Positions 1 through 64,000 of a stretch of DNA of 64,000 nt are shown here, piece by piece. The first letter of the stretch is position 1; every line of letters starts with the position of its first letter. The DNA lies in NCBI RefSeq assembly GCF_000145255.1, contig NC_014394.1, positions 744,001 through 808,000 of the forward strand, in the 5' to 3' direction. The position numbers and the translations under genes were made by a program. Below the pieces are notes generated by a model. The model worked only from the letters and a program-made list of their open reading frames with translations. It did no database searches and was not told where the DNA came from. Source of the stretch: Gallionella capsiferriformans ES-2. Its GTDB lineage: Bacteria; Pseudomonadota; Gammaproteobacteria; Burkholderiales; Gallionellaceae.

Positions 1-365
1 TCCAGTTGAAAACAGGGAGGCATGCTAATCATGCAAAAAAAAATTTTCAGGTTTCCTTTTCCGCTACAGACCTCACTCATTTTGCTGACTGCTAGTATTT
101 GACTTGGCTTGACCGGCTGAATTTGGATCATCCCATTACGAAGGTGGAAACCGACGATCAGGCTAAGTTGATCCAGACTAAAGGGTTACGGCCAACTCAC
201 GAAACTCGGTCGTGTATTCCGGCTTCGGTATTTTCATTATTTGCCTTTCCAAAAGTAACGTTAATTCTACGTCACCCTTGGAAGACTATTTTTCGGGTGA
301 ACCTCACCTTCCATATTAAAGGAAAGAAATTGTCATCTTTTTACACGAGAATTACAGTCGTAGTG
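1..365. other. Left flank without a convincing gene
   Basis: AT-rich sequence. The only long reading frame (99-395, +) needs a TTG start without a ribosome binding site, and its protein shows no recognisable features. I see no gene, hairpin or repeat I can support here. Confidence 0.5.
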
Positions 366-650
366 TTAATAACCCGTTTTTTTGAAGAACACTAAATTGA
401 GGGCGTGCATCCGATGGTGAAAGTCGGCCGTTGTGATATGCCCAAGTTGAAGCAGGGACAGCAGGATGCCGAAGGCAGTGTTCTGATAGCCAGAAAGCAT
501 GGCTGTTTCATCCTTCTTGTCACTAAATTCAAACTGGTCATCGTAACCATTAATGGCTTCCACAAGGTCGTCAAAATCTTCAAGCAGATGCTCGATCCGT
601 TTGTCGTCGTACTTGAACTTCCTCATCAACTTATTGATTGAATTACTCAT
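366..650 (-). CDS. Small hypothetical protein of the integrated element
   Basis: A 94-residue protein, rich in acidic and aromatic residues, with no signal peptide or membrane segment. The ATG at 650 is preceded by AGGAGA at about nine bases, a good ribosome binding site. It lies in the same direction as and downstream of the topoisomerase, separated by about 250 bases. The N-terminal half (about 10-45) is charged and probably helical, ending in DDQFEFSDKKDE; the C-terminal half is more hydrophobic. I do not recognise the family. It is likely a plasmid- or ICE-type accessory gene, judging only from its neighbours. Confidence 0.65.
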   Translation of the reverse strand: MSNSINKLMRKFKYDDKRIEHLLEDFDDLVEAINGYDDQFEFSDKKDETAMLSGYQNTAFGILLSLLQLGHITTADFHHRMHALNLVFFKKTGY

Positions 651-764
651 AATTTAATTCTCCTGATTTTATAAATTTAATACTGAAATATTTGTTTGCG
701 GTTTTAACCGCAGCATTCGATCTGATTGCCGATCTGATAGGGGGAGGGCATCCAAAATGGCCTG

Positions 765-863
765 CTATGAACCCCAGTTATCTCGCCGGGACGAGCAACG
801 CGGTATTAAATCCGCCGTGCCAGGCAGCATGCACATGCCGGAAAGATGAATAGTTTCCAACAT
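765..863 (-). CDS. Possible 32-residue peptide
   Basis: A short frame on the minus strand starts at ATG 863 with AGGGAG a few bases upstream and ends at TAG 765-767. The peptide holds three Met and two Cys residues in its 32. It sits just beyond the topoisomerase stop, in the same direction. The ribosome binding site is the only support, so this is a candidate only. Confidence 0.25.
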   Translation of the reverse strand: MLETIHLSGMCMLPGTADLIPRCSSRRDNWGS

Positions 864-906
864 GGCAGTCTCCCTGATTATTTGCACGTCTGGCGCGCTA
901 CGCCTG

Positions 907-2583
907 TTATGCTGCCTCGTGAATCGTTTGTGTGAGCCACGTGGCTGTACGCATCAGGTGGGCTGATTCATCCGAATGTCCATCACGCATAGCTTTCAAT
1001 GCCTGCTGCAATTGAGCTTCCATTTCCTGTCCGGTTACCACTTCCGGCAGTCTGCTGATTAAGTTGCGACCGAGTGTTGTCGAACGGAGGGTGCGCGCCT
1101 GCGTGCATGGCACGCCTTCATGGTCTGTTTGCGGCGTGACATCGATGAGTTTTTCTTTGATGAGATTGGTAATAGCCGCGACCCGAGTGGATTCTGTACC
1201 GATCCCTTTTTCAGCCATCATCCGCAGCAGTGAAGACTCAGTAAAATACGTTGGCTTCCCGTAATTTTCGCGCGTCAGTCGAACCTTGACCGGAAACTCA
1301 TCGCCCGTTTTGTAGATGGCCAGTTTTTTCTGGTTGGCCAGAATGTTTTGATTTTTCAGCAGAGCACGATCGGGTGAATCAAATGAAATGGTCTTCCACT
1401 CTTCACGTGAAGAAAAATATTCTCCACCGATCTCAATCGTTTGTGTGCGGTCAATGGTGATCAACTGATTTCTTTGATACAACTCGTTCAAACGAATCAA
1501 CTCAAAGATGCGCGTGGCTTCCTCTGTCATGCCAGTGGGTAAATCATCCCTCATTGTGACGATAGCGTGATGTACGGCAAAGTCATCAGACGATGTGCCC
1601 GGCAGCTTTGTTGAGTTAGTACGGGGATAGCTGATTGCGCCGGACTCATAAAGCTTTTGAACCGCTTTGTAACCTTCATCCAGTGGGATCCCGATGTCTG
1701 CGGAGTCTGCGAGCAATGCAGTGAGTGTGTAGGGGAGAGGTCTGGGTGTCACTAGGGGGACTCCCATCTCATCGGTGTAGTTGCAACTTTTATCATTTCG
1801 ATAAATTCCGCATTGCGCTCCTGCGAGTTTTTTGAAATTCACGATATGGTCACACGGCTGATCAGCTTGTATTAATTCCAGCAGGGTGTCACCCAGCATC
1901 ACATAGGCCGTCTCATATCCGTCTTGTATAACATTTTCAGCTTGCTGGTCGTTGGTGACGATTTCATTAAGCAAGCGCGTTTTGACGCGACCGATGTTGG
2001 CCTTAGATTTGAGGAGGACGGAGAATGCACGGCTTAAATTCATACCAAACAGCCAGTCCATTTCATGGCGCACACGTCCTGCTTGGTAAAAATGATCGGT
2101 CTCTGACAGCGGACGCAAGTTTTGCAGGGATTTTTTAAGTGACTCTGTTTCGAGGGCGGACATCCACAGTCGCAAAACTTGTCCAGAATAATTGTGGGCC
2201 TGAAGTATCTGACGGCCGATGACTTCGCCTTCCTCATCAGGATCGGTTGCGAGTACAACCAAATCGGCCTGACTCAGGTACTTTCCGAGATTGTCGAAAT
2301 GTTCGCGATGTTCATCCTTGACCTGCCATACCCAAGTTTTTGGCAGGATAGGGAGGTTGTCCAGGCACCATGGGCCCGTACCGATATATGTCTCCGGTTT
2401 TGCCAAGTTCAGCATGTGCCCATACGCATGTCCGATAACAACGCCTTCTGCGAAATGCATCTGATCACGACCCTTTTCAGCGCCAAGCACCTTTGCCAGC
2501 GTACGTGCTTGCGAAGGTTTTTCGCACAAATAGAAAGTGTTACGTGCGGCTGGATTTGTTGTGACTTTTACGGTTTGTTTCAT
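907..2583 (-). CDS. Type IA DNA topoisomerase (topoisomerase III-like), mobile-element type
   Basis: Relaxes or decatenates DNA through a tyrosyl-DNA intermediate. The 558-residue protein begins with a Toprim domain: FYLCEKPSQAR near residue 17, then the metal-binding DPDEEGE near 115. The GRVKTRLLNE motif is near 198, and the catalytic tyrosine lies in SYPRTNS near 317, where chromosomal enzymes usually have SYPRTD. KGIGTESTR near 458 matches the conserved GxGTxxTR loop. It is shorter than chromosomal TopB (about 650) and has no C-terminal zinc fingers, which is usual for plasmid and ICE versions. AAAGGAG precedes the ATG at 2583. Its upstream region carries the TTTGGAAAA motif shared with other genes of the element. 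The host probably has its own TopB, so this copy likely serves element replication or transfer. Confidence 0.93.
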   Translation of the reverse strand: MKQTVKVTTNPAARNTFYLCEKPSQARTLAKVLGAEKGRDQMHFAEGVVIGHAYGHMLNLAKPETYIGTGPWCLDNLPILPKTWVWQVKDEHREHFDNLGKYLSQADLVVLATDPDEEGEVIGRQILQAHNYSGQVLRLWMSALETESLKKSLQNLRPLSETDHFYQAGRVRHEMDWLFGMNLSRAFSVLLKSKANIGRVKTRLLNEIVTNDQQAENVIQDGYETAYVMLGDTLLELIQADQPCDHIVNFKKLAGAQCGIYRNDKSCNYTDEMGVPLVTPRPLPYTLTALLADSADIGIPLDEGYKAVQKLYESGAISYPRTNSTKLPGTSSDDFAVHHAIVTMRDDLPTGMTEEATRIFELIRLNELYQRNQLITIDRTQTIEIGGEYFSSREEWKTISFDSPDRALLKNQNILANQKKLAIYKTGDEFPVKVRLTRENYGKPTYFTESSLLRMMAEKGIGTESTRVAAITNLIKEKLIDVTPQTDHEGVPCTQARTLRSTTLGRNLISRLPEVVTGQEMEAQLQQALKAMRDGHSDESAHLMRTATWLTQTIHEAA

Positions 2584-2628
2584 TTTTGAAGCTCCTTTAG
2601 GTTAGGAGTTCATTCTGCCTAACTCGAA

Positions 2629-2641
2629 CATTTTCCAAAGC
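2629..2641 (-). promoter_or_regulatory. Shared element motif (copy 1), upstream of the topoisomerase
   Basis: On the minus strand this reads AGCTTTGGAAAATG, about 45 bases upstream of the topoisomerase start. The core CTTTGGAAAA matches three other copies in the window, each a short distance upstream of an element gene. A shared activator or sigma-factor site is inferred. Confidence 0.5.
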
Positions 2642-2697
2642 TAAATTTATTCAGTGTTACGCACAGCAGATTTTGATCGCTAATTAATCTGAAAAAA

Positions 2698-2710
2698 TTC
2701 TTTGGAAAAC
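2698..2710 (+). promoter_or_regulatory. Shared element motif (copy 2)
   Basis: TTCTTTGGAAAAC, identical to the core of copies 3 and 4. It lies directly upstream of a degenerate remnant of the small gene at 4121-4279 and about 230 bases upstream of the gene at 2941. It is divergent from copy 1. Confidence 0.5.
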
Positions 2711-2711
2711 A

Positions 2712-2757
2712 TACGGTTTCCAGCTGTTTATATGGCTGCCGATGGTCGTGAGATAGT
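2712..2757 (+). pseudogene. Remnant of the 52-residue gene found intact at 4121-4279
   Basis: The stretch is nearly identical to 4214-4258, with the same run through TACG-TTTCC-GCTGTTTATA-GGCTGCC, but it lacks one G and so loses the frame. It has no start codon. This is the 3' end of a second, decayed copy of the small downstream gene, which shows that the three-gene unit has been duplicated or rearranged locally. Confidence 0.7.
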
Positions 2758-2940
2758 GAGTCATGCGATAAACTATAGATTACGTTGCTCAGCTTTTACG
2801 GCACCAACAGAATTTACGAAAATCTCAAGGAGTTCATAAAATCTGATCTTCTCGATCGCGCCGGCGTTTTTTAAGCATTTATGATAAGCATCATCAGTTA
2901 ATTTCTGGTGATTTCTACTAAACGTATAGAGGTAATCAAA

Positions 2941-3228
2941 ATGAAATTTAATGCTAGACATATCAAATATTGTAAAGAAGAGGGCTTTGTTAAAGCCTGG
3001 ATTAAGGATGGCGATTTGTATGCAGATCTTGATCAGGAAGGGACCATTACTATGCTTGTGGAGCCTAATGGTGCAGCTCGGATGCTGCTCGGGCCTTCTG
3101 GTATGAAATCCCCTGCTCATATAACAGTTCCCCTGTCCAAGAAGGAAAACCATGTTCGGGTTCCTGCACGTTTTTTTAAGAGTGTTAAAAAGGCAGCCGC
3201 TGCGGCAGCAACTAGGAATTATTACTAA
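2941..3228 (+). CDS. Hypothetical small basic protein
   Basis: A 95-residue protein starting at ATG 2941 with AGAGG nine bases upstream; a longer frame from 2908 lacks a binding site. The middle is acidic and beta-rich (DGDLYADLDQEG near 25-36) and the C-terminal third is strongly basic, with an Ala/Lys/Arg tail, so nucleic-acid binding is possible. No family is recognised. It lies between two copies of the shared upstream motif, in the topoisomerase flank of the element. Confidence 0.7.
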   Translation: MKFNARHIKYCKEEGFVKAWIKDGDLYADLDQEGTITMLVEPNGAARMLLGPSGMKSPAHITVPLSKKENHVRVPARFFKSVKKAAAAAATRNYY

Positions 3229-3270
3229 CTTGGTGGCAGGCAGTTTAAATCGTGCTGAGTATGATAAAAA

Positions 3271-3286
3271 TTGTTCTTTGGAAAAT
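3271..3286 (+). promoter_or_regulatory. Shared element motif (copy 3), upstream of the duplicated gene pair
   Basis: TTGTTCTTTGGAAAA, about 50 bases upstream of the ATG at 3337. It is identical over 15 bases to copy 4 (26981-26996) on the far side of the transposon. The sequence TAGATTAGAAAT follows about 20 bases later and could hold a -10. Confidence 0.55.
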
Positions 3287-3336
3287 TTCCCATTTCTGTA
3301 GATTAGAAATCCCTAACTACAAAAGGATAAATTATC

Positions 3337-3720
3337 ATGGGTAACGGTTCTAAAATAATTGCTGATTATGTGGCCAAGCTATCGCCTGAGCAGCAAGTAG
3401 AGTTCAAAGAGCGTACTGCAAGAATGATCCGAGAAGGTCTGCCGCGCCGTGATGGCTTTGCACATTATGTGATGTATACCGATGATCAGGGCGAGACGGT
3501 GACGATCTGTCTTTATATCGGTATCGCTCGCAAGGATAATGTGGCGGCGGCCATTGCACACATTCGCAATGATCTTAATCTTTTTGCGACATATCCCCCG
3601 GAATCTGAGTGGCAACTTGAACCTGATGAAGCAACTCAGGAGCGTTGTATTGAGGAATGGAAACGGGCAAATCCCGACAAGGTATGTCAGTTCGGTGTGA
3701 TGGGGTTTATCTCAGCATGA
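3337..3720 (+). CDS. Unknown protein, first of a tandem duplicate pair
   Basis: A 127-residue soluble protein. AAGGA precedes the ATG at 3337 by about ten bases. Residues 35 to the end are closely similar to the next gene: both carry GLPR-DGFAHY near the start, TICLYIGI in the middle and YPPE-EWQ toward the end. The upstream parts differ more. I do not recognise the family; the conserved core looks like one small alpha/beta domain. The stop overlaps the next start (ATGA), so the pair is translationally coupled. It is probably expressed from the shared motif at 3271. Confidence 0.8.
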   Translation: MGNGSKIIADYVAKLSPEQQVEFKERTARMIREGLPRRDGFAHYVMYTDDQGETVTICLYIGIARKDNVAAAIAHIRNDLNLFATYPPESEWQLEPDEATQERCIEEWKRANPDKVCQFGVMGFISA

Positions 3721-4124
3721 ATGACGAAATGATATCCGGCATGGAAAGCGGCTTTACAACATTCGACGAATATCTTGAAGGTTTGCCAGAAAGTGAGCGA
3801 AAGGAAATTGAGGCAGGCTCGGCACAGATGATTAAAGACGGCTTGCCACGACATGACGGATTTGCACACTATGCCATGTACACAGATGAGCAGGGTGAGA
3901 CGAAGACGATCTGTCTATATATTGGTATCACGCGCAAGGAGAATGTTGCGGACGCGATCGTCAATATCCGCGGTGCCCTCGGGCTTTTTACGTCGTATCC
4001 ACCTGAAACTGAGTGGCAACATCAGCCGGATGAAGAAACTCAAAGTCGGTGCATCGAGGCATGGAGGCAGGTAAACGCTGATAAGGCGTATCAGTTCGGC
4101 ATATTGGAGTTTACCTCGATATGA
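3717..4124 (+). CDS. Unknown protein, second of the tandem duplicate pair
   Basis: A 135-residue paralogue of the preceding protein, sharing GLPRHDGFAHY, TICLYIGIT, the YPPETEWQ segment and a terminal YQFGI-EF. I chose ATG 3717, which overlaps the previous stop in an ATGA junction; a longer frame from 3657 would read into the upstream gene. The N-terminal 35 residues are more divergent than the core. The family is not recognised. Two retained copies suggest a hetero-oligomer or divergent specificity, but that is inference. Confidence 0.8.
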   Translation: MNDEMISGMESGFTTFDEYLEGLPESERKEIEAGSAQMIKDGLPRHDGFAHYAMYTDEQGETKTICLYIGITRKENVADAIVNIRGALGLFTSYPPETEWQHQPDEETQSRCIEAWRQVNADKAYQFGILEFTSI

Positions 4125-4279
4125 AAAACAAGGTGCCCGACGAAGCGCAACTCCAGGAACTGGTGAGGACGGCGGAGCGCTGCCTGCAACCGTTGGCAGC
4201 ACGCGTCAATTCATACGCTTTCCGGCTGTTTATACGGCTGCCGGATGGCCGTGAGATTGAGCTACATCTTTCTGACTAA
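4121..4279 (+). CDS. Small unknown protein (52 residues), third gene of the coupled unit
   Basis: ATG at 4121 overlaps the preceding stop in an ATGA junction; the frame ends at TAA 4277-4279. The peptide has an acidic, Gln-rich N-terminal helix with one Cys, then a short beta-like FRLFIRLPDGREIEL segment. It is too short for most gene finders. A decayed duplicate of its 3' end lies at 2712-2757. The family is unknown, but the coupling and duplication argue that it is real. Confidence 0.65.
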   Translation: MKNKVPDEAQLQELVRTAERCLQPLAARVNSYAFRLFIRLPDGREIELHLSD

Positions 4280-4386
4280 AAATTCTGGTGCTTGGCACTG
4301 ATCTAAATTTTCGTTGGCGAGTAATTCGTGAAGTTAGCCACTACTGATTACGAAAATCATCAGTAGTGGTGTAGGTTATTATTCTC

Positions 4387-4414
4387 TTTGGTAAAGTCCT
4401 CTGCTGTGTATAAT
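4387..4414 (+). promoter_or_regulatory. Sigma-70-type promoter
   Basis: TTTGGT, a 16-base spacer and TATAAT, 20 bases upstream of the ATG at 4435. The -35 region CTTTGGTAAA resembles the recurring CTTTGGAAAA motif, so this may be a fifth, diverged copy. Confidence 0.5.
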
Positions 4415-4434
4415 TAAACCACAAGGAGATTTAT

Positions 4435-4784
4435 ATGCGTTCAAAATTAATATTATTTTCAGGTTACTTATTCATATTGCTTGGCGTTTTGTGCCCCGCT
4501 ATAGCCGTCATCGTTTTAGTCAAAAATCATTCTGGTTTTCTAGATTTTTTTGTTGTTTTTTAATATCTTTGGCTGGAATAGGCTTCTTTAAAACGGCTAT
4601 GTACGTTATTAATATAGCTATCAGCGAAAGAAATCTTAAAGTTAATAACACCTTTGCTAGGGAGCCGCGCAAATATCCTGTTCTTAACGAAGATGATGAA
4701 CCAACTTCATTTCGTATTGAGAATAGCCTTATTGTCGGGTCATGTATAGCCGATATTAGCGTTGTCAGTCTTGAGAATGATTAA
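4435..4784 (+). pseudogene. Small two-helix membrane protein with a frameshift in a poly-T run
   Basis: AAGGAG precedes ATG 4435. The first frame gives 42 residues with one hydrophobic helix (LILFSGYLFILLGV) and stops at TAA right after a run of six T. In the -1 frame the protein continues with a second hydrophobic helix and an acidic tail to 4784. Together they make a coherent membrane protein of about 115 residues. Loss of one T, a sequencing error in the homopolymer, or slippage at the run would all explain it. The function is unknown. Confidence 0.6.
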
Positions 4785-5015
4785 TATAAATAAAGCAAGT
4801 GAACTCTCACTAAATAGTAATTTGTTAGTTTTTATTCAATTTTTTAAGGATGTCCTGCAACTCTCTTTTACGTGAAACACGTTTTTTAAGAACTGTTATT
4901 TATCCTTTGGTTTTCCATCCCCTGAACCACATATAGAATTGCATCCGTTATGAGTAATTAGGCAGCTCAGGCTGATCGTCAAGTCCTCCCCCGCCAAAAC
5001 GCATAGCGATACACG
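4785..5015. other. Intergenic flank of the transposon, possible 3' end of an interrupted gene
   Basis: There is no complete gene. On the minus strand a short open frame (about 5,000 down to 4,950) encodes a Gly-rich tail ending in DDQPELPNYS. It could be the 3' end of the gene truncated at 24,343 on the other side of the transposon, but I cannot prove the join. Confidence 0.3.
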
Positions 5016-5055
5016 ACGCGCAACTGGTGCAAATAGTGCGTTTTATGCCCTAAAA

Positions 5056-5171
5056 CCGCCACCAAAAATGCTCCAAACCCACCACGTATAATACTTCAAT
5101 AGCGCCATCTGTAATGCTCGCAAACCAGCCACTCATAACACCCAAATCCGCCACCCTATAAAATAATAAAG
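5056..5171 (-). repeat. Left-end array of five transposase-site-like repeats
   Basis: Five tandem units of about 23 bp, starting near 5056, 5078, 5101, 5125 and 5148. Each opens with a variant of CCGCCACC or GCGCCATC and contains an AT-rich segment such as ATGCTCCAAA or ATACTTCAAT. They mirror the array at the right end. Multiple terminal repeats bound by the transposase are typical of IS21 and Tn7-like elements. Confidence 0.75.
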
Positions 5172-5199
5172 CCGACGCCTCTTTCGGGTAGCGTCGGCT
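5160..5199 (-). terminator. Rho-independent terminator of the transposition operon
   Basis: On the minus strand, downstream of istB, AGCCGACGC and GCGTCGGCT form a perfect 9-bp stem around a 12-base loop, followed by TTATTATTTT. It overlaps the innermost end repeat. Confidence 0.75.
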
Positions 5200-5227
5200 C
5201 ATCGCTGAATTTGGAAATATTGCCAGT

Positions 5228-5962
5228 TTACTTACGTAGTTTCCGCATCGACTCACCTTGCAACGGAATACGCAATGATCCGCTGATTATTCGATCCAAG
5301 ATTGCATCGGCAACGGTAGGATTTCCGCCACTTAGGTAGCCATACCAATTTTCCACGGGAATCTGGCTGGTGACGATGGTTGAACGCCCTCCCACACGAC
5401 TATCAATGACCTCTAGTAAGTCACTCCGCCCTTGAATAGTTAGCGCTGCCATTCCGAAATCATCTAGTATCAACAGATCGCATTTCGCCAGTTGTGCCAA
5501 GCGCTTTCTGAAACTGCCATCCGCATGGCTGATTTGCAACTCCTCTAGGAGAAGTGGAAGCCGCTGGAATAATACCGTTTTCCCCTGCCGACATGCCTGA
5601 TTGCCAAAAGCACACGCCAGCCATGTTTTTCCCGAACCTGTCAGGCCGGTCATGATCAGATTCACACCTTTCTCAATCCACTGGCAAGTCACCAGCGAAG
5701 CCATTTGGCTCTTGTCCAATCCGCGATTGTGTTGGTAGTCAATATCCTCGACACAGGAATTGAATTTGAGCTTGGCCGTTTTCAGCAGGCGCTTTAGGCG
5801 CTGGTTTTCACGGTAAGTGGTTTCCTGATCAATCAGAATTCCGAAGCGTTCCTCAAAACTGAGGCTCATGGCCGCCACACTCGATAACTGATCATCAAAG
5901 CCCTTGGCCATGCCAATTAGGTGTAGATTTTGAAGTTTGGTAATAGTCTGCTGAATAAGCAT
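5228..5962 (-). CDS. istB: IstB-like AAA+ ATPase, transposition helper
   Basis: A DnaA/DnaC-related AAA+ ATPase that loads target DNA and activates the IstA transposase. The 244-residue length is normal for the family. Walker A is GLTGSGKTWLA near residue 105; Walker B is LLILDDFG near 168; SQIPVENWY near 202 contains the sensor region. AAGGAGAA lies six bases before the ATG at 5962. It begins 23 bases after the istA stop in the same operon, and the terminator at 5160-5199 ends the transcript. Confidence 0.93.
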   Translation of the reverse strand: MLIQQTITKLQNLHLIGMAKGFDDQLSSVAAMSLSFEERFGILIDQETTYRENQRLKRLLKTAKLKFNSCVEDIDYQHNRGLDKSQMASLVTCQWIEKGVNLIMTGLTGSGKTWLACAFGNQACRQGKTVLFQRLPLLLEELQISHADGSFRKRLAQLAKCDLLILDDFGMAALTIQGRSDLLEVIDSRVGGRSTIVTSQIPVENWYGYLSGGNPTVADAILDRIISGSLRIPLQGESMRKLRK

Positions 5963-5985
5963 TTCGTTCTCCTTAGTGGAATGGG

Positions 5986-7506
5986 TCAGTGGTAATATTG
6001 GGGGCCACGAATGTTGTCGTGGTCGAAATTCGCTTCCTGTACAGCTGGTGCAGAAATGGGCTGCTGATCAAGATTCTTCTCCAGAATGCTACGCACACGA
6101 CTCACATGATTCGCTCCGATGGCAAGTGCCCGAGCACACGCCGACTCAAGTCGATCTTCGCCGAACGCATTGCCCATGGACTTCAGCGCACTGTCTGCAC
6201 GCATGGATTGTTCCCGGCGAGCTAACTTGGATAGAGCCAACTTCAAAAAACTATGCGTATTGGGGCCGATACCCAGTGCCCAGCCCAACGCTTTGTCTTC
6301 ATTCCAGTCCTGCTGATAGCGATGGGAAGAAGGCATGTGCTCCTTGTCAGTTGTTTTTCCTGGCCCGTTAGCGCGTGGATGGGTCGCAATGCGGCGGCCA
6401 CCATGAAGGATTTCGACGGTGGTGGCTGTCACACGGACATCAACGTTCTTTCGAATTAGCGTGTAGGGCACGCTGTATAGGTGTCGGTCGCCCAGATCAA
6501 TGTGATAGTCGTGATCGACACAAAATCGGCGGAATTCTGCTAATGTATATTTTTCGAGTGCCAAGGGGCGGAGAGCGGGCTGGTCGATAGCCTCAAAAAC
6601 GGAGCGACGGCAGCCAGGTAGCTTCTTGAATGGGCGGTTATTAACATCAACGAGAAGTTCTCGAATGGCATCGTTCAGATCAGCTAAATTAGTAAAGATG
6701 CGTTTGCGCAACCGGAAGAGAATCCATCGTTCAACGATCAGAACTCCATTCTCCGCATGAGCCTTATCCTTCGGTTTGTATGGCCTGGCGGGGATAATCA
6801 TGGTTCCGTAATGATCAGCCATGTCTTGGTAGCTGGAATTAATGGTGGGGTCGGTTTTGCTGGCCCGAATGACGGCAGACTTTAAGTTATCACACACAAC
6901 AACGGCGGGCACCCCACCAAAGTGCTCGAACATGCGCGCATGGGAATCAATCCAATTGGGTAGACTCTGGCTCCAGACTGCATCGGCATAAATGTAGCAT
7001 GACGCCCCCAATACGCCGACGAAGATTTGGGCCTCTTGGATTTCACCTGTAGCAATATCGGTTATTTTCATCGTGGGACCAACGTAGTCCACAAAAACCT
7101 TGTCGCCTGCCACATGGATTTGGCGCATAGAACGCTTCAGCGTTTTTTCGAATTCCCGGTGACGCTGGCAAAAGTAACTGTAAGATAGTCCAGTTGGATA
7201 CTCGGCTAGATATTCCTCATGAAATCCTTGGAGCGTCGCGCCTTTTTGCTTCAATTCCTGATGGATTTTCATCCAGTCGGGTTCAGATTTGCGCAAAGTA
7301 TTATCCTTGGGCAGAGATGGGAACAGGCGTCGCTCCAACTCGGCATCATCCATATCTGATGGCAGAGGCCAAGATAGACCCGCTACCGCTGAACGTGTCA
7401 AGTAATCCGAAACGGAATCGCGGGAAATTCCTATACTGCTGGCAATGGCGCGTTTGCTCTGCTCCATCTCAAAGGTGAGTCGCAGCACCTGCCTTATCTT
7501 CCTCAT
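5986..7506 (-). CDS. istA: IstA-like DDE transposase (rve fold)
   Basis: Cuts and joins the transposon ends. The first 60 residues form a helix-turn-helix (KRAIASSIGISRDSVSDYL). The catalytic rve domain has its first Asp in FVDYVGP near 140, second Asp in VVVCDNLKSA near 203 and Glu in KAHAENGVL near 240, so the DDE triad is intact. A Mu-type C-terminal barrel and a basic tail follow, for about 506 residues in all. I chose ATG 7506, preceded by AGGAG, over the upstream frame start at 7527. The gene lies between the nuclease-like gene (56 bases upstream) and istB. Its own promoter and palindromic operator are at 7529-7557. Confidence 0.92.
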   Translation of the reverse strand: MRKIRQVLRLTFEMEQSKRAIASSIGISRDSVSDYLTRSAVAGLSWPLPSDMDDAELERRLFPSLPKDNTLRKSEPDWMKIHQELKQKGATLQGFHEEYLAEYPTGLSYSYFCQRHREFEKTLKRSMRQIHVAGDKVFVDYVGPTMKITDIATGEIQEAQIFVGVLGASCYIYADAVWSQSLPNWIDSHARMFEHFGGVPAVVVCDNLKSAVIRASKTDPTINSSYQDMADHYGTMIIPARPYKPKDKAHAENGVLIVERWILFRLRKRIFTNLADLNDAIRELLVDVNNRPFKKLPGCRRSVFEAIDQPALRPLALEKYTLAEFRRFCVDHDYHIDLGDRHLYSVPYTLIRKNVDVRVTATTVEILHGGRRIATHPRANGPGKTTDKEHMPSSHRYQQDWNEDKALGWALGIGPNTHSFLKLALSKLARREQSMRADSALKSMGNAFGEDRLESACARALAIGANHVSRVRSILEKNLDQQPISAPAVQEANFDHDNIRGPQYYH

Positions 7507-7528
7507 ATTTAATCTCCTGTTACACATG

Positions 7529-7557
7529 AATATAGCCGGCTATATTATGATTCTCAA
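7529..7557 (-). promoter_or_regulatory. istA promoter with overlapping palindromic operator
   Basis: On the minus strand TTGAGA (7552-7557), a 17-base spacer and TATATT (7529-7534) form a promoter about 23 bases from the istA start. A perfect 18-bp palindrome, AATATAGCCGGCTATATT (7529-7546), covers the -10 and the spacer end. The same layout recurs at 8563-8591. Confidence 0.65.
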
Positions 7558-7562
7558 AAAAT

Positions 7563-8537
7563 TCAGCGAGCGAAGACCTTGACCAACAAGCCTTTGGCCA
7601 ATTCACCCGTGTAGTGTCCGGATTGTTGGCTGCGTTGTGCAGGACGTATGACCTGGATGCTGTTGCCATCGGCGATCATCAAACCAACATGTTCCGGTAT
7701 GCACTCCATGCTCAGTTCCGATGTGCGTCCATGGGTTGCAACCCAAAGGAAGTCGCAAAAAGGGGTTTGTCGCTCAAGCAATTCGTAAGTGGATCTACTA
7801 ATAAGGTAACTCCCTTTAATCTCAATCCCATGGAATGTAAGAGGGGCTGACTTATGGGCGCGCACTGCGGCCACTGCGTCAAACGTAAATCTCTGGCGAG
7901 CATTGAGAGGTGGTTCTGGGCTAACGTGCATGAACAATTCGTAACGGTCTGGACGTTCAATGCCAGTCCATTCAGATCCGTTAGCGGATAACGCTGTAAA
8001 GACCTGCGCCTCCAGCATGGACTCAGACTGAAAGGAATCCGCTGGATTGATTTTTGGAACTGCTACACCCTTTCCACGCGCTGTCCTTCCTTCTAGTACA
8101 GGACGATAGGCAAGCCAGGTTTCTCGCAGTTCCGCACGAGTTACGGTGCTAGCCACGACTTGTTGTGCGATTTTCCGAAAGACATCATCGGGCATAACAC
8201 GAGCCAGTTTTGAGAGAATTTCGATATTCTCGGGACTCACCTTGTCGGATAATTCATCAAGGGAAGGAATGGATACACCACTAGCAATTAAAGTCTTGCG
8301 TAACTCCTGGTAATACCTTGCTGCCGTGAGGTAACGCCAAAGGCTGGCTTCTTTCAAATTAAGGGAAGGACTTAATGCCTTGAGCCATTCCGTAAAAGAG
8401 CCGGAAGATTTTTGCCAGTAGCCGCTATGATCTACCTGATCCAGCAGCAGACCAATTTGCGCCCATGAGCGAGCCTCGCCCTTTGCCATGGAGACGAGAT
8501 CTGTGTTGATTTGTTGTGTAATCTGGCTGGTTGTCAT
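7563..8537 (-). CDS. PD-(D/E)XK nuclease-like protein of the transposition module (TnsA-like role inferred)
   Basis: About 324 residues. The N-terminal part (about 15-85) looks like a helical DNA-binding domain of the DUF3102 type: WAQIGLLLDQVDHSGYW, then SLWRYLTAARYY. The C-terminal 140 residues resemble the MmcB/VRR-type PD-(D/E)XK fold: E in EAQVF near 176, D in RFTFDAV near 220, E and K in GIEIKGS near 239-241, then FCDFLWVAT and EHVGLMIADG. It is the first gene of an operon-like row with istA and istB and has a matching operator. The frame opens at GTG 8564, but that codon overlaps the -10 box, so ATG 8537 is the better start. In Tn7 the TnsA nuclease of this superfamily cuts the 5' strands. 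A like role here is inference; a DNA-repair or regulatory role is possible. Confidence 0.7.
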   Translation of the reverse strand: MTTSQITQQINTDLVSMAKGEARSWAQIGLLLDQVDHSGYWQKSSGSFTEWLKALSPSLNLKEASLWRYLTAARYYQELRKTLIASGVSIPSLDELSDKVSPENIEILSKLARVMPDDVFRKIAQQVVASTVTRAELRETWLAYRPVLEGRTARGKGVAVPKINPADSFQSESMLEAQVFTALSANGSEWTGIERPDRYELFMHVSPEPPLNARQRFTFDAVAAVRAHKSAPLTFHGIEIKGSYLISRSTYELLERQTPFCDFLWVATHGRTSELSMECIPEHVGLMIADGNSIQVIRPAQRSQQSGHYTGELAKGLLVKVFAR

Positions 8538-8562
8538 GATCGTTGATTGTAAATTAGCAATC

Positions 8563-8591
8563 ACTATAGCCAGCTAAAGCATGTAGGTCAA
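8563..8591 (-). promoter_or_regulatory. Promoter of the nuclease-like gene with operator half-sites
   Basis: On the minus strand TTGACC (8586-8591), a 17-base spacer and TATAGT (8563-8568). The spacer ends in TAGCTGGC directly before the -10, matching TAGCCGGCTATA at the istA promoter. The transcript would begin between the in-frame GTG 8564 and ATG 8537, which favours ATG 8537. Confidence 0.6.
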
Positions 8592-8866
8592 GCATTCTCA
8601 GATGGATATGGAATGGCTATGCGCGAAGCCCGCTCCGCAGCCGCCACATACTTCGGTGGATGGAATGAAATATTCGGATAGCAATGCCTTACATTACAAA
8701 ACGTTCTAATTCACAAGTGCTGATTGGCTGGTATCAGATAGCAAGCGTTCATAGAATTAGAAATTAATCTATCGGAATAATGTGCCATTACCCGCCCTTG
8801 GCATGAAGTTTCTATTTTGTATGTTTTTATCTTGACATTAGCTCCTGCATCTGAAAAACTCAGCGC
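8592..8866. other. Divergent intergenic region before the metal-resistance cluster
   Basis: Separates the transposition operon (-) from the cargo (+). It contains TTGACATTAGC (8832-8842) about 25 bases before the first cargo gene, a possible -35 with no clear -10. A single GCCGCCACATACTTC (8638-8652) resembles one unit of the transposon end repeats but stands alone. Confidence 0.4.
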
Positions 8867-9238
8867 ATGTCCAGTTTCGTCCGAAAATTTATCGCTGTGC
8901 TTTTAGCCATCTGGCTACCACTGTTTAGCGGTGGAGCGCTGGCGGCTAGCGTATCCATGCAAATACAGAATGGCTCGTGCCATGAAGCTGGCATGGATAC
9001 GATGCAAGATATGGATGAACATCAACACGCGATGTCGCATGATCAGTCACCCAACAACGATCAGGACGGAACATCCTGCACCGCCTGTGCTGTCTGCCAT
9101 CTGGCATGCAGCGGATATTTGGGTGTGCAGGCAATCAAGAACCTAGAAGTTCTGCAATCTGCCATTTCGGTCACGCCCTATTTATTCTCGTATCATTCCA
9201 TCACCTCCACACCTGTCGTTCCTCCACCTCTCGCTTAG
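8867..9238 (+). CDS. Secreted Cys/His/Met-rich protein, putative copper binding
   Basis: A 123-residue protein. Residues 1-27 are a signal peptide (basic start, hydrophobic LLAIWLPLF, cleavage near GALA-AS). The mature part has many His and Met residues (DEHQHAMSHDQS near 50-60) followed by a Cys cluster, CTACAVCHLAC near 72-82. Such features suit periplasmic metal binding. It resembles small DUF2946-type proteins found beside copper efflux operons, though I cannot confirm the family. It leads the cargo cluster, about 215 bases ahead of cusC. There is no strong ribosome binding site at this ATG. Confidence 0.7.
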   Translation: MSSFVRKFIAVLLAIWLPLFSGGALAASVSMQIQNGSCHEAGMDTMQDMDEHQHAMSHDQSPNNDQDGTSCTACAVCHLACSGYLGVQAIKNLEVLQSAISVTPYLFSYHSITSTPVVPPPLA

Positions 9239-9454
9239 TGCTCTACAGGACGACTCCGTCTACCAGTTTCGTAAATTGATCTGACTCTAGCTCGTCCTTA
9301 GTCTTTAAGCGTCTGCGTTCGCCCTTGTTTTACCGGTTTGACGCACGCACACATTTTGTTAATACCAATGCTCGTGGTTTGCTGATCATTCTCACTGGTG
9401 CAATAACAAAGACGGATTTGCAGCGTAACTCGTTACGAGTCCGTGAGGAATAAT

Positions 9455-10708
9455 ATGAAAAATCTGATTTCAATGCTGTTTGGCTGCGCCTCAAGCTTTG
9501 CGGCAATAGCTGCAGAGCCACCTTTAGGTGCAGACTTACAGGGTTTATTGAGTTATGCGCGCGAACACAATCCGGCTCTGACTGCGATGCGATATGAGGC
9601 CGAGGCCGCCTCGCTGCGCGTGCAACCCGCCGGTGCATTGCCTGATCCGGTGCTGCGTACCGAGTTGATGGACATTACTAATCAAGGCACGAATAAACCG
9701 CCGAGCTTGTTGCCGTCACAGGTAGGCGGTACGCGTTATTTGCTGATGCAAAGCGTTCCGTGGTTCGGCAAGCTCGATTTACAGAGAGGAATAGCCGAAG
9801 CACAAGTTGCCGGGGCGCGCGGACAAACTGCCATTGCATGGGTGGATTTGAGCGGGAAAATAAAAACTGCCTATGCGATGCATTACTACCTGTCGGACAG
9901 TATCAGACTGACCCGTGCAACATTGGATTTAACTAAGCGCCTGGAAAAAATCGCGCAAACTCGCTATGCAAACGGGCTGGGTACACAGCAGGAAGTGATA
10001 CGCGCGCAAATCGAACAAACTGATTTGCAAACTATGCTGATTGAATTGGACAATGAACAGCATCATGTGCATGCAAGCCTGAACAATCTACTGTCGCGTC
10101 CTGCCAATGCAGATCTGGCGGAGCCGCTGCAATTGCGTCCAATTCCCGCCTCAGCACGACTTACGTCGCTGGAAGATAGGCTGCGTGCGCACAATCCGCA
10201 GCTGCAAGTGGCTGATGCGAGCGTCAACGAAGCCCAGCAGAGCCGCGACCTGACCTATAAAAACCGTTATCCCGGATTTACTCTTGGCGTCGCCCCAACA
10301 CAGAGCGGCAGTGTCGTGAAGAGCTGGGATCTGATGGTTGAATTCAATCTTCCGTTGCAACAGGAATCGCGCCGTTCTCAGGAGCATGAAGCGGAAGCGA
10401 AGATGGCCGCATCCGCTGCGCGTCAGGCATCTCTGCTCAATCAAGTGTTGTCGGAATTATCGGAAAGTGTATCCGGTCTTGAGACCGCGCAGCGTACCGA
10501 GACACTCATCGCTACGCGTTTTCTACCTCAAGCTGAGCTGAGTTTTCAATCTGCGCTGAGTGGGTATGAGACTGGCAAACTTGATTTTGCCACACTGCTC
10601 GATGCGCAGCGTCAAATACTGAAAGCGCGCCAACAACGCATCAAAGCGCAGTATGACGCGCAATTGCGCCTAGCTGAAATTGAACGCCTGATTGGAGAAG
10701 AGTTATGA
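9455..10708 (+). CDS. cusC: CusC/CzcC-type outer-membrane efflux protein
   Basis: Outer-membrane channel of the tripartite Cu/Ag efflux system (TolC/OEP family, about 417 residues). A signal peptide ends near AAIAAEPP. Two OEP repeats follow: the first has LRVQPAGALPDP and VPWFGKLDL, the second has SVNEAQQSRDLTYKNRYPG. Coiled-coil segments are rich in Gln and Glu. GTGAGG precedes ATG 9455 at the right distance, so I prefer it over GTG 9443. The stop overlaps the start of the adaptor gene by four bases, showing coupling to CusB and CusA. Confidence 0.88.
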   Translation: MKNLISMLFGCASSFAAIAAEPPLGADLQGLLSYAREHNPALTAMRYEAEAASLRVQPAGALPDPVLRTELMDITNQGTNKPPSLLPSQVGGTRYLLMQSVPWFGKLDLQRGIAEAQVAGARGQTAIAWVDLSGKIKTAYAMHYYLSDSIRLTRATLDLTKRLEKIAQTRYANGLGTQQEVIRAQIEQTDLQTMLIELDNEQHHVHASLNNLLSRPANADLAEPLQLRPIPASARLTSLEDRLRAHNPQLQVADASVNEAQQSRDLTYKNRYPGFTLGVAPTQSGSVVKSWDLMVEFNLPLQQESRRSQEHEAEAKMAASAARQASLLNQVLSELSESVSGLETAQRTETLIATRFLPQAELSFQSALSGYETGKLDFATLLDAQRQILKARQQRIKAQYDAQLRLAEIERLIGEEL

Positions 10709-12288
10709 AAAAAATCATAGTATTAGTGTCAATTATTGTCGTCGTTTCGATTATTTCGGCTGGCAGCTATAGCTTGGGAAAGCGCTTCTCCGGGGTGACA
10801 GCGCCGGTTACAGCCGATGCCGTAAAGGAGGAACGCAAGATTCTTTATTACCGCAATCCGATGGGTTTGCCGGATACCTCGCCGGTACCCAAAAAAGATG
10901 CGATGGGGATGGATTACGTACCGGTGTATGACGGTGATGCTGTTCAGGAGGAGGGGGGTGTCAATATTAGTGTTGAAAAAGTGCAAAAACTCGGCGTAAA
11001 AAGCGAAGCAGCCACGCTACGCGGTTTAAACAAAACCATTCATGCCACCGGACGCATTGAAATCGATGAACGCCGTACCTATACCATCGCACCGAAATTC
11101 GAGGGCTGGGTAGAACACCTTTATGTGAACAGCACCGGAGAGACTGTTAACCGTGGACAGGCGTTGTTTGATGTGTACAGCCCCGAACTGGTGTCGGCGC
11201 AGCGCGAATACGCGATTGCCGCACAAGGCGAAGCAAAACTTGAGAATGCAGATGAAGAAACTAAAGCGGGCATGAAGCAACTGGCTGATGCCAGTCTGGC
11301 ACGCCTGAAAAACTGGGATATTACGCCGGGAGAAATAAAGCAATTAACCACTGGAAAATCCAGACGCAGCCTGACCTATTACGCGCCGGTATCGGGCATC
11401 GTACTGGAAAAGAAGGCCGTACAGGGCATGCGCTTCATGCCGGGAGAGACGTTGTATCAGATCGCCGACTTGTCTCAAGTGTGGGTGCTGGCAGACATCA
11501 ACGAGCAGGATATCGGGCAGGTAACGACAGGTAGTGACGCACAGGTCAGTATCGGTGCATACCCGGATAAGTTGTTCAAGGGAAAAGTCGCCTTCGTCTA
11601 TCCGACTTTGAATTCCGCGACGCGCACCGTGCAAGTACGCGTGGAGATTGCCAATCCACAAGGTTTGCTTAAGCCATCCATGTTTGCCAACGTGACGTTG
11701 CCCGTAGGCAGTAATACTCGGATGCTGACGGTGCCAACTTCGGCGGTGATAGACAGTGGCATGCGTCAGGTGGTGCTGGTGCAATTAGCACAAGGCCGCT
11801 TTGCGCCGCGCACTGTCAAATTGGGTAGCCGCAGCAACGATTATGTCGAGATACTGGATGGCCTTGTAGAGGGGGAGCAGGTAGTTACTTCGGCCTTGTT
11901 CCTGATCGATGCGGAAAGTAACCTCAAAGCGGCGTTGGGTGGTCTTGGTGGTCATGCAGCACATGGCGGGGCTACACCCGTCGCAGAAGATCACTCAGCG
12001 CATGCAACTCCTGCAGCGCCAAAGAAAAATCCTGCAACAATAGGTCATCAGGCAGCAGGCATCCTGAACGGCATCAATGAGGATGGTTCTGTGAGCATCA
12101 CCCATGAGCCGATCAAATCACTGGGCTGGCCCGGCATGACCATGGACTTCGCTTTGACTAATTCCTCATTGGCCGCCGGTATCAAACCAGGTAGCAAGAT
12201 CACCTTCGAACTCGTCGAGCGAAAACCCGATGAATGGGTGATTACCAAGTTGCAAGCGCTTGCGCCGCAGCAACACGAGGGACATTAA
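10705..12288 (+). CDS. cusB: CusB-type RND adaptor with N-terminal HMBD and C-terminal CusF-like domain
   Basis: Periplasmic adaptor that links inner pump and outer channel (527 residues). After a membrane anchor (residues 4-22) comes a heavy-metal-binding domain, YYRNPMG to GMDYVPVY, near 48-75. The hairpin, lipoyl and barrel domains follow (VNRGQALFDVYSPEL near 147; YAPVSGIVLEK near 226). A His-rich linker near 420-435 (HAAHGG, DHSAHA) leads to a fused CusF-like copper chaperone with WPGMTMDF near 475. In E. coli CusF is a separate protein; here it is attached. It overlaps cusC by four bases, and cusA begins just after it. Confidence 0.9.
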   Translation: MKKIIVLVSIIVVVSIISAGSYSLGKRFSGVTAPVTADAVKEERKILYYRNPMGLPDTSPVPKKDAMGMDYVPVYDGDAVQEEGGVNISVEKVQKLGVKSEAATLRGLNKTIHATGRIEIDERRTYTIAPKFEGWVEHLYVNSTGETVNRGQALFDVYSPELVSAQREYAIAAQGEAKLENADEETKAGMKQLADASLARLKNWDITPGEIKQLTTGKSRRSLTYYAPVSGIVLEKKAVQGMRFMPGETLYQIADLSQVWVLADINEQDIGQVTTGSDAQVSIGAYPDKLFKGKVAFVYPTLNSATRTVQVRVEIANPQGLLKPSMFANVTLPVGSNTRMLTVPTSAVIDSGMRQVVLVQLAQGRFAPRTVKLGSRSNDYVEILDGLVEGEQVVTSALFLIDAESNLKAALGGLGGHAAHGGATPVAEDHSAHATPAAPKKNPATIGHQAAGILNGINEDGSVSITHEPIKSLGWPGMTMDFALTNSSLAAGIKPGSKITFELVERKPDEWVITKLQALAPQQHEGH

Positions 12289-12289
12289 G

Positions 12290-15200
12290 ATGCTAAATTC
12301 CATCATCGATTGGTCTGCTCGAAACCGTTTTATGGTTATTCTGGCAACCTTGTTTGTTACCTTGGCGGGCATTTATGCGGTACTCAAAACGCCACTGGAT
12401 GCCCTGCCTGATTTATCCGATGTGCAGGTAATTGTTTACACTGAGTATTCCGGACAAGCTCCGCAGGTGGTTGAGGATCAGGTCACCTATCCGCTCACCA
12501 CCGCGATGCTGGCGGTGCCGAAATCCAAGGTGGTGCGCGGCTTCTCGTTTTTTGGCGCATCGTTTGTATATGTGATTTTCGAGGATGGCACCGACATCTA
12601 TTGGGCGCGCTCCCGGGTGTTGGAATATCTCAACAGCATCGCGGGACGGCTGCCTAAAAATGTCGCGCCGCAACTGGGGCCGGATGCAACCGGGGTGGGC
12701 TGGGTGTATCAGTACGCGGTGTTGAGCGAGAAGCATAATCTCGCTCAGCTGCGCACCATGCAAGACTGGTATTTACGCTACCAGCTTACCAAGGCACACG
12801 GTGTTGCGGAAGTCGCCTCCATCGGCGGTTTTGTACAGCAATATCAGGTGACTGTTGATCCCATTAAACTGCGCGCTTATGGTATTCCTTTGAGCAAAGT
12901 GTCACAGATTATCCGTGACTCGAACCGCGATGTTGGCGGGCGCGTGGTGGAGATGGCCGAGACCGAGTATATGGTGCGCGGGCGTGGCTATCTGCGCGGC
13001 AAGAGTGACATCGAGAATCTGGTCGTTAAAGCCGAGCGAGGCACCCCTGTGCTGCTGCGCGACATTGCCCGTGTCGAACTGGGGCCGGATGAACGGCGCG
13101 GACTGACTGAGTTAAACGGCGAGGGTGAAGTCGTATCAGGCATCGTCATGGCGCGCTATGGGCAAAACGCATTAGAAGTCATCCACAACATCAAGGAAAA
13201 GATCGCTGAAATCGCTCCCGGTTTGCCGGAAGGCGTAAAGATTGTTTCAGTATATGACCGTTCCGATTTGATCCATCGCGCCATTGAAACATTAAAAGGC
13301 ACGCTGCTGGAAGAAAGTTTAATTGTCGCACTGGTGTGTATGGTGTTCTTGATGCATGCACGCAGTGCGTTGGTCGCCATCGTGATGCTGCCTGTTGGTG
13401 TTTTAATTTCTTTCATTGCGATGCGCGTGCTGGGGCTGAACTCCAACATCATGAGTTTGGGCGGGATTGCCATTGCCATCGGCGCGATGGTAGATGCGGC
13501 TATCGTGATGATCGAGAATGCACACAAACATCTGGAGCGGGTAAAAGAAGGTGAATCGCGCACAGAAGCGATGATTGCGGCGTGCAAGGAAGTCGGACCG
13601 GCACTGTTCTTTTCGCTGCTCATCATCACCGTATCGTTCTTGCCAGTATTTACGCTGGAATCGCAAGAAGGACGAATGTTTTCTCCGCTGGCTTTCACCA
13701 AAACCTTTTCCATGGCGGGCGCAGCGTTGCTCTCGCTCACACTGGTGCCGGTGCTGATGTTGCTATTCATACGCGGAAACATCAAACCAGAGGCGCAAAA
13801 TCCGCTAAACCGTTGGTTAATCACGGGCTATCGTCCGCTTATTGCTGCGGTGCTGAAACACAAGAAAATGACCATCGTCGTTGCTGCACTGGTTTTGATA
13901 TTGTCAGCCTATCCCGCTACCCGATTGGGTAGCGAGTTCATGCCAACGCTCAATGAGGGCACGTTGTTATTTATGCCCGCCTCCTTGCCCGGCATGTCGG
14001 TGACCAAGGCGGCGGAATTGTTGCAGACGCAGAACAAGATTATCAAGAGCTTTCCTGAAGTGATGTCCGTATATGGCAAAGCTGGGCGCGCGCAGTCTGC
14101 AACCGATCCTGCACCATTGGAGATGTTTGAGACGGTCATTAACTTAAAGCCGCAGGAGGAGTGGCGACCTGGAATGACGATCGACAAACTGATCGGCGAG
14201 ATGAACAAAGCATTGCAATTTCCCGGTGTGGCAAATTCGTGGACGATGCCGATCAAGGCGCGTCTCGATATGCTGGCAACCGGTATTCGCACGCCGATAG
14301 GCATCAAGGTGTTTGGTAAAAATCTGGATGAAATGGAGCGGCTCGCCAAGGAAATTGAAGCTGTGGTTAGGAAGGTTCCGGGTACCACCAGTGCTTTTGC
14401 CGAACGATTAACGGGCGGTTTCTACCTTGATATTGAACCTGATCGCGTTGCCCTGGCACGTTACGGGATTGGCGTCGGTGATTTACAGGAAGTCATTTCT
14501 ACCGCACTGGGTGGTGAGATGGTCACGACGACGGTAGAGGGGCGGGAACGTTTTGGCGTGACAGTACGTTACCCGCGCGAATTGCGTAGCGATCCAGAAC
14601 AGATTGCCCACGAAGTGCTGGTGCCAACCATGGAGGGTGCTCAAATTCCGCTTGGACAGCTTGCCAAGGTCAGCCTGAGTAAAGGTGCGCCTGCTATCCG
14701 TACCGAGAATGCGCTGCTTTCCGCTTATATTTTTGTGGATATACGTGATCGTGACATTGGCTCTTACGTGGCCGATGCGCGCAAAGCAGTTGCAGCACAG
14801 GTGAAATTTCCGCCTGGCTACTATGCAACCTGGAGCGGGCAGTTCGAATACATGGAACGTGCTGCCGCGAAAATGAAGATCGTCATTCCCATCACGTTGC
14901 TGATCATCTTCCTGTTGCTGTATCTCAATTTTAAACGCGTCACCGAATCTTTGGTGGTGATGCTGTCCGTACCGTTTGCGCTGGTCGGCGGTGTGTGGCT
15001 ACTGTGGTTGCTCGATTACAACTTGAGCGTCGCCGTGGCGGTTGGCTTTATCGCACTGGCGGGTGTGGCAGCGGAGACGGGGGTGGTGATGTTGATCTAC
15101 CTGGAGCAGGCGTGGCAGGACGTTCAGTCACGTTGCTCTGATGAAGGCCGTCAACCGAACGCCGTCGATCTGCACACAGCCATCATGCACGGCGCTGTGG

Positions 15201-15400
15201 AACGGGTACGTCCCAAGATGATGACCGTGGTAGCGATCATGGCAGGGCTGTTGCCGATTTTGTGGAGCAGCGGCACGGGTTCGGAAGTGATGCGCCGCAT
15301 CGCAGCGCCTATGGTGGGAGGCATGATTTCCTCAGCGATTTTGACGCTGCTGGTGATTCCGGTGATCTATGCGCTGATCAAGAACAGAGAAATCAGATAA
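12290..15400 (+). CDS. cusA: CusA-type heavy-metal RND efflux pump
   Basis: Proton-driven inner-membrane transporter for Cu(I)/Ag(I), 1,036 residues, the full family length. ATG 12290 has GAGGGAC upstream; the longer frame from 12260 overlaps cusB. Two halves of six helices each flank large periplasmic loops. TM4 has AIGAMVDAAIVMIENAHK near 400, the signature of the copper/silver (HME4) group rather than the DFG motif of zinc/cobalt CzcA pumps. Periplasmic loops are Met-rich, as in CusA. It forms an operon with cusC and cusB. The following gene is a broken CDF transporter. Confidence 0.93.
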   Translation: MLNSIIDWSARNRFMVILATLFVTLAGIYAVLKTPLDALPDLSDVQVIVYTEYSGQAPQVVEDQVTYPLTTAMLAVPKSKVVRGFSFFGASFVYVIFEDGTDIYWARSRVLEYLNSIAGRLPKNVAPQLGPDATGVGWVYQYAVLSEKHNLAQLRTMQDWYLRYQLTKAHGVAEVASIGGFVQQYQVTVDPIKLRAYGIPLSKVSQIIRDSNRDVGGRVVEMAETEYMVRGRGYLRGKSDIENLVVKAERGTPVLLRDIARVELGPDERRGLTELNGEGEVVSGIVMARYGQNALEVIHNIKEKIAEIAPGLPEGVKIVSVYDRSDLIHRAIETLKGTLLEESLIVALVCMVFLMHARSALVAIVMLPVGVLISFIAMRVLGLNSNIMSLGGIAIAIGAMVDAAIVMIENAHKHLERVKEGESRTEAMIAACKEVGPALFFSLLIITVSFLPVFTLESQEGRMFSPLAFTKTFSMAGAALLSLTLVPVLMLLFIRGNIKPEAQNPLNRWLITGYRPLIAAVLKHKKMTIVVAALVLILSAYPATRLGSEFMPTLNEGTLLFMPASLPGMSVTKAAELLQTQNKIIKSFPEVMSVYGKAGRAQSATDPAPLEMFETVINLKPQEEWRPGMTIDKLIGEMNKALQFPGVANSWTMPIKARLDMLATGIRTPIGIKVFGKNLDEMERLAKEIEAVVRKVPGTTSAFAERLTGGFYLDIEPDRVALARYGIGVGDLQEVISTALGGEMVTTTVEGRERFGVTVRYPRELRSDPEQIAHEVLVPTMEGAQIPLGQLAKVSLSKGAPAIRTENALLSAYIFVDIRDRDIGSYVADARKAVAAQVKFPPGYYATWSGQFEYMERAAAKMKIVIPITLLIIFLLLYLNFKRVTESLVVMLSVPFALVGGVWLLWLLDYNLSVAVAVGFIALAGVAAETGVVMLIYLEQAWQDVQSRCSDEGRQPNAVDLHTAIMHGAVERVRPKMMTVVAIMAGLLPILWSSGTGSEVMRRIAAPMVGGMISSAILTLLVIPVIYALIKNREIR

Positions 15401-15418
15401 TTCAATAGGTGAAAAGTA

Positions 15419-16070
15419 ATGGCTGATTGTTGCAATGACAAAGCATGCGAGATCGACGCACTTCGATATCGCCAAAGCTCGACACTCAAGATAGTGCTGG
15501 GTATCAATGCCGTCATGTTCGTCGTAGAACTCACGGCAGGACTGCTCGGCAACTCGATTTCGCTGGTGGCGGATTCGCTGGATATGCTGGGCGATAGCAA
15601 TGGTGTACGGCTTCAGCCTCTACGTGGTCGCACGCAGCGCCACCATGAAAGCCAGAGCGGCACTGCTCAAAGGCATCATCATGGCGGCCTTTGGCTTCTT
15701 CGTCCTCGGGCAGGTGATCTACCGGATCGCGTTCCCGCAACTCCCTGTGTATGAGGCTATCGGGGCAATCGGCTTGCTGGCACTTGCCGCGAATGGCACA
15801 TGTTTCTTTCTGCTCTGGCGACATCGTGCGGATGACATCAATATGAGTTCGGTTTGGTTGTGCTCGCGCAACGACATCATTGCGAATATCTCGGTATTGT
15901 TTGCTGCCGTGGGCGTGTGGCTCACCCATTCCGGCTGGCCTGACATCCTTGTTGGTCTGGCACTTGCCGCACTCTTTTTACGCTCGGCACTGCATGTATT
16001 GCGCGAGTCGATCCGGGCACTGCGTGCCATTCGCACCAATAGCGCGATACAGCCTGATAATTTCAATTAA
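15419..16070 (+). pseudogene. Cation diffusion facilitator (CDF) transporter with a +1 frameshift
   Basis: The first frame starts at ATG 15419 with a Cys-rich N-terminus (ADCCNDKACE) and runs through two helices to DSLDMLGD. There an extra A (GAT-A-GCAATGG, about 15597) shifts the frame; the remaining four helices continue in another frame (MVYGFSLYVV onward) to 16070. Joined, they make a normal six-helix CDF protein of about 217 residues. Either the gene is inactivated or the base is a sequencing error. A CDF exporter of divalent metals would complement Cus efflux. Confidence 0.75.
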
Positions 16071-16083
16071 TGAAAGAAACACG

Positions 16084-16521
16084 ATGAGAATTTTTAAACT
16101 ACTGGCAATCACTCTAGCACTCACCTTGGCAGGTATAGGTGCAGCGCAAGCCGCAACGGCAGTGACTCTTTACAAGAGTCCGACGTGCGGCTGCTGCGAG
16201 AAATACGTGGACTATCTGCGCGAGAACGATTTTACGGTGAAGGCGGTGAATGAGTCCGACATGAGTGCCGTCAAGAAGCGTTATGGCATGTCACATGCCG
16301 CTAGTTGCCATACGGCGTTGGTGAATGGCTATGTCATTGAGGGGCATGTTCCCGTTAATGCCATCCGCAAACTGCTCAATGAGAAGCCCGCGATTGTCGG
16401 CATCAGTGTGCCCGGAATGAAGATGAATTCACCGGGGATGGGAGAGACAAAGAAGGGAACGCTGACCGTTTACGCCGTCCCGAAAGATGGGAAAGAACCG
16501 TATGTGTTCTCAGTCGAATAA
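16084..16521 (+). CDS. DUF411 periplasmic metal-binding protein
   Basis: A 145-residue protein with a signal peptide (residues 1-22, ending near AAQAA). The mature part has the DUF411 hallmark LYKSPTCGCCEKY near 29-41, a CxCC-type site, then SCHTALV near 78 and VPVNAIRKLL near 95. DUF411 proteins occur with copper and silver efflux systems and are thought to bind the metal in the periplasm. ATG 16084 follows AAAGAAACACG. It sits 13 bases after the CDF gene, so it is likely in the same transcript. Confidence 0.85.
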   Translation: MRIFKLLAITLALTLAGIGAAQAATAVTLYKSPTCGCCEKYVDYLRENDFTVKAVNESDMSAVKKRYGMSHAASCHTALVNGYVIEGHVPVNAIRKLLNEKPAIVGISVPGMKMNSPGMGETKKGTLTVYAVPKDGKEPYVFSVE

Positions 16522-16558
16522 CTAATCTATTTGCACTCATAAATTTAAAAGGGCAGTA

Positions 16559-17029
16559 ATGATTGAAATTATTCCAAATTGGCATCCGGTGTTGGTGCAT
16601 TTCCCAATTGCCTTTGCCACGGCTGCGGTAACCTTTATTGCCGTAGGTACGATATTCAAAAATCGCTCATGGGCGATGCAGTGCCTGACGATGGGTCGCT
16701 GGATGTTGTGGGCAGCGGCCATTTTTTCCTGTATCGCAGCGGTGTTCGGCTGGCTAGCTTATAACAGTGTCGAACATGACGAAGCGGGACATCTGGCCAT
16801 GACGATCCATTGTAACTGGGCACTTGCCGCTCTCGGTGCGCTGGCTTTGCTTGCCGCTTGGGATGTGTGGCGCGGTCGTTCTTTTACGGCACCCTCGCCA
16901 GGTTTTCTGGTTTTGCTGATCGCGGCGTGGTTGCTAGTGGTCAGCGCTGCCTGGCATGGTGGCGAGGTGGTCTATCGGCATGGCTTGGGTGTGATGTCCT
17001 TGCCTGCGCATGAGGAGCATACCCACTAA
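16559..17029 (+). CDS. DUF2231 integral membrane protein
   Basis: A 156-residue inner-membrane protein with four hydrophobic segments (about 14-32, 48-66, 86-104, 118-137). The start HPVLVHFPIAFA near 8-19 is the DUF2231 signature. His residues line the helix ends (HDEAGHLAMTIH near 72-83; HGGEVVYRHG near 139), and the tail is EEHTH, suggesting metal or heme contact. The biochemical role of the family is unknown; it is common in copper-resistance islands. Confidence 0.8.
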   Translation: MIEIIPNWHPVLVHFPIAFATAAVTFIAVGTIFKNRSWAMQCLTMGRWMLWAAAIFSCIAAVFGWLAYNSVEHDEAGHLAMTIHCNWALAALGALALLAAWDVWRGRSFTAPSPGFLVLLIAAWLLVVSAAWHGGEVVYRHGLGVMSLPAHEEHTH

Positions 17030-17110
17030 TTATTGAAAGGAGGTGTCGATGCGCGTTTAAATAATTTTTGTTACAGCATATTTTTTAACCACCACCATTC
17101 GGAGAATAAA

Positions 17111-17389
17111 ATGAAACTTAAATCTACATTGCTTGCTGCCACTTTGGTTATATTTTCTGTTTTCAATGTAACGGCATTTGCCGTTGATGTTCACGACACC
17201 AACACCGGAACGGAAAAAACTGAGACAGTTAAGACTGAAAAGGCAGAGGCAAAAAAGCCTGTGAAAAGACACAATCATATGGAAGAGAAAACCGGCATGC
17301 CTGTCGGAAGCACTGCGAGCGGTAAGAGTCATCGTGAATCCATGCCTAAAGACATGCCTATGCACGATCACTTGAAAGAGAAGCACTAA
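17111..17389 (+). CDS. Small periplasmic Lys/His/Met-rich protein
   Basis: A 92-residue protein; ATG 17111 follows GGAGAATAAA. Residues 1-24 are a signal peptide (LLAATLVIFSVFNVTAFA). The mature part is low complexity: a Thr/Glu/Lys stretch (EKTETVKTEKAEAKKP) and a His/Met-rich tail (RHNHMEEK, MPKDMPMHDHLKEKH). Metal binding is the natural guess given the copper cluster, but the low complexity prevents a family assignment. A longer frame starting at 17033 lacks a binding site. Confidence 0.7.
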   Translation: MKLKSTLLAATLVIFSVFNVTAFAVDVHDTNTGTEKTETVKTEKAEAKKPVKRHNHMEEKTGMPVGSTASGKSHRESMPKDMPMHDHLKEKH

Positions 17390-17539
17390 ATTACGTGTTT
17401 CAGTGTGCGCCAGGATGAACAATATTTTGGCGTACATTTTTTCCCCTTTTGAATTGATATGTCGGCTTTTTTGACAAAGCCAGCAAGTCAACTATCAATC
17501 AGATTCAAATAAATTTGAAATGAGGCATTGCAGAAAATC

Positions 17540-18808
17540 ATGTTTGCAGCCATTCCCAATAATTCCAGAGAACTCCATCGTTATCTGCTTACAAGATTTT
17601 TTGTATCAGGCATATTGATCAGCGTACTTGTCGGCACACTTGTTTTTTATCTGGAAAACTGGAGAGTCGAAAAGATGGCCTTTGAACAAGCTGCGGCAAG
17701 TGCCAGACATTTCGATTCCCCTGAAATGCGGAAACTGGTTGCGGCGGACTCTCAAATGAGTCTGCTTGAACTTGCCAAACTATTGGAGAACTCCAGCTTT
17801 GCAGGCATCCGTATTTTCGATTCATCCGGAAAATCATTGATGGAAGCATGGGGGATGGAGGCCGGCAGTCTTCGAAGTACTGTGCAAGCGCATCAGCATG
17901 TTTTTCCAAAGCCAGGCAAGCAACACTATAACTGGCTAACGAATGAGGATGAAGATTTCGTGCAAGTGCTCATACCACTGCTTGATTCGATGCGTGTGAC
18001 GGAAGTGTATTTTGAAGGCGTCTATCGTCTTGATGTTGGAACGCGATATGCAAGAAAACATCAGGCGCGCAATGCAACACTGACTTCTTTCGTTGCGGTG
18101 ATTTTGATTTTAATCTTGCTCTACCCCGTTTTACTTGGATTGACGCGGCGGTCCGAGTCCCTGTCTCAATCGCTTTTGGATTCGAACCTTGAATTATTGC
18201 AATCATTGGGTAGCGCTATAGCAAAAAGAGATGCCGATACCGATACGCATAATTACCGGGTGACGCTGTATTCGGTCAGGCTTGCCGAAACAATGAACCT
18301 GAATCGAGATAGCATCGAATCGCTGATTGTTGGTGCTTTTCTGCACGATGTCGGAAAAATTGGAGTTCCGGATCAGATACTACTGAAACCGGGGCGACTG
18401 ACTGCGGATGAGTTTGAGATTATGAAACGCCATGTTGTATTTGGCGGGGAGATTATTCAGGATTCAACTTGGTTGAAGCGTGCCCGGGACGTGGTGCTTT
18501 TTCACCATGAGAAATTTGATGGCAGCGGCTACCCACACGGCATTTATGGCAAGGATATTCCTCTTTCGGCACGATTGTTTGCTGTGGTTGATGTGTTCGA
18601 TGCTTTGATGTCAAAACGGCCCTATAAGGAGTCCTTATTGATTGATGACGCATTAAAAATTTTGCAGGATGGAGCCGGGGGACATTTTGATCCTGAAGTA
18701 GTCGGTATCTTCATAACTGTCGCCGCCACGCTATACGGCGAGATTGGACAATCCGATCGAGGATATTTGCAGAAAACACTAAAAGTGATAATAAAAAAAT
18801 ATTTCTAG
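17540..18808 (+). CDS. Membrane HD-GYP domain protein, putative cyclic-di-GMP phosphodiesterase
   Basis: Residues 20-40 form one helix and about 185-202 a second, enclosing a periplasmic sensor region of about 140 residues. The C-terminal HD-GYP domain is complete: FLHDVGKIGVPD near 275, [11 protein letters not shown], then FHHEKFDGSGYP near 330 and VFDALMSKRPYK. Members hydrolyse c-di-GMP. It lies inside the metal cluster on the same strand, so copper may be the signal (inference). The start is uncertain: the frame opens at TTG 17528, and ATG 17540 is 14 bases from TGAGG. Confidence 0.85.
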   Translation: MFAAIPNNSRELHRYLLTRFFVSGILISVLVGTLVFYLENWRVEKMAFEQAAASARHFDSPEMRKLVAADSQMSLLELAKLLENSSFAGIRIFDSSGKSLMEAWGMEAGSLRSTVQAHQHVFPKPGKQHYNWLTNEDEDFVQVLIPLLDSMRVTEVYFEGVYRLDVGTRYARKHQARNATLTSFVAVILILILLYPVLLGLTRRSESLSQSLLDSNLELLQSLGSAIAKRDADTDTHNYRVTLYSVRLAETMNLNRDSIESLIVGAFLHDVGKIGVPDQILLKPGRLTADEFEIMKRHVVFGGEIIQDSTWLKRARDVVLFHHEKFDGSGYPHGIYGKDIPLSARLFAVVDVFDALMSKRPYKESLLIDDALKILQDGAGGHFDPEVVGIFITVAATLYGEIGQSDRGYLQKTLKVIIKKYF

Positions 18809-19161
18809 TGGATTTCAATAACGATAGGGAAATTTATGGAAAACTCGCATGGGAATAAATGCAGCTGTCAAATGTTAAGCCTAGCTGTTACGGGAAGGCC
18901 CCAGTGCGTGCCGCTATGATTATTGCAAAAATGTCCTGCAGCGTCGTTGGACAATGACCTGTAATCATGGGCAATCACCTTCGACAGAAAAGCCACCTGT
19001 TTATGAACCTGTTGTGATGCATGAGGATGGTATGTTGAATTTATTAAAGAAGACATTAGGGTAAGCACCGAATGAGCGGATGAGTCGGGTGACATGTCAG
19101 TAATGCATGGACACACTGGAATTTAATCATTAGACTGAATTCGACTGAATGTGAGGTCAGC
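18809..19161. other. Gap with possible small coding remnants
   Basis: A 27-codon frame at 18836-18919 (+) begins MENSHGNKCSC after a GGGAA site. A second frame (ATG 18953) encodes about 36 residues ending in MLNLLKKTLG at about 19063. Neither is complete as a known protein. They could be pieces of one short Cys-containing gene with a frameshift, or noise. Confidence 0.3.
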
Positions 19162-19629
19162 ATGACGCAGCAACAATCTGAGACGGCTCTATCCATAAGA
19201 CCCATCCAATTTGGAGCGGGTGCATTTGTGTTGCTGCTCGCCATTAATTTTGCTGTGGTCAGCCTGATTTCCGGGGTGGATTTCACACTCGAACAGTTTA
19301 CAAAGTTCTGGTATTTCTTCGTGTCCCTTGCGTTGGGATTTGGCATTCAGGTCGGTCTCTACACCTACCTCAAGCAACTTGTCGGGCAACATGGCGCATC
19401 AGGCAAGGTGGTAGCGGTGTCCGGCACGACCTCCACTGCGGCAATGGTTTCCTGTTGCGCACATTATCTGGTCAATATCTTGCCTGTTCTGGGTGTCACC
19501 GGCTTTCTCACCATCGTTGCAGAATATCAGATTGAGTTGTTCTGGGCAGGTCTTGCCTTTAACGTGGCCGGTATTCTCTATATCGTACCTAAAGTTATCA
19601 ACGCTACGCGGGAGCATAAAAAATGCTGA
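19162..19629 (+). CDS. Four-helix inner-membrane protein of metal-resistance clusters
   Basis: A 155-residue protein with four hydrophobic helices (about 18-40, 48-66, 82-110, 122-144). MVSCCAHYLVNILP near 95-108 puts two Cys and one His in or at the third helix, and the C-terminus ends KKC, a possible metal pathway. I do not recognise a named family. Its stop overlaps the next start by seven bases (19623-19629), so it is coupled to the periplasmic protein. Both precede the copper ATPase. Confidence 0.7.
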   Translation: MTQQQSETALSIRPIQFGAGAFVLLLAINFAVVSLISGVDFTLEQFTKFWYFFVSLALGFGIQVGLYTYLKQLVGQHGASGKVVAVSGTTSTAAMVSCCAHYLVNILPVLGVTGFLTIVAEYQIELFWAGLAFNVAGILYIVPKVINATREHKKC

Positions 19630-20039
19630 AAAAATATTTGAGCAGTTTTGCATTTGCAACGTTGATTGCCTTTGTGCATAACGGCCTTATTACGACATGC
19701 GATGCGGCGGAGATTGCGCCGCAAATAAGCAACGAGCGGGGCATCAAGGTAACCACTGCGCTGCAAGCTATTCCTGCGGATGCGAAAACATGGACTTTTG
19801 AGGTGACGCTGGAAACCCATACGCAGGCCTTGAGCGATGATTTGACCAAGTCTGCAACGCTGATTGTTGATGGCAAGCAATACCTGCCGCTGGCCTGGGA
19901 CGGCGCGCCGCCCGGAGGCCATCACCGCAAGGGGCTGTTGCGCTTCAAGGCGGTTGCTCCTCAGCCACGATCAATGGAACTGCAAATACGTCTGGCAGGC
20001 GACAAGTCTCCCAGAAGCTTCAAATGGTTGATCAAATGA
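19623..20039 (+). CDS. Periplasmic protein coupled to the membrane protein upstream
   Basis: A 138-residue protein with a signal peptide (FAFATLIAFV, cleavage near CDAAE around 28). The mature part is beta-rich, with TWTFEVTLETHT near 56 and AWDGAPPGGHHRKG near 91-104, a His-His pair in a Gly/Pro loop. It looks like an immunoglobulin-like fold. It overlaps the previous gene and lies 40 bases before the P-type ATPase. The family is not recognised; a periplasmic metal or redox partner is plausible from context only. Confidence 0.7.
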   Translation: MLKKYLSSFAFATLIAFVHNGLITTCDAAEIAPQISNERGIKVTTALQAIPADAKTWTFEVTLETHTQALSDDLTKSATLIVDGKQYLPLAWDGAPPGGHHRKGLLRFKAVAPQPRSMELQIRLAGDKSPRSFKWLIK

Positions 20040-20078
20040 TTCACTGAGGCAATTTTCACCACCGGAAAGGGGCATGCA

Positions 20079-22469
20079 ATGGCAACTGATCCCGTATGCG
20101 GCATGACAGTCTCTGCCGACAGCACGTACCGCCTCGTAGAGAGCGGACAAACTTATCTGTTTTGCAGCGTGAAGTGTCTGGCCAAGTTTCAGGCAAATCC
20201 CACTGAATACCTTAAGCCGGCTGTGACGGCTACTGTTCAAATTGCAGGTGTATTCACCTGCCCGATGCATCCGGAAATTCGCCAGCCTGCGCCGGGTTCA
20301 TGTCCCAAGTGTGGTATGGCCTTGGAACCGATTGCACCAGTTACGGCCAAGTCAGGTGCTACCGAATATACCTGCCCGATGCACCCTGAGATCGTGCGCA
20401 ATGAACCCGGTAGTTGCCCGATCTGCGGCATGGCACTGGAGCCGCGCAACGCACCTGATGATGACAATACCGAATTGCATGACATGACGCGCCGTTTCTG
20501 GCTAAGCGCGGCGTTGGCCTTGCCGGTGTTCGTGATGGCGATGGCATCCGATCTGGCACCGCAATTCATACCGGATTCCGTTTCGATGACGGTGTTGCAA
20601 TGGCTGGAATTTTTTCTGGCAACCCCGGTTGTGTTGTGGGGCGGCTGGCCGATCTTCCGGCGCGGCTGGGCTTCACTGGTCAACCGCAGTCTCAACATGT
20701 TCACGCTGATTTCGCTCGGTGTCGGCGTGGCGTGGACATACAGCGTGATTGCGATGTTGCTGCCGGGGAATTTTCCACCTGCAATGCGCAGCATGGGGGA
20801 AACCGTGCCGGTTTATTTCGAGGCTGCTGCGGTGATCATGGCGTTGGTGCTGCTGGGGCAGGTGATGGAATTGCGCGCACGCAGCCAGACCAGTGCCGCA
20901 ATCAAACTGCTGCTGGGCTTAGCACCAAAAACCGCGCGCATCGTGCGTGCTGACGGACACGAGGAAGACATTCCGCTGGAACAAGTGCAGCCTGGCGATG
21001 TGCTGCGCGTGCGTCCTGGCGAGAAGGTGCCGGTAGACGGGGTGGTGCTGGAAGGTAACAGTTCGCTGGATGAATCCATGGTCACCGGCGAATCCATTCC
21101 GGTGGAAAAAACGACAGATGCAAGGCTGATCGGTGCCACGGTGAACGGCACCGGCAGTTTGTTGATGCGCGCCGAGCGCGTAGGGGCAGACACCTTGCTG
21201 GCGCAGATTGTGCATATGGTGAGCGAGGCGCAACGTTCACGCGCGCCTATCCAGCGGCTGGCCGATGTCACTGCGGGTTATTTTGTGCCGGCAGTGGTGC
21301 TGGCAGCGCTCGCCACACTAGCGGTATGGGGACTCTTTGGGCCGGAGCCGCGCCTGGCGCATGCCATCGTCAACGCGGTGGCGGTGCTGATTATCGCCTG
21401 CCCGTGCGCGCTGGGACTGGCCACGCCGATGTCCATCATGGTCGGCACCGGACGCGGTGCCTTGGCCGGCGTGCTGATCAAGAATGCCGAAGCGCTGGAA
21501 ATTATGGAAAAGGTAAACACGCTGGTAGTGGACAAGACCGGCACGCTGACCGAGGGCAAACCGAAACTGACTTCGGTCATTCCGCTTGCCGGATTTGAAG
21601 AGGATGAGGTGCTGCGGCTGGGCGCCAGTCTGGAACGCGCCAGCGAACACCCGCTGGCTGCAGCTATCGTGAACGGCGCAGAGAAAAAGGGAATAACACT
21701 CAACACAGTCAGTGATTTTAAATCGTTCACCGGCAAGGGCGTGGCGGGCACGGTCGAGGGCAGGGCAATCGCGCTGGGCAATCTCAAACTTTTTGAAGAA
21801 TTACACATCGATGCAAGCGACTTGCACATCCGTGCCGAGGCGCTGCGCAGCGACGGACAGACGGTGATGCTGCTGGCAATCGAAAATAAGGCGGCGGGAC
21901 TGATCGGCGTGGCCGATCCGGTCAAGGCATCTACGGCAGAGGCGATCCGCGCCCTGCATGAAGAAGGCGTGCAAGTCATCATGCTTACCGGAGACAACCG
22001 CATCACGGCACAAGCGGTTGCAAAAAAATTGGGCATAGACCGTATCGAAGCTGAAGTGCTGCCTGAGCAGAAAGCCTCCATTGTCAAGCAGTTGCAGGCA
22101 GAGGGGCGCATCGTGGCGATGGCAGGCGACGGCATCAACGACGCGCCTGCACTGGCTCAGGCGCAGGTGGGCATCGCGATGGGCACCGGAACCGATGTGG
22201 CGATGGAGAGTGCAGGCATCACGCTGATCAAGGGCGACCTGAACGGCATCGTGCGTGCGCTGCGTCTGTCACGCGCCACCATGCGCAACATCCGCCAGAA
22301 CCTATTTTTTGCCTTCATCTACAACGTACTCGGCATTCCGATTGCGGCAGGCGTGCTGTACCCGTTCTTCGGCTTGCTACTCTCGCCGATCATCGCCGCC
22401 GCAGCGATGAGTTTCAGTTCTGTGTCGGTGATACTGAATGCGCTCAGGCTGAATCGGGTGAAGATGTAA
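20079..22469 (+). CDS. copA: Copper-exporting P1B-type ATPase with YHS and two HMBD domains
   Basis: Pumps Cu(I)/Ag(I) out of the cytosol using ATP (796 residues). The N-terminus has a YHS domain (DPVCGMTV near 4, FCSVKC near 28) and two heavy-metal-binding repeats (YTCPMHPE or FTCPMHPE, each ending SCPxCGMAL, near 62 and 104) in place of classical HMA domains. The core has the CPC transport motif ([12 protein letters not shown] near 440), the phosphorylated Asp in DKTGTLTEG near 484, HPLA in the nucleotide domain and [10 protein letters not shown] near 683. The total of eight helices is normal. Within the cluster it feeds copper to the periplasm, where Cus removes it. Confidence 0.93.
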
Positions 22470-22513
22470 CAAGGTTTTTTTGGACGTAAACTTTTTCCTG
22501 AAAGGAGAACGTG

Positions 22514-22756
22514 ATGAAACAGGACGAATCTACTAAGCAAGATGCACACTGTGTACCAAGGGGATACAACTGGATTCTGGTGGTATTTCTGGCGATTGCT
22601 GCATTTTTTCTGTTTACCGAACACCGCGCCCACCTGCTGGGTGCATTGCCATTTCTGTTCTTGCTGGCCTGCCCGCTGATGCACTTGTTCATGCATCATG
22701 GCCATAACAACCATGACCAGCATAATCATGGTTCATCCGAAGGAGAGTCAAAATGA
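22514..22756 (+). CDS. DUF2933 small membrane protein
   Basis: An 80-residue protein; ATG 22514 follows AAAGGAGAACGTG. A short soluble start is followed by two hydrophobic helices (ILVVFLAIAAFFLF near 21; HLLGALPFLFLLACPLMHLF near 40) and a His-rich tail (MHHGHNNHDQHNHG). This is the layout of DUF2933 proteins, often next to copper ATPases. The tail probably binds metal. The stop overlaps the next start (ATGA). Confidence 0.8.
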   Translation: MKQDESTKQDAHCVPRGYNWILVVFLAIAAFFLFTEHRAHLLGALPFLFLLACPLMHLFMHHGHNNHDQHNHGSSEGESK

Positions 22757-23397
22757 ATACGGACGCTCCCGATTATGGCCTGTGGTCGCTGGTCATCATC
22801 AACTCGCTGGTGTTCATCATATTTGCATTCAGCTTCACCAAGCCAGAAACGCCGCGCGACTGGCGCTCGTTCAGCGCGTTCTCGGCCTTCATCGTGGCGC
22901 TGTTCGCCGAAATGTATGGTTTTCCACTGACGATTTATCTGTTTGCCGGCTGGTTGCAAACCCGTTATCCCGGTGTCGGTATTTCCTCCCATAATAGCGG
23001 TCACCTCTGGCATACCCTGCTCGGCTGGAGGGGCGATCCGCACACCGATCCGTTACACATGCTCAGTTTTGTGTTCATCGGCGGCGGATTCATCCTGCTT
23101 GCATCTGCATGGAAAATTCTCTATCAGGCGCAGCGCAATCATCAACTGGCGATTACCGGGCCTTATGCCAAAATCCGCCATCCCCAGTACGATGCTTTCG
23201 TACTCATCATGTTTGGTTTCTTGTTGCAATGGCCAACGCTGCTGACCCTGTTGATGTTCCCTGTGCTGGTGTGGATGTATGTGCGTCTGGCGCATACCGA
23301 GGAGCGAGATGCAGAAGTCCGTTTTGGCGCGCAGTGGCGGGAATATGCGGCTCATACATCAAGGTTCATCCCGCAACGAACACGTTCAAAATCATAG
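22753..23397 (+). CDS. Isoprenylcysteine-methyltransferase-like (ICMT/PEMT fold) membrane protein
   Basis: A 214-residue membrane protein with about five helices. The C-terminal half has the family signature: GPYAKIRHPQY near 137-147, which is the SAM-binding entry, and EERDAEVRFGAQWREYA near 183-200. The reaction in bacteria is unknown; these methyltransferase-like proteins recur in metal-resistance clusters. It overlaps DUF2933 by four bases and is followed ten bases later by a YHS protein. Confidence 0.82.
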   Translation: MNTDAPDYGLWSLVIINSLVFIIFAFSFTKPETPRDWRSFSAFSAFIVALFAEMYGFPLTIYLFAGWLQTRYPGVGISSHNSGHLWHTLLGWRGDPHTDPLHMLSFVFIGGGFILLASAWKILYQAQRNHQLAITGPYAKIRHPQYDAFVLIMFGFLLQWPTLLTLLMFPVLVWMYVRLAHTEERDAEVRFGAQWREYAAHTSRFIPQRTRSKS

Positions 23398-23407
23398 GAG
23401 GTGCGTC

Positions 23408-23884
23408 ATGAACGCCGAAGACCCGGTTTGTCACATGCAAGTCCCAACAACGTCCCATGTCTGCGAATACGAAGGCATACAGTATGCTTTTTGTTCTGAG
23501 CAGTGCCGCGAAAGATTTCTGGCGAATCCGCGTTTATATATCGGACTTCCCGGACACAAAGCACCCGCACAACTAGGCAAAGAAGTAATCAAGAAACGCA
23601 GTCTGATGCTATCGGAACCACTGGATGCCGTTCAGTCCGAACAGGTGAAAAAAGCGCTGCTTTCGATGATGGGGATACAGGCGGTTCGCATTGCGGCAAA
23701 CAAGATAGAAATACAGTATGACTTGATACAGGTTACCACTGAGCAGATCGCAGACAAGCTAAGCTATATCGGTTCCGAGCTCGGCGGAGACTGGGTAGAT
23801 CGTCTCAAACTGGCCTTTATCAATTATCTGGAAGAATGCGAGGTTGGTAGTCTTGAGGTCGCAAATAAAAAGGGTTGTCACTAA
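23408..23884 (+). CDS. YHS-domain protein with HMA-like C-terminal part
   Basis: A 158-residue soluble protein. Residues 1-45 form a YHS domain (DPVCHMQV, then YAFCSEQCRERF), like the ATPase N-terminus in this cluster. The C-terminal part, about 65-130, has an HMA-like secondary-structure order (LDAVQSEQVKKALLS, then IRIAANKIEIQYD) without the CxxC metal site. AGGAGGTG lies upstream of ATG 23408. It may shuttle copper in the cytosol. It is the last cargo gene before the right end of the transposon. Confidence 0.78.
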   Translation: MNAEDPVCHMQVPTTSHVCEYEGIQYAFCSEQCRERFLANPRLYIGLPGHKAPAQLGKEVIKKRSLMLSEPLDAVQSEQVKKALLSMMGIQAVRIAANKIEIQYDLIQVTTEQIADKLSYIGSELGGDWVDRLKLAFINYLEECEVGSLEVANKKGCH

Positions 23885-24037
23885 TTGCCTAAAGCAGCGG
23901 CCACGAACCTCAGGCTGACGGACTCATTCAGATGCGCCACAACAGATAGAAACCAAGCAAGATAAGCAGGCTACATTCACACAACATCGAAATAACTTCT
24001 GCTATCTAATCAGACGTTCAAAAATATCTAAACAGCA

Positions 24038-24155
24038 GGTGGCGCTATTACACCATTTTCGGTGGCGGAATTGCGGGCATTATGGGTGGAGTATTTGAAG
24101 TATTTCAGGTGGCGGGTTTGGAGCATTATAGGTGGCGGTTTTCACCAGAATACGC
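24038..24155 (+). repeat. Right-end array of five transposase-site-like repeats
   Basis: Five tandem units near 24038, 24061, 24084, 24108 and 24131, most opening with GGTGGCGG. They mirror the left-end array: GGTTTGGAGCATTAT here corresponds to ATGCTCCAAAC there. The outer unit is followed by CCAGTTGCG, the inverted match of the left tip. Confidence 0.75.
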
Positions 24156-24343
24156 AAATAGTGCCAGTTGCGTTTTTTACTCAACCTGCAGCCCGCAATG
24201 ACCGGCGCAAAATAGCCGACATAGCTTCGGCGAATGAATCTCGGTCCAGTGATCGTCTGCATAAATCCAGCTCGAAGCTGCCCCATGCCTTCCGTTAACC
24301 GGCTGGCAATCCCGTCTGCCTTATTGTCCGATTTGTCCTTCAT
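24080..24343 (-). pseudogene. 5' part of an element gene truncated by the transposon
   Basis: ATG 24343 has a very good AGGAGG seven bases upstream, so this was a real gene start. The first 57 or so residues (DKSDNKADGIASRL, then ITGPRFIRRSYVGYF) are native. From about 24,160 the frame runs into the transposon end and stops at 24080. The missing 3' part may be the frame left of the transposon near 5,000-4,950. The family is unknown. It is divergent from the IHF-like gene. Confidence 0.6.
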
Positions 24344-24414
24344 TCTCAACCTCCTGATATAATTAAACTTGTTAGACTCTATTTTCTGCCCGCGCAGCCA
24401 TTCTAAAAACCGTC

Positions 24415-24708
24415 ATGACCCGATCCGAACTCATCGTGCAGCTCGCTGCAAAATTTCCACAGCTCACCAACAGCGATATCGATATGGCGGTGCGTACGAT
24501 TCTGGATGAAATGTCACGCACACTCGCGCGGGGAAATCGCATCGAAATACGCGGCTTTGGCAGTTTTGGGCTCAATCACCGCCCTCCGCGCAAAGGTCGC
24601 AACCCAAAGTCAGGTGTGAACGTGATGGTGCCCGCCAAATATGTGCCGCACTTCAAAACAGGTAAGGAACTCCGTGAGCGCGTTGATGCCACTGCGGGCT
24701 CAGTGTAG
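24415..24708 (+). CDS. IHF-beta-like DNA-bending protein
   Basis: A 97-residue HU/IHF-family protein that bends DNA as a dimer. It has the IHF-beta start [10 protein letters not shown], the beta-arm region [15 protein letters not shown] and the conserved RKGRNPKSG loop, then [11 protein letters not shown]. It lies on the mobile element, so it is an extra copy beside the host genes and may support integration or transposition. A broken paralogue lies at 42817-43098. Confidence 0.9.
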
Positions 24709-24900
24709 ATAGCCTCGATTTGTCGCCGCGCCGCCCATCAGTTCTTTTACCGATTCGACCACCGCATTGAGCAAGTTAAAGAAATCGATCGCCACGGCAT
24801 TGAGCTGACTGATCAGCAACGGTTTGAATTGAGCGCCGCACGCGTAATTCACTTGGGCATTGGCTTCATCGATTGCCTTCAAGGCATTGTCTGAATCCAC
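24700..24900 (-). CDS. Hypothetical protein, probably with a damaged start
   Basis: The assigned frame begins at GTG 24900 without a binding site (66 residues, predicted helical, [18 protein letters not shown]). The same frame stays open upstream. A strong GGAGGAA followed by ATG lies near 24955-24965, but in another frame: ATGCCTTTTCAG reads MPFQ then stop. One extra G would give a smooth start MAFSVIGFTDSN joining this frame. A one-base deletion or sequencing error is likely. The function is unknown. Confidence 0.5.
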
Positions 24901-24938
24901 TTCTAAGCGGCAGTACTGATTGCTGTCGGTAAAACCGA

Positions 24939-25331
24939 TTACTGAAAAGGCATTGCTGTTCCTCCGGGGGTAGATGAACCCTTAGGTTTGGCTTGCACTG
25001 GGTGGGCTTCATCAACCAGTGCCGGATTCTGCATCATCAAATTTTCGATGAAGATCACCGAGATGTCATGTGCCGAGGTAATCCAGTCGTAATTGAGCAG
25101 CTCGAGATATTCGGCTGCGATGCCACTCAAAAACGCATCGTGGTTATCCGCCAGAATCAGCGCATGGTGATACCGCTCGCCATACGCAGAGTCAATCCGG
25201 AAGCCGACAAAATAAAAATTCTCCCATGCAAGCTCCGCAGCACGATTACGGCGTGCGTCTCTGGGCATGTTCGATGTATTGCTGATGTGTTCAAAATGCA
25301 ATTGCGGTGAGGTGTTCAATGCGGTGTTCAC
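24939..25331 (-). CDS. Hypothetical element protein
   Basis: A 130-residue soluble protein with an Arg-rich segment (DARRNRAAELAWENF near 25-39) and a beta/alpha core (YHHALILADNHDAFLSG near 54-70). The C-terminus is Pro/Gly/Thr-rich and probably disordered. The start overlaps the previous gene's stop by four bases (25328-25331). The family is not recognised; the gene belongs to a block of unknown genes all reading left. Confidence 0.65.
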   Translation of the reverse strand: MNTALNTSPQLHFEHISNTSNMPRDARRNRAAELAWENFYFVGFRIDSAYGERYHHALILADNHDAFLSGIAAEYLELLNYDWITSAHDISVIFIENLMMQNPALVDEAHPVQAKPKGSSTPGGTAMPFQ

Positions 25332-25585
25332 GTGGGTTCTCCTTGTTTGTGATTGGGGTGTTTGTCGACAGCCGATGTCTTACTCTTTGCAGTCTTGCTG
25401 GCAGGCAGCTCGGCCGGCGACATGAGCGCGTTGTATTGTTTGTAGAGGGCGTGCAGCGAGGCCATTTCAGCCTCGTCCGCTTCCGTGCTGGCTCTGGGGT
25501 GAATGATGATCCCGAGCATGCGCGATTCGATTGCCGTTCTGCCCGCTTCGATGTACTTACACAATTTTTTATGGCTGATAAACAT
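25328..25585 (-). CDS. Hypothetical element protein
   Basis: An 85-residue protein, mostly helical (MASLHALYKQYNALM near 41-55) with a Lys/Ser/Pro-rich tail. It overlaps the next gene by four bases, so the two are coupled. No family is recognised. It is separated by about 50 bases from the 25637-26386 gene upstream. Confidence 0.6.
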   Translation of the reverse strand: MFISHKKLCKYIEAGRTAIESRMLGIIIHPRASTEADEAEMASLHALYKQYNALMSPAELPASKTAKSKTSAVDKHPNHKQGEPT

Positions 25586-25636
25586 GTTCTGTCACGTCCT
25601 ATATATATGTATCTGTCGTGGCGTGGCTTGAGGTGA

Positions 25637-26386
25637 TCAGGCCGCCAACGCCTGAAACTGGCTTGTGGCTGGGTAGGTGGTCACCAGCCGTTTTCCCTCG
25701 CGCGGGTTGTCAGTGACGACCAGCACCAGATTGCGCTTGGCATTCAGAAAATATCGACCTTCCTGCCGACCTTCGCGCATATATTTGGCCGCATTCCACA
25801 GGCTGTTGCGCACTACCTCACGTACCGATCCGTCAGCTGCGATCTGGTTGAGTTTTTTCCAGGCGGCTTGCGCCGCTTTATCAGGGGCCGTGGCGGCAAG
25901 AAAACGATCGGTGAAACGTGCCAGCACATGCTGCGTGATCTCGACTTCACCGACGCCTGCGATATTCAACGTTTCGCGCACCGGCCCGCTGACCAGCAGA
26001 TCTTCAACTGCTTCCTGCTGAGTGCCTGTAAACCAGCGGGTGTCTTTGTCTACCGTAAGAGCGCAGCCCGCAAAGCGCGTGGTTAAAAACTTGGCATAGC
26101 AGGCCAGATGCGCTTTGTCTGATTGTGAACGGTGCAATTTGCGAATGGCGCCAAGCGATACAATCAATTGCGTGCCGGCATTACCAATCAGCTTATTGCC
26201 TAGGACGCCTTTGACTTCCAGCAGGTGCCGCATTGCGGCCAGCTCTGCGGCAATATGCTTATCTTCGATTGGTGCGTTGATACGAACTTTCAGGACGCCA
26301 CCGACACGGTGGCTGCTGTTGCTCCAGTACACCCGATACGTGTCGGCTTGCTCGGTGGCGACGGAGTGGGTTTTAAGCATGTTCAT
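25637..26386 (-). CDS. Hypothetical element protein of about 249 residues
   Basis: ATG 26386 has GAGGAGA seven bases upstream; the frame opens two codons earlier at a TTG. The N-terminal part (YWSNSSHRVGGVLKV, then AAELAAMRHLLE) recalls the strand order of RNase H-like proteins, but the catalytic acidic residues are not clear. A second part has VEITQHVLARFTDRFLA near 150-166 and a C-terminal RNLVLVVTDNP strand. The family is not assigned. It lies between the two-helix membrane protein and the small unknown genes, all in one direction. Confidence 0.65.
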   Translation of the reverse strand: MNMLKTHSVATEQADTYRVYWSNSSHRVGGVLKVRINAPIEDKHIAAELAAMRHLLEVKGVLGNKLIGNAGTQLIVSLGAIRKLHRSQSDKAHLACYAKFLTTRFAGCALTVDKDTRWFTGTQQEAVEDLLVSGPVRETLNIAGVGEVEITQHVLARFTDRFLAATAPDKAAQAAWKKLNQIAADGSVREVVRNSLWNAAKYMREGRQEGRYFLNAKRNLVLVVTDNPREGKRLVTTYPATSQFQALAA

Positions 26387-26401
26387 GATCAAGTCTCCTC
26401 T

Positions 26402-26932
26402 CTACAGTAAGCAAAAGATTGCCCAGATCATGGCCATCAGGGCCAGTGCTGAGTTGATGCACAGCCACACGACCATCCGTGTCTGCGAATCGGTGTAAGG
26501 CAGACTGTCGAGCTTTTCAGTCGCGACAATCGGGTTCTCGGTCACCTTGAGTTCCCGGTCTTGCAAAATGAATGTGCCACCATTGCCAATCAGGTCACCA
26601 CGAAACGGGGTGACAATGCTGCACATCCCAGCCGCTTCGTCATAGGGTCGTGTCTCAACCTGCAGATGGCGTAGATAGGTGCAGCCTTCCTTTTTTAAAA
26701 TCACCCTGGTCGGTACGGTGTTCAGTTGGCCTAAAAAATATGACCCCGTGGTAAACCACAGCATGAAGAAGAAAGCGAATGACAGACTGCTGATGGCCTG
26801 TGATTTGTACCAAGGGGTCTCATCGGCCGTGTCCTCGATGCCCGCTTCAGTAACGGGTAAAGCGCCTGCATCAGCCGGTTGAATGTCTGCCGGGCTGTGT
26901 GTTTCAGTTGTTTGTGGGTTTTGAATTTGCAT
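26402..26932 (-). CDS. Two-helix membrane protein of the element
   Basis: A 176-residue protein; ATG 26932 follows AACAGGAGATAAAC, and longer frames to 26989 lack a site. The first 45 residues are polar and acidic. One helix (SLSFAFFFMLWFTTGSYFL near 49-67) and a second at the C-terminus (LCINSALALMAMIWAIFCLL) enclose a soluble loop of about 85 residues with two Cys, a possible disulfide. The motif at 26981 lies about 50 bases upstream. Function unknown; a mating-pore or entry-exclusion role would be a guess. Confidence 0.7.
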   Translation of the reverse strand: MQIQNPQTTETHSPADIQPADAGALPVTEAGIEDTADETPWYKSQAISSLSFAFFFMLWFTTGSYFLGQLNTVPTRVILKKEGCTYLRHLQVETRPYDEAAGMCSIVTPFRGDLIGNGGTFILQDRELKVTENPIVATEKLDSLPYTDSQTRMVVWLCINSALALMAMIWAIFCLL

Positions 26933-26980
26933 GTTTATCTCCTGTTTGTGTATGCAATTAACATGATGCCTATCTCGACT

Positions 26981-26996
26981 GTTTTCCAAAGAACAA
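26981..26996 (-). promoter_or_regulatory. Shared element motif (copy 4)
   Basis: On the minus strand TTGTTCTTTGGAAAAC, 49 bases upstream of the membrane-protein start at 26932. It is identical over 15 bases to copy 3 at 3271, which lies 24 kb away across the transposon. Confidence 0.55.
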
Positions 26997-27025
26997 TTTT
27001 GTAATTAATTGAATTAAAAATGTTT

Positions 27026-27235
27026 TTATCGAAATTTGAATCGGGTGAACATTAAAATCAGGATGCCGGCATATAACAGCGTGCCGAGCGCAAGCCGGAT
27101 AATCCTGAACCCAATCTTCTCGCCTTTGCGTGGAGTGTGATCAATCAGCGGCACATGCACCATGCTGCGACTGTGTTCGTGCGCCTCAATTGCAGTGCCG
27201 TCACGGCTGATATGTCCAATCAACTGCTCGCCCAT
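27026..27235 (-). CDS. Chimeric small ORF: transposase-like motif plus membrane helix
   Basis: A 69-residue frame. Residues 6-18 (IGHISRDGTAIEA) match a motif typical of IS transposases of the IS4/ISNCY type. The C-terminal third is a hydrophobic helix (LALGTLLYAGILILMF) that no transposase has there. It is either a fusion left by an old insertion or a real small membrane protein with a chance match. No strong binding site is visible. Confidence 0.4.
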   Translation of the reverse strand: MGEQLIGHISRDGTAIEAHEHSRSMVHVPLIDHTPRKGEKIGFRIIRLALGTLLYAGILILMFTRFKFR

Positions 27236-27375
27236 CACTCAACTATCTCAAGGAGTGACGAAAAAACGCTGTTCTCACTCCAAACACGTACTTCCAACGA
27301 TATATGCTGCATTTACTGGATTGCGATGAATCTTGTAAAACACTATTGGACAGAATATTACTTGTGAGGAAAAAG

Positions 27376-27618
27376 ATGGGAACAGTTATTAAACGTTTAA
27401 AAGCTGTGCAAGCACTTACCGGCCTTGCTCGATCAACGATATACCTAAGGATAAAAGATGGATTATGGCCACGTCCCATTTCCCTGGGTGGTAGGGCAGT
27501 CGGTTGGCCAGAAAATGAAATTTCAACTATTAATGTTGCCCGTGTAGCTGGGAAGTCGGATCAGGATATTCGAGAGATCGTTATTAATTTGGAAGCTGCT
27601 CGTAAGACTACGGCTTAA
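27376..27618 (+). CDS. AlpA-family regulator/excisionase
   Basis: An 80-residue protein with a MerR/AlpA-like winged helix: AVQALTGLARSTIYLRI near 10-26, then GLWPRPISLGGRAVGW near 29-44 and a helix WPENEI. GTGAGG precedes ATG 27376. AlpA proteins regulate phage-satellite and island integrases or act as directionality factors. It starts the replication module, 14-60 bases before the primase gene, and the P4-type integrase at 35.5 kb is its likely partner. Confidence 0.85.
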   Translation: MGTVIKRLKAVQALTGLARSTIYLRIKDGLWPRPISLGGRAVGWPENEISTINVARVAGKSDQDIREIVINLEAARKTTA

Positions 27619-27631
27619 AACGGTGACAACT

Positions 27632-27979
27632 ATGATTACTGCAGGTCAGTCAGCAAGCACATTGATGGTGACATTGGGGTTAAAAGTTACAACAGATCAG
27701 CACAAACAATCCCCGTTCAAGCACTCCAACTTACCTTCGCCTGAAACGTTTTGGGCATCACACGGCATTCAGCTTAAAGCTAAAAAGGGCTGGGCAATGG
27801 CTAAGTGCACATTTCATGACGACACGCATGCTAGCTTGGGTATCAACACCGAGTCTGGTGGTTTCTTTTGTCATGCGTGCGGAGCGAAAGGTGGCGATGT
27901 TTTAGCTGCGCACCAATTGATTACGGGTTGTGATTTTGTCACTTCAGCAAAAGTGCTGGGTGCTTGGGAGGAAAATTAA
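27632..27979 (+). CDS. CHC2-type zinc-finger primase fragment protein
   Basis: About 115 residues. The core is a DnaG-type CHC2 zinc finger: CTFHDDTHASLGI near 59-71, then GFFCHACGAKGGD near 77-89, with C-H and C-C ligand pairs. It lacks a Toprim core; the next protein supplies one. The frame opens at GTG 27623, and ATG 27632 is the first ATG. The stop overlaps the next ATG (TAATG). Together the two would prime and unwind element DNA, as in P4-like satellites. Confidence 0.82.
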   Translation: MITAGQSASTLMVTLGLKVTTDQHKQSPFKHSNLPSPETFWASHGIQLKAKKGWAMAKCTFHDDTHASLGINTESGGFFCHACGAKGGDVLAAHQLITGCDFVTSAKVLGAWEEN

Positions 27980-30681
27980 TGAAATCGAAGGTTGAAGAAT
28001 GTCTAGATATGCCGGTTTTTTCTGGGAACGTTGGGAGCTGTGAGAACGGCGAGCGAATTCTCAATAACAACGATGGTTCAGACGATCATAGTGTGTTCTC
28101 AAGCACGAATTTCGCGAATGGGAACATCACGCAGAAAGCTGCCTCAGCAACCGTACCCCCAGACCTTGAGGATGTGCCCGTCATTCCTGAGCGTTACAAA
28201 GTTTTGGATATTGGCAATGAGACCGTTAAGATGTCTAGCGCGTGGGCCTATCGTGATAAATGCGGCAAGGTATTATTTTATGTACAGCGGTTTGACACTA
28301 AAGTGGGGAAAAAGCAATTCCGTCCTCTGACTTTTTTTAAAACTGAATCGGGAATTAAGTGGAATCGAAAAGCACCAGCTGAGCCTCGGCCGCTCTATGG
28401 ACTGGATCGTCTTGCAACTTGGCCTGATGCGGACGTGATGGTCTGTGAAGGTGAGAAGCCAACTGATGCTGCGACACGATTATTTCCTAGCGTTGTTGCA
28501 GTATCCAGCATGAACGGGGCGAACTCGCCGGAGAAATCGGATTGGTCAGTCTTGGCTGGTCGCTCCATAATTTTGTGGGGGGATTTTGATGAGCCTGGCA
28601 AGAGTTATATTACAGCGGTAGAAAAGTTGGTGGTTGCTGCTGGTGGGGAAGTTAAGCATGCCATTCGTTCTGAATGGTTTCTTCAGATGGGAAATGAGCT
28701 GGGCATTAAGCGCGAGGCCTTGCCAGTTGGTTGGGACGCAGCGGATGCTGAGTTGGAAGGGTTCACCGCAGACAAAATCCAATCCCTTCTTGATCTCAAA
28801 AATAATTCTCAGGGTGACAATATGTTATTTGGTTTCACTCCAAGCCAGGAAATATCGAAGGTTGAAGGGGTGGGGAAAAACAATAATGATAAGACGCAAC
28901 AAGAAGCTGTTGCAGCGGAAAGGCGAGCTCAGGTGAGGGAGTTGTTTAAAGACTCTGAATTTAATGTCTTTGAGAATCGCAAGGGATTTAAGAACGGAGT
29001 TTATTGGCAAGAGCCATTCAGAGAGGACGATGTGCCAAAGCCTGCGATTTTACTCTGCTCCCCGCTCATCATTGTGGCTGAAACACGTGACACAGACCAG
29101 AGCAATTGGGGCCGACTCCTTGCTTGGCTGGACAACGATGGGCACGCACATAACTGGGCCTGTCCAGTTGAAATTCTAGCCGCGACCGATACGGCGGAAT
29201 TTAGGCGAGAATTGGTGCGCAATGGATTGACTATCGCCACCAACAGCAAAGCTAGACAAAAGTTGGTTGACTATGTGCTGGGCTTTAAACCTCAATCCCC
29301 AGATCGTGTGAGGTGCGTCACCAAAACTGGGTGGTATGGAGATATTTACGTGTTGGCCAATCGAGTGTATGGAAAACAGGAAGGGGAAAGCATGATTTAT
29401 CAAGGCGCTACGAATGGAGATTATGCGACTGCGGGCACCTTAGTTGACTGGCAACGTGAGGTAGCAGCAAGGGCGGTTGGTAACTCGCGCATTGTCTTTG
29501 CTATATCAACGGCCTTTTCCGGAGTTTTGGTTGAAATGGCGGGCGAGTCTGGTGGCGGTTTCCAGTTTACAGGGACAACATCAAAAGGTAAAACTTCGAC
29601 ATTGATTGATCCAGCAGCTAGTGTGTGGGGTGTTCCTGATAGATTTGCAAAAAAGTGGCGCACAACAGCAAATGGATTGGAGGCAATGTGTCTATCGCGT
29701 AATCACTCAACCCTGATGCTAGACGATCTGGGGCAGTCTGATGCTAGGGAGTGTGGTCAGTCGGCGTATCTTATTGCGAATGGTCAAGGTAAGGCCCGGA
29801 TGCAAAAAGAGGGAGGGAATCGTCCTCTCTCAACGTGGAAAACAATGATTTTATCTTCAGGTGAGTTAGATATATCAGAACACATGGCTGAGTCTGGCAA
29901 GATTGCCAAGGGCGGTCAAGTAGCTCGTTTGCCCAGTATTCCTGCAGATGCTGGCGGAGGAATGTTTTCACTCGAACATCTGCACGACCAGCCTGATGGC
30001 CGACATTTCTCGGACACCATGAAGTCGGTAACACGAAAATATTACGGTACAGCAGGTGAAGCGTTTTTAGAGCAGTTGACTAATCCTGCGACACTGAGAG
30101 AAACGAATGGCAACATTCGTGACTGTCTCAACGAGATTGTTAAATTAATGGCGATTTCAGACGAGGCGGCGCCCGAAGTTGGACGCGTGGCGGCACGGTT
30201 TGCGCTAGTGGCTTTTTCAGGTGAATTGGCTACACAGTTTGGTGTCACAGGTTGGGACAAAGGTGAAGCACTGAAAGCAGCTATCCGATGTTTCAACGAC
30301 TGGCTTTCTGATGCCGATGGTATAATGGGAGCAGATAACAAGGCACTGTTCTCTCAGATCTCAGCATTTCTTCAAGCGCATGGATCAAGCAGGTTTCCAC
30401 CCCACGACATTTCATCAATCGATTTGCAGCGTGTACAGAACCGTGCTGGCTTTAGTTATATAAACGACAATAATGTGTCTTACTGGGCTGAATCAGGCGC
30501 ATTCATGCGTGAACTATGCAAAGGCTTTAACTACAAGGCTGCTGCAAAAACTTTAATCAAAGCCGGGTGGCTTGAACCTAGTTCAGGCCGCACCCAACAA
30601 AAAAAGCGAATTAATGCAGTCGGCGGCAAGGGTTTGTGGTTTTATGTATTGACGGACAAGGCACTAGGCGGAAATTTTTGA
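27979..30681 (+). CDS. Toprim-DUF927 primase/helicase of the element
   Basis: A 900-residue replication protein. The N-terminal third has a Toprim-like core (VMVCEGEKPTDAA near 157, then SIILWGDFDEPG near 196). The C-terminal two thirds are a DUF927 helicase: TGWYGDIYVL near 455, Walker A GTTSKGKTSTL near 532, Walker B-like STLMLDDLGQ near 577, and an Arg-containing sensor region. ATG 27979 has GGGAGG upstream; the frame extends five codons further. DUF927 proteins occur in phages, satellites and ICEs, where they act as replicative helicases. Confidence 0.88.
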   Translation: MKSKVEECLDMPVFSGNVGSCENGERILNNNDGSDDHSVFSSTNFANGNITQKAASATVPPDLEDVPVIPERYKVLDIGNETVKMSSAWAYRDKCGKVLFYVQRFDTKVGKKQFRPLTFFKTESGIKWNRKAPAEPRPLYGLDRLATWPDADVMVCEGEKPTDAATRLFPSVVAVSSMNGANSPEKSDWSVLAGRSIILWGDFDEPGKSYITAVEKLVVAAGGEVKHAIRSEWFLQMGNELGIKREALPVGWDAADAELEGFTADKIQSLLDLKNNSQGDNMLFGFTPSQEISKVEGVGKNNNDKTQQEAVAAERRAQVRELFKDSEFNVFENRKGFKNGVYWQEPFREDDVPKPAILLCSPLIIVAETRDTDQSNWGRLLAWLDNDGHAHNWACPVEILAATDTAEFRRELVRNGLTIATNSKARQKLVDYVLGFKPQSPDRVRCVTKTGWYGDIYVLANRVYGKQEGESMIYQGATNGDYATAGTLVDWQREVAARAVGNSRIVFAISTAFSGVLVEMAGESGGGFQFTGTTSKGKTSTLIDPAASVWGVPDRFAKKWRTTANGLEAMCLSRNHSTLMLDDLGQSDARECGQSAYLIANGQGKARMQKEGGNRPLSTWKTMILSSGELDISEHMAESGKIAKGGQVARLPSIPADAGGGMFSLEHLHDQPDGRHFSDTMKSVTRKYYGTAGEAFLEQLTNPATLRETNGNIRDCLNEIVKLMAISDEAAPEVGRVAARFALVAFSGELATQFGVTGWDKGEALKAAIRCFNDWLSDADGIMGADNKALFSQISAFLQAHGSSRFPPHDISSIDLQRVQNRAGFSYINDNNVSYWAESGAFMRELCKGFNYKAAAKTLIKAGWLEPSSGRTQQKKRINAVGGKGLWFYVLTDKALGGNF

Positions 30682-30987
30682 TCGCCAGCATGCTTATCGA
30701 ATTTCAGTCATACTGTAGAATTGGCGGGGGCGTTCCCGCCGTTCTCACGTCGAAAATAACCCTTGAGTACAGAGAGGCTGCCAAAAAAACACTATCACTA
30801 CAGGTCTTGTGAGCGATGTTCTCAGCGCTCCCACTGCCCCAATCGTTTTACATTGAGAAAAGGTGCGTTGCGTCGGTTTAATTGTCATGTCATCTCGTTT
30901 GGTAATCGTTGACGCATATTTATTCAGTATGATGCTTGATTTTTTGCTATTCCTGTTATTAATCGAGAAGTTAATTTAACTCAGGAG
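30682..30987. other. Intergenic gap after the helicase
   Basis: There is no gene. GGCGGGGGCGTTCCCGCC (30723-30740) forms a GC hairpin about 45 bases after the helicase stop but lacks a T-run, so it is at best a weak terminator. The rest is AT-rich and featureless. Confidence 0.4.
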
Positions 30988-31170
30988 TTGTTTGGCACTC
31001 TAGCTGTCGCAGACGAAGCTATCTGTTTTATCACCAGTGCAAATTTGACCGGCTTTGCGATGGAGAAAAATATGGAAGCCGGTGTGCTTGTGACGGGAGG
31101 GAGAATCCCTCAATTGCTTGGCGAGCATCTCAGATCCTTGGTTGATACTAAGATCGTGTCGAGGGTATAG
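30988..31170 (+). pseudogene. Remnant of a phospholipase-D-superfamily nuclease
   Basis: Sixty residues match the C-terminal part of a PLD-type nuclease: AICFITSANLTGFAMEKN near 11-28, then GVLVTGG and a helix LGEHLRSLV. The catalytic HxK that should precede SANLT by about 15 residues is missing and no start codon context is seen. PLD nucleases of this kind occur in restriction and defence systems (for example DISARM DrmC). This is probably the tail of a lost defence gene. Confidence 0.6.
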
Positions 31171-31306
31171 AAAAAATTCCTTATGTGAGTCATGTAATAA
31201 ATTGATTTTAATAAGTTTTGTTTTGTGCACCACATCCAGAAGTAATGGATGCTAGTGTGAATGTAGAAGGTTATTATGAAACTTTTTCTGGACTTAGCTT
31301 ACCATT

Positions 31307-31738
31307 ATGGTAAATAATACCAACGTTAGTCGTTATCAAGGACAAGTTCACGGTGCGGGCGAGGCTGATCTCGCAATTTCAGACACTCCTCTTTATGCGC
31401 CTGAAGTTGTCATGGTGTTGCTTGAGCAGCGAGGAGAAGACGCTATCAATGCTTGGACCAATAAGTGCATCCGTGATGTGCAAAGTCTAGGTTGGGATAA
31501 CAGTGATTTGGTAGAGCTTATTCGGCAGGCATTACAGAGTGGCCGATACATAAATTCGCAGTGGTGTATGCAAAAACCTGGTGGACCTTGGGCGGCATGT
31601 GATTCATACCTTTTGCGTCGTTCGGAATGGATTGCAGCAGCCCACAAAAATATGCAATGCGAGTACTACGTCAAGTTTGCAATCGGTAGGACCGGCCAGT
31701 TATTGTTGCTTGCCTCTTGCCATACACCACAATATTAG
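31307..31738 (+). CDS. mqsR: MqsR-type toxin of a toxin-antitoxin-chaperone module
   Basis: A 143-residue protein resembling MqsR-family mRNA interferases (RelE-like fold). It has a segment near 50-70 (NKCIRDVQSLGWDNSDLVELI) like the LGLDFDGMCNVI region of MqsR, and a C-terminal YYVKFAIGRTGQLLLLASCH strand pair like KITVIHDVLIVSF. It is longer than E. coli MqsR (98). The toxin lies upstream of the antitoxin, as in mqsRA. No SD is evident at ATG 31307. The stop is nine bases before the antitoxin start. The assignment rests on local similarity and gene order. Confidence 0.72.
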   Translation: MVNNTNVSRYQGQVHGAGEADLAISDTPLYAPEVVMVLLEQRGEDAINAWTNKCIRDVQSLGWDNSDLVELIRQALQSGRYINSQWCMQKPGGPWAACDSYLLRRSEWIAAAHKNMQCEYYVKFAIGRTGQLLLLASCHTPQY

Positions 31739-31747
31739 GAGATGAAC

Positions 31748-32314
31748 ATGACTAACCCAACTGGAATTTGCCAGATTTGCGGAGAGGGGCATCTTAGTGC
31801 TCTGGTTGAAATCAATCCGGTCGAATATAAAGGTGTCAGCAAAGAACTGGATATGTATTGCTCAATTTGCTCGGTCTGTGGATCTGAACAAGCATCCGCA
31901 AATGATGTTCGTACCAACAAGCGTGCCATGATGGCTTTCAAAAAGGAAGTCGATGGCCTGTTGACTGGCGTTCAAGTGCGCGCTCTGCGTGATAAATTTG
32001 GTATTAATCAGACTTATGCATCGCTGATCTTCGGCGGAGGGCCTGTGGCCTTCTCAAAGTATGAAAGTGATGATGTGGCGCAGTCAGAGGCCATGGATAA
32101 ATTGCTGAGGCTAGCAGATGCAGTACCTGCGGCCTATGCTCATTTGGCTAAACAAGCAGGAATAATCCAGCCGCAGAGTGAAAGCATGAGTAAAAATTGG
32201 AAATCGGCAGATTGGGCGAGTGAGCCCGATGTCACGCCAGTTCGACGTGCTCCACATTTGCGTATTGTTTCAGTTTCTGAACCCGTTCCAGAGCAGCAGC
32301 GGAGATATGCGTAA
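31748..32314 (+). CDS. mqsA: MqsA-type antitoxin with extended C-terminus
   Basis: A 188-residue protein. The N-terminal zinc domain has CQICGEGH near 8 and CSICSVCG near 37 (two CxxC pairs). The XRE-type helix-turn-helix follows: LRDKFGINQTYASLIFG near 78, then FSKYESDDVAQSEAMDKL near 100, which match the GGGxxAFSxYE motif of MqsA. The tail of about 40 residues beyond E. coli MqsA length is the place where chaperone-addicted antitoxins carry their ChAD region. AGGAG lies six bases before ATG 31748. The last codon overlaps the SecB-like start. Confidence 0.82.
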   Translation: MTNPTGICQICGEGHLSALVEINPVEYKGVSKELDMYCSICSVCGSEQASANDVRTNKRAMMAFKKEVDGLLTGVQVRALRDKFGINQTYASLIFGGGPVAFSKYESDDVAQSEAMDKLLRLADAVPAAYAHLAKQAGIIQPQSESMSKNWKSADWASEPDVTPVRRAPHLRIVSVSEPVPEQQRRYA

Positions 32315-32820
32315 TGAAGAATGCCAAGCTGCAAAAAGCAATTGATACCTTGCAGATTCAGGATGTGTACCTGCGCGACTGTCTGTCTCGTTGCGTTGGA
32401 GATTTTGACCCTAAGTATTGTGATGACTATTCCCAATTAACTGTACAGTATTTGCATGTGGTAAAGCAGTCGGTTGTTATGGAGCGGGAAGGAGATGGAC
32501 GCTTGTTGCGTGTATTTGTGGACACAGGGGCACGATGGGTTGATCTGACTGAGTCAGACGAGGAATGTTCGGTACGCGCAATGATAGAGGCGAGTTTCGT
32601 CGCTGAGTACCGTGTGACAGGAGAGTTGGATCAAACCTGTATAGATGAGTTTTCACTCAAAAATGCCAGTTACCATATTTGGCCTTATTGGCGCGAACTG
32701 CTTACAAATCAATGCACGCGCATGCATTTACCGCGCCTCATGTTGCCGGCAGTTCAATTGGCGCATAATCGACATGAGAATCTTTCGGAGCCAATGGATG
32801 TGGATCAAAGCGTAATTTAA
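32314..32820 (+). CDS. SecB-like chaperone of the toxin-antitoxin-chaperone module
   Basis: A 168-residue protein with the SecB fold order: several strands (SVVMEREGDGRLLRVFVDTG near 50-69; ASFVAEYRVTGEL near 92-104) and the C-terminal signature YHIWPYWRELL near 121, then MHLPRLMLPAVQLA near 138-151. In tripartite modules such proteins protect the antitoxin from aggregation and proteolysis. The start overlaps the antitoxin stop (TAATG). The gene is followed by a disrupted region with IS66. Confidence 0.8.
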   Translation: MKNAKLQKAIDTLQIQDVYLRDCLSRCVGDFDPKYCDDYSQLTVQYLHVVKQSVVMEREGDGRLLRVFVDTGARWVDLTESDEECSVRAMIEASFVAEYRVTGELDQTCIDEFSLKNASYHIWPYWRELLTNQCTRMHLPRLMLPAVQLAHNRHENLSEPMDVDQSVI

Positions 32821-33005
32821 GCTCTGAGGCTACACCATCACATACAATCAGTCGATTGTAGCCAGTCAATCCAGACTCAATTTCTGGTCTCCGCTCTCAA
32901 GGTAAACCGGCACTGGGACAACTACGGCAAATGCTTGATTGCTTCAGTGCGGAATCTGAGGCGTGGGTAAGCGTCCGGCCGCTCCACCTGTTCGGATGAG
33001 CCGGT

Positions 33006-34535
33006 TTATGCAGTCGGTTTGATAGGCAGCAATTCGTCGATGCGGCGCATAGTCCAGACGGGGAGTTTTTCCAGTGTGTCTTTCAGCCAGGCGGACGGTT
33101 CAATGCCATTGAGCTTGGCGGTAGCGAACAAGCTTTGAATTGCAGCAGCCCGTTTGCCCGTACGTTCACTTCCTGCAAATAACCAGTTCTTCTTACCCAG
33201 TGCAATCGGGCGGATCGCATTTTCCACCGGGTTATTATCGATGGGTAGATTGCCGGTCTGTGCATAGCGAATCAGGCTGGGCCAACGATGCAGGCTGTAG
33301 TCGATCGCACGGGCCAGTCCGCTGCCGTCAGCCGTTGCGATACGTAAGCGGATCAGCCAGTCGTGCATGTCCACCAGTATCGGCAGACTGTTTAGTAGGC
33401 GGTGTTCTCCACGGGCCGCATGGTCCATTTCGCGAGCCTCTGCTTCAACAGCGTAAAGTTGGGCAATACGCCGCAACGCTTCCGCCGCCTGTGGATGTGC
33501 GCCACTGACCTGAAGGTCGAAGAATTTGCGCCGGGCATGCGCCCAGCAGCCAAGCTCGGTAACAGCAAATTGTGCATCGGCGGCAAACATCTTCTTGTAG
33601 CCGCCGTAGTCGTCGACCATGAGACTTCCTTGCCAGCCATGCAGAAAGTCTCGCGCATGCTGACCGGATCGGCTGCACTGGTAATCGAACACCACGATCG
33701 GAGGTCCCTCATCCAGATCGTTACTCCGGTAGCTCCACAGATAAGCACGCTTGGTCTTGCCTGCTCCCGGATCCAGTTGTTTCACCGGTGTTTCGTCGGC
33801 ATGCAGTACCTGCCGTTGCCTGAGCAGTTCAGATAGCCTGTCTGCAAGCGGTTGCAGGGCAAAGCCCATGCGACCGATCCATTCGCTCATGGTGCTGCGC
33901 GACAGATTGACTTGTTGCCGGGCGGCGATCTGTTCCAGCCTGTACAGCGGCAGATGATCCAGATATTTGCTAGTGGCAACCCAGGTCAGCAAACCGGGCG
34001 CGGCCAACGAGCCGTCGATTACCGCAGGCGCCACGGGTGCTGCGGTGATGGTTTCGCACTTGCGGCAGGCATACTGCGGGCGAATATGGCGAATCACAAA
34101 GAAGCGCGCCGGTTCGATGTCCAGTTGTTCGCTGACATCTTCGCCGATCTTGACCAGATCGGACTGGCAGGCGGAACAGGTGCAGGAATCCGGTTCGTGG
34201 CGCACAACGACACGCTCCAGATGTTCGGGCAAGGTCTGGCGACCGGAACGCGCTCTCGGTGCTGCAGTCGTTGCCGGTAGCTCGGCTTCAACGGCGGCGA
34301 TATCCTGAACCACATCATCCTCGAACAATGAGCGCTGTTCTGCGCTCATCGCTTCGTTCTTGACGCCATACCGCATGCGGCGCAGATAAGCCACCTCCTG
34401 GATCAGTGCCTGAATCTTGATATCTTGTGTTTTGAGCGTTGAATTCAGCGACTGAACAAGTTCGGTGAGACGGGCAATCTCGTCATCGCGAGACTGAGAA
34501 GTGACAGAATGATCGGTTTTATCCAGTGAATTCAT
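33006..34535 (-). CDS. tnpC: IS66 transposase TnpC
   Basis: DDE transposase of 509 residues. An N-terminal leucine-zipper-like coiled coil (LTELVQSLNSTLKTQDIKIQAL cut short here) is followed by a zinc-finger (CTCSACQSDL), DDE residues near LHADETPVK, SLMVDDYGGYK and NNPVENAIRP, and a C-terminal IS66 domain (SLFATAKLNGIEPSAWL). ATG 34535 is preferred; a frame to 34571 adds a hydrophobic stub. All catalytic motifs are intact. Confidence 0.93.
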   Translation of the reverse strand: MNSLDKTDHSVTSQSRDDEIARLTELVQSLNSTLKTQDIKIQALIQEVAYLRRMRYGVKNEAMSAEQRSLFEDDVVQDIAAVEAELPATTAAPRARSGRQTLPEHLERVVVRHEPDSCTCSACQSDLVKIGEDVSEQLDIEPARFFVIRHIRPQYACRKCETITAAPVAPAVIDGSLAAPGLLTWVATSKYLDHLPLYRLEQIAARQQVNLSRSTMSEWIGRMGFALQPLADRLSELLRQRQVLHADETPVKQLDPGAGKTKRAYLWSYRSNDLDEGPPIVVFDYQCSRSGQHARDFLHGWQGSLMVDDYGGYKKMFAADAQFAVTELGCWAHARRKFFDLQVSGAHPQAAEALRRIAQLYAVEAEAREMDHAARGEHRLLNSLPILVDMHDWLIRLRIATADGSGLARAIDYSLHRWPSLIRYAQTGNLPIDNNPVENAIRPIALGKKNWLFAGSERTGKRAAAIQSLFATAKLNGIEPSAWLKDTLEKLPVWTMRRIDELLPIKPTA

Positions 34536-34592
34536 GGGCTTGATTATATCAAATCCAGCCAAAAAACTCACTTAACATCAGGTGGTTAGGCG

Positions 34593-34931
34593 CTAAACTC
34601 GCCACTGCACGGAAGGTGATGCACACAGCCGTTGCCAGTCCACTCCGGTTGTCAACCAACGCCATTGTTCCGCGCTCATTTGGAACAAGGTTTCACCGGG
34701 TGCAGGCCATTTAAAACGTCCCTTGTGCAGGCGACGATGGCACAACCAGACGCCGGTGCCATCCCAGATCAATAGCTTCAGGCGGGAGTAATTGCGATTG
34801 GTGAATCCATAGGCTGTGCCATCGCAGGGAGAACGTCCGTCAATCTGCTGGATCAGCAATGACAGTCGATCCATGCTCCAGCGCATGTCTACGGGTTCCG
34901 CGTGCAGGAATACCTGTTCCGGCTGGATCAT
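34593..34931 (-). CDS. tnpB: IS66 accessory protein TnpB
   Basis: A 112-residue IS66 Orf2 protein: FLHAEPVDMRWSMDRLS near the start, then GRSPCDGTAYGFTNR and LIWDGTGVWLCHRRL, the family signature. It overlaps the tnpA stop by four bases. It is required with tnpA and tnpC for IS66 transposition. Confidence 0.92.
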   Translation of the reverse strand: MIQPEQVFLHAEPVDMRWSMDRLSLLIQQIDGRSPCDGTAYGFTNRNYSRLKLLIWDGTGVWLCHRRLHKGRFKWPAPGETLFQMSAEQWRWLTTGVDWQRLCASPSVQWRV

Positions 34932-35290
34932 TTGAGCCACGCACTTAACCATGTGGCACAAGCTTGCGCTTGATTGCCTGGCCAGCGGATGTTGATGTGC
35001 GTGGTGCGCTTGGTCAGACTAATCTCAATGGGCTCAGTGCAAGCGGCTTCAGTCTGAGCCTTTACCGGCAATTCGACTTGAACGGCAACCAGTTTTGAAG
35101 GTTCTGCTGAGACAGAGGCTGGCAGTTGATTCCGGTAGCGGTCGATCCATTTGCGCAGCAGGTTGGTATTGATACCGTGCGCCAGCGCGATTCTTGAAAC
35201 AGATACGCCAGGCTGGCATTGTGCGACCAGTCCTTGCCTGAACTCGGTTGTATACGTGCGTCGGCGAGGTGCAGGATTCGTAGTACTCAT
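34928..35290 (-). CDS. tnpA: IS66 accessory protein TnpA
   Basis: About 120 residues with a helix-turn-helix typical of IS66 Orf1: TYTTEFRQGLVAQCQPG near 15, then ISRIALAHG-type segment VSRIALAHGINTNLLRKWI. ATG 35290 is assigned; a frame to 35302 adds four residues. First gene of the IS66 operon. Confidence 0.9.
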   Translation of the reverse strand: MSTTNPAPRRRTYTTEFRQGLVAQCQPGVSVSRIALAHGINTNLLRKWIDRYRNQLPASVSAEPSKLVAVQVELPVKAQTEAACTEPIEISLTKRTTHINIRWPGNQAQACATWLSAWLK

Positions 35291-35525
35291 GATGGTGTCC
35301 ACTTAAATTAGGTGGACACCATGCTCTTATCTTTCGCTTAACGAATCAATGTGGCGCGGATGGACGCTTACAGGCGTGGCACATGTTGGTCACCGAGCTT
35401 CTCGACCACTACGCAAATTTTTGTGACAACGGATCAGCCCTATTTTGTCGATGTCTTGGTACAAGAGGACGTGTGGATTCTGGAAAAGGGAGCGGATGGT
35501 TATGCGCACGTTGCGCAGCAAAATA

Positions 35526-36866
35526 TCATGCATCTTTGGATACGGCATTCTTTGGATTATTAAGCGATCTAAGCCAAGCATGCAGTGTGTTGAGGGCTTC
35601 GCGTTTCTCTTCTTCATATTCGTGTCGATCATAGTGTCTGGATTGTATTCCACCGAGACCGTGACTCATGAGTTGAGCTCGTATGTCCTTTGGGATTTTT
35701 AACCCTGCCATTCGTGTTTCAAGCGTGCGACGTAAGTCGGCTAGTTTGAAGGGTGTTGAAGATACCCCTGATTCAACGAATTTAGTTGAGATGCCTGATA
35801 CATAGGTGGTGACCGTGTCAGGGTTTAGCTTTACTTTTCCTGTGGAACTAAACAACCATTTTGTATCAAGAGACTGTGCTCTCGTTACAGCTTCAGAAAT
35901 AATTATGTCTGCCATTCCTTCGAGTGGAATCGGATGTCTGCGCGGTTCCTCTCTTTTTCCTTTTGGGTCGAGAAGCGTTAAAAAGTTGTCTTCGATATCT
36001 GTAACGGTGCCTCTCAGTAATTGGGCCATTCGCTGACCTGCAAGGAATACTGTGGCGCGGATAGCTAGGCCTGCTGCGCCACCGTGTTTTGCTTCCTCTA
36101 AGAGCTGGAATAACTCCTTGTCTGTTAATACTCTATCGCTTGTGCCATTAAATCCTTTTGCTACAGCAAGTTGTGCAGCTGGATTTGAGTTTACGCCGCC
36201 AGTGGTTGCAAAGTCTAATGCTGATTCGGGTGCGGATGAATCGCTCTCTGCCCTCAATGTCAACGCATAGGCAGCACTTACAAAAGATCTCAATTTGTTT
36301 GCAGTACGCCCCTTTCCCATATCAAGCAAGGTACGCTGAACTGTTACCAAGTCTCGTTTACTAATCTCTGACGCAGGCTTGTTCGAAATTGGAGCTAAAT
36401 GTTTTGATAATGAGATGACATCATTCGCTGATTTTATTTTATTCTGTTTTTTAAGATAGTTAACATAGACTGTCATTAGTTTTGATAACGTGTACTCGTC
36501 ACGTTGTTTTCTTTGTTCATCTATGGCTGCTAGTTTTTCTTGTTCAAAATCAATGGCAGCTTGTTTCGCTTGCTCATCGGCCCGCAGTTTCCCTAACACA
36601 TCAGTGTTTTCTTTATAAATAGCTGCGTAGTGACTTGCCGTCGTTCGAGCGGTTTGAATGTCAAACGATGGGAAAGTCCCTAGGTTGATTTGATAGCGTT
36701 TGCCATTGTGTGTGTAACGAAAAATCCAAGTTGCTGAGCCACTAGGCAGGCATCTTAATTGTAAGCGCCAGCCAAGACGTTGCCCGGTGTCATCAGAGAG
36801 AAAAACATCGGCTTTGTCTTTTATAGCCTTTGCGAGAGCTGCTTTAATTGATAGTGATGTGATCAT
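35526..36866 (-). CDS. int: P4-type tyrosine integrase
   Basis: A 446-residue site-specific recombinase with an N-terminal DUF4102-like arm domain (GWRLQLRCLPSGSATWIF, then NLGTFPSF), a SAM-like core domain near 130-210, and a catalytic domain. The active site has R in LAGQRMAQLLRG near 275, DLRRTLETRMA near 385, HGLGGIQ near 410 and the nucleophile Y in SRHYDRHEY near 418. Such integrases use tRNA 3' ends. The gene starts 170 bases from the tRNA-Asn fragment and reads away from it, so this is the integrase end of the element. Confidence 0.92.
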   Translation of the reverse strand: MITSLSIKAALAKAIKDKADVFLSDDTGQRLGWRLQLRCLPSGSATWIFRYTHNGKRYQINLGTFPSFDIQTARTTASHYAAIYKENTDVLGKLRADEQAKQAAIDFEQEKLAAIDEQRKQRDEYTLSKLMTVYVNYLKKQNKIKSANDVISLSKHLAPISNKPASEISKRDLVTVQRTLLDMGKGRTANKLRSFVSAAYALTLRAESDSSAPESALDFATTGGVNSNPAAQLAVAKGFNGTSDRVLTDKELFQLLEEAKHGGAAGLAIRATVFLAGQRMAQLLRGTVTDIEDNFLTLLDPKGKREEPRRHPIPLEGMADIIISEAVTRAQSLDTKWLFSSTGKVKLNPDTVTTYVSGISTKFVESGVSSTPFKLADLRRTLETRMAGLKIPKDIRAQLMSHGLGGIQSRHYDRHEYEEEKREALNTLHAWLRSLNNPKNAVSKDA

Positions 36867-37032
36867 TTGTTTTGCGTGCCGTTATCGTGCCGTTATGCTC
36901 TTAGATTGTTTTGAATAATACTAGACATAAATGGACGATGCAATAAATAAATACCAATGATTACAATGTGATATTGTTATATTCATTGTGTCTCGTGAAT
37001 TTTATTGGACATTGTAGGATGCAATATCTTCT

Positions 37033-37079
37033 GACTGTTAATCCGCAGGTCCCTGGTTCGAGTCCAGGTCGGGGAGCCA
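37033..37079 (+). other. 3' fragment of tRNA-Asn(GTT), attachment site of the element
   Basis: Begins with the anticodon loop CTGTTAA, then the variable loop, the T-arm GGTTCGAGTCC and the acceptor strand ending GGGGAGCCA. The bases upstream do not form the 5' half of a tRNA (CTGA cannot pair with TCCG), so this is a duplicated 3' end made by integration, not a working gene. The intact tRNA-Asn should lie left of the window. Confidence 0.8.
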
Positions 37080-37089
37080 GACAGATAAA

Positions 37090-37119
37090 GGGTTGGTGCT
37101 TAGGTGCCAGCCCTTTTTT
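37090..37119 (+). terminator. tRNA-Asn terminator copy 1
   Basis: GGGTTGGTGC, loop TTAG, GTGCCAGCCC, then six T. The stem pairs fully when G-T pairs are counted. It belongs to the duplicated tRNA-Asn 3' region. Confidence 0.75.
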
Positions 37120-37245
37120 CTCGCCCAAAATTCGTGTTCGTTGGAGTCGGTATAGGTTCACTTTGGCGTTCATACAAGGGTTACACGTCGTCGTGCTAAT
37201 CAAATATAATCACTGCGATTAAATTTGATTTTCAGGAGATTCAGT

Positions 37246-37506
37246 ATGCTCACTAAAGTGCTCACAGCGCATGTTCCCGTTCCACTCATTGAAAAGGTTG
37301 ATTTAATCGCCGCTCGCATGGAACGTTCTCGCGGATGGATCGTGAAGCAGGCGCTGTCCGCTTGGGTTGATCAGGAAGAATTGCGTCGTCGTATGACACT
37401 GGACGCGATGGCAGATGTGGATGCGGGTCACGTCATCGACCATCAATCCGTGCAAGCTTGGGCGGACAGTCTTAGTAGCGATCAACCGCTGCCGGTGCCG
37501 CGTTGA
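37246..37506 (+). CDS. ParD/CopG-like antitoxin
   Basis: An 86-residue ribbon-helix-helix antitoxin. The first strand (VLTAHVPVPLIEKVDLIAA) and the helix RMERSRGWIVKQALSAWV have the RHH spacing; the acidic C-terminal tail binds the toxin. CAGGAG precedes ATG 37246. The stop overlaps the toxin start by one base (TGATG). It forms a ParDE-type module with the next gene, close to the element boundary. Confidence 0.85.
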   Translation: MLTKVLTAHVPVPLIEKVDLIAARMERSRGWIVKQALSAWVDQEELRRRMTLDAMADVDAGHVIDHQSVQAWADSLSSDQPLPVPR

Positions 37507-37781
37507 TGGAATTGAAATGGACGGGCAAGGCATTGTCAGATTTGGCAAGGCTGCATGAGTTTCTTTCACCATTAAACAAGCAAGCCGCTGCCGCCACTGT
37601 GCAATCCCTGACGGCAGCACCCGCCAAGCTCATGGTGCAACCACGTCTGGGTGAAAGGCTGGAAGAGTTTGATCCTCGTGAGGTGCGGCGTATTTTGGTT
37701 GGTCATTATGAGATGCGTTATGAAATTCAACATTCCACAATTTACCTGCTGAGACTCTGGCACACGCGGGAAGATCGTTAG
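37506..37781 (+). CDS. ParE/RelE-family toxin
   Basis: A 91-residue toxin with the RelE/ParE fold: LKWTGKALSDLARLHEFL near 3-20, PRLGERLEEFDPREVRRILV near 46-65 and YEMRYEIQHSTIYLLRLWHTR at the end, where the basic active-site residues lie. Translationally coupled to its antitoxin. ParE poisons gyrase, RelE cleaves mRNA; the type is not resolved by sequence alone. Confidence 0.88.
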   Translation: MELKWTGKALSDLARLHEFLSPLNKQAAAATVQSLTAAPAKLMVQPRLGERLEEFDPREVRRILVGHYEMRYEIQHSTIYLLRLWHTREDR

Positions 37782-37843
37782 ACGATAGCTGTCAAAACGA
37801 TCATGACAGAGCAACGAAACCCAATTAAGTAAGGACGCCCCCT

Positions 37844-38065
37844 ATGCAACACATCGAATTTCAATTGAACAGCGAATATGTCGAACTCAACCAACTGCTC
37901 AAGATGGTCGGCCTATGCGACAGCGGCGGTGCAGGCAAGGCGCTGGTGGCTGAGGGCGTCGTCTCTGTCGATGGGCTACTGGAGCTGCGCAAGACGGCCA
38001 AGATACGTGCAGGGTCGGTTGTGACGCTGGGTGATGTGCAGATCAGTGTGGTGGCCTCTGTGTGA
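37844..38065 (+). CDS. S4-domain RNA-binding protein (YbcJ-like)
   Basis: A 73-residue protein that is a single S4-like domain: YVELNQLLKMVGLCDSGGAG near 10-29, then VVSVDGLLELRKTAKI near 38-53 and a C-terminal strand VTLGDVQISV. Members of the YbcJ group bind structured RNA. It lies 62 bases after the ParE toxin, and repeat R1 begins about 25 bases after its stop. An AAGGA-type site precedes ATG 37844. Confidence 0.85.
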   Translation: MQHIEFQLNSEYVELNQLLKMVGLCDSGGAGKALVAEGVVSVDGLLELRKTAKIRAGSVVTLGDVQISVVASV

Positions 38066-38088
38066 TGCGCAGGGGTTGATGTGGCCTC

Positions 38089-38188
38089 TCAGGAAATATT
38101 TTCCCAGATACACCTGTCGCAATCGACGACCTGACGCCGCTTGCCTGATTGGAGGTGCATTCCCGGCGACGATGCGTCGAGTCCGTCA
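38089..38188 (+). repeat. Dispersed repeat, copy R1
   Basis: The first 66 bases are identical to R3 (42658 onward), then similar to the end CGATGCGTCGAGTCCGTCA. It follows the S4 gene stop by 24 bases. It contains TTTTCCCAGATACACCTGTCG, cut here to TTTTCCCAGATACACC, matching the centre of R2, R4 and R5. Confidence 0.8.
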
Positions 38189-38214
38189 AGATATTCAGGA
38201 AATTTTTGTACCGT

Positions 38215-38886
38215 TCACACAGGTTTGTCACATGTTTGATCGTTCGATGAAATGCGATAGGGGACTTCATCCTCTTTCGGGGCGAGTGAAATTTTGTTGC
38301 CGTTGGTGTGGAGCATTCCCTGATTACTTAGTTGTTTCAGCGTGCGATAGAGTGATTCGTGGCTTAAGCCCAGTTCAGATGCCCATGACTTGCGGGGTTG
38401 ACGCAGGGTGACCGTATCATTGATTCCCTCTGATTCGATGTAATGAATGATCCGCTCCGCCGCCCCATTGAGGCTCAATCGCTCACATTGGGCACGCAGT
38501 TTTCGTACTTCACGGGCAAGCTGATCTATCCATACATTGCGAAAAGGTGAATTTCGATCGAGTGCGGTGCGGAATGCTGCAAGAGGGAAACACAGCAGGA
38601 TTCCTGTCTCGACAGCCAGCGCATCACAATGGTACGCAGTGCTGCCAAGACTGGCCTCGGCGAAGAATCCGCCCCGTGATCTTTGCAAAATAATTTTTGT
38701 GCCGCGCTTGTCGTGACGAATCAGCTGCACTTCACCTTTGACAACGCAAAATAAGTTGCGCACGGAGTCACCAATTCTGAAAATACTATCACCCACTGCC
38801 ATGTTTTTGTATTGAGTTACCTGACGCAGTTCATTTGGTACGTAATCTAAAAATGGTTGGGATTCAATTAGTGGTTGCCAGTCCAT
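38215..38886 (-). CDS. Crp/Fnr-family transcription regulator
   Basis: A 223-residue regulator with a cyclic-nucleotide-type barrel (VGDSIFRIGDSVRNLFCVVKG near 31-51; SRGGFFAEASLG near 70-81) and a winged helix (SWASELGLSHESLYRTLKQL near 168-187). There are no N-terminal Cys ligands for a 4Fe-4S cluster, so it is not Fnr itself. It is divergent from a cytochrome gene with a palindrome between (38910-38923), suggesting local control. The C-terminal 20 residues are polar. Confidence 0.85.
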   Translation of the reverse strand: MDWQPLIESQPFLDYVPNELRQVTQYKNMAVGDSIFRIGDSVRNLFCVVKGEVQLIRHDKRGTKIILQRSRGGFFAEASLGSTAYHCDALAVETGILLCFPLAAFRTALDRNSPFRNVWIDQLAREVRKLRAQCERLSLNGAAERIIHYIESEGINDTVTLRQPRKSWASELGLSHESLYRTLKQLSNQGMLHTNGNKISLAPKEDEVPYRISSNDQTCDKPV

Positions 38887-38909
38887 GTGGTGTATTCAGA
38901 GTCTTTGAT

Positions 38910-38923
38910 ATGATTTGAATCAT
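38910..38923. promoter_or_regulatory. Palindrome between crp-like and cytochrome genes
   Basis: ATGATTTGAATCAT has two perfect 6-bp arms around TG, and resembles the half-site pattern of Crp/Fnr-type operators (TTGAT-N4-ATCAA). It lies 24 bases upstream of the regulator start and about 85 bases upstream of the cytochrome start. Confidence 0.5.
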
Positions 38924-39007
38924 AACAGGTGGGTGATGTGCTGCCCAATAATATAGTCCGCCGAAAATGTGGGGTTTGTTGTACATCACTTTTATAGAAA
39001 GAATTAC

Positions 39008-39475
39008 ATGAAGAAAATTTCTGCATTGTTTGCAATCTTGTTTTGTGGCTATTTGACCATGAGCCAGTCAGTGGCTGAAGAAGGCATTGTTATGGATCAT
39101 CATGCCATGCACCATCAGCACAGCATGGATGAACGTCTTTCTCTTGGGCTATCACCGGAAATGAAGCAGCATCAACTGAAAAATATGCGTTCACATGTGG
39201 TTGCCATTCAGTCTATTGTTGGGCATCTGGCAAACAATGAGTTCGATCAGGCTGCACAGGTCGCACACTCTGACCTTGGATTGACCGATGAGATGAAAAA
39301 AATGTGCTCCACTATGTCGGACAATGAAAAATTCAGGCAGCTCGGTTTGGCGTTCCATCAGAGCGGCGATGATCTGGGCGATACCATAAAGAAGAAGGAT
39401 ATGAAGAAATCACTGGAGGCACTGCAAACCACAATGGGCTATTGCGTGCAGTGTCATGCGACATTCCGACAATAA
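39008..39475 (+). CDS. Periplasmic cytochrome c'-like protein
   Basis: A 155-residue protein with a signal peptide (LFAILFCGYLTMSQSVA, cleaved near 24) and a His-rich start (HHAMHHQHSMDE). The mature body is a helical bundle, and the C-terminal heme site is CVQCH near 148, followed by ATF-RQ, as in class II cytochromes c. ATG 39008 is chosen, since the longer frame (38969) adds only 13 residues and no site. Likely controlled by the divergent Crp-like regulator. Role in NO or metal stress is inference. Confidence 0.8.
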   Translation: MKKISALFAILFCGYLTMSQSVAEEGIVMDHHAMHHQHSMDERLSLGLSPEMKQHQLKNMRSHVVAIQSIVGHLANNEFDQAAQVAHSDLGLTDEMKKMCSTMSDNEKFRQLGLAFHQSGDDLGDTIKKKDMKKSLEALQTTMGYCVQCHATFRQ

Positions 39476-39490
39476 CGACACTTCTGCCTG

Positions 39491-39582
39491 CCCCCGCCGG
39501 GAAATTTGATCTGCGCAGAAATATTTCTCCCGGAAACCTGTCGCTCCCGACGCATCGACGCCAGTCACTTGCCGCAACGGGG
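39491..39582 (+). repeat. Dispersed repeat, copy R2
   Basis: Begins CCGCCGGGAAATTTGAT 15 bases after the cytochrome stop, contains AAATATTTCTCCCGGAAACC, CGACGCATCGACGCC, and ends GCAACGGGG. The two CCGGGA/TCCCGG arms can form a hairpin. Confidence 0.75.
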
Positions 39583-39752
39583 GACTATAGGGGGTTCTGG
39601 CGATGCAACACGGTGCTGAGGTGGCCCAGAAATGCACTCAGTCGGAGTCGCTGCGTGACCGGGATGGCTGCCCCTGTCGGGCGGGGCGGCGGATGCGAGG
39701 TGGGGCAGGTTTTGGATGCAAGGGGCGGCGACGGGGCGTCGGGTGCGTCGAT
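39583..39752. other. Short GC-rich gap between R2 and the zinc-ribbon gene
   Basis: GC-rich, low complexity (GGGGCGGCGG and similar runs). I see no gene or site that I can support. Confidence 0.4.
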
Positions 39753-39980
39753 TCAGGCGCTCTCAATCACCCGTGCAACATCACCGTGGCATTCCGAGCA
39801 CTTCCCAACAAGCAGCAGGTCGCCAGATCGAACAGCGCCGGAAAAATTGCTGATCATGACCTCATGGCGGCATACGCCACACCAGACATTTGAGAGCAGT
39901 TGCTTTCTGATGTCAGCAGGGATTGCGGCGTACAGCTTGGCGGCAGGTGGTGTGAACTTGGGCAGAGTTTCGACGTTCAT
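39753..39980 (-). CDS. Small two-CxxC zinc-ribbon protein
   Basis: A 75-residue protein with CGVCRHE near 45 and CSECHGD near 65, so one zinc ribbon of the C2-C2 type. ATG 39980 gives a compact protein; the frame stays open to 40169 but the extra residues look unrelated. The helix FTPPAAKLYAAIPADIRKQLL precedes the ribbon. Function unknown. It reads against its neighbours. Confidence 0.6.
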   Translation of the reverse strand: MNVETLPKFTPPAAKLYAAIPADIRKQLLSNVWCGVCRHEVMISNFSGAVRSGDLLLVGKCSECHGDVARVIESA

Positions 39981-40280
39981 GGTAGCTTCTCGACTGTTTG
40001 ATACTTGCCAGCATACCCGAAACAGGTTCGGTGCTGAAAGGGTCTTTGATGGCAGCTCAGGGCTGTCTGGAATACGTTGTCCACAATTTCTGTGGATAAG
40101 TCTGTGTAAACTGGCTGAGTTATTGCGGTATGTATCTGCTGAAAAAGAGATTGTTTCGGTTGGCGACATATTTGAGCATGCACAGGATGGACACTCTCAT
40201 AAGTAAAAATAGCTACGCTGATGCGTCGGGTGAGTCGAGTTTTTTGTGTAGAAAATTCACATATATGCTAATATTTGCAC

Positions 40281-40610
40281 ATGAACTGGCGGATAATTTA
40301 CTTTTCTGAACGTGTGCGATCTGATGTGTTGGCCTTGCCTCCCGGCATCCGAGCCGACTATCTGCGTCTGGCTGAACTGATGGAAGAACATGGTGCCGAC
40401 TTGAGGATGCCTCACTCCAAGGCAATGGGAAGTGGTCTGTTTGAATTACGTCCCAAAGGCCCGGAGGGAATCGGTCGTGTGTTCTACTGTACTCAGGTAG
40501 GGCAGATGATTGTTGTGCTTCATTCATTCGTCAAGAAGACACAAAGAACACCGAATAATGAGTTGGATATTGCGACCCGTCGCTTGAAGGAGGTTAAAAA
40601 TGCAAAATGA
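40281..40610 (+). CDS. higB: RelE/HigB-like toxin (phage Gp49-like)
   Basis: A 109-residue toxin of the DUF891/Gp49 type: RIIYFSERVRSDVLALP near 4-20, MPHSKAMGSGLFELRPKG near 44-61, then GRVFYCTQVGQMIVVLHSFVKK near 67, the family signature FxKKTQ with TPNNELDIA. ATG 40281; it overlaps the antitoxin start by 11 bases. In HigBA-type order the toxin comes first. Acts probably as an mRNA interferase. Confidence 0.87.
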   Translation: MNWRIIYFSERVRSDVLALPPGIRADYLRLAELMEEHGADLRMPHSKAMGSGLFELRPKGPEGIGRVFYCTQVGQMIVVLHSFVKKTQRTPNNELDIATRRLKEVKNAK

Positions 40611-40908
40611 ACGATTCAATCCTGTTGCTCACGATGATGCGTTTGTTGCTCAGATGTTGAGTGATGTTGAAACAAAACATGCCTATGATGAGCTTGAGGA
40701 AGAGTATGTGGCTCTGCATGCTGTCTTGCGTGCTCGTCGTGAGGCTGGCTTGACACAGTCCGAGATTGCTCAACGCATGGGTACAACAACTAGTGCAGTG
40801 TCTCGTCTGGAGTCATCTCTGATCAGTCAGAAGCATTCGCCTAGTTTTTCGACATTGAAAAAATATGCTCATGCTTGCGGGAAAAAATTGGTGATCAGTC
40901 TGGCGTGA
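40600..40908 (+). CDS. higA: HigA-like XRE antitoxin
   Basis: A 102-residue protein with an XRE helix-turn-helix: LRARREAGLTQSEIAQRMG near 45-63, then TTSAVSRLESS near 67-77. The N-terminal part (DDAFVAQMLSDVETKHAYDEL) forms the toxin-binding helix. AAGGAGG precedes ATG 40600. Partner of the upstream Gp49-like toxin; both are about 180 bases before the second tRNA-Asn repeat. Confidence 0.88.
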   Translation: MQNERFNPVAHDDAFVAQMLSDVETKHAYDELEEEYVALHAVLRARREAGLTQSEIAQRMGTTTSAVSRLESSLISQKHSPSFSTLKKYAHACGKKLVISLA

Positions 40909-41081
40909 GTCGTGTCGGATTTCAGGAGTTCACACTTTCACGGCAGGACGGATTCGCCTGTTTTCAGAATTCCAGAATTTCTGCTTCTTGGGTCATCAAT
41001 GATTTTTTACTTTTGTAAGGTAAAATGAGGAACATCCCGATGTCAAATTGAAATGGTGATTACCCAGTGCCCATATTGGTT

Positions 41082-41186
41082 CAGGTCGGGGAGCCAGACA
41101 GATAAAGGGTTGGTGCTAACGTACCAACCCTTTTTTCTCGCCCAAAATTTGTGTTCGGCAAAGTCGATATAGGTTATTTCTGGCCA
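41082..41186 (+). repeat. Second copy of the tRNA-Asn 3' end and terminator
   Basis: From CAGGTCGGGGAGCCAG the sequence matches 37065 onward, through GACAGATAAAGGGTTGGTGCT and TTTTTTCTCGCCCAAAATT to about 41186 (first motif cut here to GACAGATAAAGGG). The T-arm is lost, so less of the tRNA remains than at 37033. It marks the right side of a second, older integrated segment (about 4.0 kb, 37,080-41,097). Confidence 0.75.
41107..41136 (+). terminator. tRNA-Asn terminator copy 2
   Basis: GGGTTGGT, loop GCTAACGT, ACCAACCC, then six T. The 8-bp stem is perfect. Differences from copy 1 preserve pairing, so the hairpin is under selection or both were functional. Confidence 0.8.
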
Positions 41187-41299
41187 GTCAGCATTTGCAC
41201 TTGATTTGGCACAAGTTACACTTATCTAATCCTTTCGGCAGATGCGTAACGTTCATCACCGTGCTAGTCTCCACGGGTTGCTAATTACGGCCCAAAACG

Positions 41300-42301
41300 A
41301 TGATCATCAAAGTGGCAGACGAAAAGAAATCGCACATCACCACTCTTCAATGTTTGCAGGGCAGGTCTGATTGTCCTCCCGAGACACGGAAGAAGATCGA
41401 GCAGGAACTCCGCAATATTCAAGCAGGCATCAAGGGCGAGGATGAAGCTGCCTATGAAATGAAAGTGCATTGGGGCGAATCCAAGAACTGGATGGTTATC
41501 CATGACTTGCGGATCGAGCACGGTGATTTGGTCGCTCAGATTGACCATTTGATTGTCAATCGTTTTTTGGAAGTCTGGGTGTGTGAGAGCAAGCATTTCT
41601 CGGAAGGTATCGCCATCAACGAGCACGGGGAGTTTGCCGCTTTCTTCGGCAGCAAGCCTTATGGCGTTCCATCACCGATTGAACAGAATAATCGTCATAT
41701 CCTGATACTTAAACGTTACTTTGAGTCGGGTGCTGTCAAACTGCCGACAAGACTCGGCTTCACGATCAAACCTGACTTGAAGAGCCTTGTGCTGGTGTCC
41801 AAGCATGCGAGAATAGCTCGTCCTAAGGCAAAAGTTGACGGACTGGATTGTGTGATCAAAAACGATCAGCTATTTAAGGCAATAGACAAGGCTGTCGATG
41901 GAAATAACAACCCATTGATGATGGCGAAAATCATCGGGCAAGATACGTTGGAAGCTGTGTGCCGTGATCTTGCCAGGCAGCACAAGCCTGTCACCTTCAA
42001 ATGGTATGCTAAATTTGGTCTTCCAGAAAATCCACCAGTCATTGCTTCTGTTCCAACTACGGTCCCAGAGGCCGCTCAACAGGTTCCGCAGGTCCAGCCA
42101 GTCGTTCAGCCATCAGTAGACAGCCCTGCCGTTCCTGCCGATACAACAGAGGGCGGCGATAAACCAAAGCAGAAACTGATCTGTGCATCATGCTCAGCGC
42201 CCGTGCTGTACAGCGTTGCTAAATTTTGCTGGTTCAACAAGCCAAGGTTCGGAGGGAAAGTCTACTGCATGGAATGCCAGAAAACGGTTCAGGCTCCGTA
42301 A
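41300..42301 (+). CDS. NERD-domain nuclease-like protein with C-terminal zinc ribbon
   Basis: A 333-residue protein. The NERD domain (PD-(D/E)XK superfamily) spans about 40-170: GIKGEDEAAYEM near 44, then QIDHLIVN near 80 (Asp) and WVCESKHFSE near 93 (ExK). The middle is followed by a Pro/Val/Gln-rich linker (about 250-285), then a C2-C2 ribbon CASCSAPV and CMECQKT. NERD proteins are thought to process nucleic acids, often on mobile DNA and in defence islands. ATG 41300 has no strong SD. It lies just right of the second tRNA-Asn copy. Confidence 0.85.
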   Translation: MIIKVADEKKSHITTLQCLQGRSDCPPETRKKIEQELRNIQAGIKGEDEAAYEMKVHWGESKNWMVIHDLRIEHGDLVAQIDHLIVNRFLEVWVCESKHFSEGIAINEHGEFAAFFGSKPYGVPSPIEQNNRHILILKRYFESGAVKLPTRLGFTIKPDLKSLVLVSKHARIARPKAKVDGLDCVIKNDQLFKAIDKAVDGNNNPLMMAKIIGQDTLEAVCRDLARQHKPVTFKWYAKFGLPENPPVIASVPTTVPEAAQQVPQVQPVVQPSVDSPAVPADTTEGGDKPKQKLICASCSAPVLYSVAKFCWFNKPRFGGKVYCMECQKTVQAP

Positions 42302-42344
42302 GGCTTTGAAAGAAATTGAGGGAAGTTAATTTGGAATCAGTCAT

Positions 42345-42644
42345 ATGCCTTTAGATTACGTCGTTTATAAACTGACATTCCCCAATGGCAAAATCTATGT
42401 TGGTAAAGACATAGGCGCACAAGGCCACTCCTTGCGATATTTTGGGTCATGGGACAATGAACTGGTCCAAAAGGATTTTTCAGACGAGCAATTGCGAGAC
42501 TTTTCAATTCGCAAAGAAATTATCTTCGAGTCAAAAAGCAAAACTGAGGTCAGCAAGAAAGAGGGGGAATTGATCTTGCAACTTCGATCCAATGTGCCAT
42601 CAATTGGATATAACATGACTCATCGCTCGCAGCTGTCAAATTGA
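42345..42644 (+). CDS. GIY-YIG-type nuclease-like protein
   Basis: A 99-residue protein. YVVYKLTFPNGKIYVGKD near 5-22 is the GIY-YIG signature (Y-Y pair and following Gly). SLRYFGSW holds the conserved Arg, and KKEGELIL near 72 the Glu; GYNMT near the end matches the Asn of the fold. Single-domain members are of unknown role. Repeat R3 begins 14 bases after the stop. Translational coupling to the upstream NERD gene is not present (43-base gap). Confidence 0.8.
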   Translation: MPLDYVVYKLTFPNGKIYVGKDIGAQGHSLRYFGSWDNELVQKDFSDEQLRDFSIRKEIIFESKSKTEVSKKEGELILQLRSNVPSIGYNMTHRSQLSN

Positions 42645-42657
42645 ACGGGACTGATTT

Positions 42658-42756
42658 TCAGGAAATATTTTCCCAGATACACCTGTCGCAATCGACGACC
42701 TGACGCCGCTTGCCTGATTGGAAGTGCATTTCCGCGTCGATGCGTCGAGTCCGTCA
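42658..42756 (+). repeat. Dispersed repeat, copy R3
   Basis: Identical to R1 over the first 66 bases and similar to its end (TCGATGCGTCGAGTCCGTCA). The near identity over 4.5 kb distance suggests recent duplication or gene conversion. Confidence 0.85.
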
Positions 42757-42816
42757 TGTGCCGCCTTGATGTAAAATGCGATCTGAAATTTTCTGACCAC
42801 GACGCCAATACCGAGC

Positions 42817-43098
42817 ATGAGCCGATCTGACCTGATATCCCGTTTGGCTGAACTGCATCCGTAACTCAAGCTGAGTGATGCAGAGCTTGCTGTCAGGGTG
42901 GACTTTGATGCGATTTCAGAAACGCTGTCCAAGAATGGGCGCGTCGAAATACGCGGGTTCGGCAGCTTCGCTCTGAATTACAGGCCACTTCGGAAGGGGC
43001 GGAATCCGAAGACGGCAGGCAAGGTGTCAGTGCCTGCCAAGTATGTTCCTCACTTCAAGGTAGGCAAGGAATTGCGTGAGCGGGTTGATCTAAAGTAG
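42817..43098 (+). pseudogene. IHF-like gene with a premature stop
   Basis: ATG 42817 opens MSRSDLISRLAELHP, matching the IHF-like protein at 24415, but TAA at 42862-42864 stops it at codon 16 where the homologue has Gln. The frame continues with [15 protein letters not shown] and a complete beta-arm domain ([33 protein letters not shown]) to 43098. A CAA-to-TAA change explains it. An internal GTG at 42898 could express the C-terminal part only, which would lack the first helices. Confidence 0.8.
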
Positions 43099-43118
43099 CT
43101 GACACAGAGGGAATGCAA

Positions 43119-43559
43119 ATGAAAGAATATCCAAGGCACCCGGTTAACAGAGCAATGGTCGTACTGCGCTACAAGCAGCCTTATATCGATTGGGTCAAGA
43201 CCGCTGGCCCCTTCCCGCTGGAACTCACACTTGAAGAGGCCAACGATGATGGAGATGCTTTTCTGATTCCCGCATACGATAGTCATATTGATCCTGTAGA
43301 AACGACTGAGGATGCTGTGAAGTGGGTAGAAAAGCGCTGGCGTATGTTTTTTGAACATATCCTGATGTCGTGGATTGAGGATGAATCGGCGTGGCCCAAG
43401 AAACGTACCCTGAAGATGTTCCGGGAATGGTTTGCTCTCGAATATAAATCAATGATCTGGGATATGGGTGTTGAGCCTCTGATGGTCGAGGAATTTGCCG
43501 AAGTTCTGGAAGATGACTTGGATGGCATACTCCCGGATGAAGGTACATTGCTGCACTGA
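43119..43559 (+). CDS. Hypothetical acidic protein
   Basis: A 146-residue acidic protein. GAGGGA lies seven bases before ATG 43119; an in-frame ATG two codons earlier is too near it. The body is helical (VEKRWRMFFEHILMSWIEDE near 72-91, then TLKMFREWFALEYKSMIWDM) with conserved-looking Trp residues, and the tail is Asp/Glu-rich. I cannot name the family. It lies 14 bases after the broken IHF gene. Confidence 0.65.
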   Translation: MKEYPRHPVNRAMVVLRYKQPYIDWVKTAGPFPLELTLEEANDDGDAFLIPAYDSHIDPVETTEDAVKWVEKRWRMFFEHILMSWIEDESAWPKKRTLKMFREWFALEYKSMIWDMGVEPLMVEEFAEVLEDDLDGILPDEGTLLH

Positions 43560-43618
43560 GTATTTCGATAAAGAATGCAATTGTGACTCAATTGCTCTTA
43601 ATGGTGTGAAGGGATTGT

Positions 43619-44026
43619 ATGTACCACTCTCGAACAATCAGCATCACAATTGATCAGAATTGGCAGGATATTTACGAAGCCTATTGGCGGCCGCAAGACT
43701 TCCCAAAATGGGCGTCAGGTCTCAGCAGATCCGTGCTGACCCATGATGGTGTCAGATGGCATGCAGAAGGGCCAGAAGGAACTGTCAGCATACGGTTTAC
43801 AGAGCACAATCAATTCGGCATCATGGACCATTATGTCCGTGTGAATGATGGTCCTGAAATTTATGTTCCTTTGCGAGTCATTCAGAATGGTGACGGTGCC
43901 GAAGTTCAGCTCACCTTGTTTCAGCAAGCGGGGATGTCGGATGTAAAGTTTCTTGCTGATGCCGAATGGGTTGAGCAGGATCTACTGACATTAAAATTGC
44001 TTGCATCTCCTGACGCCGCTGTCTGA
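43619..44026 (+). CDS. SRPBCC-like (polyketide cyclase/START fold) protein
   Basis: A 135-residue protein. ISITIDQNWQDIYEAYWRPQD and KWASGLSRSVLTHDG resemble the start of SRPBCC proteins; VSIRFTEHNQFGIMDHYVRV follows. This fold binds hydrophobic ligands; no ligand is indicated. The ATG 43619 is preceded by GGGATTGT, a weak site. Repeat R4 begins two bases after the stop. Confidence 0.75.
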   Translation: MYHSRTISITIDQNWQDIYEAYWRPQDFPKWASGLSRSVLTHDGVRWHAEGPEGTVSIRFTEHNQFGIMDHYVRVNDGPEIYVPLRVIQNGDGAEVQLTLFQQAGMSDVKFLADAEWVEQDLLTLKLLASPDAAV

Positions 44027-44027
44027 T

Positions 44028-44117
44028 CCCGCCGGGAAATTTGATTCGCACTGAATAAACTCTCCCGTAAACCCGCCGCACCCGACGCATCGACGCCACC
44101 TAGTTGAATTAACGGGG
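44028..44117 (+). repeat. Dispersed repeat, copy R4
   Basis: CCGCCGGGAAATTTGATTCG, then AAACTCTCCCGTAAACCCGC and CGACGCATCGACGCC, ending AACGGGG. It starts at the very end of the SRPBCC gene. Confidence 0.75.
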
Positions 44118-44401
44118 ATCCTTTGGAGGGGAATGCGCAGGCAGGCGGCACCGAGTTGGGGCAGAAATGCATACAGTTTTAGCCGATTGCAGGCCTAGAT
44201 GACCACCCTCATCCGTCAGGGCGCGGGGCTGTCTTGGGCGCAATTTTGGATGTGAGTGGTAATTTGCTGGTGGACGAGGGGTGCTGATCACTCTGGCATA
44301 GAAACATTATTTTTTATTAATTTGAACTGATCTTGCGTGTTTTGGTCCATTTGCGCACAAAGCGATGTGCTTTGATATTTCATAATTACATGAGGACAAT
44401 T
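44118..44401. other. Gap between R4 and the small secreted protein
   Basis: There is no gene on either strand with a binding site. It includes CGCAGGCAGGCGGC and other GC-rich runs that may be further decay of R4. Confidence 0.4.
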
Positions 44402-44665
44402 ATGCAACTTCAAATGGCTTTATCAGCATTATTATTCACCAGCTTGTTCGTAATTCCTGCCGAAGCAATTGAGGATGATGAGTGCAAGAAAAAACGTGCG
44501 GCTAAAATTGAGCAAGGGCGAGAATCCGTTTCATCTGGCCTGCAGGCAGCAGAAAAATCGCCCAGTCAGCGGATGCAGCATGCGTCCAGCCAGGCGAGTC
44601 AAGATGTTGATTTTGAAGGTGTTCCTGCTGACTATTACAAAAAACTTGATCTGAATAGTTTTTGA
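44402..44665 (+). CDS. Small secreted protein
   Basis: An 87-residue protein; ATG 44402 follows TGAGGACAAT. Residues 1-22 are a signal peptide (LQMALSALLFTSLFVIPAEA). The mature part has DDECKKKRAAKIEQGRE and a Ser/Gln-rich middle (SPSQRMQHASSQASQD), ending in a short aromatic tail. One Cys. Function unknown. R5 begins 92 bases after the stop. Confidence 0.65.
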   Translation: MQLQMALSALLFTSLFVIPAEAIEDDECKKKRAAKIEQGRESVSSGLQAAEKSPSQRMQHASSQASQDVDFEGVPADYYKKLDLNSF

Positions 44666-44757
44666 TCGGAGCAGTTTCGATGGGTTTAGGCCTATCTCAA
44701 CGCGCTTAGATCTGAAATTGTTGGCGCTTTCTACCCACCCCGTGGCTTCTCAGCGTG

Positions 44758-44841
44758 ACCCGCTCGGGAAATTTGCATCGGCTGAAAAAACTTTCCCGGA
44801 CACCTGTTGCACCGATGCTGTGCAGTTTGGTGCAACGGGGG
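44758..44841 (+). repeat. Dispersed repeat, copy R5
   Basis: CGGGAAATTTGCATCGGC, AACTTTCCCGGACACCTG, then TTGCACC and GGTGCAA arms and ACGGGG. The most diverged copy; it marks the right limit of the repeat family in this window. Confidence 0.65.
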
Positions 44842-45113
44842 CTGTGATGCAGCGGGTGGCGTCGGTGCATATTTGGCTGGCGGAAGCTGTACTGGGCGGT
44901 AAGGGGGAATGGGGGTTTACGCAGCGTTGCTCGAGAGAGCTTCACGTCGCGGGAGGTTGTCGTAATCGATGGCTTTTGTAGCGTATGCGGATTTTATGAA
45001 GGATGCTTAATAAACCACGTCAGCGCCCCCCGGCTCAAAAATACATGCTGCGGTGAATTTATAGCGCTAATCAGGCAAGTGTTGCTCGCCTGCACTTATA
45101 CGCGACTGTACTG
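44842..45113. other. Transition to the signalling locus
   Basis: Non-coding between R5 and the HDOD gene stop. I see no terminator with a clear T-run, although the two transcription units converge here. Confidence 0.4.
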
Positions 45114-45989
45114 TTATGAGAACAGCGTACTGGCATGGCGCGCGCGTGCCGTGATTCTGCCGAACAAGGAAATAAAATCCGGACGTGCGGCGCAGCCCCA
45201 GATTAGCCCCAGTTTTTCGCATGCGGCTGCTGAAATAAATGTCACACGATTTTCCTGACCTCCATCCAGATCCAGCGCATTGGTCATTACTTCGCCCACG
45301 TGCAATAAGGCCACCAGCGGGTCGCTACAGTGATGTTCCGGTGCATGGTGATGTTTGATGGCATGGCTAATGCTATCGGGCAGGCCCCAGTATTGACTGA
45401 TCCAGGCGCCGATGACGGCGTGATCGACGCCGAAAGCGGCTTGCTCGGCATCCTCTATGCCTACCTGACGCCGGCGAGCGTCTAACCATACTTCCTGATA
45501 TATTTCGGTGTGGAAACTGAATAGCCAAAGCTTGCCGATATCGTGCAGCAGTCCTGCGACCAGCGCTGATTCCGAGGTGATGCGGCTCGTATCAATCTGG
45601 CGGGTCAGTTCTTGCGTACAGACTGCAACGGCCACACTATGTCGCCAAAAATTCTCGGATATCTGGCCTCTCAGGCTATTGTCGGCAAAATTGGTGATGC
45701 AGCTGACTAGTGCCATTTCTCGGATATTTCCCGCACCAATCAATGAAATGGCTGTGCATAGATCCTTAATCTCAGGCTGGTTGCGCGCGCGGCTACCCGC
45801 CCTGTTGGCAAGCGATAGTACGCGGGCTGCGATGACCGGATCCTGCTCGATGTAGCTGACGAGTTCGTTTAAATTAGTTTCCGTATCGGTGATATCGGCC
45901 AGAATTTTGCTGATGATCAAAGGAAAACTGGGCAGTTGTTGGCACAGCCTGACAACTTCTTCTTGGCTGATAGGGTAGGCGAGGTTCAT
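45114..45989 (-). CDS. HDOD-domain signalling protein
   Basis: A 291-residue protein that is one HDOD domain (metal-independent relative of HD phosphohydrolases): LPSFPLIISKILADI near 19, DPVIAARVLSLANRAG near 50-65, then LVAGLLHDIGKLWLF near 140, where HD residues are kept, and GAWISQYWGLPDSISHAI near 190. HDOD proteins integrate c-di-GMP, phosphorelay and stress signals. Last gene of the 12-gene operon; it overlaps the previous gene by four bases. Confidence 0.87.
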   Translation of the reverse strand: MNLAYPISQEEVVRLCQQLPSFPLIISKILADITDTETNLNELVSYIEQDPVIAARVLSLANRAGSRARNQPEIKDLCTAISLIGAGNIREMALVSCITNFADNSLRGQISENFWRHSVAVAVCTQELTRQIDTSRITSESALVAGLLHDIGKLWLFSFHTEIYQEVWLDARRRQVGIEDAEQAAFGVDHAVIGAWISQYWGLPDSISHAIKHHHAPEHHCSDPLVALLHVGEVMTNALDLDGGQENRVTFISAAACEKLGLIWGCAARPDFISLFGRITARARHASTLFS

Positions 45990-46312
45990 TTGCTGTGAAA
46001 AATAAGAATTTGGTTGAAAAGGGTCGCCATGGCGGGATCCGATAAGTCAGCCCCGGCGAAAATTTCCATTACGCGATGCGCTGCCTCTGCCGCTTTAATG
46101 GCGATCTGCCCGCTAGGACGAGTATCCGGTTCAACGATAAACATCGATTCCGCCTTGTGAGCGTGGAGTTGTTGCAGGCTGTCATGCGTCAGAATATGAC
46201 CTGCCGGCAGCTTCAGGCTTAAAATACCATGGCTTACGGTGCTTAACGGGGCGGCCAGTTCCATGCCGGCCTCGGCTTCGATCAGCGTGATATAGCGCGG
46301 GCGTGTTCTCAT
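45986..46312 (-). CDS. Unknown small protein of the signalling operon
   Basis: A 108-residue protein. RYITLIEAEAGMELAAPL, then LKLPAGHILTHDSLQQL near 33-49 resemble DUF3391-type N-terminal parts that accompany HD-GYP proteins. The C-terminus is helical. Overlaps both neighbours by four bases. Function unknown; the position between a kinase fragment and HDOD suggests an adaptor. Confidence 0.7.
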   Translation of the reverse strand: MRTRPRYITLIEAEAGMELAAPLSTVSHGILSLKLPAGHILTHDSLQQLHAHKAESMFIVEPDTRPSGQIAIKAAEAAHRVMEIFAGADLSDPAMATLFNQILIFHSK

Positions 46313-46800
46313 CGCGAATCCTCCGATAGCTGATTTTCTGAGGCACGGCTCCAGAGCGTACGGTTTTCCAGCCGTTCGTTGATCAGGTTGGCCATCACTT
46401 CGGCTTGACCTAACAACATGGCTGTCAGATCCTGCCGGGTTTGTTCGTCATAGTGCTGCGTTAAAAGCAGTTCGGCAAAGCCGTAGATGCTCGCCAGCGG
46501 CTCGCGCAGCACTTCGGCGATCCGCGATAAAGTGTGATCGCGTTCAGTGCATTCCTGACAGCGCACATAGTGGATGGCGCGTATGCTTCCATCCGTGACA
46601 TTAATGCGGCTGCGATCGGTAAATGGTAAATCTGACAAAATATGGTCGAAATCCGCTTCGCTCAAGCCGATCAGTTGGGCGGCGCTAAGTTTCGTGCTGT
46701 ATTCGAAGACGGGATTAACTGCGGAGACCCGGCCGCTGATATCGATGGCTGCCATGCCCCATGGGTTGCTGTGCCAGGCTGCGCGCTCATGTTCGCTCAT
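46309..46800 (-). CDS. PAS protein with a degenerate histidine-kinase dimerisation helix
   Basis: A 163-residue protein. A PAS-like part (WGMAAIDISGRVSAVNPVFEY near 14-34) is followed by a HisKA-like helix pair, [16 protein letters not shown] near 98, almost the same as [17 protein letters not shown] in the kinase at 52527. The phospho-accepting His is Glu (AEVLREP in place of AHELRTP) and there is no ATPase domain. It could dimerise with the operon kinases as a decoy or regulator (inference). Overlaps both neighbours by four bases. Confidence 0.75.
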   Translation of the reverse strand: MSEHERAAWHSNPWGMAAIDISGRVSAVNPVFEYSTKLSAAQLIGLSEADFDHILSDLPFTDRSRINVTDGSIRAIHYVRCQECTERDHTLSRIAEVLREPLASIYGFAELLLTQHYDEQTRQDLTAMLLGQAEVMANLINERLENRTLWSRASENQLSEDSR

Positions 46801-47174
46801 GTGGACTCCTTGAGTAGTGCTTCCTTCATGTGCATTGCGAGCGCCACCGGACTGAAGGGTTTGACAAAGTAAGCATCCGCGCCGAGTGCGCGGCCAAATT
46901 CCTGGTCGGCAATCTGGCCGCAGGCGGTAACCAGCACAACGTGGATGCCGGACAGCTCAGGCGACTGCTTGATGCGTTCACATAACTGAAAGCCATTGAG
47001 TTGGCCCGGCATCATGACATCGAGTACGATGCCATCCGGTTTGTCCTTCAGCATTAACTGATAGGCGCTATCCGCATCGCAGGCTTCGGTCAGAACAAAA
47101 TGTTCATCTTGTAGTGCTAGCAGGATCATTTTTCGGATGATAGGTTGGTCATCGACGATCATAATTTTTTTCAT
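46797..47174 (-). CDS. Single-domain response regulator
   Basis: A 125-residue CheY-like receiver: IMIVDDQPIIRK at the start with the acidic pair, phosphorylated Asp in GIVLDVMMPG near 52, then VLVTAC and DAYFVKPFSP with the conserved Lys. It has no output domain, so it acts by protein contact or as a phosphorelay shuttle. Very similar to the receiver at 58258. Overlaps both neighbours by four bases. Confidence 0.9.
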   Translation of the reverse strand: MKKIMIVDDQPIIRKMILLALQDEHFVLTEACDADSAYQLMLKDKPDGIVLDVMMPGQLNGFQLCERIKQSPELSGIHVVLVTACGQIADQEFGRALGADAYFVKPFSPVALAMHMKEALLKEST

Positions 47175-48310
47175 GTGGTGTGTCCTAAAGGTTGGCTGAG
47201 TGCATTCTCATTGAAGTTGTCTTTGAAGTGCTCGGCCGTATTTTTGAATTCAAGATTCAAAGAGAGAAAAGCATCGACTACGTTAGGGTCAAAGTGTGAG
47301 CCGCTCCCCTTTGTGATGATCTCGCAGGCGGCTTCATGGGACATGGGTTTTTTATAGGGGCGTTCGCTGACTAGGGCATCGTAGACATCTGCTACCGCCA
47401 TCAGACGAGCCGAAGCGGGAATCTGCTCGCCGGCTAATCCTTCAGGGTAACCACTGCCGTCCCATTTTTCCTGATGACTGCCGGCGATCTCCTTGGCGAA
47501 GGTCAAAAAGGGTGCGCTGCGCCCCATTTGCTGTTCGGCGTGCTCGATCGCTTCGCGCCCCAGAGCGGCATGTGTTTTCATGACTGTAAATTCATCGGCT
47601 GTCAGGCGCCCCGGTTTAAGCAATATGCTGTCGGGTATGCCGACCTTGCCGATATCGTGCAAGGGTGCCGATTTATAGATCAACTCGATGTTAGTGCGCG
47701 TGAGGCTGAGTGAAAAGCGCGGATGGCGCTGCAGATGTTCCGCCAGCAATCGCACATAATGTTGGGTGCGGCGCAGATGGTTGCCCGTTTCATTGTCGCG
47801 CGTCTCGGCCACAGACGCTAAGGCTAGAATAGTCACATCCTGGATGAATTCCAGTTCGCGGGCGCGCTTGGAGACTTCGCCTATCAGGAAGACATTTTTG
47901 TCCCTGATATAGTCTGCCGACTGTTTCATCGCGAGGTGTGTCTTGACGCGGGCGCGTAGGATCGGCCCGCTGATCGGTTTGCCGATATAGTCGGCAGCGC
48001 CCAGTTTCAGGCCTTGTTCTTCATCGCATTCGTTGTGCATCGCGGTCAGAAATATGACCGGAATGTCGCGGGTGCTGCGATCCGCTTTGAGCGTGCGGCA
48101 CACCTCGTGGCCGTTGATTCCCGGCATCATAATATCTAACAGTATGAGGTCGGGTATGGGTTCTTCACGCGCCAGACGCAATCCCTTTTCTCCGCTATTG
48201 GCCGCCTTGATGCGGTAGTCTTTCTTGAGAAGTTCGTTGATGATCAGCAGGATTTCCGGGCTGTCGTCGATGACCAGCACGGTTTCGATTGTTTTGTTTG
48301 CAATACTCAT
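47171..48310 (-). CDS. Response regulator with HD-GYP output (RpfG-like)
   Basis: A 379-residue protein. The receiver has [20 protein letters not shown] and DYIGKPIS. The C-terminal HD-GYP domain has [20 protein letters not shown] near 200, then [16 protein letters not shown] near 265 and [11 protein letters not shown], all metal and substrate residues present. It would degrade c-di-GMP when phosphorylated by a kinase of the operon. Overlaps the hybrid kinase stop by four bases. Confidence 0.93.
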
Positions 48311-51300
48311 GTCAAACTTTCATTGGCAGATTCAGGGCTTGCATTTTTTAAAATCGCTAAGGCTGAATCCAGATCGCACAGGTGGATGGCGGTTGATAAT
48401 TTCGTCAGTTGTTTTTCCGGAAATAGGCCTTTTAGCGTATGGCTGTTGCTGTCGAACCAGCTCATGGCCTCCGGATTGTTTTCGGTGAGCAGGAGTTTGA
48501 GTTCTGCGAGTGCGTTGATCCCCGATGCGCTGTCGGCCGGTTGACTGCTAGCCGGTACAGGCAATCTTGGTAAAACCCGTCCGATCAACTCGTTGAGTGC
48601 GCTCTCGAGAGCCTCTAAGCGTGAGTCAATCTCATCTTTGGGCCAGCGTTCGCTCAAACCTTGTTCTAGGAGGGCGGCATCCTTTGCCAGTTCCTTGGCG
48701 CCGATGCTGGCAGAGACGCCCTTTAAAGTGTGAATGTGGCGTTGCGCGCTCGCCCAGTCATTTATAGCGAGCGCTGCGCGGGTTTGCTCAGGAGTAGGCT
48801 GCTGCAGCTCGCAGAATTTGCGTAGCGCGGAAAAATATAGCTCGGTATTACCCAGCATGCGCCGCAGGGCTGGGATCGACTCTATGCCCTCAATTTCCGG
48901 ATCGAATGCCTGCCGGTCGGGTTTTGCAACCGGTTTAACCTGCGAGCGGTACGCCGTAATCCACTTAAGCAAGGTTTGCCAGAGTAACTCGGGTTCAATC
49001 GGTTTGGACAGGAAGTCATTCATGCCGGCGTCCAGGCAGCGCTGGCGATCTGCCTGAAGCACATTTGCCGTCATCGCCACCACGGGTAGTTCCGCGAATC
49101 GGGCTTGACGTCGCAATTCAAGCGTGGCCGAGATGCCGTCCATTACCGGCATTTGCATATCCATCAGTACGAGATCGTAATTGTTTTTTTCCAGCAGGTT
49201 GAGCGCTTCAGCGCCGTTTTCTGCCAGATCGACCGCAAGATGCATCTGTTGCAACAACTCCATCGCGATCTGCTGGTTGAACTCGTTGTCCTCGACCAGC
49301 AGGATGCGCGCTCCGCTAATTGTATTCATGTCCTCAGCAGGTTGTGTCGGCACGCAGCTTATGTGCAGATCTTCGCGTTCAGCGCCGATCACGCGTATCG
49401 CTGTATCAAATAAAGTTGAGGCGGTCACGGGTTTAACCAGTACATCGCGGATGCCGGCATTTTCCGCGTTGTGGAAAACTTCATCGCGACCGTAGGCGGT
49501 GACCAGTACCAGATGGGGTGGCGCGGTCAGTGGCAGGGATTGAATCTTGTTGCAGGCGTCGATGCCGTTCATTGTCGGCATGTGCCAGTCCATGAACACT
49601 AGTTTATAGGGATCACGCTGACGGTCGGCCAGTTCAATCGCCGTGATTGCCTCAATAGCCGAGTTAGCTACATCGACGGAAAAACTCATGCCGTCTAGCA
49701 TTTCATTCATCACCTGACGCGCGTTGTCATTGTCGTCCACCACCAGAACGTGGCCGCCGCGAAGATCCGCAACAGGCAGCAGCGTGCGTTTTTTGATTCC
49801 GCCGGTGCCTAGACGCGCGGTAAACCAGAATGTGCTTCCCTGACCTTCGACGCTGTTGACGCCCGCTTCGCCACCCATCAGATCAGCCAGTTGACGGCAG
49901 ATAGCCAGCCCCAGCCCCGTTCCTCCGTAACGGCGTGTCGTGCTGGCGTCACCTTGCGTGAAGGGCGTAAATAACCGGCTGATCTGTTCAGAAGACAGGC
50001 CGATGCCGGTATCTCTAACCTCGAAATAGAGCAGTACCTGATCTTCCGAACGTTCGCGCAGGCGCACCGCAATGACAATTTCCCCTTGTTCGGTGAATTT
50101 GAGTGCATTGCTCGCATAGTTGAGCAACACTTGTCCTAAGCGTAGTGAGTCTCCCAGCAGATTGACCGGCACATCGCTTGCGATGTCGAGGATGAGTTCC
50201 AACCCTTTTTCGGTGGTTTTTTCGCCGATGAGTGCAACGACATCGGCCAGGGTGTTTTCTAGCTCGAATTCGCTGTGCTCGATGGACAGTTTTCCTGCTT
50301 CAATTTTTGAGATGTCGAGTATGTCGTTGATGATGCGCAACAGATTTTGACCGGATTGCTGAATTTTCTTCAGGTAGTCGCGCTGACGCGGGGTGAGATC
50401 GGTATTGAGCGCCAGATGTGACATGCCGATAATGCCGTTCATCGGGGTGCGTATTTCGTGGCTCATGTTGGCTAAAAAGTCGGATTTCATCCGCGATGTT
50501 TCTTCGGCCAGTGTGCGGGCATTGATCAAGTTTTGTTCTGTTTCCCGACGGCCAGAAATGTCCTGTATCACGCAAAGATAGCCGGAGATTACGCTATCCA
50601 TGCTATAGACCGCGCTGGTAAGCAACAGGCCGATAAATTCGGTGCCGTCATGGCGCACAAACGTCCATTCGCGACTGTCGTGGCCGTTCATCACCGCACC
50701 GGCGACGATAGCGCCAAAGCTGCTGCTCACATCAGCCGTCCGGCAGGCGGCAGCTAATTCGTCTTCGCGGTGGAAGCAGGCGGGTGTTTGCAGACCGACC
50801 ACTTCGTCCGCTATCCAGCCCAGCATCTTGTTGGCGCCCGTGTTGAACAGCGTGATCAGTCCGTTCACATCGGTGCCGATAATGGCGATTTCAGTAGCGG
50901 CTGCCAGAATGTCCTGCAGCATTGCATTAACCTTGCCGGTCGCCTCATGCGTGTTGAGCAGTTCACGCCGTTGTGCGTCGAGTTCCTTCGTTTGTGCGGC
51001 TAGCATCATGTTGAGATGCTGGGTGCGCAGGTTACGCCGGAGTACTTCGAGCACCGGGGCGAGCATCTGCGGGAGTTCACTCAGCAACAGGCTGCAGTGT
51101 GCGTCAGGCGGACTCAATAAGGACAGTTCAATGATACCGATGGCCCGATTTTGCAAGACGAGCGGGAGTATCACCACATGCGCGGTGCGTGCACTGAGCA
51201 AGCCTGACAGGTGCAGGCGCGCCTCGGGATCCTCAATGGCGATCATTTTTTGATCTTGTGCGCATTGTTCAATCAGGCCGCTCGGATTGATTTGATCGAT

Positions 51301-52530
51301 GCGGGCGCCGTAGGCGCTCACAGGCGATAGGCTCTCTTCCGTTTGGACATACAGGCAGCCCTGCACCGCGTGAACGGTCGGGCATAGATGCGAGAGCAGG
51401 GCCTCACCGAATTCACTGTGAGATCGCGATTGCTGAATCGCGCTAATCAGATTGGTAATTTCATCTTTAGCCCAGCGCCTTTGTTCAAGTGCACGCGCGA
51501 CTTCCTGCATCGAGAGCAGTGCTTCTTTCACTTCGCCGAACAGCCCGGGGTAATTGGCGCTGATGGTTTGCGTCAGGTCGCCCTGATCAATGGCGCGTGC
51601 GACGCGAATCACATCGCGCATTCCCGTGTCGGTGATGTCTGACAGATTATTGACTAGCTTAGAAATGTCCTGTGCATAGCCTGACTTGTCGCTCAGACTC
51701 ATTCTGACGTTGAATTCACCTCTGGATGCGGCGGCTTCGACGATGTTGCTCAGGTCGCCGATCAGTGCACGCAAGTTCGACTGCATTGACATCATTGCGC
51801 TGAGCAGATGGGAAGACTCATCGTTGCCTGAGATATTCAGTCTGTAGGACAGATCCCCTGCCGCGATGTGCTCCGCCACTTGTGTGGCCTTTTCTAGTGC
51901 GTGCAACAGAGTACGCCTTAGCCAAACACCGATCAGCAGCACCAGCGTCAGTATTGATGCCCATACGGTGATTGAAATTGTCACAGTGTTGTATTTAATC
52001 TCGAGTCCTTCTGCGGCAATTTTTTTTCCGAGGGTTGACTTGAAGTTTTTATGGGACTCGAGCACTTGATTTATCCGGTCTGCCAAGGGAGAGGCTTCAT
52101 TGAGCAGGATCAGGGCTTCGTTATCATGATGGTTGTGTGAGGCTGCTTTGATCTTTTCGATGTGCTCGGTATAGTCGTGCACCGCTTTGATGTCTTCGCT
52201 GAGCAGCAGACGGTCTTTCTCATCGAACAGGTACAGCTCGTATTTATTGAGCGCAGTGTTGAGATCGGCTTGAGACTGGATGATCAAAACCTCAACATCG
52301 GATAAGCGGGAGGCATCGTGATGCAGCACATGCTGATACAGGCCGACGCGCAGTCGGCCAAAGGCTTTGGCTGCATCATCCAGCAGTAACAAAGACGGGA
52401 TGATTTTGACATTGCTGGTGTTGACTGTTTCGTAAACGTGATTGAACTGAATTAAGTTAATGCCGGCCAAACCGGTCATGCCTGCCGCCGCCAATAAAAA
52501 CAAGACATTGAAACGTTGTGCAAGGGTCAT
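48307..52530 (-). CDS. Large hybrid sensor histidine kinase (HAMP-GAF-PAS-HK-REC-REC-HPt)
   Basis: A 1,407-residue membrane kinase. Helices at about 5-25 and 185-205 flank a four-helix periplasmic sensor. HAMP follows near 206-258, a second HAMP-like part near 290-345, a GAF domain, and PAS near 535 ([16 protein letters not shown]). HisKA has the phosphorylated His in [16 protein letters not shown] near 690; the ATPase has NALKFTEQG and GGTGLGLAI. Two receivers ([26 protein letters not shown]) and an HPt domain ([14 protein letters not shown]) complete an internal phosphorelay. It overlaps both neighbours by four bases. Confidence 0.93.
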
Positions 52531-54449
52531 GATGTCAGTCCAGCGGTTGACGGCAGGTTAGACTCGGCGGGGAACCAAAGCGTAACGGATGTGCCTTTGC
52601 CTATCGTGCTTTCGAGCGTGACCTGTCCGCCGTGCAGCAACACGATTTCTTGCACGATGCTCATCCCTAAACCCGTGCCGGTAATTTTCCCCGACGAGTC
52701 GGCGCGATAAAACCGTTCAAAAACGCGGGACTGTTGCTCGGGTGTCATGCCGATGCCGCAGTCAATAATGCGTATGCCGACGGCCGCAGTGCTGAGGCTG
52801 GCCGGTTGCGGTTCATTAATCAGTTCGATATTGACCTCGCCTGACGAATATTTGTAGGCATTCGACAGTACGTTAACGATCGCCTGATAGGTTTTTTTGT
52901 GATCGGCCATCAGGAAGACCGTGGTGCCGGGCATTTTGAGGGCAGGTGCGCGGCGGCCTTCAGGCAGGATGAAACTGCGCACCACCTGTGTAATTAAGGC
53001 TTGTGCGGGCAAAATTTCAATGACGAAATCCTTGCCGCGCCGCGCCTCAATGCGGGCAAGATCCAACAGTTCATTGAGGATAGAGGTCATCAGTTCAGAC
53101 TGCTTTAAAATAATCGTCAAAAATTCCCGGCGGCTCTCCTCGTCAAAGTCGTGCGACAGCAGTAGCTCGGCAAAACCGTAAATACTGGCCATCGGGGTGC
53201 GCAGTTCGTGTGCGGCCGTCGAGAGGAATTCGCTTTTGAGTTGATCGAGTTCTGTCTCGTGAGTTATTTCGCGGAAATAGAGAATTTGTGACACAGAACT
53301 GGTGGTGCTGCTGCGCAAACCAACCTCGAGTATGCGTTTGCCCACATGCGACAGTTCAATGATTTGGCGTGTGTCAGGCAGCTTGTCCGAAGCGGGTGCT
53401 CGCAATTTCTGCACGCCTTTGAAATGCGTACCCGCAACACAAAGCCGTGTGAGTAAATCGCTGAACTGTGCCTCGTTCATTCCCTGCAATTGCGCGGCAT
53501 GCAGTCCGGTCATCCGGGTGAAGGCCGGGCTGACATAGCTGATACAATGCGCCTCATCGAACGAGATAAATCCGTCCGGACTCAATTCAAATATCGCATC
53601 GAGCAACTCGGTACGCACGCCCAGTGCCAGTTCAATTTCTTTGCGCTTGGTGATGTCGACAAAACTGCCGACCATGCGCAGTGCTGTCCCCTCGCTATCC
53701 CGCTCAACCACATCGCCGCGGTCGAGCACCCAGACGATCCGGTTTCCGGGCATACGCATACGGTGTTCGCTCTGATAGTGTCCGTGTCCGTTGAGGCAGT
53801 TTTGCAGCGCATCAAAGACACGGGCGCGGTCGTCTTCATGCAGCAGCTGCCCGAATTCTTCAACCGGATGCTGCAGATAGTTGTCGTCCATCCCCGCGAT
53901 TTTGCACCACTGACTATTGTGGGTCACTATGCCGCTTTTGATATCCCAGTCCCATACGCCTTCACCGGTTGCATCCAGCACATAGCGCAGACGGCGCTCG
54001 CTCTCTTCGAGTTTTTTCTGTGCCAGCTTTAATTCTGTCACGTCATTGGCGATGACCAGAATCTGTTTTTTACCGTCTGCTGAAACGAGAGGCTTTTTTA
54101 TTGACTGGTAATAGTGAGTTTCGCCGGTGGCGTTGTTGGTAGACTCCTCCATCACGATTTGGGTGGCAGGCTGCGACATGATTTCGCGCACGTTTTGCAA
54201 ATAAAATGCGACCTGTTCGGCATTCGGATTGAATGCGCCGTCATCTTTTCCCTCCAGATTTTCCGGCGTCGTCCCATACAGATTGGCCAACGCACGGTTA
54301 CCGATCAGAAATTTGCCGTCCCAGTCCTTCATCAGGATGATATTGGGATTTTCATCTATCACCGTGCGCAGTAAATCGTATGCGCGTACCAGCTCAGAGC
54401 GGAGTTTGTGCTCGTTCAGCGCGTTAATTTCGTTTTCCTGTTTTGTCAT
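52527..54449 (-). CDS. PAS-PAS-PAS sensor histidine kinase
   Basis: A 640-residue soluble kinase. Three PAS domains begin near 25 ([16 protein letters not shown]), 150 ([13 protein letters not shown]) and 285 ([13 protein letters not shown]). HisKA has [20 protein letters not shown] near 415; the ATPase has [12 protein letters not shown] near 530 and [12 protein letters not shown] near 605. Its last 350 residues are closely similar to the next kinase (54475), a duplication. It starts 25 bases after that gene and overlaps the hybrid kinase by four bases. Confidence 0.92.
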
Positions 54450-54474
54450 GATGCGTCTTTCGTAAAATGCGTTG

Positions 54475-56289
54475 TCAATCTGTTGCTGCCGGAATCCACA
54501 AGGTAACGATGGTGCCGGTACCCGATTGGCTTTCTATGTCAATGTGGCCGCCATGCAAGGTGATGATTTCCTGCACGATGCTCATGCCAAGACCGGTACC
54601 GGGGAACTTTCCCGAGTCGTCGGCACGATAAAATCGTTCGAAGACGTGGGATAATTGTTCTGCTGTCATACCGATGCCACGGTCACTAATCCGCAGTCCG
54701 ATCAAGTGTCCCGACAGATCGGATGTGAGAAACTCGATTCCAACTTCGTCGGAGGAGTATTTGTAGGCATTTGAGAGGACGTTGGAGATCGCCTGAGTGA
54801 GTTTTCGACGGTCTCCTGCGACCCAGAGCGGGGTGCTACGTTGCGGTTGTTGCGGGCATTTGCGTCCGTTGGGCGGCTTGCATCCGGCGATGATGTTGTT
54901 CAGTAAATCGTATAAGTCGATCTGTGTGAGCGTGAAATCCAGGCTGCCGCGCGCTTCAATGCGGGCAATATCGAGCAGTTCATTGATAATCGAGATCATC
55001 AATTCGGATTGACGATAGATGGTGCTCAGGAATTCGTGTTGCTCGTCATGGCTAAATTCACGGGTTAGCAGCAATTCCGAGTAGCCGTAGATGCTTGCCA
55101 TCGGCGTGCGAAGCTCATGTGCCGCCGTGGAGAGGAATTCACTCTTTAAGCGATCAACTTCTGTTTCGTGGGTAATGTTACGCAGGTAAAGAATTTGCGA
55201 AACCGTCTCGCTTTTTGATTCGCGCAATCCGATTTCGAGTATACGTCCGTTCGACAGCTCTATTATCTGGCGCTGCCGTTTTTTGACGGGTGTTCTGTCG
55301 GTGAGACTGGTTTGGTTGTCGTGCAGTGTGGCAATATCCGGAAAATCCGCTCCTTTTATGCAGCGTCCTTTCAGTCGATCGAAAAACGTGATTTCGTTGA
55401 TGCCGATGACATCTTCCTCAGTCAGGCCTGTCAGTCTAGAGAAGGCCGGGCTGACATATTTGACGAGGTGTTCACCATTAAAAGAGACAAAACCATCCGG
55501 ACTGAGTGCGAAAATTTCCTTGAGTTGAGAGGCAATGTCCTCAGCCAGTGCTTGTGCCTGTTCCGCATCCTGCTGCGATTGGACGCGTAACTGGTTTTCG
55601 TTGATCAGCTGTATATGGCTTTCGCCGATTTTTTGTGCCATCAGGTTGAAGGCGGTTGCTGTCTGGGTTAATTCGTCATCGCCGCTGATCGGGAGGCGAT
55701 GATCAAAATTACCGTTTGAAAACGTCTTGCTCGCCTCCCGCAGTGCAATGAGTTGGCGGGTAAGATAGCTGCCAAGCAGCCATGAAAAAAGGGCAACGAG
55801 CAACATCTCAAGGCTGGCAATTCCCGCTGCCCAATGGCGGGCGGAGTTGAGCAGGGCGGTGAGCGGGGCGATGGCGATACCCAGTTGTACCTCTCCGTGT
55901 TGAATGCCGCCCGCACTCACCGTTGATGACCAGTCCAAAATTCCGTCATTAACCTGATCTGGGTGTACCTCCTTGTGAAAGGGACGGGCGAGCACGGCGG
56001 CATCACCGCGCTGCGCCAGAATGACGCCATCTGCATCAACGATGCGCACCATGTCAATCTGACCCGAGTTCATTGCTTCGATAACCAGACTGTCGAGCGT
56101 GGCCAGATCCTGACTAATCACCGCATCCTTAGCTGCGCTGGCAAGCAGGACGCCGCCCAGTTGGACGCGGCGCATCAGCTCCGCTTCGTTGGATTCGCGT
56201 AATACCGACAGCGCGCTGCCAACCAGAATGGCGAGCAGCACCAATTCAATGGTGGCGATTCCTAATATTGTTTTTGTGCGGATGCGCAT
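54475..56289 (-). CDS. Membrane HAMP-PAS sensor histidine kinase
   Basis: A 604-residue kinase with two helices (about 8-30 and 150-172) around a small periplasmic sensor, a HAMP domain near 175-230 (FDHRLPISGDDEL), a PAS domain (FALSPDGFVSFNGEHLVKYV) near 265, HisKA with [20 protein letters not shown] near 395, and an ATPase ([28 protein letters not shown]). It begins five bases after the PhnD-like gene, so the periplasmic binding protein probably feeds this sensor. Paralogue of the 52527 kinase. Confidence 0.92.
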   Translation of the reverse strand: MRIRTKTILGIATIELVLLAILVGSALSVLRESNEAELMRRVQLGGVLLASAAKDAVISQDLATLDSLVIEAMNSGQIDMVRIVDADGVILAQRGDAAVLARPFHKEVHPDQVNDGILDWSSTVSAGGIQHGEVQLGIAIAPLTALLNSARHWAAGIASLEMLLVALFSWLLGSYLTRQLIALREASKTFSNGNFDHRLPISGDDELTQTATAFNLMAQKIGESHIQLINENQLRVQSQQDAEQAQALAEDIASQLKEIFALSPDGFVSFNGEHLVKYVSPAFSRLTGLTEEDVIGINEITFFDRLKGRCIKGADFPDIATLHDNQTSLTDRTPVKKRQRQIIELSNGRILEIGLRESKSETVSQILYLRNITHETEVDRLKSEFLSTAAHELRTPMASIYGYSELLLTREFSHDEQHEFLSTIYRQSELMISIINELLDIARIEARGSLDFTLTQIDLYDLLNNIIAGCKPPNGRKCPQQPQRSTPLWVAGDRRKLTQAISNVLSNAYKYSSDEVGIEFLTSDLSGHLIGLRISDRGIGMTAEQLSHVFERFYRADDSGKFPGTGLGMSIVQEIITLHGGHIDIESQSGTGTIVTLWIPAATD

Positions 56290-56294
56290 GAACG

Positions 56295-57125
56295 TTAAGG
56301 TTGGACGTCGCGTTTCAAAAGCTCGATGTCAAGCGCGCGGATGTCATTCCACTCTTTGTCGTGAGCAGCGGAGATACCTTTGAACGCCAGTGGGGCTAGC
56401 AGACGTTGTCCTGTTTCGTCTGAACCCAGTGAAATCATCGCCGATTGCACGCGCGCTAATGTTTGAGCGCTCACGCGGGGATGGGCGGCGAAGGCATGCG
56501 GGGTATAGGCCTTAGTTTCTGACAAAATGCGCAGTGAGTCGCAAATTTCCGGTGGGCAGGCCTCAAAGGTGCGCTGGATACCGCCGCCTGCCTCATGCAG
56601 TCCCGCGGCAACAGCACGATAGACAGAATCATGGGAAGCGACAAATTTCGCCTCAACGGGGATGAACCGCCGGCTGAACTCGGCCTGCGGCAAAATACTG
56701 GCAGCGAAAGCAGCCGGTGCGGGAAACACCACGGTCCGGCCTTTGAGATCGGCCAGCTTATGGTAGCGACTGTCCTTTTTGACCACCAGTATGCCGCGGA
56801 TTTTTCGATCCTGCTCCTTGGCAAATGCTTGATAACCGTTTGATTTATGGAATATGACGTAATGATAGGGGTTCATATAGGCCAGGTCGTAGTCTCCTTG
56901 TACCAGCCGTTCCTCAAAAACAGGGATGCCGGGTGCGGTGCGGAACACTAAAGTAACACCGGAGCGTCGGCTCACTTCGGCTAACAGCGGTCCCCATTCT
57001 TCCGCCAGGCGGCTGACCGATTGCTGCGGCACGATGCCCACGCTTAATGTCTGTATGGGGGGGGCGGCACGCGCTAAGCCGATAGTGCTGAGGAGCAGCG
57101 CGAGACTACAAAATTTTTTGATCAT
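56295..57125 (-). CDS. PhnD-like periplasmic binding protein
   Basis: A 276-residue secreted protein. The signal peptide is CSLALLLSTIGLARA. The mature part belongs to the PhnD-type (phosphate/phosphonate/phosphite) binding fold: LSVGIVPQQSVSRLAEEW, then LAYMNPYHYVIFHK near 85 and ADLKGRTVVFPAPAAFAAS near 126. No transporter genes are near; a membrane kinase follows five bases later, so it probably acts as a sensor subunit. ATG 57125 gives the signal peptide; the frame extends to 57260 without need. The ligand is unknown. Confidence 0.85.
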   Translation of the reverse strand: MIKKFCSLALLLSTIGLARAAPPIQTLSVGIVPQQSVSRLAEEWGPLLAEVSRRSGVTLVFRTAPGIPVFEERLVQGDYDLAYMNPYHYVIFHKSNGYQAFAKEQDRKIRGILVVKKDSRYHKLADLKGRTVVFPAPAAFAASILPQAEFSRRFIPVEAKFVASHDSVYRAVAAGLHEAGGGIQRTFEACPPEICDSLRILSETKAYTPHAFAAHPRVSAQTLARVQSAMISLGSDETGQRLLAPLAFKGISAAHDKEWNDIRALDIELLKRDVQP

Positions 57126-57177
57126 ATTTTTGATCTTTCGTGAGTTGGCGATGATCGCGGGTGCCCTTGAATGTATT

Positions 57178-58251
57178 TCATCCCGGTATGCTCGGCGACA
57201 GGTAAATATTAAAAGTATTGCCGCCGGCTGATTTCGCCTGATACATAGCTTGGTCAGCATGTTCCATCAGCGTAGTTTCGTCGTCGCCATGCTGCGGGTA
57301 TTCTGCGCAGCCGAAACTGCCGCCGACAAAGAGTTCGTGACCTGCAACTTGCATGGGGTGAGCCAGTGACGCAATGGCCTTGTTGCAAAATAGGCCAATA
57401 TTGTCAGCACCTGAAAGATTTTCAGCGAGTATGACAAACTCATCACCACCCAGTCGTGCGACTGTATCGGCTTTGCGTACCGAGGCGAGCAGGCGTTTGG
57501 CGGCTTCACAAAGTACGCTGTCACCAATGGCGTGTCCCAGCGTGTCGTTAATTTGTTTGAAGTGATCCAGATCGATGAAAATGAGGGTGAATTTTTTTGT
57601 GCTGCGTGTCGATTGCGTAAGCCTTTGCCTGATACGCTCTTGCAGTAGTTGTCGATTGGGCAGGCCGGTCAGCGTGTCGTGATAGGCCAGATAAGCCAGC
57701 TGCTTTTCAGTTTTTGACTGGTCGAAAAAATAGGCGATATAGTTTTGAATACAACCCTCGCTATCGCGTAGGGTGTTGATCGACAGTTGCTGCAAATAGA
57801 TCTCGCCATTTTTTCGCTTGTTATACAGTTCGCCCTGCCAGTTGCCATCCTCTTGCAGTGACTGCCATAAGTTCTGGTAAAACGCAGCATCCTGACAGCC
57901 GGAATTGAGTATGCGGGGCGTCTGGCCTAGTATTTCGTTTTCGCAAAAACCGGTGATCTGGTTGAACGCGGGATTAACTGCCAGAATTTTTCCGTTGCAA
58001 TCCGTGATCATCACGCCCTCGGCCGCGTTTTTTAAAACCATCGTTGAAATGCGGGATTCGAGCGCAACGTTCGTTAAATGGGATTGTTCTATGTGCTCAT
58101 TGAGTTGCCGGTAGTTTTGTTCGAGTTCACTGTTGCGATTGATCATTTGCTGCAGATCCTCAGCATAGCGAAAAAGCTGGTCATGCAGCATCTGGTTGGA
58201 GTCTGACAGGCTGTTTGCTTTTGGGCGCTTTTGCGGGGATCGGGTGCTCAT
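57178..58251 (-). CDS. PAS-GGDEF diguanylate cyclase
   Basis: A 357-residue soluble protein. An N-terminal coiled coil (DLQQMINRNSELEQNYRQL) precedes a PAS domain with EGVMITDCNGKILAVN near 75. The GGDEF domain is near 195-350: FIDLDHFKQINDTLGHAIGD, then RLGGDEFVILAE with the catalytic motif intact. RKAD five residues before it is the RxxD inhibitory site. It makes c-di-GMP, opposed by the HD-GYP regulator of the same operon. Confidence 0.93.
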   Translation of the reverse strand: MSTRSPQKRPKANSLSDSNQMLHDQLFRYAEDLQQMINRNSELEQNYRQLNEHIEQSHLTNVALESRISTMVLKNAAEGVMITDCNGKILAVNPAFNQITGFCENEILGQTPRILNSGCQDAAFYQNLWQSLQEDGNWQGELYNKRKNGEIYLQQLSINTLRDSEGCIQNYIAYFFDQSKTEKQLAYLAYHDTLTGLPNRQLLQERIRQRLTQSTRSTKKFTLIFIDLDHFKQINDTLGHAIGDSVLCEAAKRLLASVRKADTVARLGGDEFVILAENLSGADNIGLFCNKAIASLAHPMQVAGHELFVGGSFGCAEYPQHGDDETTLMEHADQAMYQAKSAGGNTFNIYLSPSIPG

Positions 58252-58257
58252 CGGGAT

Positions 58258-58623
58258 TTACCGGCCGAGTTGTTCTTTGATTGCGGCAACCAGTGCGAGG
58301 GGACTGAATGGTTTGATGAAATAGGCGTCCGCGCCGCGTTGCATGCCATCTTCGTAGTCGCTCACCTGGCCGCGCGCGGTGACCATGATGACGTGGGTGT
58401 GCTGCAATTGAGGCGCGCTTTTGATTGCGCCCAGTACCTGAAGGCCATCCAGAGCACCGGCCATCATGACACCGAGCACAATAAGGTCGGGTACGATTTT
58501 TAAGGCAAGCCGTAGTGCGGTGACGCCATCCTCAGCTTCAAAAATATCAAAATTTTCTCCCAGTGTGATACGGATAAGGCGACGGATATCGGCGTGATCG
58601 TCGACGAGTAAGACTTTTTTCAT
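58258..58623 (-). CDS. Single-domain response regulator
   Basis: A 121-residue receiver: VLLVDDHADIRRLI, then the phospho-Asp position in LIVLGVMMAGALDG near 54, where the usual D-x-M-x-P is altered: LGVMMAG has Gly for the Asp. The Lys motif FIKPFSP and ARGQVSDYEDG are kept. Compare LDVMMPG in the close paralogue at 46797. If correct, this receiver cannot be phosphorylated in the normal way. Overlaps the HTH-REC gene by four bases. Confidence 0.85.
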   Translation of the reverse strand: MKKVLLVDDHADIRRLIRITLGENFDIFEAEDGVTALRLALKIVPDLIVLGVMMAGALDGLQVLGAIKSAPQLQHTHVIMVTARGQVSDYEDGMQRGADAYFIKPFSPLALVAAIKEQLGR

Positions 58624-59240
58624 GCGGCCTCCCGTGCTTTGAGTAATTTAACTTGGGCTGTTTTTTCAGCGATCGCGAGTAAATGGCTAAACGGGACGGG
58701 TTTGGACAGCAGGGATATGCCGTCCGGTATGCCGCCGTGTGCGCTGATTGCATCTGGATCTAGTCCACTGACGGCAACAATCTGCATGTCGGCGAGTTCG
58801 GAGATGTTGCAAAGCGTGTTTAGCATGCGAAATCCGTCCATCCCTGGCATCTGTAAGTCGGTAATGAGCAAGTCTGGCTTGTCGTGCCCTATGCGGATCA
58901 GTGCTTCGTAGCCGTCATTGGCAGAATGAAATCTGACGGACATCGGCCAGCGTTGCATATTGATCTCATAGAGGCGACGCAAGGCAGGATCGTCTTCAAC
59001 CACGAGTATTTTTAACGCTTCGGGCGTTTTGGCTTTGTTGTCGAGTTGTCTGACGATCGGTTCGGCCAGCAGTCTTTCGATTGACAGCCTAGAAATGCGC
59101 CGATGGCCGCCATCCGTTTTCCATGCTTCTAGCAGGCCGCTCTCGCTCCAGAGCTGTGCTGTGCGCAGCGAGACGGAAAGGAGTTCTGCCGCCTCGCGTG
59201 TCGTGCAAAATGTCTTAGGGGCTTGCCTGTTATGAGCCAT
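58620..59240 (-). CDS. BldC/MerR-like HTH plus receiver fusion
   Basis: A 206-residue protein. The N-terminal 60 residues are a MerR/BldC-like winged helix (TTREAAELLSVSLRTAQLW, then GGHRRISRLSIERLL). The C-terminal receiver has ILVVEDDPALRRLYE, the phospho-Asp in LLITDLQMPGMDGF near 134 and a Lys in LLSKPVPFSH. This DNA-binding-first order is the reverse of most response regulators. First gene of the operon, so it may control it and the divergent kinase. Confidence 0.88.
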   Translation of the reverse strand: MAHNRQAPKTFCTTREAAELLSVSLRTAQLWSESGLLEAWKTDGGHRRISRLSIERLLAEPIVRQLDNKAKTPEALKILVVEDDPALRRLYEINMQRWPMSVRFHSANDGYEALIRIGHDKPDLLITDLQMPGMDGFRMLNTLCNISELADMQIVAVSGLDPDAISAHGGIPDGISLLSKPVPFSHLLAIAEKTAQVKLLKAREAA

Positions 59241-59536
59241 GATTAGCCTTTTTGCCGTTGGTAAGGGGAGGTGCTTAATTATTTTTTATAGATGGTAATG
59301 TAACATCAAATATCATATTTTATCAAATATATGCATATAATATCATTTTATGGTGGAAAGTTTGCTTGTTATCATCCATGTGGTGAAATTGCTGCATGCT
59401 GAAGCGCGTTGCTGGCAATGAGAAAAATAGGGATTCAGGGGTAAGCGCTCAACTGTTCAAGCTAGTGACATCAATGCAACAAGTCAGCGCTGGTGGTAGT
59501 GTGAGAACCTCGCGCTTAATTACAAAGTGACTGAAT
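59241..59536. promoter_or_regulatory. Divergent AT-rich control region
   Basis: Lies between the 12-gene operon (-) and the hybrid kinase (+). 59281-59355 is very AT-rich with repeated ATCA/ATAT words (ATATCATATTTTATC, ATATATGCATATAATATC) and can hold promoters and binding sites for the HTH-REC protein. No single box is certain. Confidence 0.5.
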
Positions 59537-62293
59537 ATGCAATTTACGGTTTTAGTTGTTGATGACAATGCGATCAATCTGTCGCTGATTGCTCAGCTGC
59601 TGCTAAAGATAGATGGAGTATCCCCTGTGAGCTTCACGGATGCGATGCAAGCTATTATCTGGTGCGAGTCCAATGCGCCCGATCTGTTGCTGGTTGATTA
59701 CATGATGCCGGTACTTGACGGGTTGGAATTCATTAAACGGTTTCGAGCACTCCCCGGGAAAATGATGGTGCCCGTTATCATGGTGACGGCGGCCATTGAG
59801 CGTGAGGTCAAATTGCGTGCACTGGAGTTGCACGCCAACGATTTCATCAATAAACCGCTCGATACCGTTGAGTTCACCGCACGGGTGCGCAATATGCTAG
59901 CGCTGCGTAAGATGCAGCTTAAATTCAATGAAGTAAACTTCGAGCAGATACGTCAGCACGAGTTGCAGTATCGCGCCGTGATCGAAACGTCCAAGGATGG
60001 TTTTCTGGTGGTGGATATGCAGGGGCGCATACTGGAAACCAATGATGCCTATGCCTGTCTGTCAGGCTACAGCGCAGAGGAACTGGTGACGATGAATATC
60101 GGTGATCTGGAAGCGAAGATGTCAGCCTCAGATGTAGCCCATGTGCTAACAGGGCTGGCCGAGCAGGGGCATGCCCGTTTTGAGACGCAGCATAAAACCT
60201 GGAGTGGTCACATCTGGCCGGTTGAGATCAATGTAACTTATATTGCGGCTGAAGGAGGGCGCTGCTTTTCATTTTTACACGATATCAGTCAGCGTAAACA
60301 GGATGAAGCTCAGTTGCGCAAACTCTCTCAGGCCGTGGAGCAAAGTCCAAACAGCAACGTCATTTGCGATACAAATGGTGTGATTGAGTATGTCAATGCG
60401 GCGTTTACTGCGATCACAGGTTATAGCGCAAGCGAAGCTATCGGGCGTAAGACCGGTTTTTTTAAGTCAGGGCTCACACAACCAGAAGTGTATGCGGCGT
60501 TGTGGCAGACCTTGCAACAAGGGGAGGTCTGGCAGGGTGAGTTTATCAACCGGCGTAAAAACGGTGAGGACTACACCGACTTTGCGATCGTATCGCCGAT
60601 CCGCCAGGCTGACGGGGAAATCACCCATTATGTTGCCATCCAGAAGGATATCACCCAGAAAAAACTGATGGATGAAGAGCTGGAAATATACCGGCGCGAT
60701 CTGGAGGCGCTAGTGGTAAAGCGCACCAGTGAGATGTTTGAAGCCAAAACGCAGGCTGAAGCGGCTAATAAGGCCAAGAGTGAATTTCTAGCCAATATGA
60801 GCCATGAAATCCGCACGCCTATGAATGCGATTATCGGTTTTAACGAGCTTTGCCTGCGCACTCAACTGAGCGATAAACAGAAGGATTATCTAACCAAGGC
60901 CGGCAGTGCGGCGCAGTCTTTGTTGCACATCATCAATGAGGTGCTCGATCTGTCGAAGATAGAGGCAGGGCAGCATATGCTCGAAGCGATTCCGCTCAAG
61001 ATCAGCCGGGTCGTGAAAAACGTCACCGATTTGATTGGCGTGCTGGCCGTTGATAAAGGCTTGACGATCCATGTCGATCTTGATGAGCACATCGAACAGT
61101 ATCCGTTGCGGGGCGACCCGATGCGATTGCAGCAGATCCTGCTCAATTTATGCAGTAATGCGATCAAATTTTCAACTCAGGGCAGCATTAGCATACGTTG
61201 TCAGTTGGGTGCGATATCCGGTCAAGCTGTTGAACTGAAATTTGCCGTGCAGGACAGCGGAATTGGTATTTCACCGGCGCAACTAGGTTTGCTGTTCAAG
61301 CCGTTCTCGCAGGCGGACTCTTCAACGACGCGCCGTTTTGGCGGAACGGGTTTAGGACTGTCGATTTGTCGCGGTCTGGTTGAGCGTATGGGGGGGCGAA
61401 TCTGGGTGGAAAGTGAGCCCGGAATTGGGAGTACTTTTTGTTTTACGGTACGCTTTGTAATCGGCGGAGCGCCTTCCGGTGAGTTGTTGGCACAGGCTCA
61501 CTCGCGCGAACAGCTCGAGCAAAAAATGACGAGTCTGCGTGGTTCGCGCGTATTGCTAGTTGAAGATAATGCCTTTAATCAGCAGGTAATGGGTGAGATG
61601 CTGCGGGATGTCGGCTTGCAGTTTGATCTGGCAGAAAACGGTCAGGATGCACTCGATCAGCTGGCACGATCACACTATGATGTCGTGCTGATGGATCTAC
61701 AAATGCCAGTGATGGATGGACTGACTGCTTGTGAGCGGTTGCGCAGCAATCCGGCTTATCAGAACATGCCGGTCATTGCACTGACGGCTAATGTCGATCA
61801 AAGCGATAAAGATCGTTGCATACAGGCGGGGATGAGTGATCATCTGTCCAAGCCTGTCGTGCCTGAACAATTGTATTCTGCGCTGTTGCGCTGGATAGTG
61901 CCGGTAAAGTCGATTGTGGATGCGCCGCTAGTCGCGTCGCCAATCGTCGCTGATGAAAGTGAGCTGCCGGATTTGCCGGGGATTAATGCGGGGCCTGTGA
62001 TAAAGCGCATGCGTGGCAATGTTCCGGCTTATCTGCGCTTACATGGTTTGTTTTGCCAGCAGGCACAGGGTGTGCCCCGCGCCTTACGGGAGGCGATGGC
62101 AGCGGAGGATTTTGATGCGGCACGTCGATTGGTGCACACGGTCAAGGGCTCTGCGGGTACTATTGGCGCAGACCAACTGAGCGCGGCAGCTGCCGTGCTC
62201 GAACAGGCGTATCGGCTATCAGTGCCTGCGGGTGAGGTGCAACTCTCCGAGTTTGAAACCGCACTGGCAATTGTGATGGCAGGTCAGCTTTAA
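59537..62293 (+). CDS. Hybrid kinase with N-terminal receiver (REC-PAS-PAS-HK-REC-HPt)
   Basis: A 918-residue soluble kinase. The first receiver has VLVVDDNAINLSLI and LLLVDYMMPVLDG near 55. Two PAS domains start near 150 (ETSKDGFLVVDMQ) and 270 (SPNSNVICDTNG). HisKA has [16 protein letters not shown] near 425, the ATPase NAIKFSTQG and GGTGLGLSI. A second receiver (VVLMDLQMPVMDG near 725) and an HPt domain (RLVHTVKGSAGTIGA near 862) follow. The N-terminal receiver lets another kinase gate it. Divergent from the operon. Confidence 0.93.
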   Translation: MQFTVLVVDDNAINLSLIAQLLLKIDGVSPVSFTDAMQAIIWCESNAPDLLLVDYMMPVLDGLEFIKRFRALPGKMMVPVIMVTAAIEREVKLRALELHANDFINKPLDTVEFTARVRNMLALRKMQLKFNEVNFEQIRQHELQYRAVIETSKDGFLVVDMQGRILETNDAYACLSGYSAEELVTMNIGDLEAKMSASDVAHVLTGLAEQGHARFETQHKTWSGHIWPVEINVTYIAAEGGRCFSFLHDISQRKQDEAQLRKLSQAVEQSPNSNVICDTNGVIEYVNAAFTAITGYSASEAIGRKTGFFKSGLTQPEVYAALWQTLQQGEVWQGEFINRRKNGEDYTDFAIVSPIRQADGEITHYVAIQKDITQKKLMDEELEIYRRDLEALVVKRTSEMFEAKTQAEAANKAKSEFLANMSHEIRTPMNAIIGFNELCLRTQLSDKQKDYLTKAGSAAQSLLHIINEVLDLSKIEAGQHMLEAIPLKISRVVKNVTDLIGVLAVDKGLTIHVDLDEHIEQYPLRGDPMRLQQILLNLCSNAIKFSTQGSISIRCQLGAISGQAVELKFAVQDSGIGISPAQLGLLFKPFSQADSSTTRRFGGTGLGLSICRGLVERMGGRIWVESEPGIGSTFCFTVRFVIGGAPSGELLAQAHSREQLEQKMTSLRGSRVLLVEDNAFNQQVMGEMLRDVGLQFDLAENGQDALDQLARSHYDVVLMDLQMPVMDGLTACERLRSNPAYQNMPVIALTANVDQSDKDRCIQAGMSDHLSKPVVPEQLYSALLRWIVPVKSIVDAPLVASPIVADESELPDLPGINAGPVIKRMRGNVPAYLRLHGLFCQQAQGVPRALREAMAAEDFDAARRLVHTVKGSAGTIGADQLSAAAAVLEQAYRLSVPAGEVQLSEFETALAIVMAGQL

Positions 62294-62317
62294 CAACTGA
62301 ATTTTAAAGGATCATGG

Positions 62318-63475
62318 ATGAGTAATTCCAATTGTCAGGCAGTCAGGCCTCGGGTATTGATCGTGGATGATGATCTGATCAGTCGCGAGATGTTGCGTTT
62401 TGCGCTGGAAGATGAATTTGAGGTCGAAGAGGCGGATAGCGGCGAGTCAGCTTTGCTGAGTGTGGCGCATATTCCGCCGCAACTGGTTTTGCTGGATATC
62501 GAAATGCCGGGTATAGGCGGCTATGAAACCTGTCGACGGCTGCGCGAGTCAGACAGTTTTCCTATCATCTTTGTCTCGTCCCACGATACGCTTGAGGAGC
62601 GGGTTGAAGCCTTTGATTGCGGCGCGAATGATTTTATCGTCAAGCCGTTTGATGCGGAAATATTAGCGCGTAAAGTCAGTCTTGCCATTGACGCCTGTAT
62701 CGAGCGTGAACGTCTTGCGGGCGAGACGCAGAGGTTACAAAAAACAGCGATGGGCTTCTTGTCGAACATGAATGACAGTGGCGTGTTGATGGAATTTATG
62801 CGCAGCAGTATCAGCTGTTCGGATCAGTATCAGCTGGCGAAAAATCTGCTCGAGGCCACCGTTCAGTACGGCATTAACTGCCATGTGCAGATTCGTCATC
62901 CGGGTGGTGTCATTACCTTGACGCCGCACGGTGCCGCTACGCCGCTTGAGGAATCCGTGCTGGAAAAGAGCAAGGAAATGGGGCGGGTTTTTCAGTTCCG
63001 TCGCCGGATGGTGATCAATTACAGTATGGTGTCCGTGATCGTTGTCGATACCCCGGAAGAGGTGGATATAGCAGGACGTATTCGGGATAATCTGTGTATT
63101 CTGGCTGAAACGGCTGAAGCGATTACCGAGACGATCAGTATGCGCAAGGATTCTGCTGAAAAGGCAGAGCAGTTGCAGTCAGCCAGCTTGAACGCGACGA
63201 TGTCGATTGAAGAAGTGCGTGAACTTTATCGTGCGCAGCTCAATGAGAGTCGCCGGCTGTTGGGGAAGCTGATTGACGAGGTAGAGGAGTCGTTTATCTT
63301 TCTGGCGTTAACCGACCGGCAGGAAAAAATGGTCACTGAAATCATGCAAAGAAACGTTGCGCCGGTTTTGAAACTGTTTGAGGATACCGTTGAGATGGAG
63401 CAGAAATTTGGCGAAATCATCGATTCCTTGCAGAGTCAGAAGCAAGAGGGTGTACCTGATGTGTGGCTGTTTTGA
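62318..63475 (+). CDS. Response regulator with uncharacterised coiled-coil output
   Basis: A 385-residue protein. The receiver has VLIVDDDLISREML, LVLLDIEMPGIGGYE near 54, and FIVKPFDAE. The C-terminal 250 residues have no recognised output domain: a mixed alpha/beta part (about 150-250) and a long coiled coil (about 270-385, SAEKAEQLQSASLN, then VRELYRAQLNESRRLL). AAAGG is seven bases before ATG 62318. It follows the hybrid kinase by 24 bases and is the likely partner. Function unknown. Confidence 0.85.
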   Translation: MSNSNCQAVRPRVLIVDDDLISREMLRFALEDEFEVEEADSGESALLSVAHIPPQLVLLDIEMPGIGGYETCRRLRESDSFPIIFVSSHDTLEERVEAFDCGANDFIVKPFDAEILARKVSLAIDACIERERLAGETQRLQKTAMGFLSNMNDSGVLMEFMRSSISCSDQYQLAKNLLEATVQYGINCHVQIRHPGGVITLTPHGAATPLEESVLEKSKEMGRVFQFRRRMVINYSMVSVIVVDTPEEVDIAGRIRDNLCILAETAEAITETISMRKDSAEKAEQLQSASLNATMSIEEVRELYRAQLNESRRLLGKLIDEVEESFIFLALTDRQEKMVTEIMQRNVAPVLKLFEDTVEMEQKFGEIIDSLQSQKQEGVPDVWLF

Positions 63476-63502
63476 ATTGTGCGGGATATGAGTGTAACTT
63501 TT

Positions 63503-63544
63503 CCCCATGCAACCCGCTCTTCTAAAATATGGCATGGGGTTTTT
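63503..63544 (+). terminator. Terminator of the hybrid-kinase/regulator pair
   Basis: CCCCATGC (63503-63510) and GCATGGGG (63532-63539) form a perfect stem, followed by five T. It lies 28 bases after the regulator stop. Confidence 0.75.
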
Positions 63545-63566
63545 GAGTGCCCCTGCTACTTAAAGG

Positions 63567-64000
63567 TTATCTTTCATAGATGGCAGTCAGTGTCATCGTC
63601 TGATTATGGAGTTGGCACTGCTCGGGCCGATCGTTAAAGGGCGCAATTTCACCGTAGGAATAAAAACCAACCAGTTGAACATTTGCGCCAAGGATTTCTT
63701 CAACCGCCTCCAATTCCTCCTCGACGATGTGTTTCATGACCACACGGCGTCCCACACAGCTCACCACGAGTCCCAGCGCCTGATGATCATTGAGCTGATT
63801 AATTTCTTTGGCCGCATCTCCTGCACCATAGATGAGCTGGTGAAGTTCGGGTTTCATCAGTTGTGCAATATAGCCGCAGGGGATATCACCGGCAAAAGTA
63901 ATACTTTTGGCTGACTCATCAATTTGCAACAGCGTACGAATAACGCCTTCCGAATCATTGGGTGCGCGGATATGCAGCGGGAATCTCATCCCGCTCATCG
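63567..64000 (-). CDS. FIST C-terminal domain protein (partial)
   Basis: The visible 143 residues match the FIST_C domain: FAGDIPCGYIAQLM near 35, VVSCVGRRVVM near 79, and the end GFYSYGEIAP then NQTMTLTAIYE. FIST proteins are sensory or ligand-binding components of signalling loci. The frame runs to the window edge (MSG at 63998 is unlikely to be the start), so the N-terminal FIST_N domain lies outside. It converges on the kinase-regulator pair. Confidence 0.82.
   Translation of the reverse strand, partial: MSGMRFPLHIRAPNDSEGVIRTLLQIDESAKSITFAGDIPCGYIAQLMKPELHQLIYGAGDAAKEINQLNDHQALGLVVSCVGRRVVMKHIVEEELEAVEEILGANVQLVGFYSYGEIAPFNDRPEQCQLHNQTMTLTAIYER

Follow-up and report, generated by a model that had tools for sequence, protein, structure and literature searches.

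The genes istA and istB in the window (the whole 64,000-nucleotide stretch of Gallionella capsiferriformans ES-2 DNA that was analyzed) are preceded by a gene, here termed X, whose product includes a nuclease-like domain. The locus thus raises the question of what such a protein contributes to a transposition operon. The sequence-only reading tentatively ascribed to X a role like that of TnsA in Tn7. The analysis described here points instead to control of expression: X probably is an autorepressor of the transposition operon whose nuclease fold no longer is needed for catalysis.

The limits of the element were set with a second copy in the same genome (3.16 Mb, one contig), which is located at 2912378-2931495 and has identical end bases and different flanking DNA. 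The two copies show four differences across 19,120 bp. The features of the element are as follows.

5037..24156, no strand: whole mobile element of 19,120 bp with ends TGCG...CGCA, delimited by the second genomic copy, whose ends are identical and whose flanks differ
5032..5036, no strand: left copy of the target-site duplication AATAG, from the sequence
24157..24161, no strand: right copy of the target-site duplication AATAG, from the sequence
5037..5170, plus strand: left end, TGCGTTTTATG and five repeat matches spaced at ~23 bp, of which the inner ones are degenerate, from the sequence
24040..24156, minus strand: right end, TGCGTATTCTG and four repeat matches spaced at ~23 bp, of which the inner ones are degenerate, from the sequence
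8867..23884, plus strand: cargo region, ten ORFs scanned, nine with a match

The duplication that flanks the window copy is 5 bp in length, that of the second copy is 6 bp (CCCCCG) and is inside a C-run, and target duplications of IS21 family elements span 4-8 bp. An end pattern built from the ends in the window and in two related loci, L061 and L067, matched only the four ends of the two copies in the genome. The cargo specifies an outer-membrane efflux protein, CusB/HlyD with CusF, an AcrB-type pump, cation efflux, an HD-domain protein, a heavy-metal P-type ATPase and a YHS protein, among others. As the ends are shared by the second copy, repeats are present at both ends and the interior encodes efflux functions, the locus is one end of a large cargo-bearing IS21-type transposon, and it was this end that the sequence-only reading had described correctly as an IS21-type element with multi-site ends. 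The cation-efflux frame of the cargo is broken into two overlapping ORFs (window 15419-16070).

Genes X, istA and istB are grouped at one end of the element in that order and on the same strand.

7563..8537, minus strand: gene X, 324 amino acids, with an N-terminal ParB/KorB-like helical domain (~1-150) and a C-terminal MmcB-like domain of PD-(D/E)XK type (~170-324)
5986..7506, minus strand: istA, read from codon 8 of the 7527 ORF; CTCCT, which is AGGAG on the coding strand, is at 7514-7518
5228..5962, minus strand: istB, from the ORF and a profile match

Both IstA and IstB exceed the curated NCBIfam cut-offs (NF033546, 282 bits with a cut-off of 160, and NF038214, 240.2 bits with a cut-off of 200, respectively). 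Codon 8 (7506) is the probable start of istA, because AGGAG is positioned just ahead and because identity with the Methylomonas protein, which at 57.5% identity is the nearest plasmid IstA (L031), begins at M8. In L031 a small helix-turn-helix gene that is not X (14423-14749) is located upstream of istA. The TG..CA ends, several internal repeats and short target duplication are features of the IS21 family, and members such as ISIde2 and ISSpu5 resemble the element in their IstA and IstB families and in their TGCG/CGCA multi-repeat ends. The element differs from these relatives in that an additional gene, X, with two operator-like sites, is present upstream, and in the ~15 kb of cargo enclosed by its ends. 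According to the accessible portion of PMC9330008, IS21 is transcribed from a promoter formed at the junction (fusion) of tandem copies, whereas istAB here seem to be transcribed from a controlled promoter of their own. The accessible portion of PMC10293859 treats IS21 elements as relatives of TnsB/TnsC and reports no target selector for them.

The predicted structure of the C-terminal domain of X displayed the MmcB fold, and X matched PF06319 with 20.4 bits, which is below the curated cut-off of 22; the same family was matched at E<=0.1 in three of ten X relatives. The assignment of a PD-(D/E)XK-type, MmcB-like domain made from sequence alone thereby is upheld. X is like the MmcB-like proteins (PF06319; SPO1766, 3dnx) in this fold and weak sequence match, but possesses an extra N-terminal domain, and the lysine of the ExK motif is kept in few X relatives. 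The predicted fold of the N-terminal domain resembles the DNA-binding domains of the Noc/Spo0J/KorB group. No ParB-family Pfam match, including the ParB N-terminal (CTPase) domain, was obtained with X at E<=5 or with ten relatives at E<=0.1.

Residue conservation was assessed in an alignment (A7) of ten X-family rows with the numbering of the window protein, which itself retains all four putative catalytic residues. Residue E176 was present in six rows, D220 in eight, E239 in five and K241 in one. The four istA-linked X proteins all keep E176, D220 and E239, although position 241 is variously K, R, A or I, and is I in the Tn7-linked X of L005. In a separate alignment (A1) of four plasmid relatives, the lysine was lost in three, the IEIK motif was kept in Flammeovirga and D220, as aligned, was kept in none. 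By contrast with the second half of the protein, in which mean column conservation was 0.40 (positions 170-300), the value for positions 20-150 was 0.53, and residues W51, W67, R68 and Y69 of the N-terminal domain were invariant in all ten rows of A7. The better-conserved part of X is the presumed DNA-binding part, and from these comparisons we infer that the nuclease fold is decaying and has lost catalysis.

These data bear directly on the proposal that X works as a nuclease like TnsA, cleaving the second strand at the ends of the element and so allowing cut-and-paste movement. The PD-(D/E)XK-type fold, the frequencies of D220 and E239, the retention of all three acidic residues beside istA and the gene order X-istA-istB are compatible with this role, but the lysine is replaced in three of the four istA-linked proteins, so that the catalytic set whose conservation beside istAB the sequence-only reading had called for is kept only in part. 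Moreover, both Tn7-type loci in which X is found (L005 and L088) already encode a TnsA-domain protein: the Pfam library that detected PF08722 and PF08721 in TnsA of L005, and PF08722 in L088, found neither domain in X at E<=5. No profile similarity was evident between the X family and L005 TnsA (hhalign probability 0.4%). X also heads operons with a tyrosine recombinase, IS21 relatives without X keep TGCG-type ends, and the DNA-binding-like domain of X comes first, which is the reverse of the domain order in TnsA. On these grounds X was rejected as TnsA, and this role now is viewed as highly improbable. TnsA was not among the 50 best structural matches listed for X, an observation that was not used as a test, and TniQ/TnsD was absent among X, IstA, IstB and the ten cargo ORFs scanned. 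The element is like Tn7 and Tn7-like transposons (TnsA/B/C/D) in its DDE transposase with an AAA+ partner, large cargo and multi-site ends; X-family genes precede tnsABC in two loci, yet X is not TnsA. The locus cautions against taking every PD-(D/E)XK gene next to a transposase for tnsA.

The linkage of X with istA and istB is real and recurrent. X is located directly before istA in three other genomes, with X identities of 36-49%, and istB is visible in two of these: identities for X, IstA and IstB are 49, 64 and 79% in L061, and 48, 61 and 73% in L067. In the third, L047 (36% for X, 41% for IstA), the contig stops before any istB. A TIR-domain gene (521-1309) directly follows istB in L061. 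The association is not exclusive: X precedes tnsA-tnsB-tnsC in L005, which is part of the window's genome, and in L088, and in L048 and L049 it heads an operon of three genes, the last of which encodes a tyrosine-recombinase (Phage_integrase) domain. Relatives also are found beside the DISARM genes drmA and drmB (L013, 9701-17378, PADLOC), before a DUF3987 gene (L062), without an adjacent transposition gene in L051 and L089, and on plasmids, where Enterococcus accounts for 236 of ~240 records with an X relative. Within the four plasmid neighborhoods examined (three Enterococcus, one Flammeovirga), X relatives are close to AbiG and Fic genes in one record and near Cas genes in Flammeovirga. Thus, X homologues occur freely without istAB, contrary to the expectation that they would be confined to it. 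In E. wangshanyuanii istA-istB is ~2 kb downstream of X, but this case was not counted as linked because there is no shared site.

X is rare, with relatives in 3/369 genomes of the class, 4/349 of the order, 1/150 of the family, 5/74 of another family and, by profile search, 10/398 of the phylum. The genome sets share members, the window's own genome being in four of the five, and several of the matches are incomplete. A motif scan of genome contigs yielded 12 stretches of which four encode X relatives, whereas a search of genome contigs with alignment A3 gave 40 stretches that fit the pattern and none that was confirmed. No relative was recovered when viral contigs, or phages at E<=0.01, were searched with X.

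Operator-like sites were recognized at two positions in the window.

8563..8591, minus strand: predicted X promoter TTGACC-N17-TATAGT, from promoter scoring
8565..8578, minus strand: operator-like site O1 (TTTAGCTGGCTATA), overlapping the -10 box of X, from the motif and promoter scoring
7529..7557, minus strand: predicted istA promoter TTGAGA-N17-TATATT, recognized by eye at a position not scored by script
7529..7546, no strand: operator-like site O2, the perfect palindrome AATATAGCCGGCTATATT within the istA promoter-like stretch, from the sequence

A palindrome (approximately TCTAGCCRGCTAGA) therefore is situated at the predicted promoters of both X and istA, and nearly the same word is present in the same two places in the Tn7-like set of L005. 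The core TAGCYRGCTA occurs ten times in the genome: six occurrences are at three X loci, two at each, and the remaining four are inside ORFs of at least 120 amino acids, with none at element ends. X might alternatively be an accessory DNA-binding factor of transposition itself that takes part in target choice, immunity or end synapsis and affects expression only secondarily. Its ties to transposition genes of three kinds and the likeness of its N-terminal domain to the site-anchored proteins Noc, Spo0J and KorB would suit such a factor, but a location of the sites at promoters rather than at element ends would not, and this alternative is unlikely.

The motif TCTAGCCRGCTAGA was read from the same loci in which it later was tested, with <=2 mismatches allowed, and was matched upstream of X in seven of 11 loci and downstream in six. 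These matches rarely or never were equaled in 1000 shuffles per region, and were equaled in 0.1-4.5% of draws of random windows from the same loci, a range that is inflated by overlap with the sites. A motif-free test revealed a 12-mer common to both sides of X (11-12 of 12 positions) in L062 and in seven of eight loci with transposition genes, compared to 0-2 of 60 shuffles at those loci. None of seven other X loci shared a 12-mer, although the loci were divided into eight and seven only after the fact, and in some of the seven, too, a gene on the same strand is located downstream. L047 is the linked locus that failed, with only variant sites discernible by eye; in the window and most linked loci, but not in L047, the palindrome is present at the predicted promoters of both X and the transposase, as an autorepressor would require. 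The site is at the -10 box of the best-scoring X promoter in the window, L005, L061, L067 and L062. This is not so in L047 or L048, and in L049, of which L050 is a near-identical twin, the site meets the -35 box. All 16 istA upstream regions without X lacked the site (best matches with 5-6 mismatches); these controls include two copies in one genome (L024 and L030), an incomplete IstA match whose start was extrapolated (L028), and two loci (L021 and L023) with <300 bp available upstream, so that the absence of X there is weak. The counts leave out G064, G733, G812, G565, G520 and G990 (partial or weak) and the fragments L090 and L091. The X start in L062 was taken as 3313 in the strict motif test, in which this locus failed, and as 3295 in the 12-mer test; the latter position and that used for L048 (9394) are not start codons but are 3-9 bases before one. 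The Enterococcus and Flammeovirga relatives have a different palindrome, perfect or near-perfect, just before X and differ at R68/Y69, a combination that fits a joint change of reader and site. Long palindromes upstream of X in these plasmids (L009, L010, L015 and L016) are exemplified by TTTACTATAACGTATTATAGTAAA.

A further alternative is that X is an active nuclease directed against operator-like sites on competing elements, or a defense gene carried as cargo. Neighbors of its relatives include DISARM, AbiG, Fic and Cas genes, and the window protein keeps its four putative catalytic residues. However, these residues vary across the family and site-like words are present at X's own promoter. 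In addition, X of L061 sits between end-like sequence and istA and so is part of the transposition module. This alternative is very unlikely.

As an autorepressor, X would bind the palindrome (T/C)TAGCC-RGCTA(G/A) as a dimer through its N-terminal helical domain. With one site covering the -10 region of the X promoter and the second within the istA promoter, X is proposed to limit the amounts of both itself and the transposase pair istAB. Little transposition then would take place in a settled host, and more would follow when the element enters a cell that lacks X, with excision and insertion left to IstA and IstB, as is the case for other members of the IS21 family. The MmcB-like domain may serve in dimerization, DNA contact or sensing with no need for catalysis, the nuclease fold being a relic reused for structure or sensing. 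An element-carried Xre-type regulator controls the transposition genes in I-F3 CRISPR-associated transposons; X likewise would be an element-borne regulator, but belongs to another protein family. KorB possesses a ParB-type DNA-binding domain, whereas X, compared to KorB and KorA of IncP-1 plasmids, has no ParB-family Pfam match and has a C-terminal MmcB-like domain. The proposed control by X nonetheless parallels KorA/KorB circuits, in which TTTAGC-type palindromes are operators and one overlaps a -10 box, as described in the accessible portion of PMC2680271.

The accessible portions of the open-access literature (including PMC10293859, PMC2680271, PMC10122671, PMC8649781, PMC7371123 and PMC9330008) do not describe a gene like X ahead of istA or tnsA. 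With this locus the IS21-type elements gain a member whose metal-efflux cargo spans ~15 kb. Judged from its sequence, it would be a transposon of IS21 type that carries its own regulator, one with a domain make-up for which these sources give no description and that also serves other movers. If so, one regulator family and one type of operator would control at least three unrelated recombination machineries, which would be relevant to the way in which large transposons remain silent and later spread, and would make it testable whether different transposons in one cell cross-regulate. More speculatively, X with its paired operators could be a portable control cassette swapped among IS21-type DDE, Tn7-type DDE and tyrosine-recombinase operons, a transposition immunity shared across elements that makes use of a retired nuclease fold; this extension is put forward tentatively and is rather doubtful. 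The near identity of the operators then might allow the Tn7-like set and both IS21-type copies to silence each other within one cell, and to be released together on entering a host without X. In a tree of 16 X rows, IS21- and Tn7-linked proteins were intermixed without strong support; the direction and number of exchanges between element types are not claimed because the tree is poorly resolved (two of 13 inner branches starred, eight open).

Two kinds of X-bearing locus outside the IS21 family are noteworthy. The set in L005 (617-8116, ~1.33 Mb in the genome) is a complete tnsA-tnsB-tnsC-tnsD series with X in front, and a transposase-like ORF, IS256-like by eye, is situated just upstream of X (8783-10069). 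The operons of L048 (10376-16041) and L049 (9227-14443), whose first two genes gave no Pfam match at E<=0.01, possibly represent an undescribed tyrosine-recombinase element.
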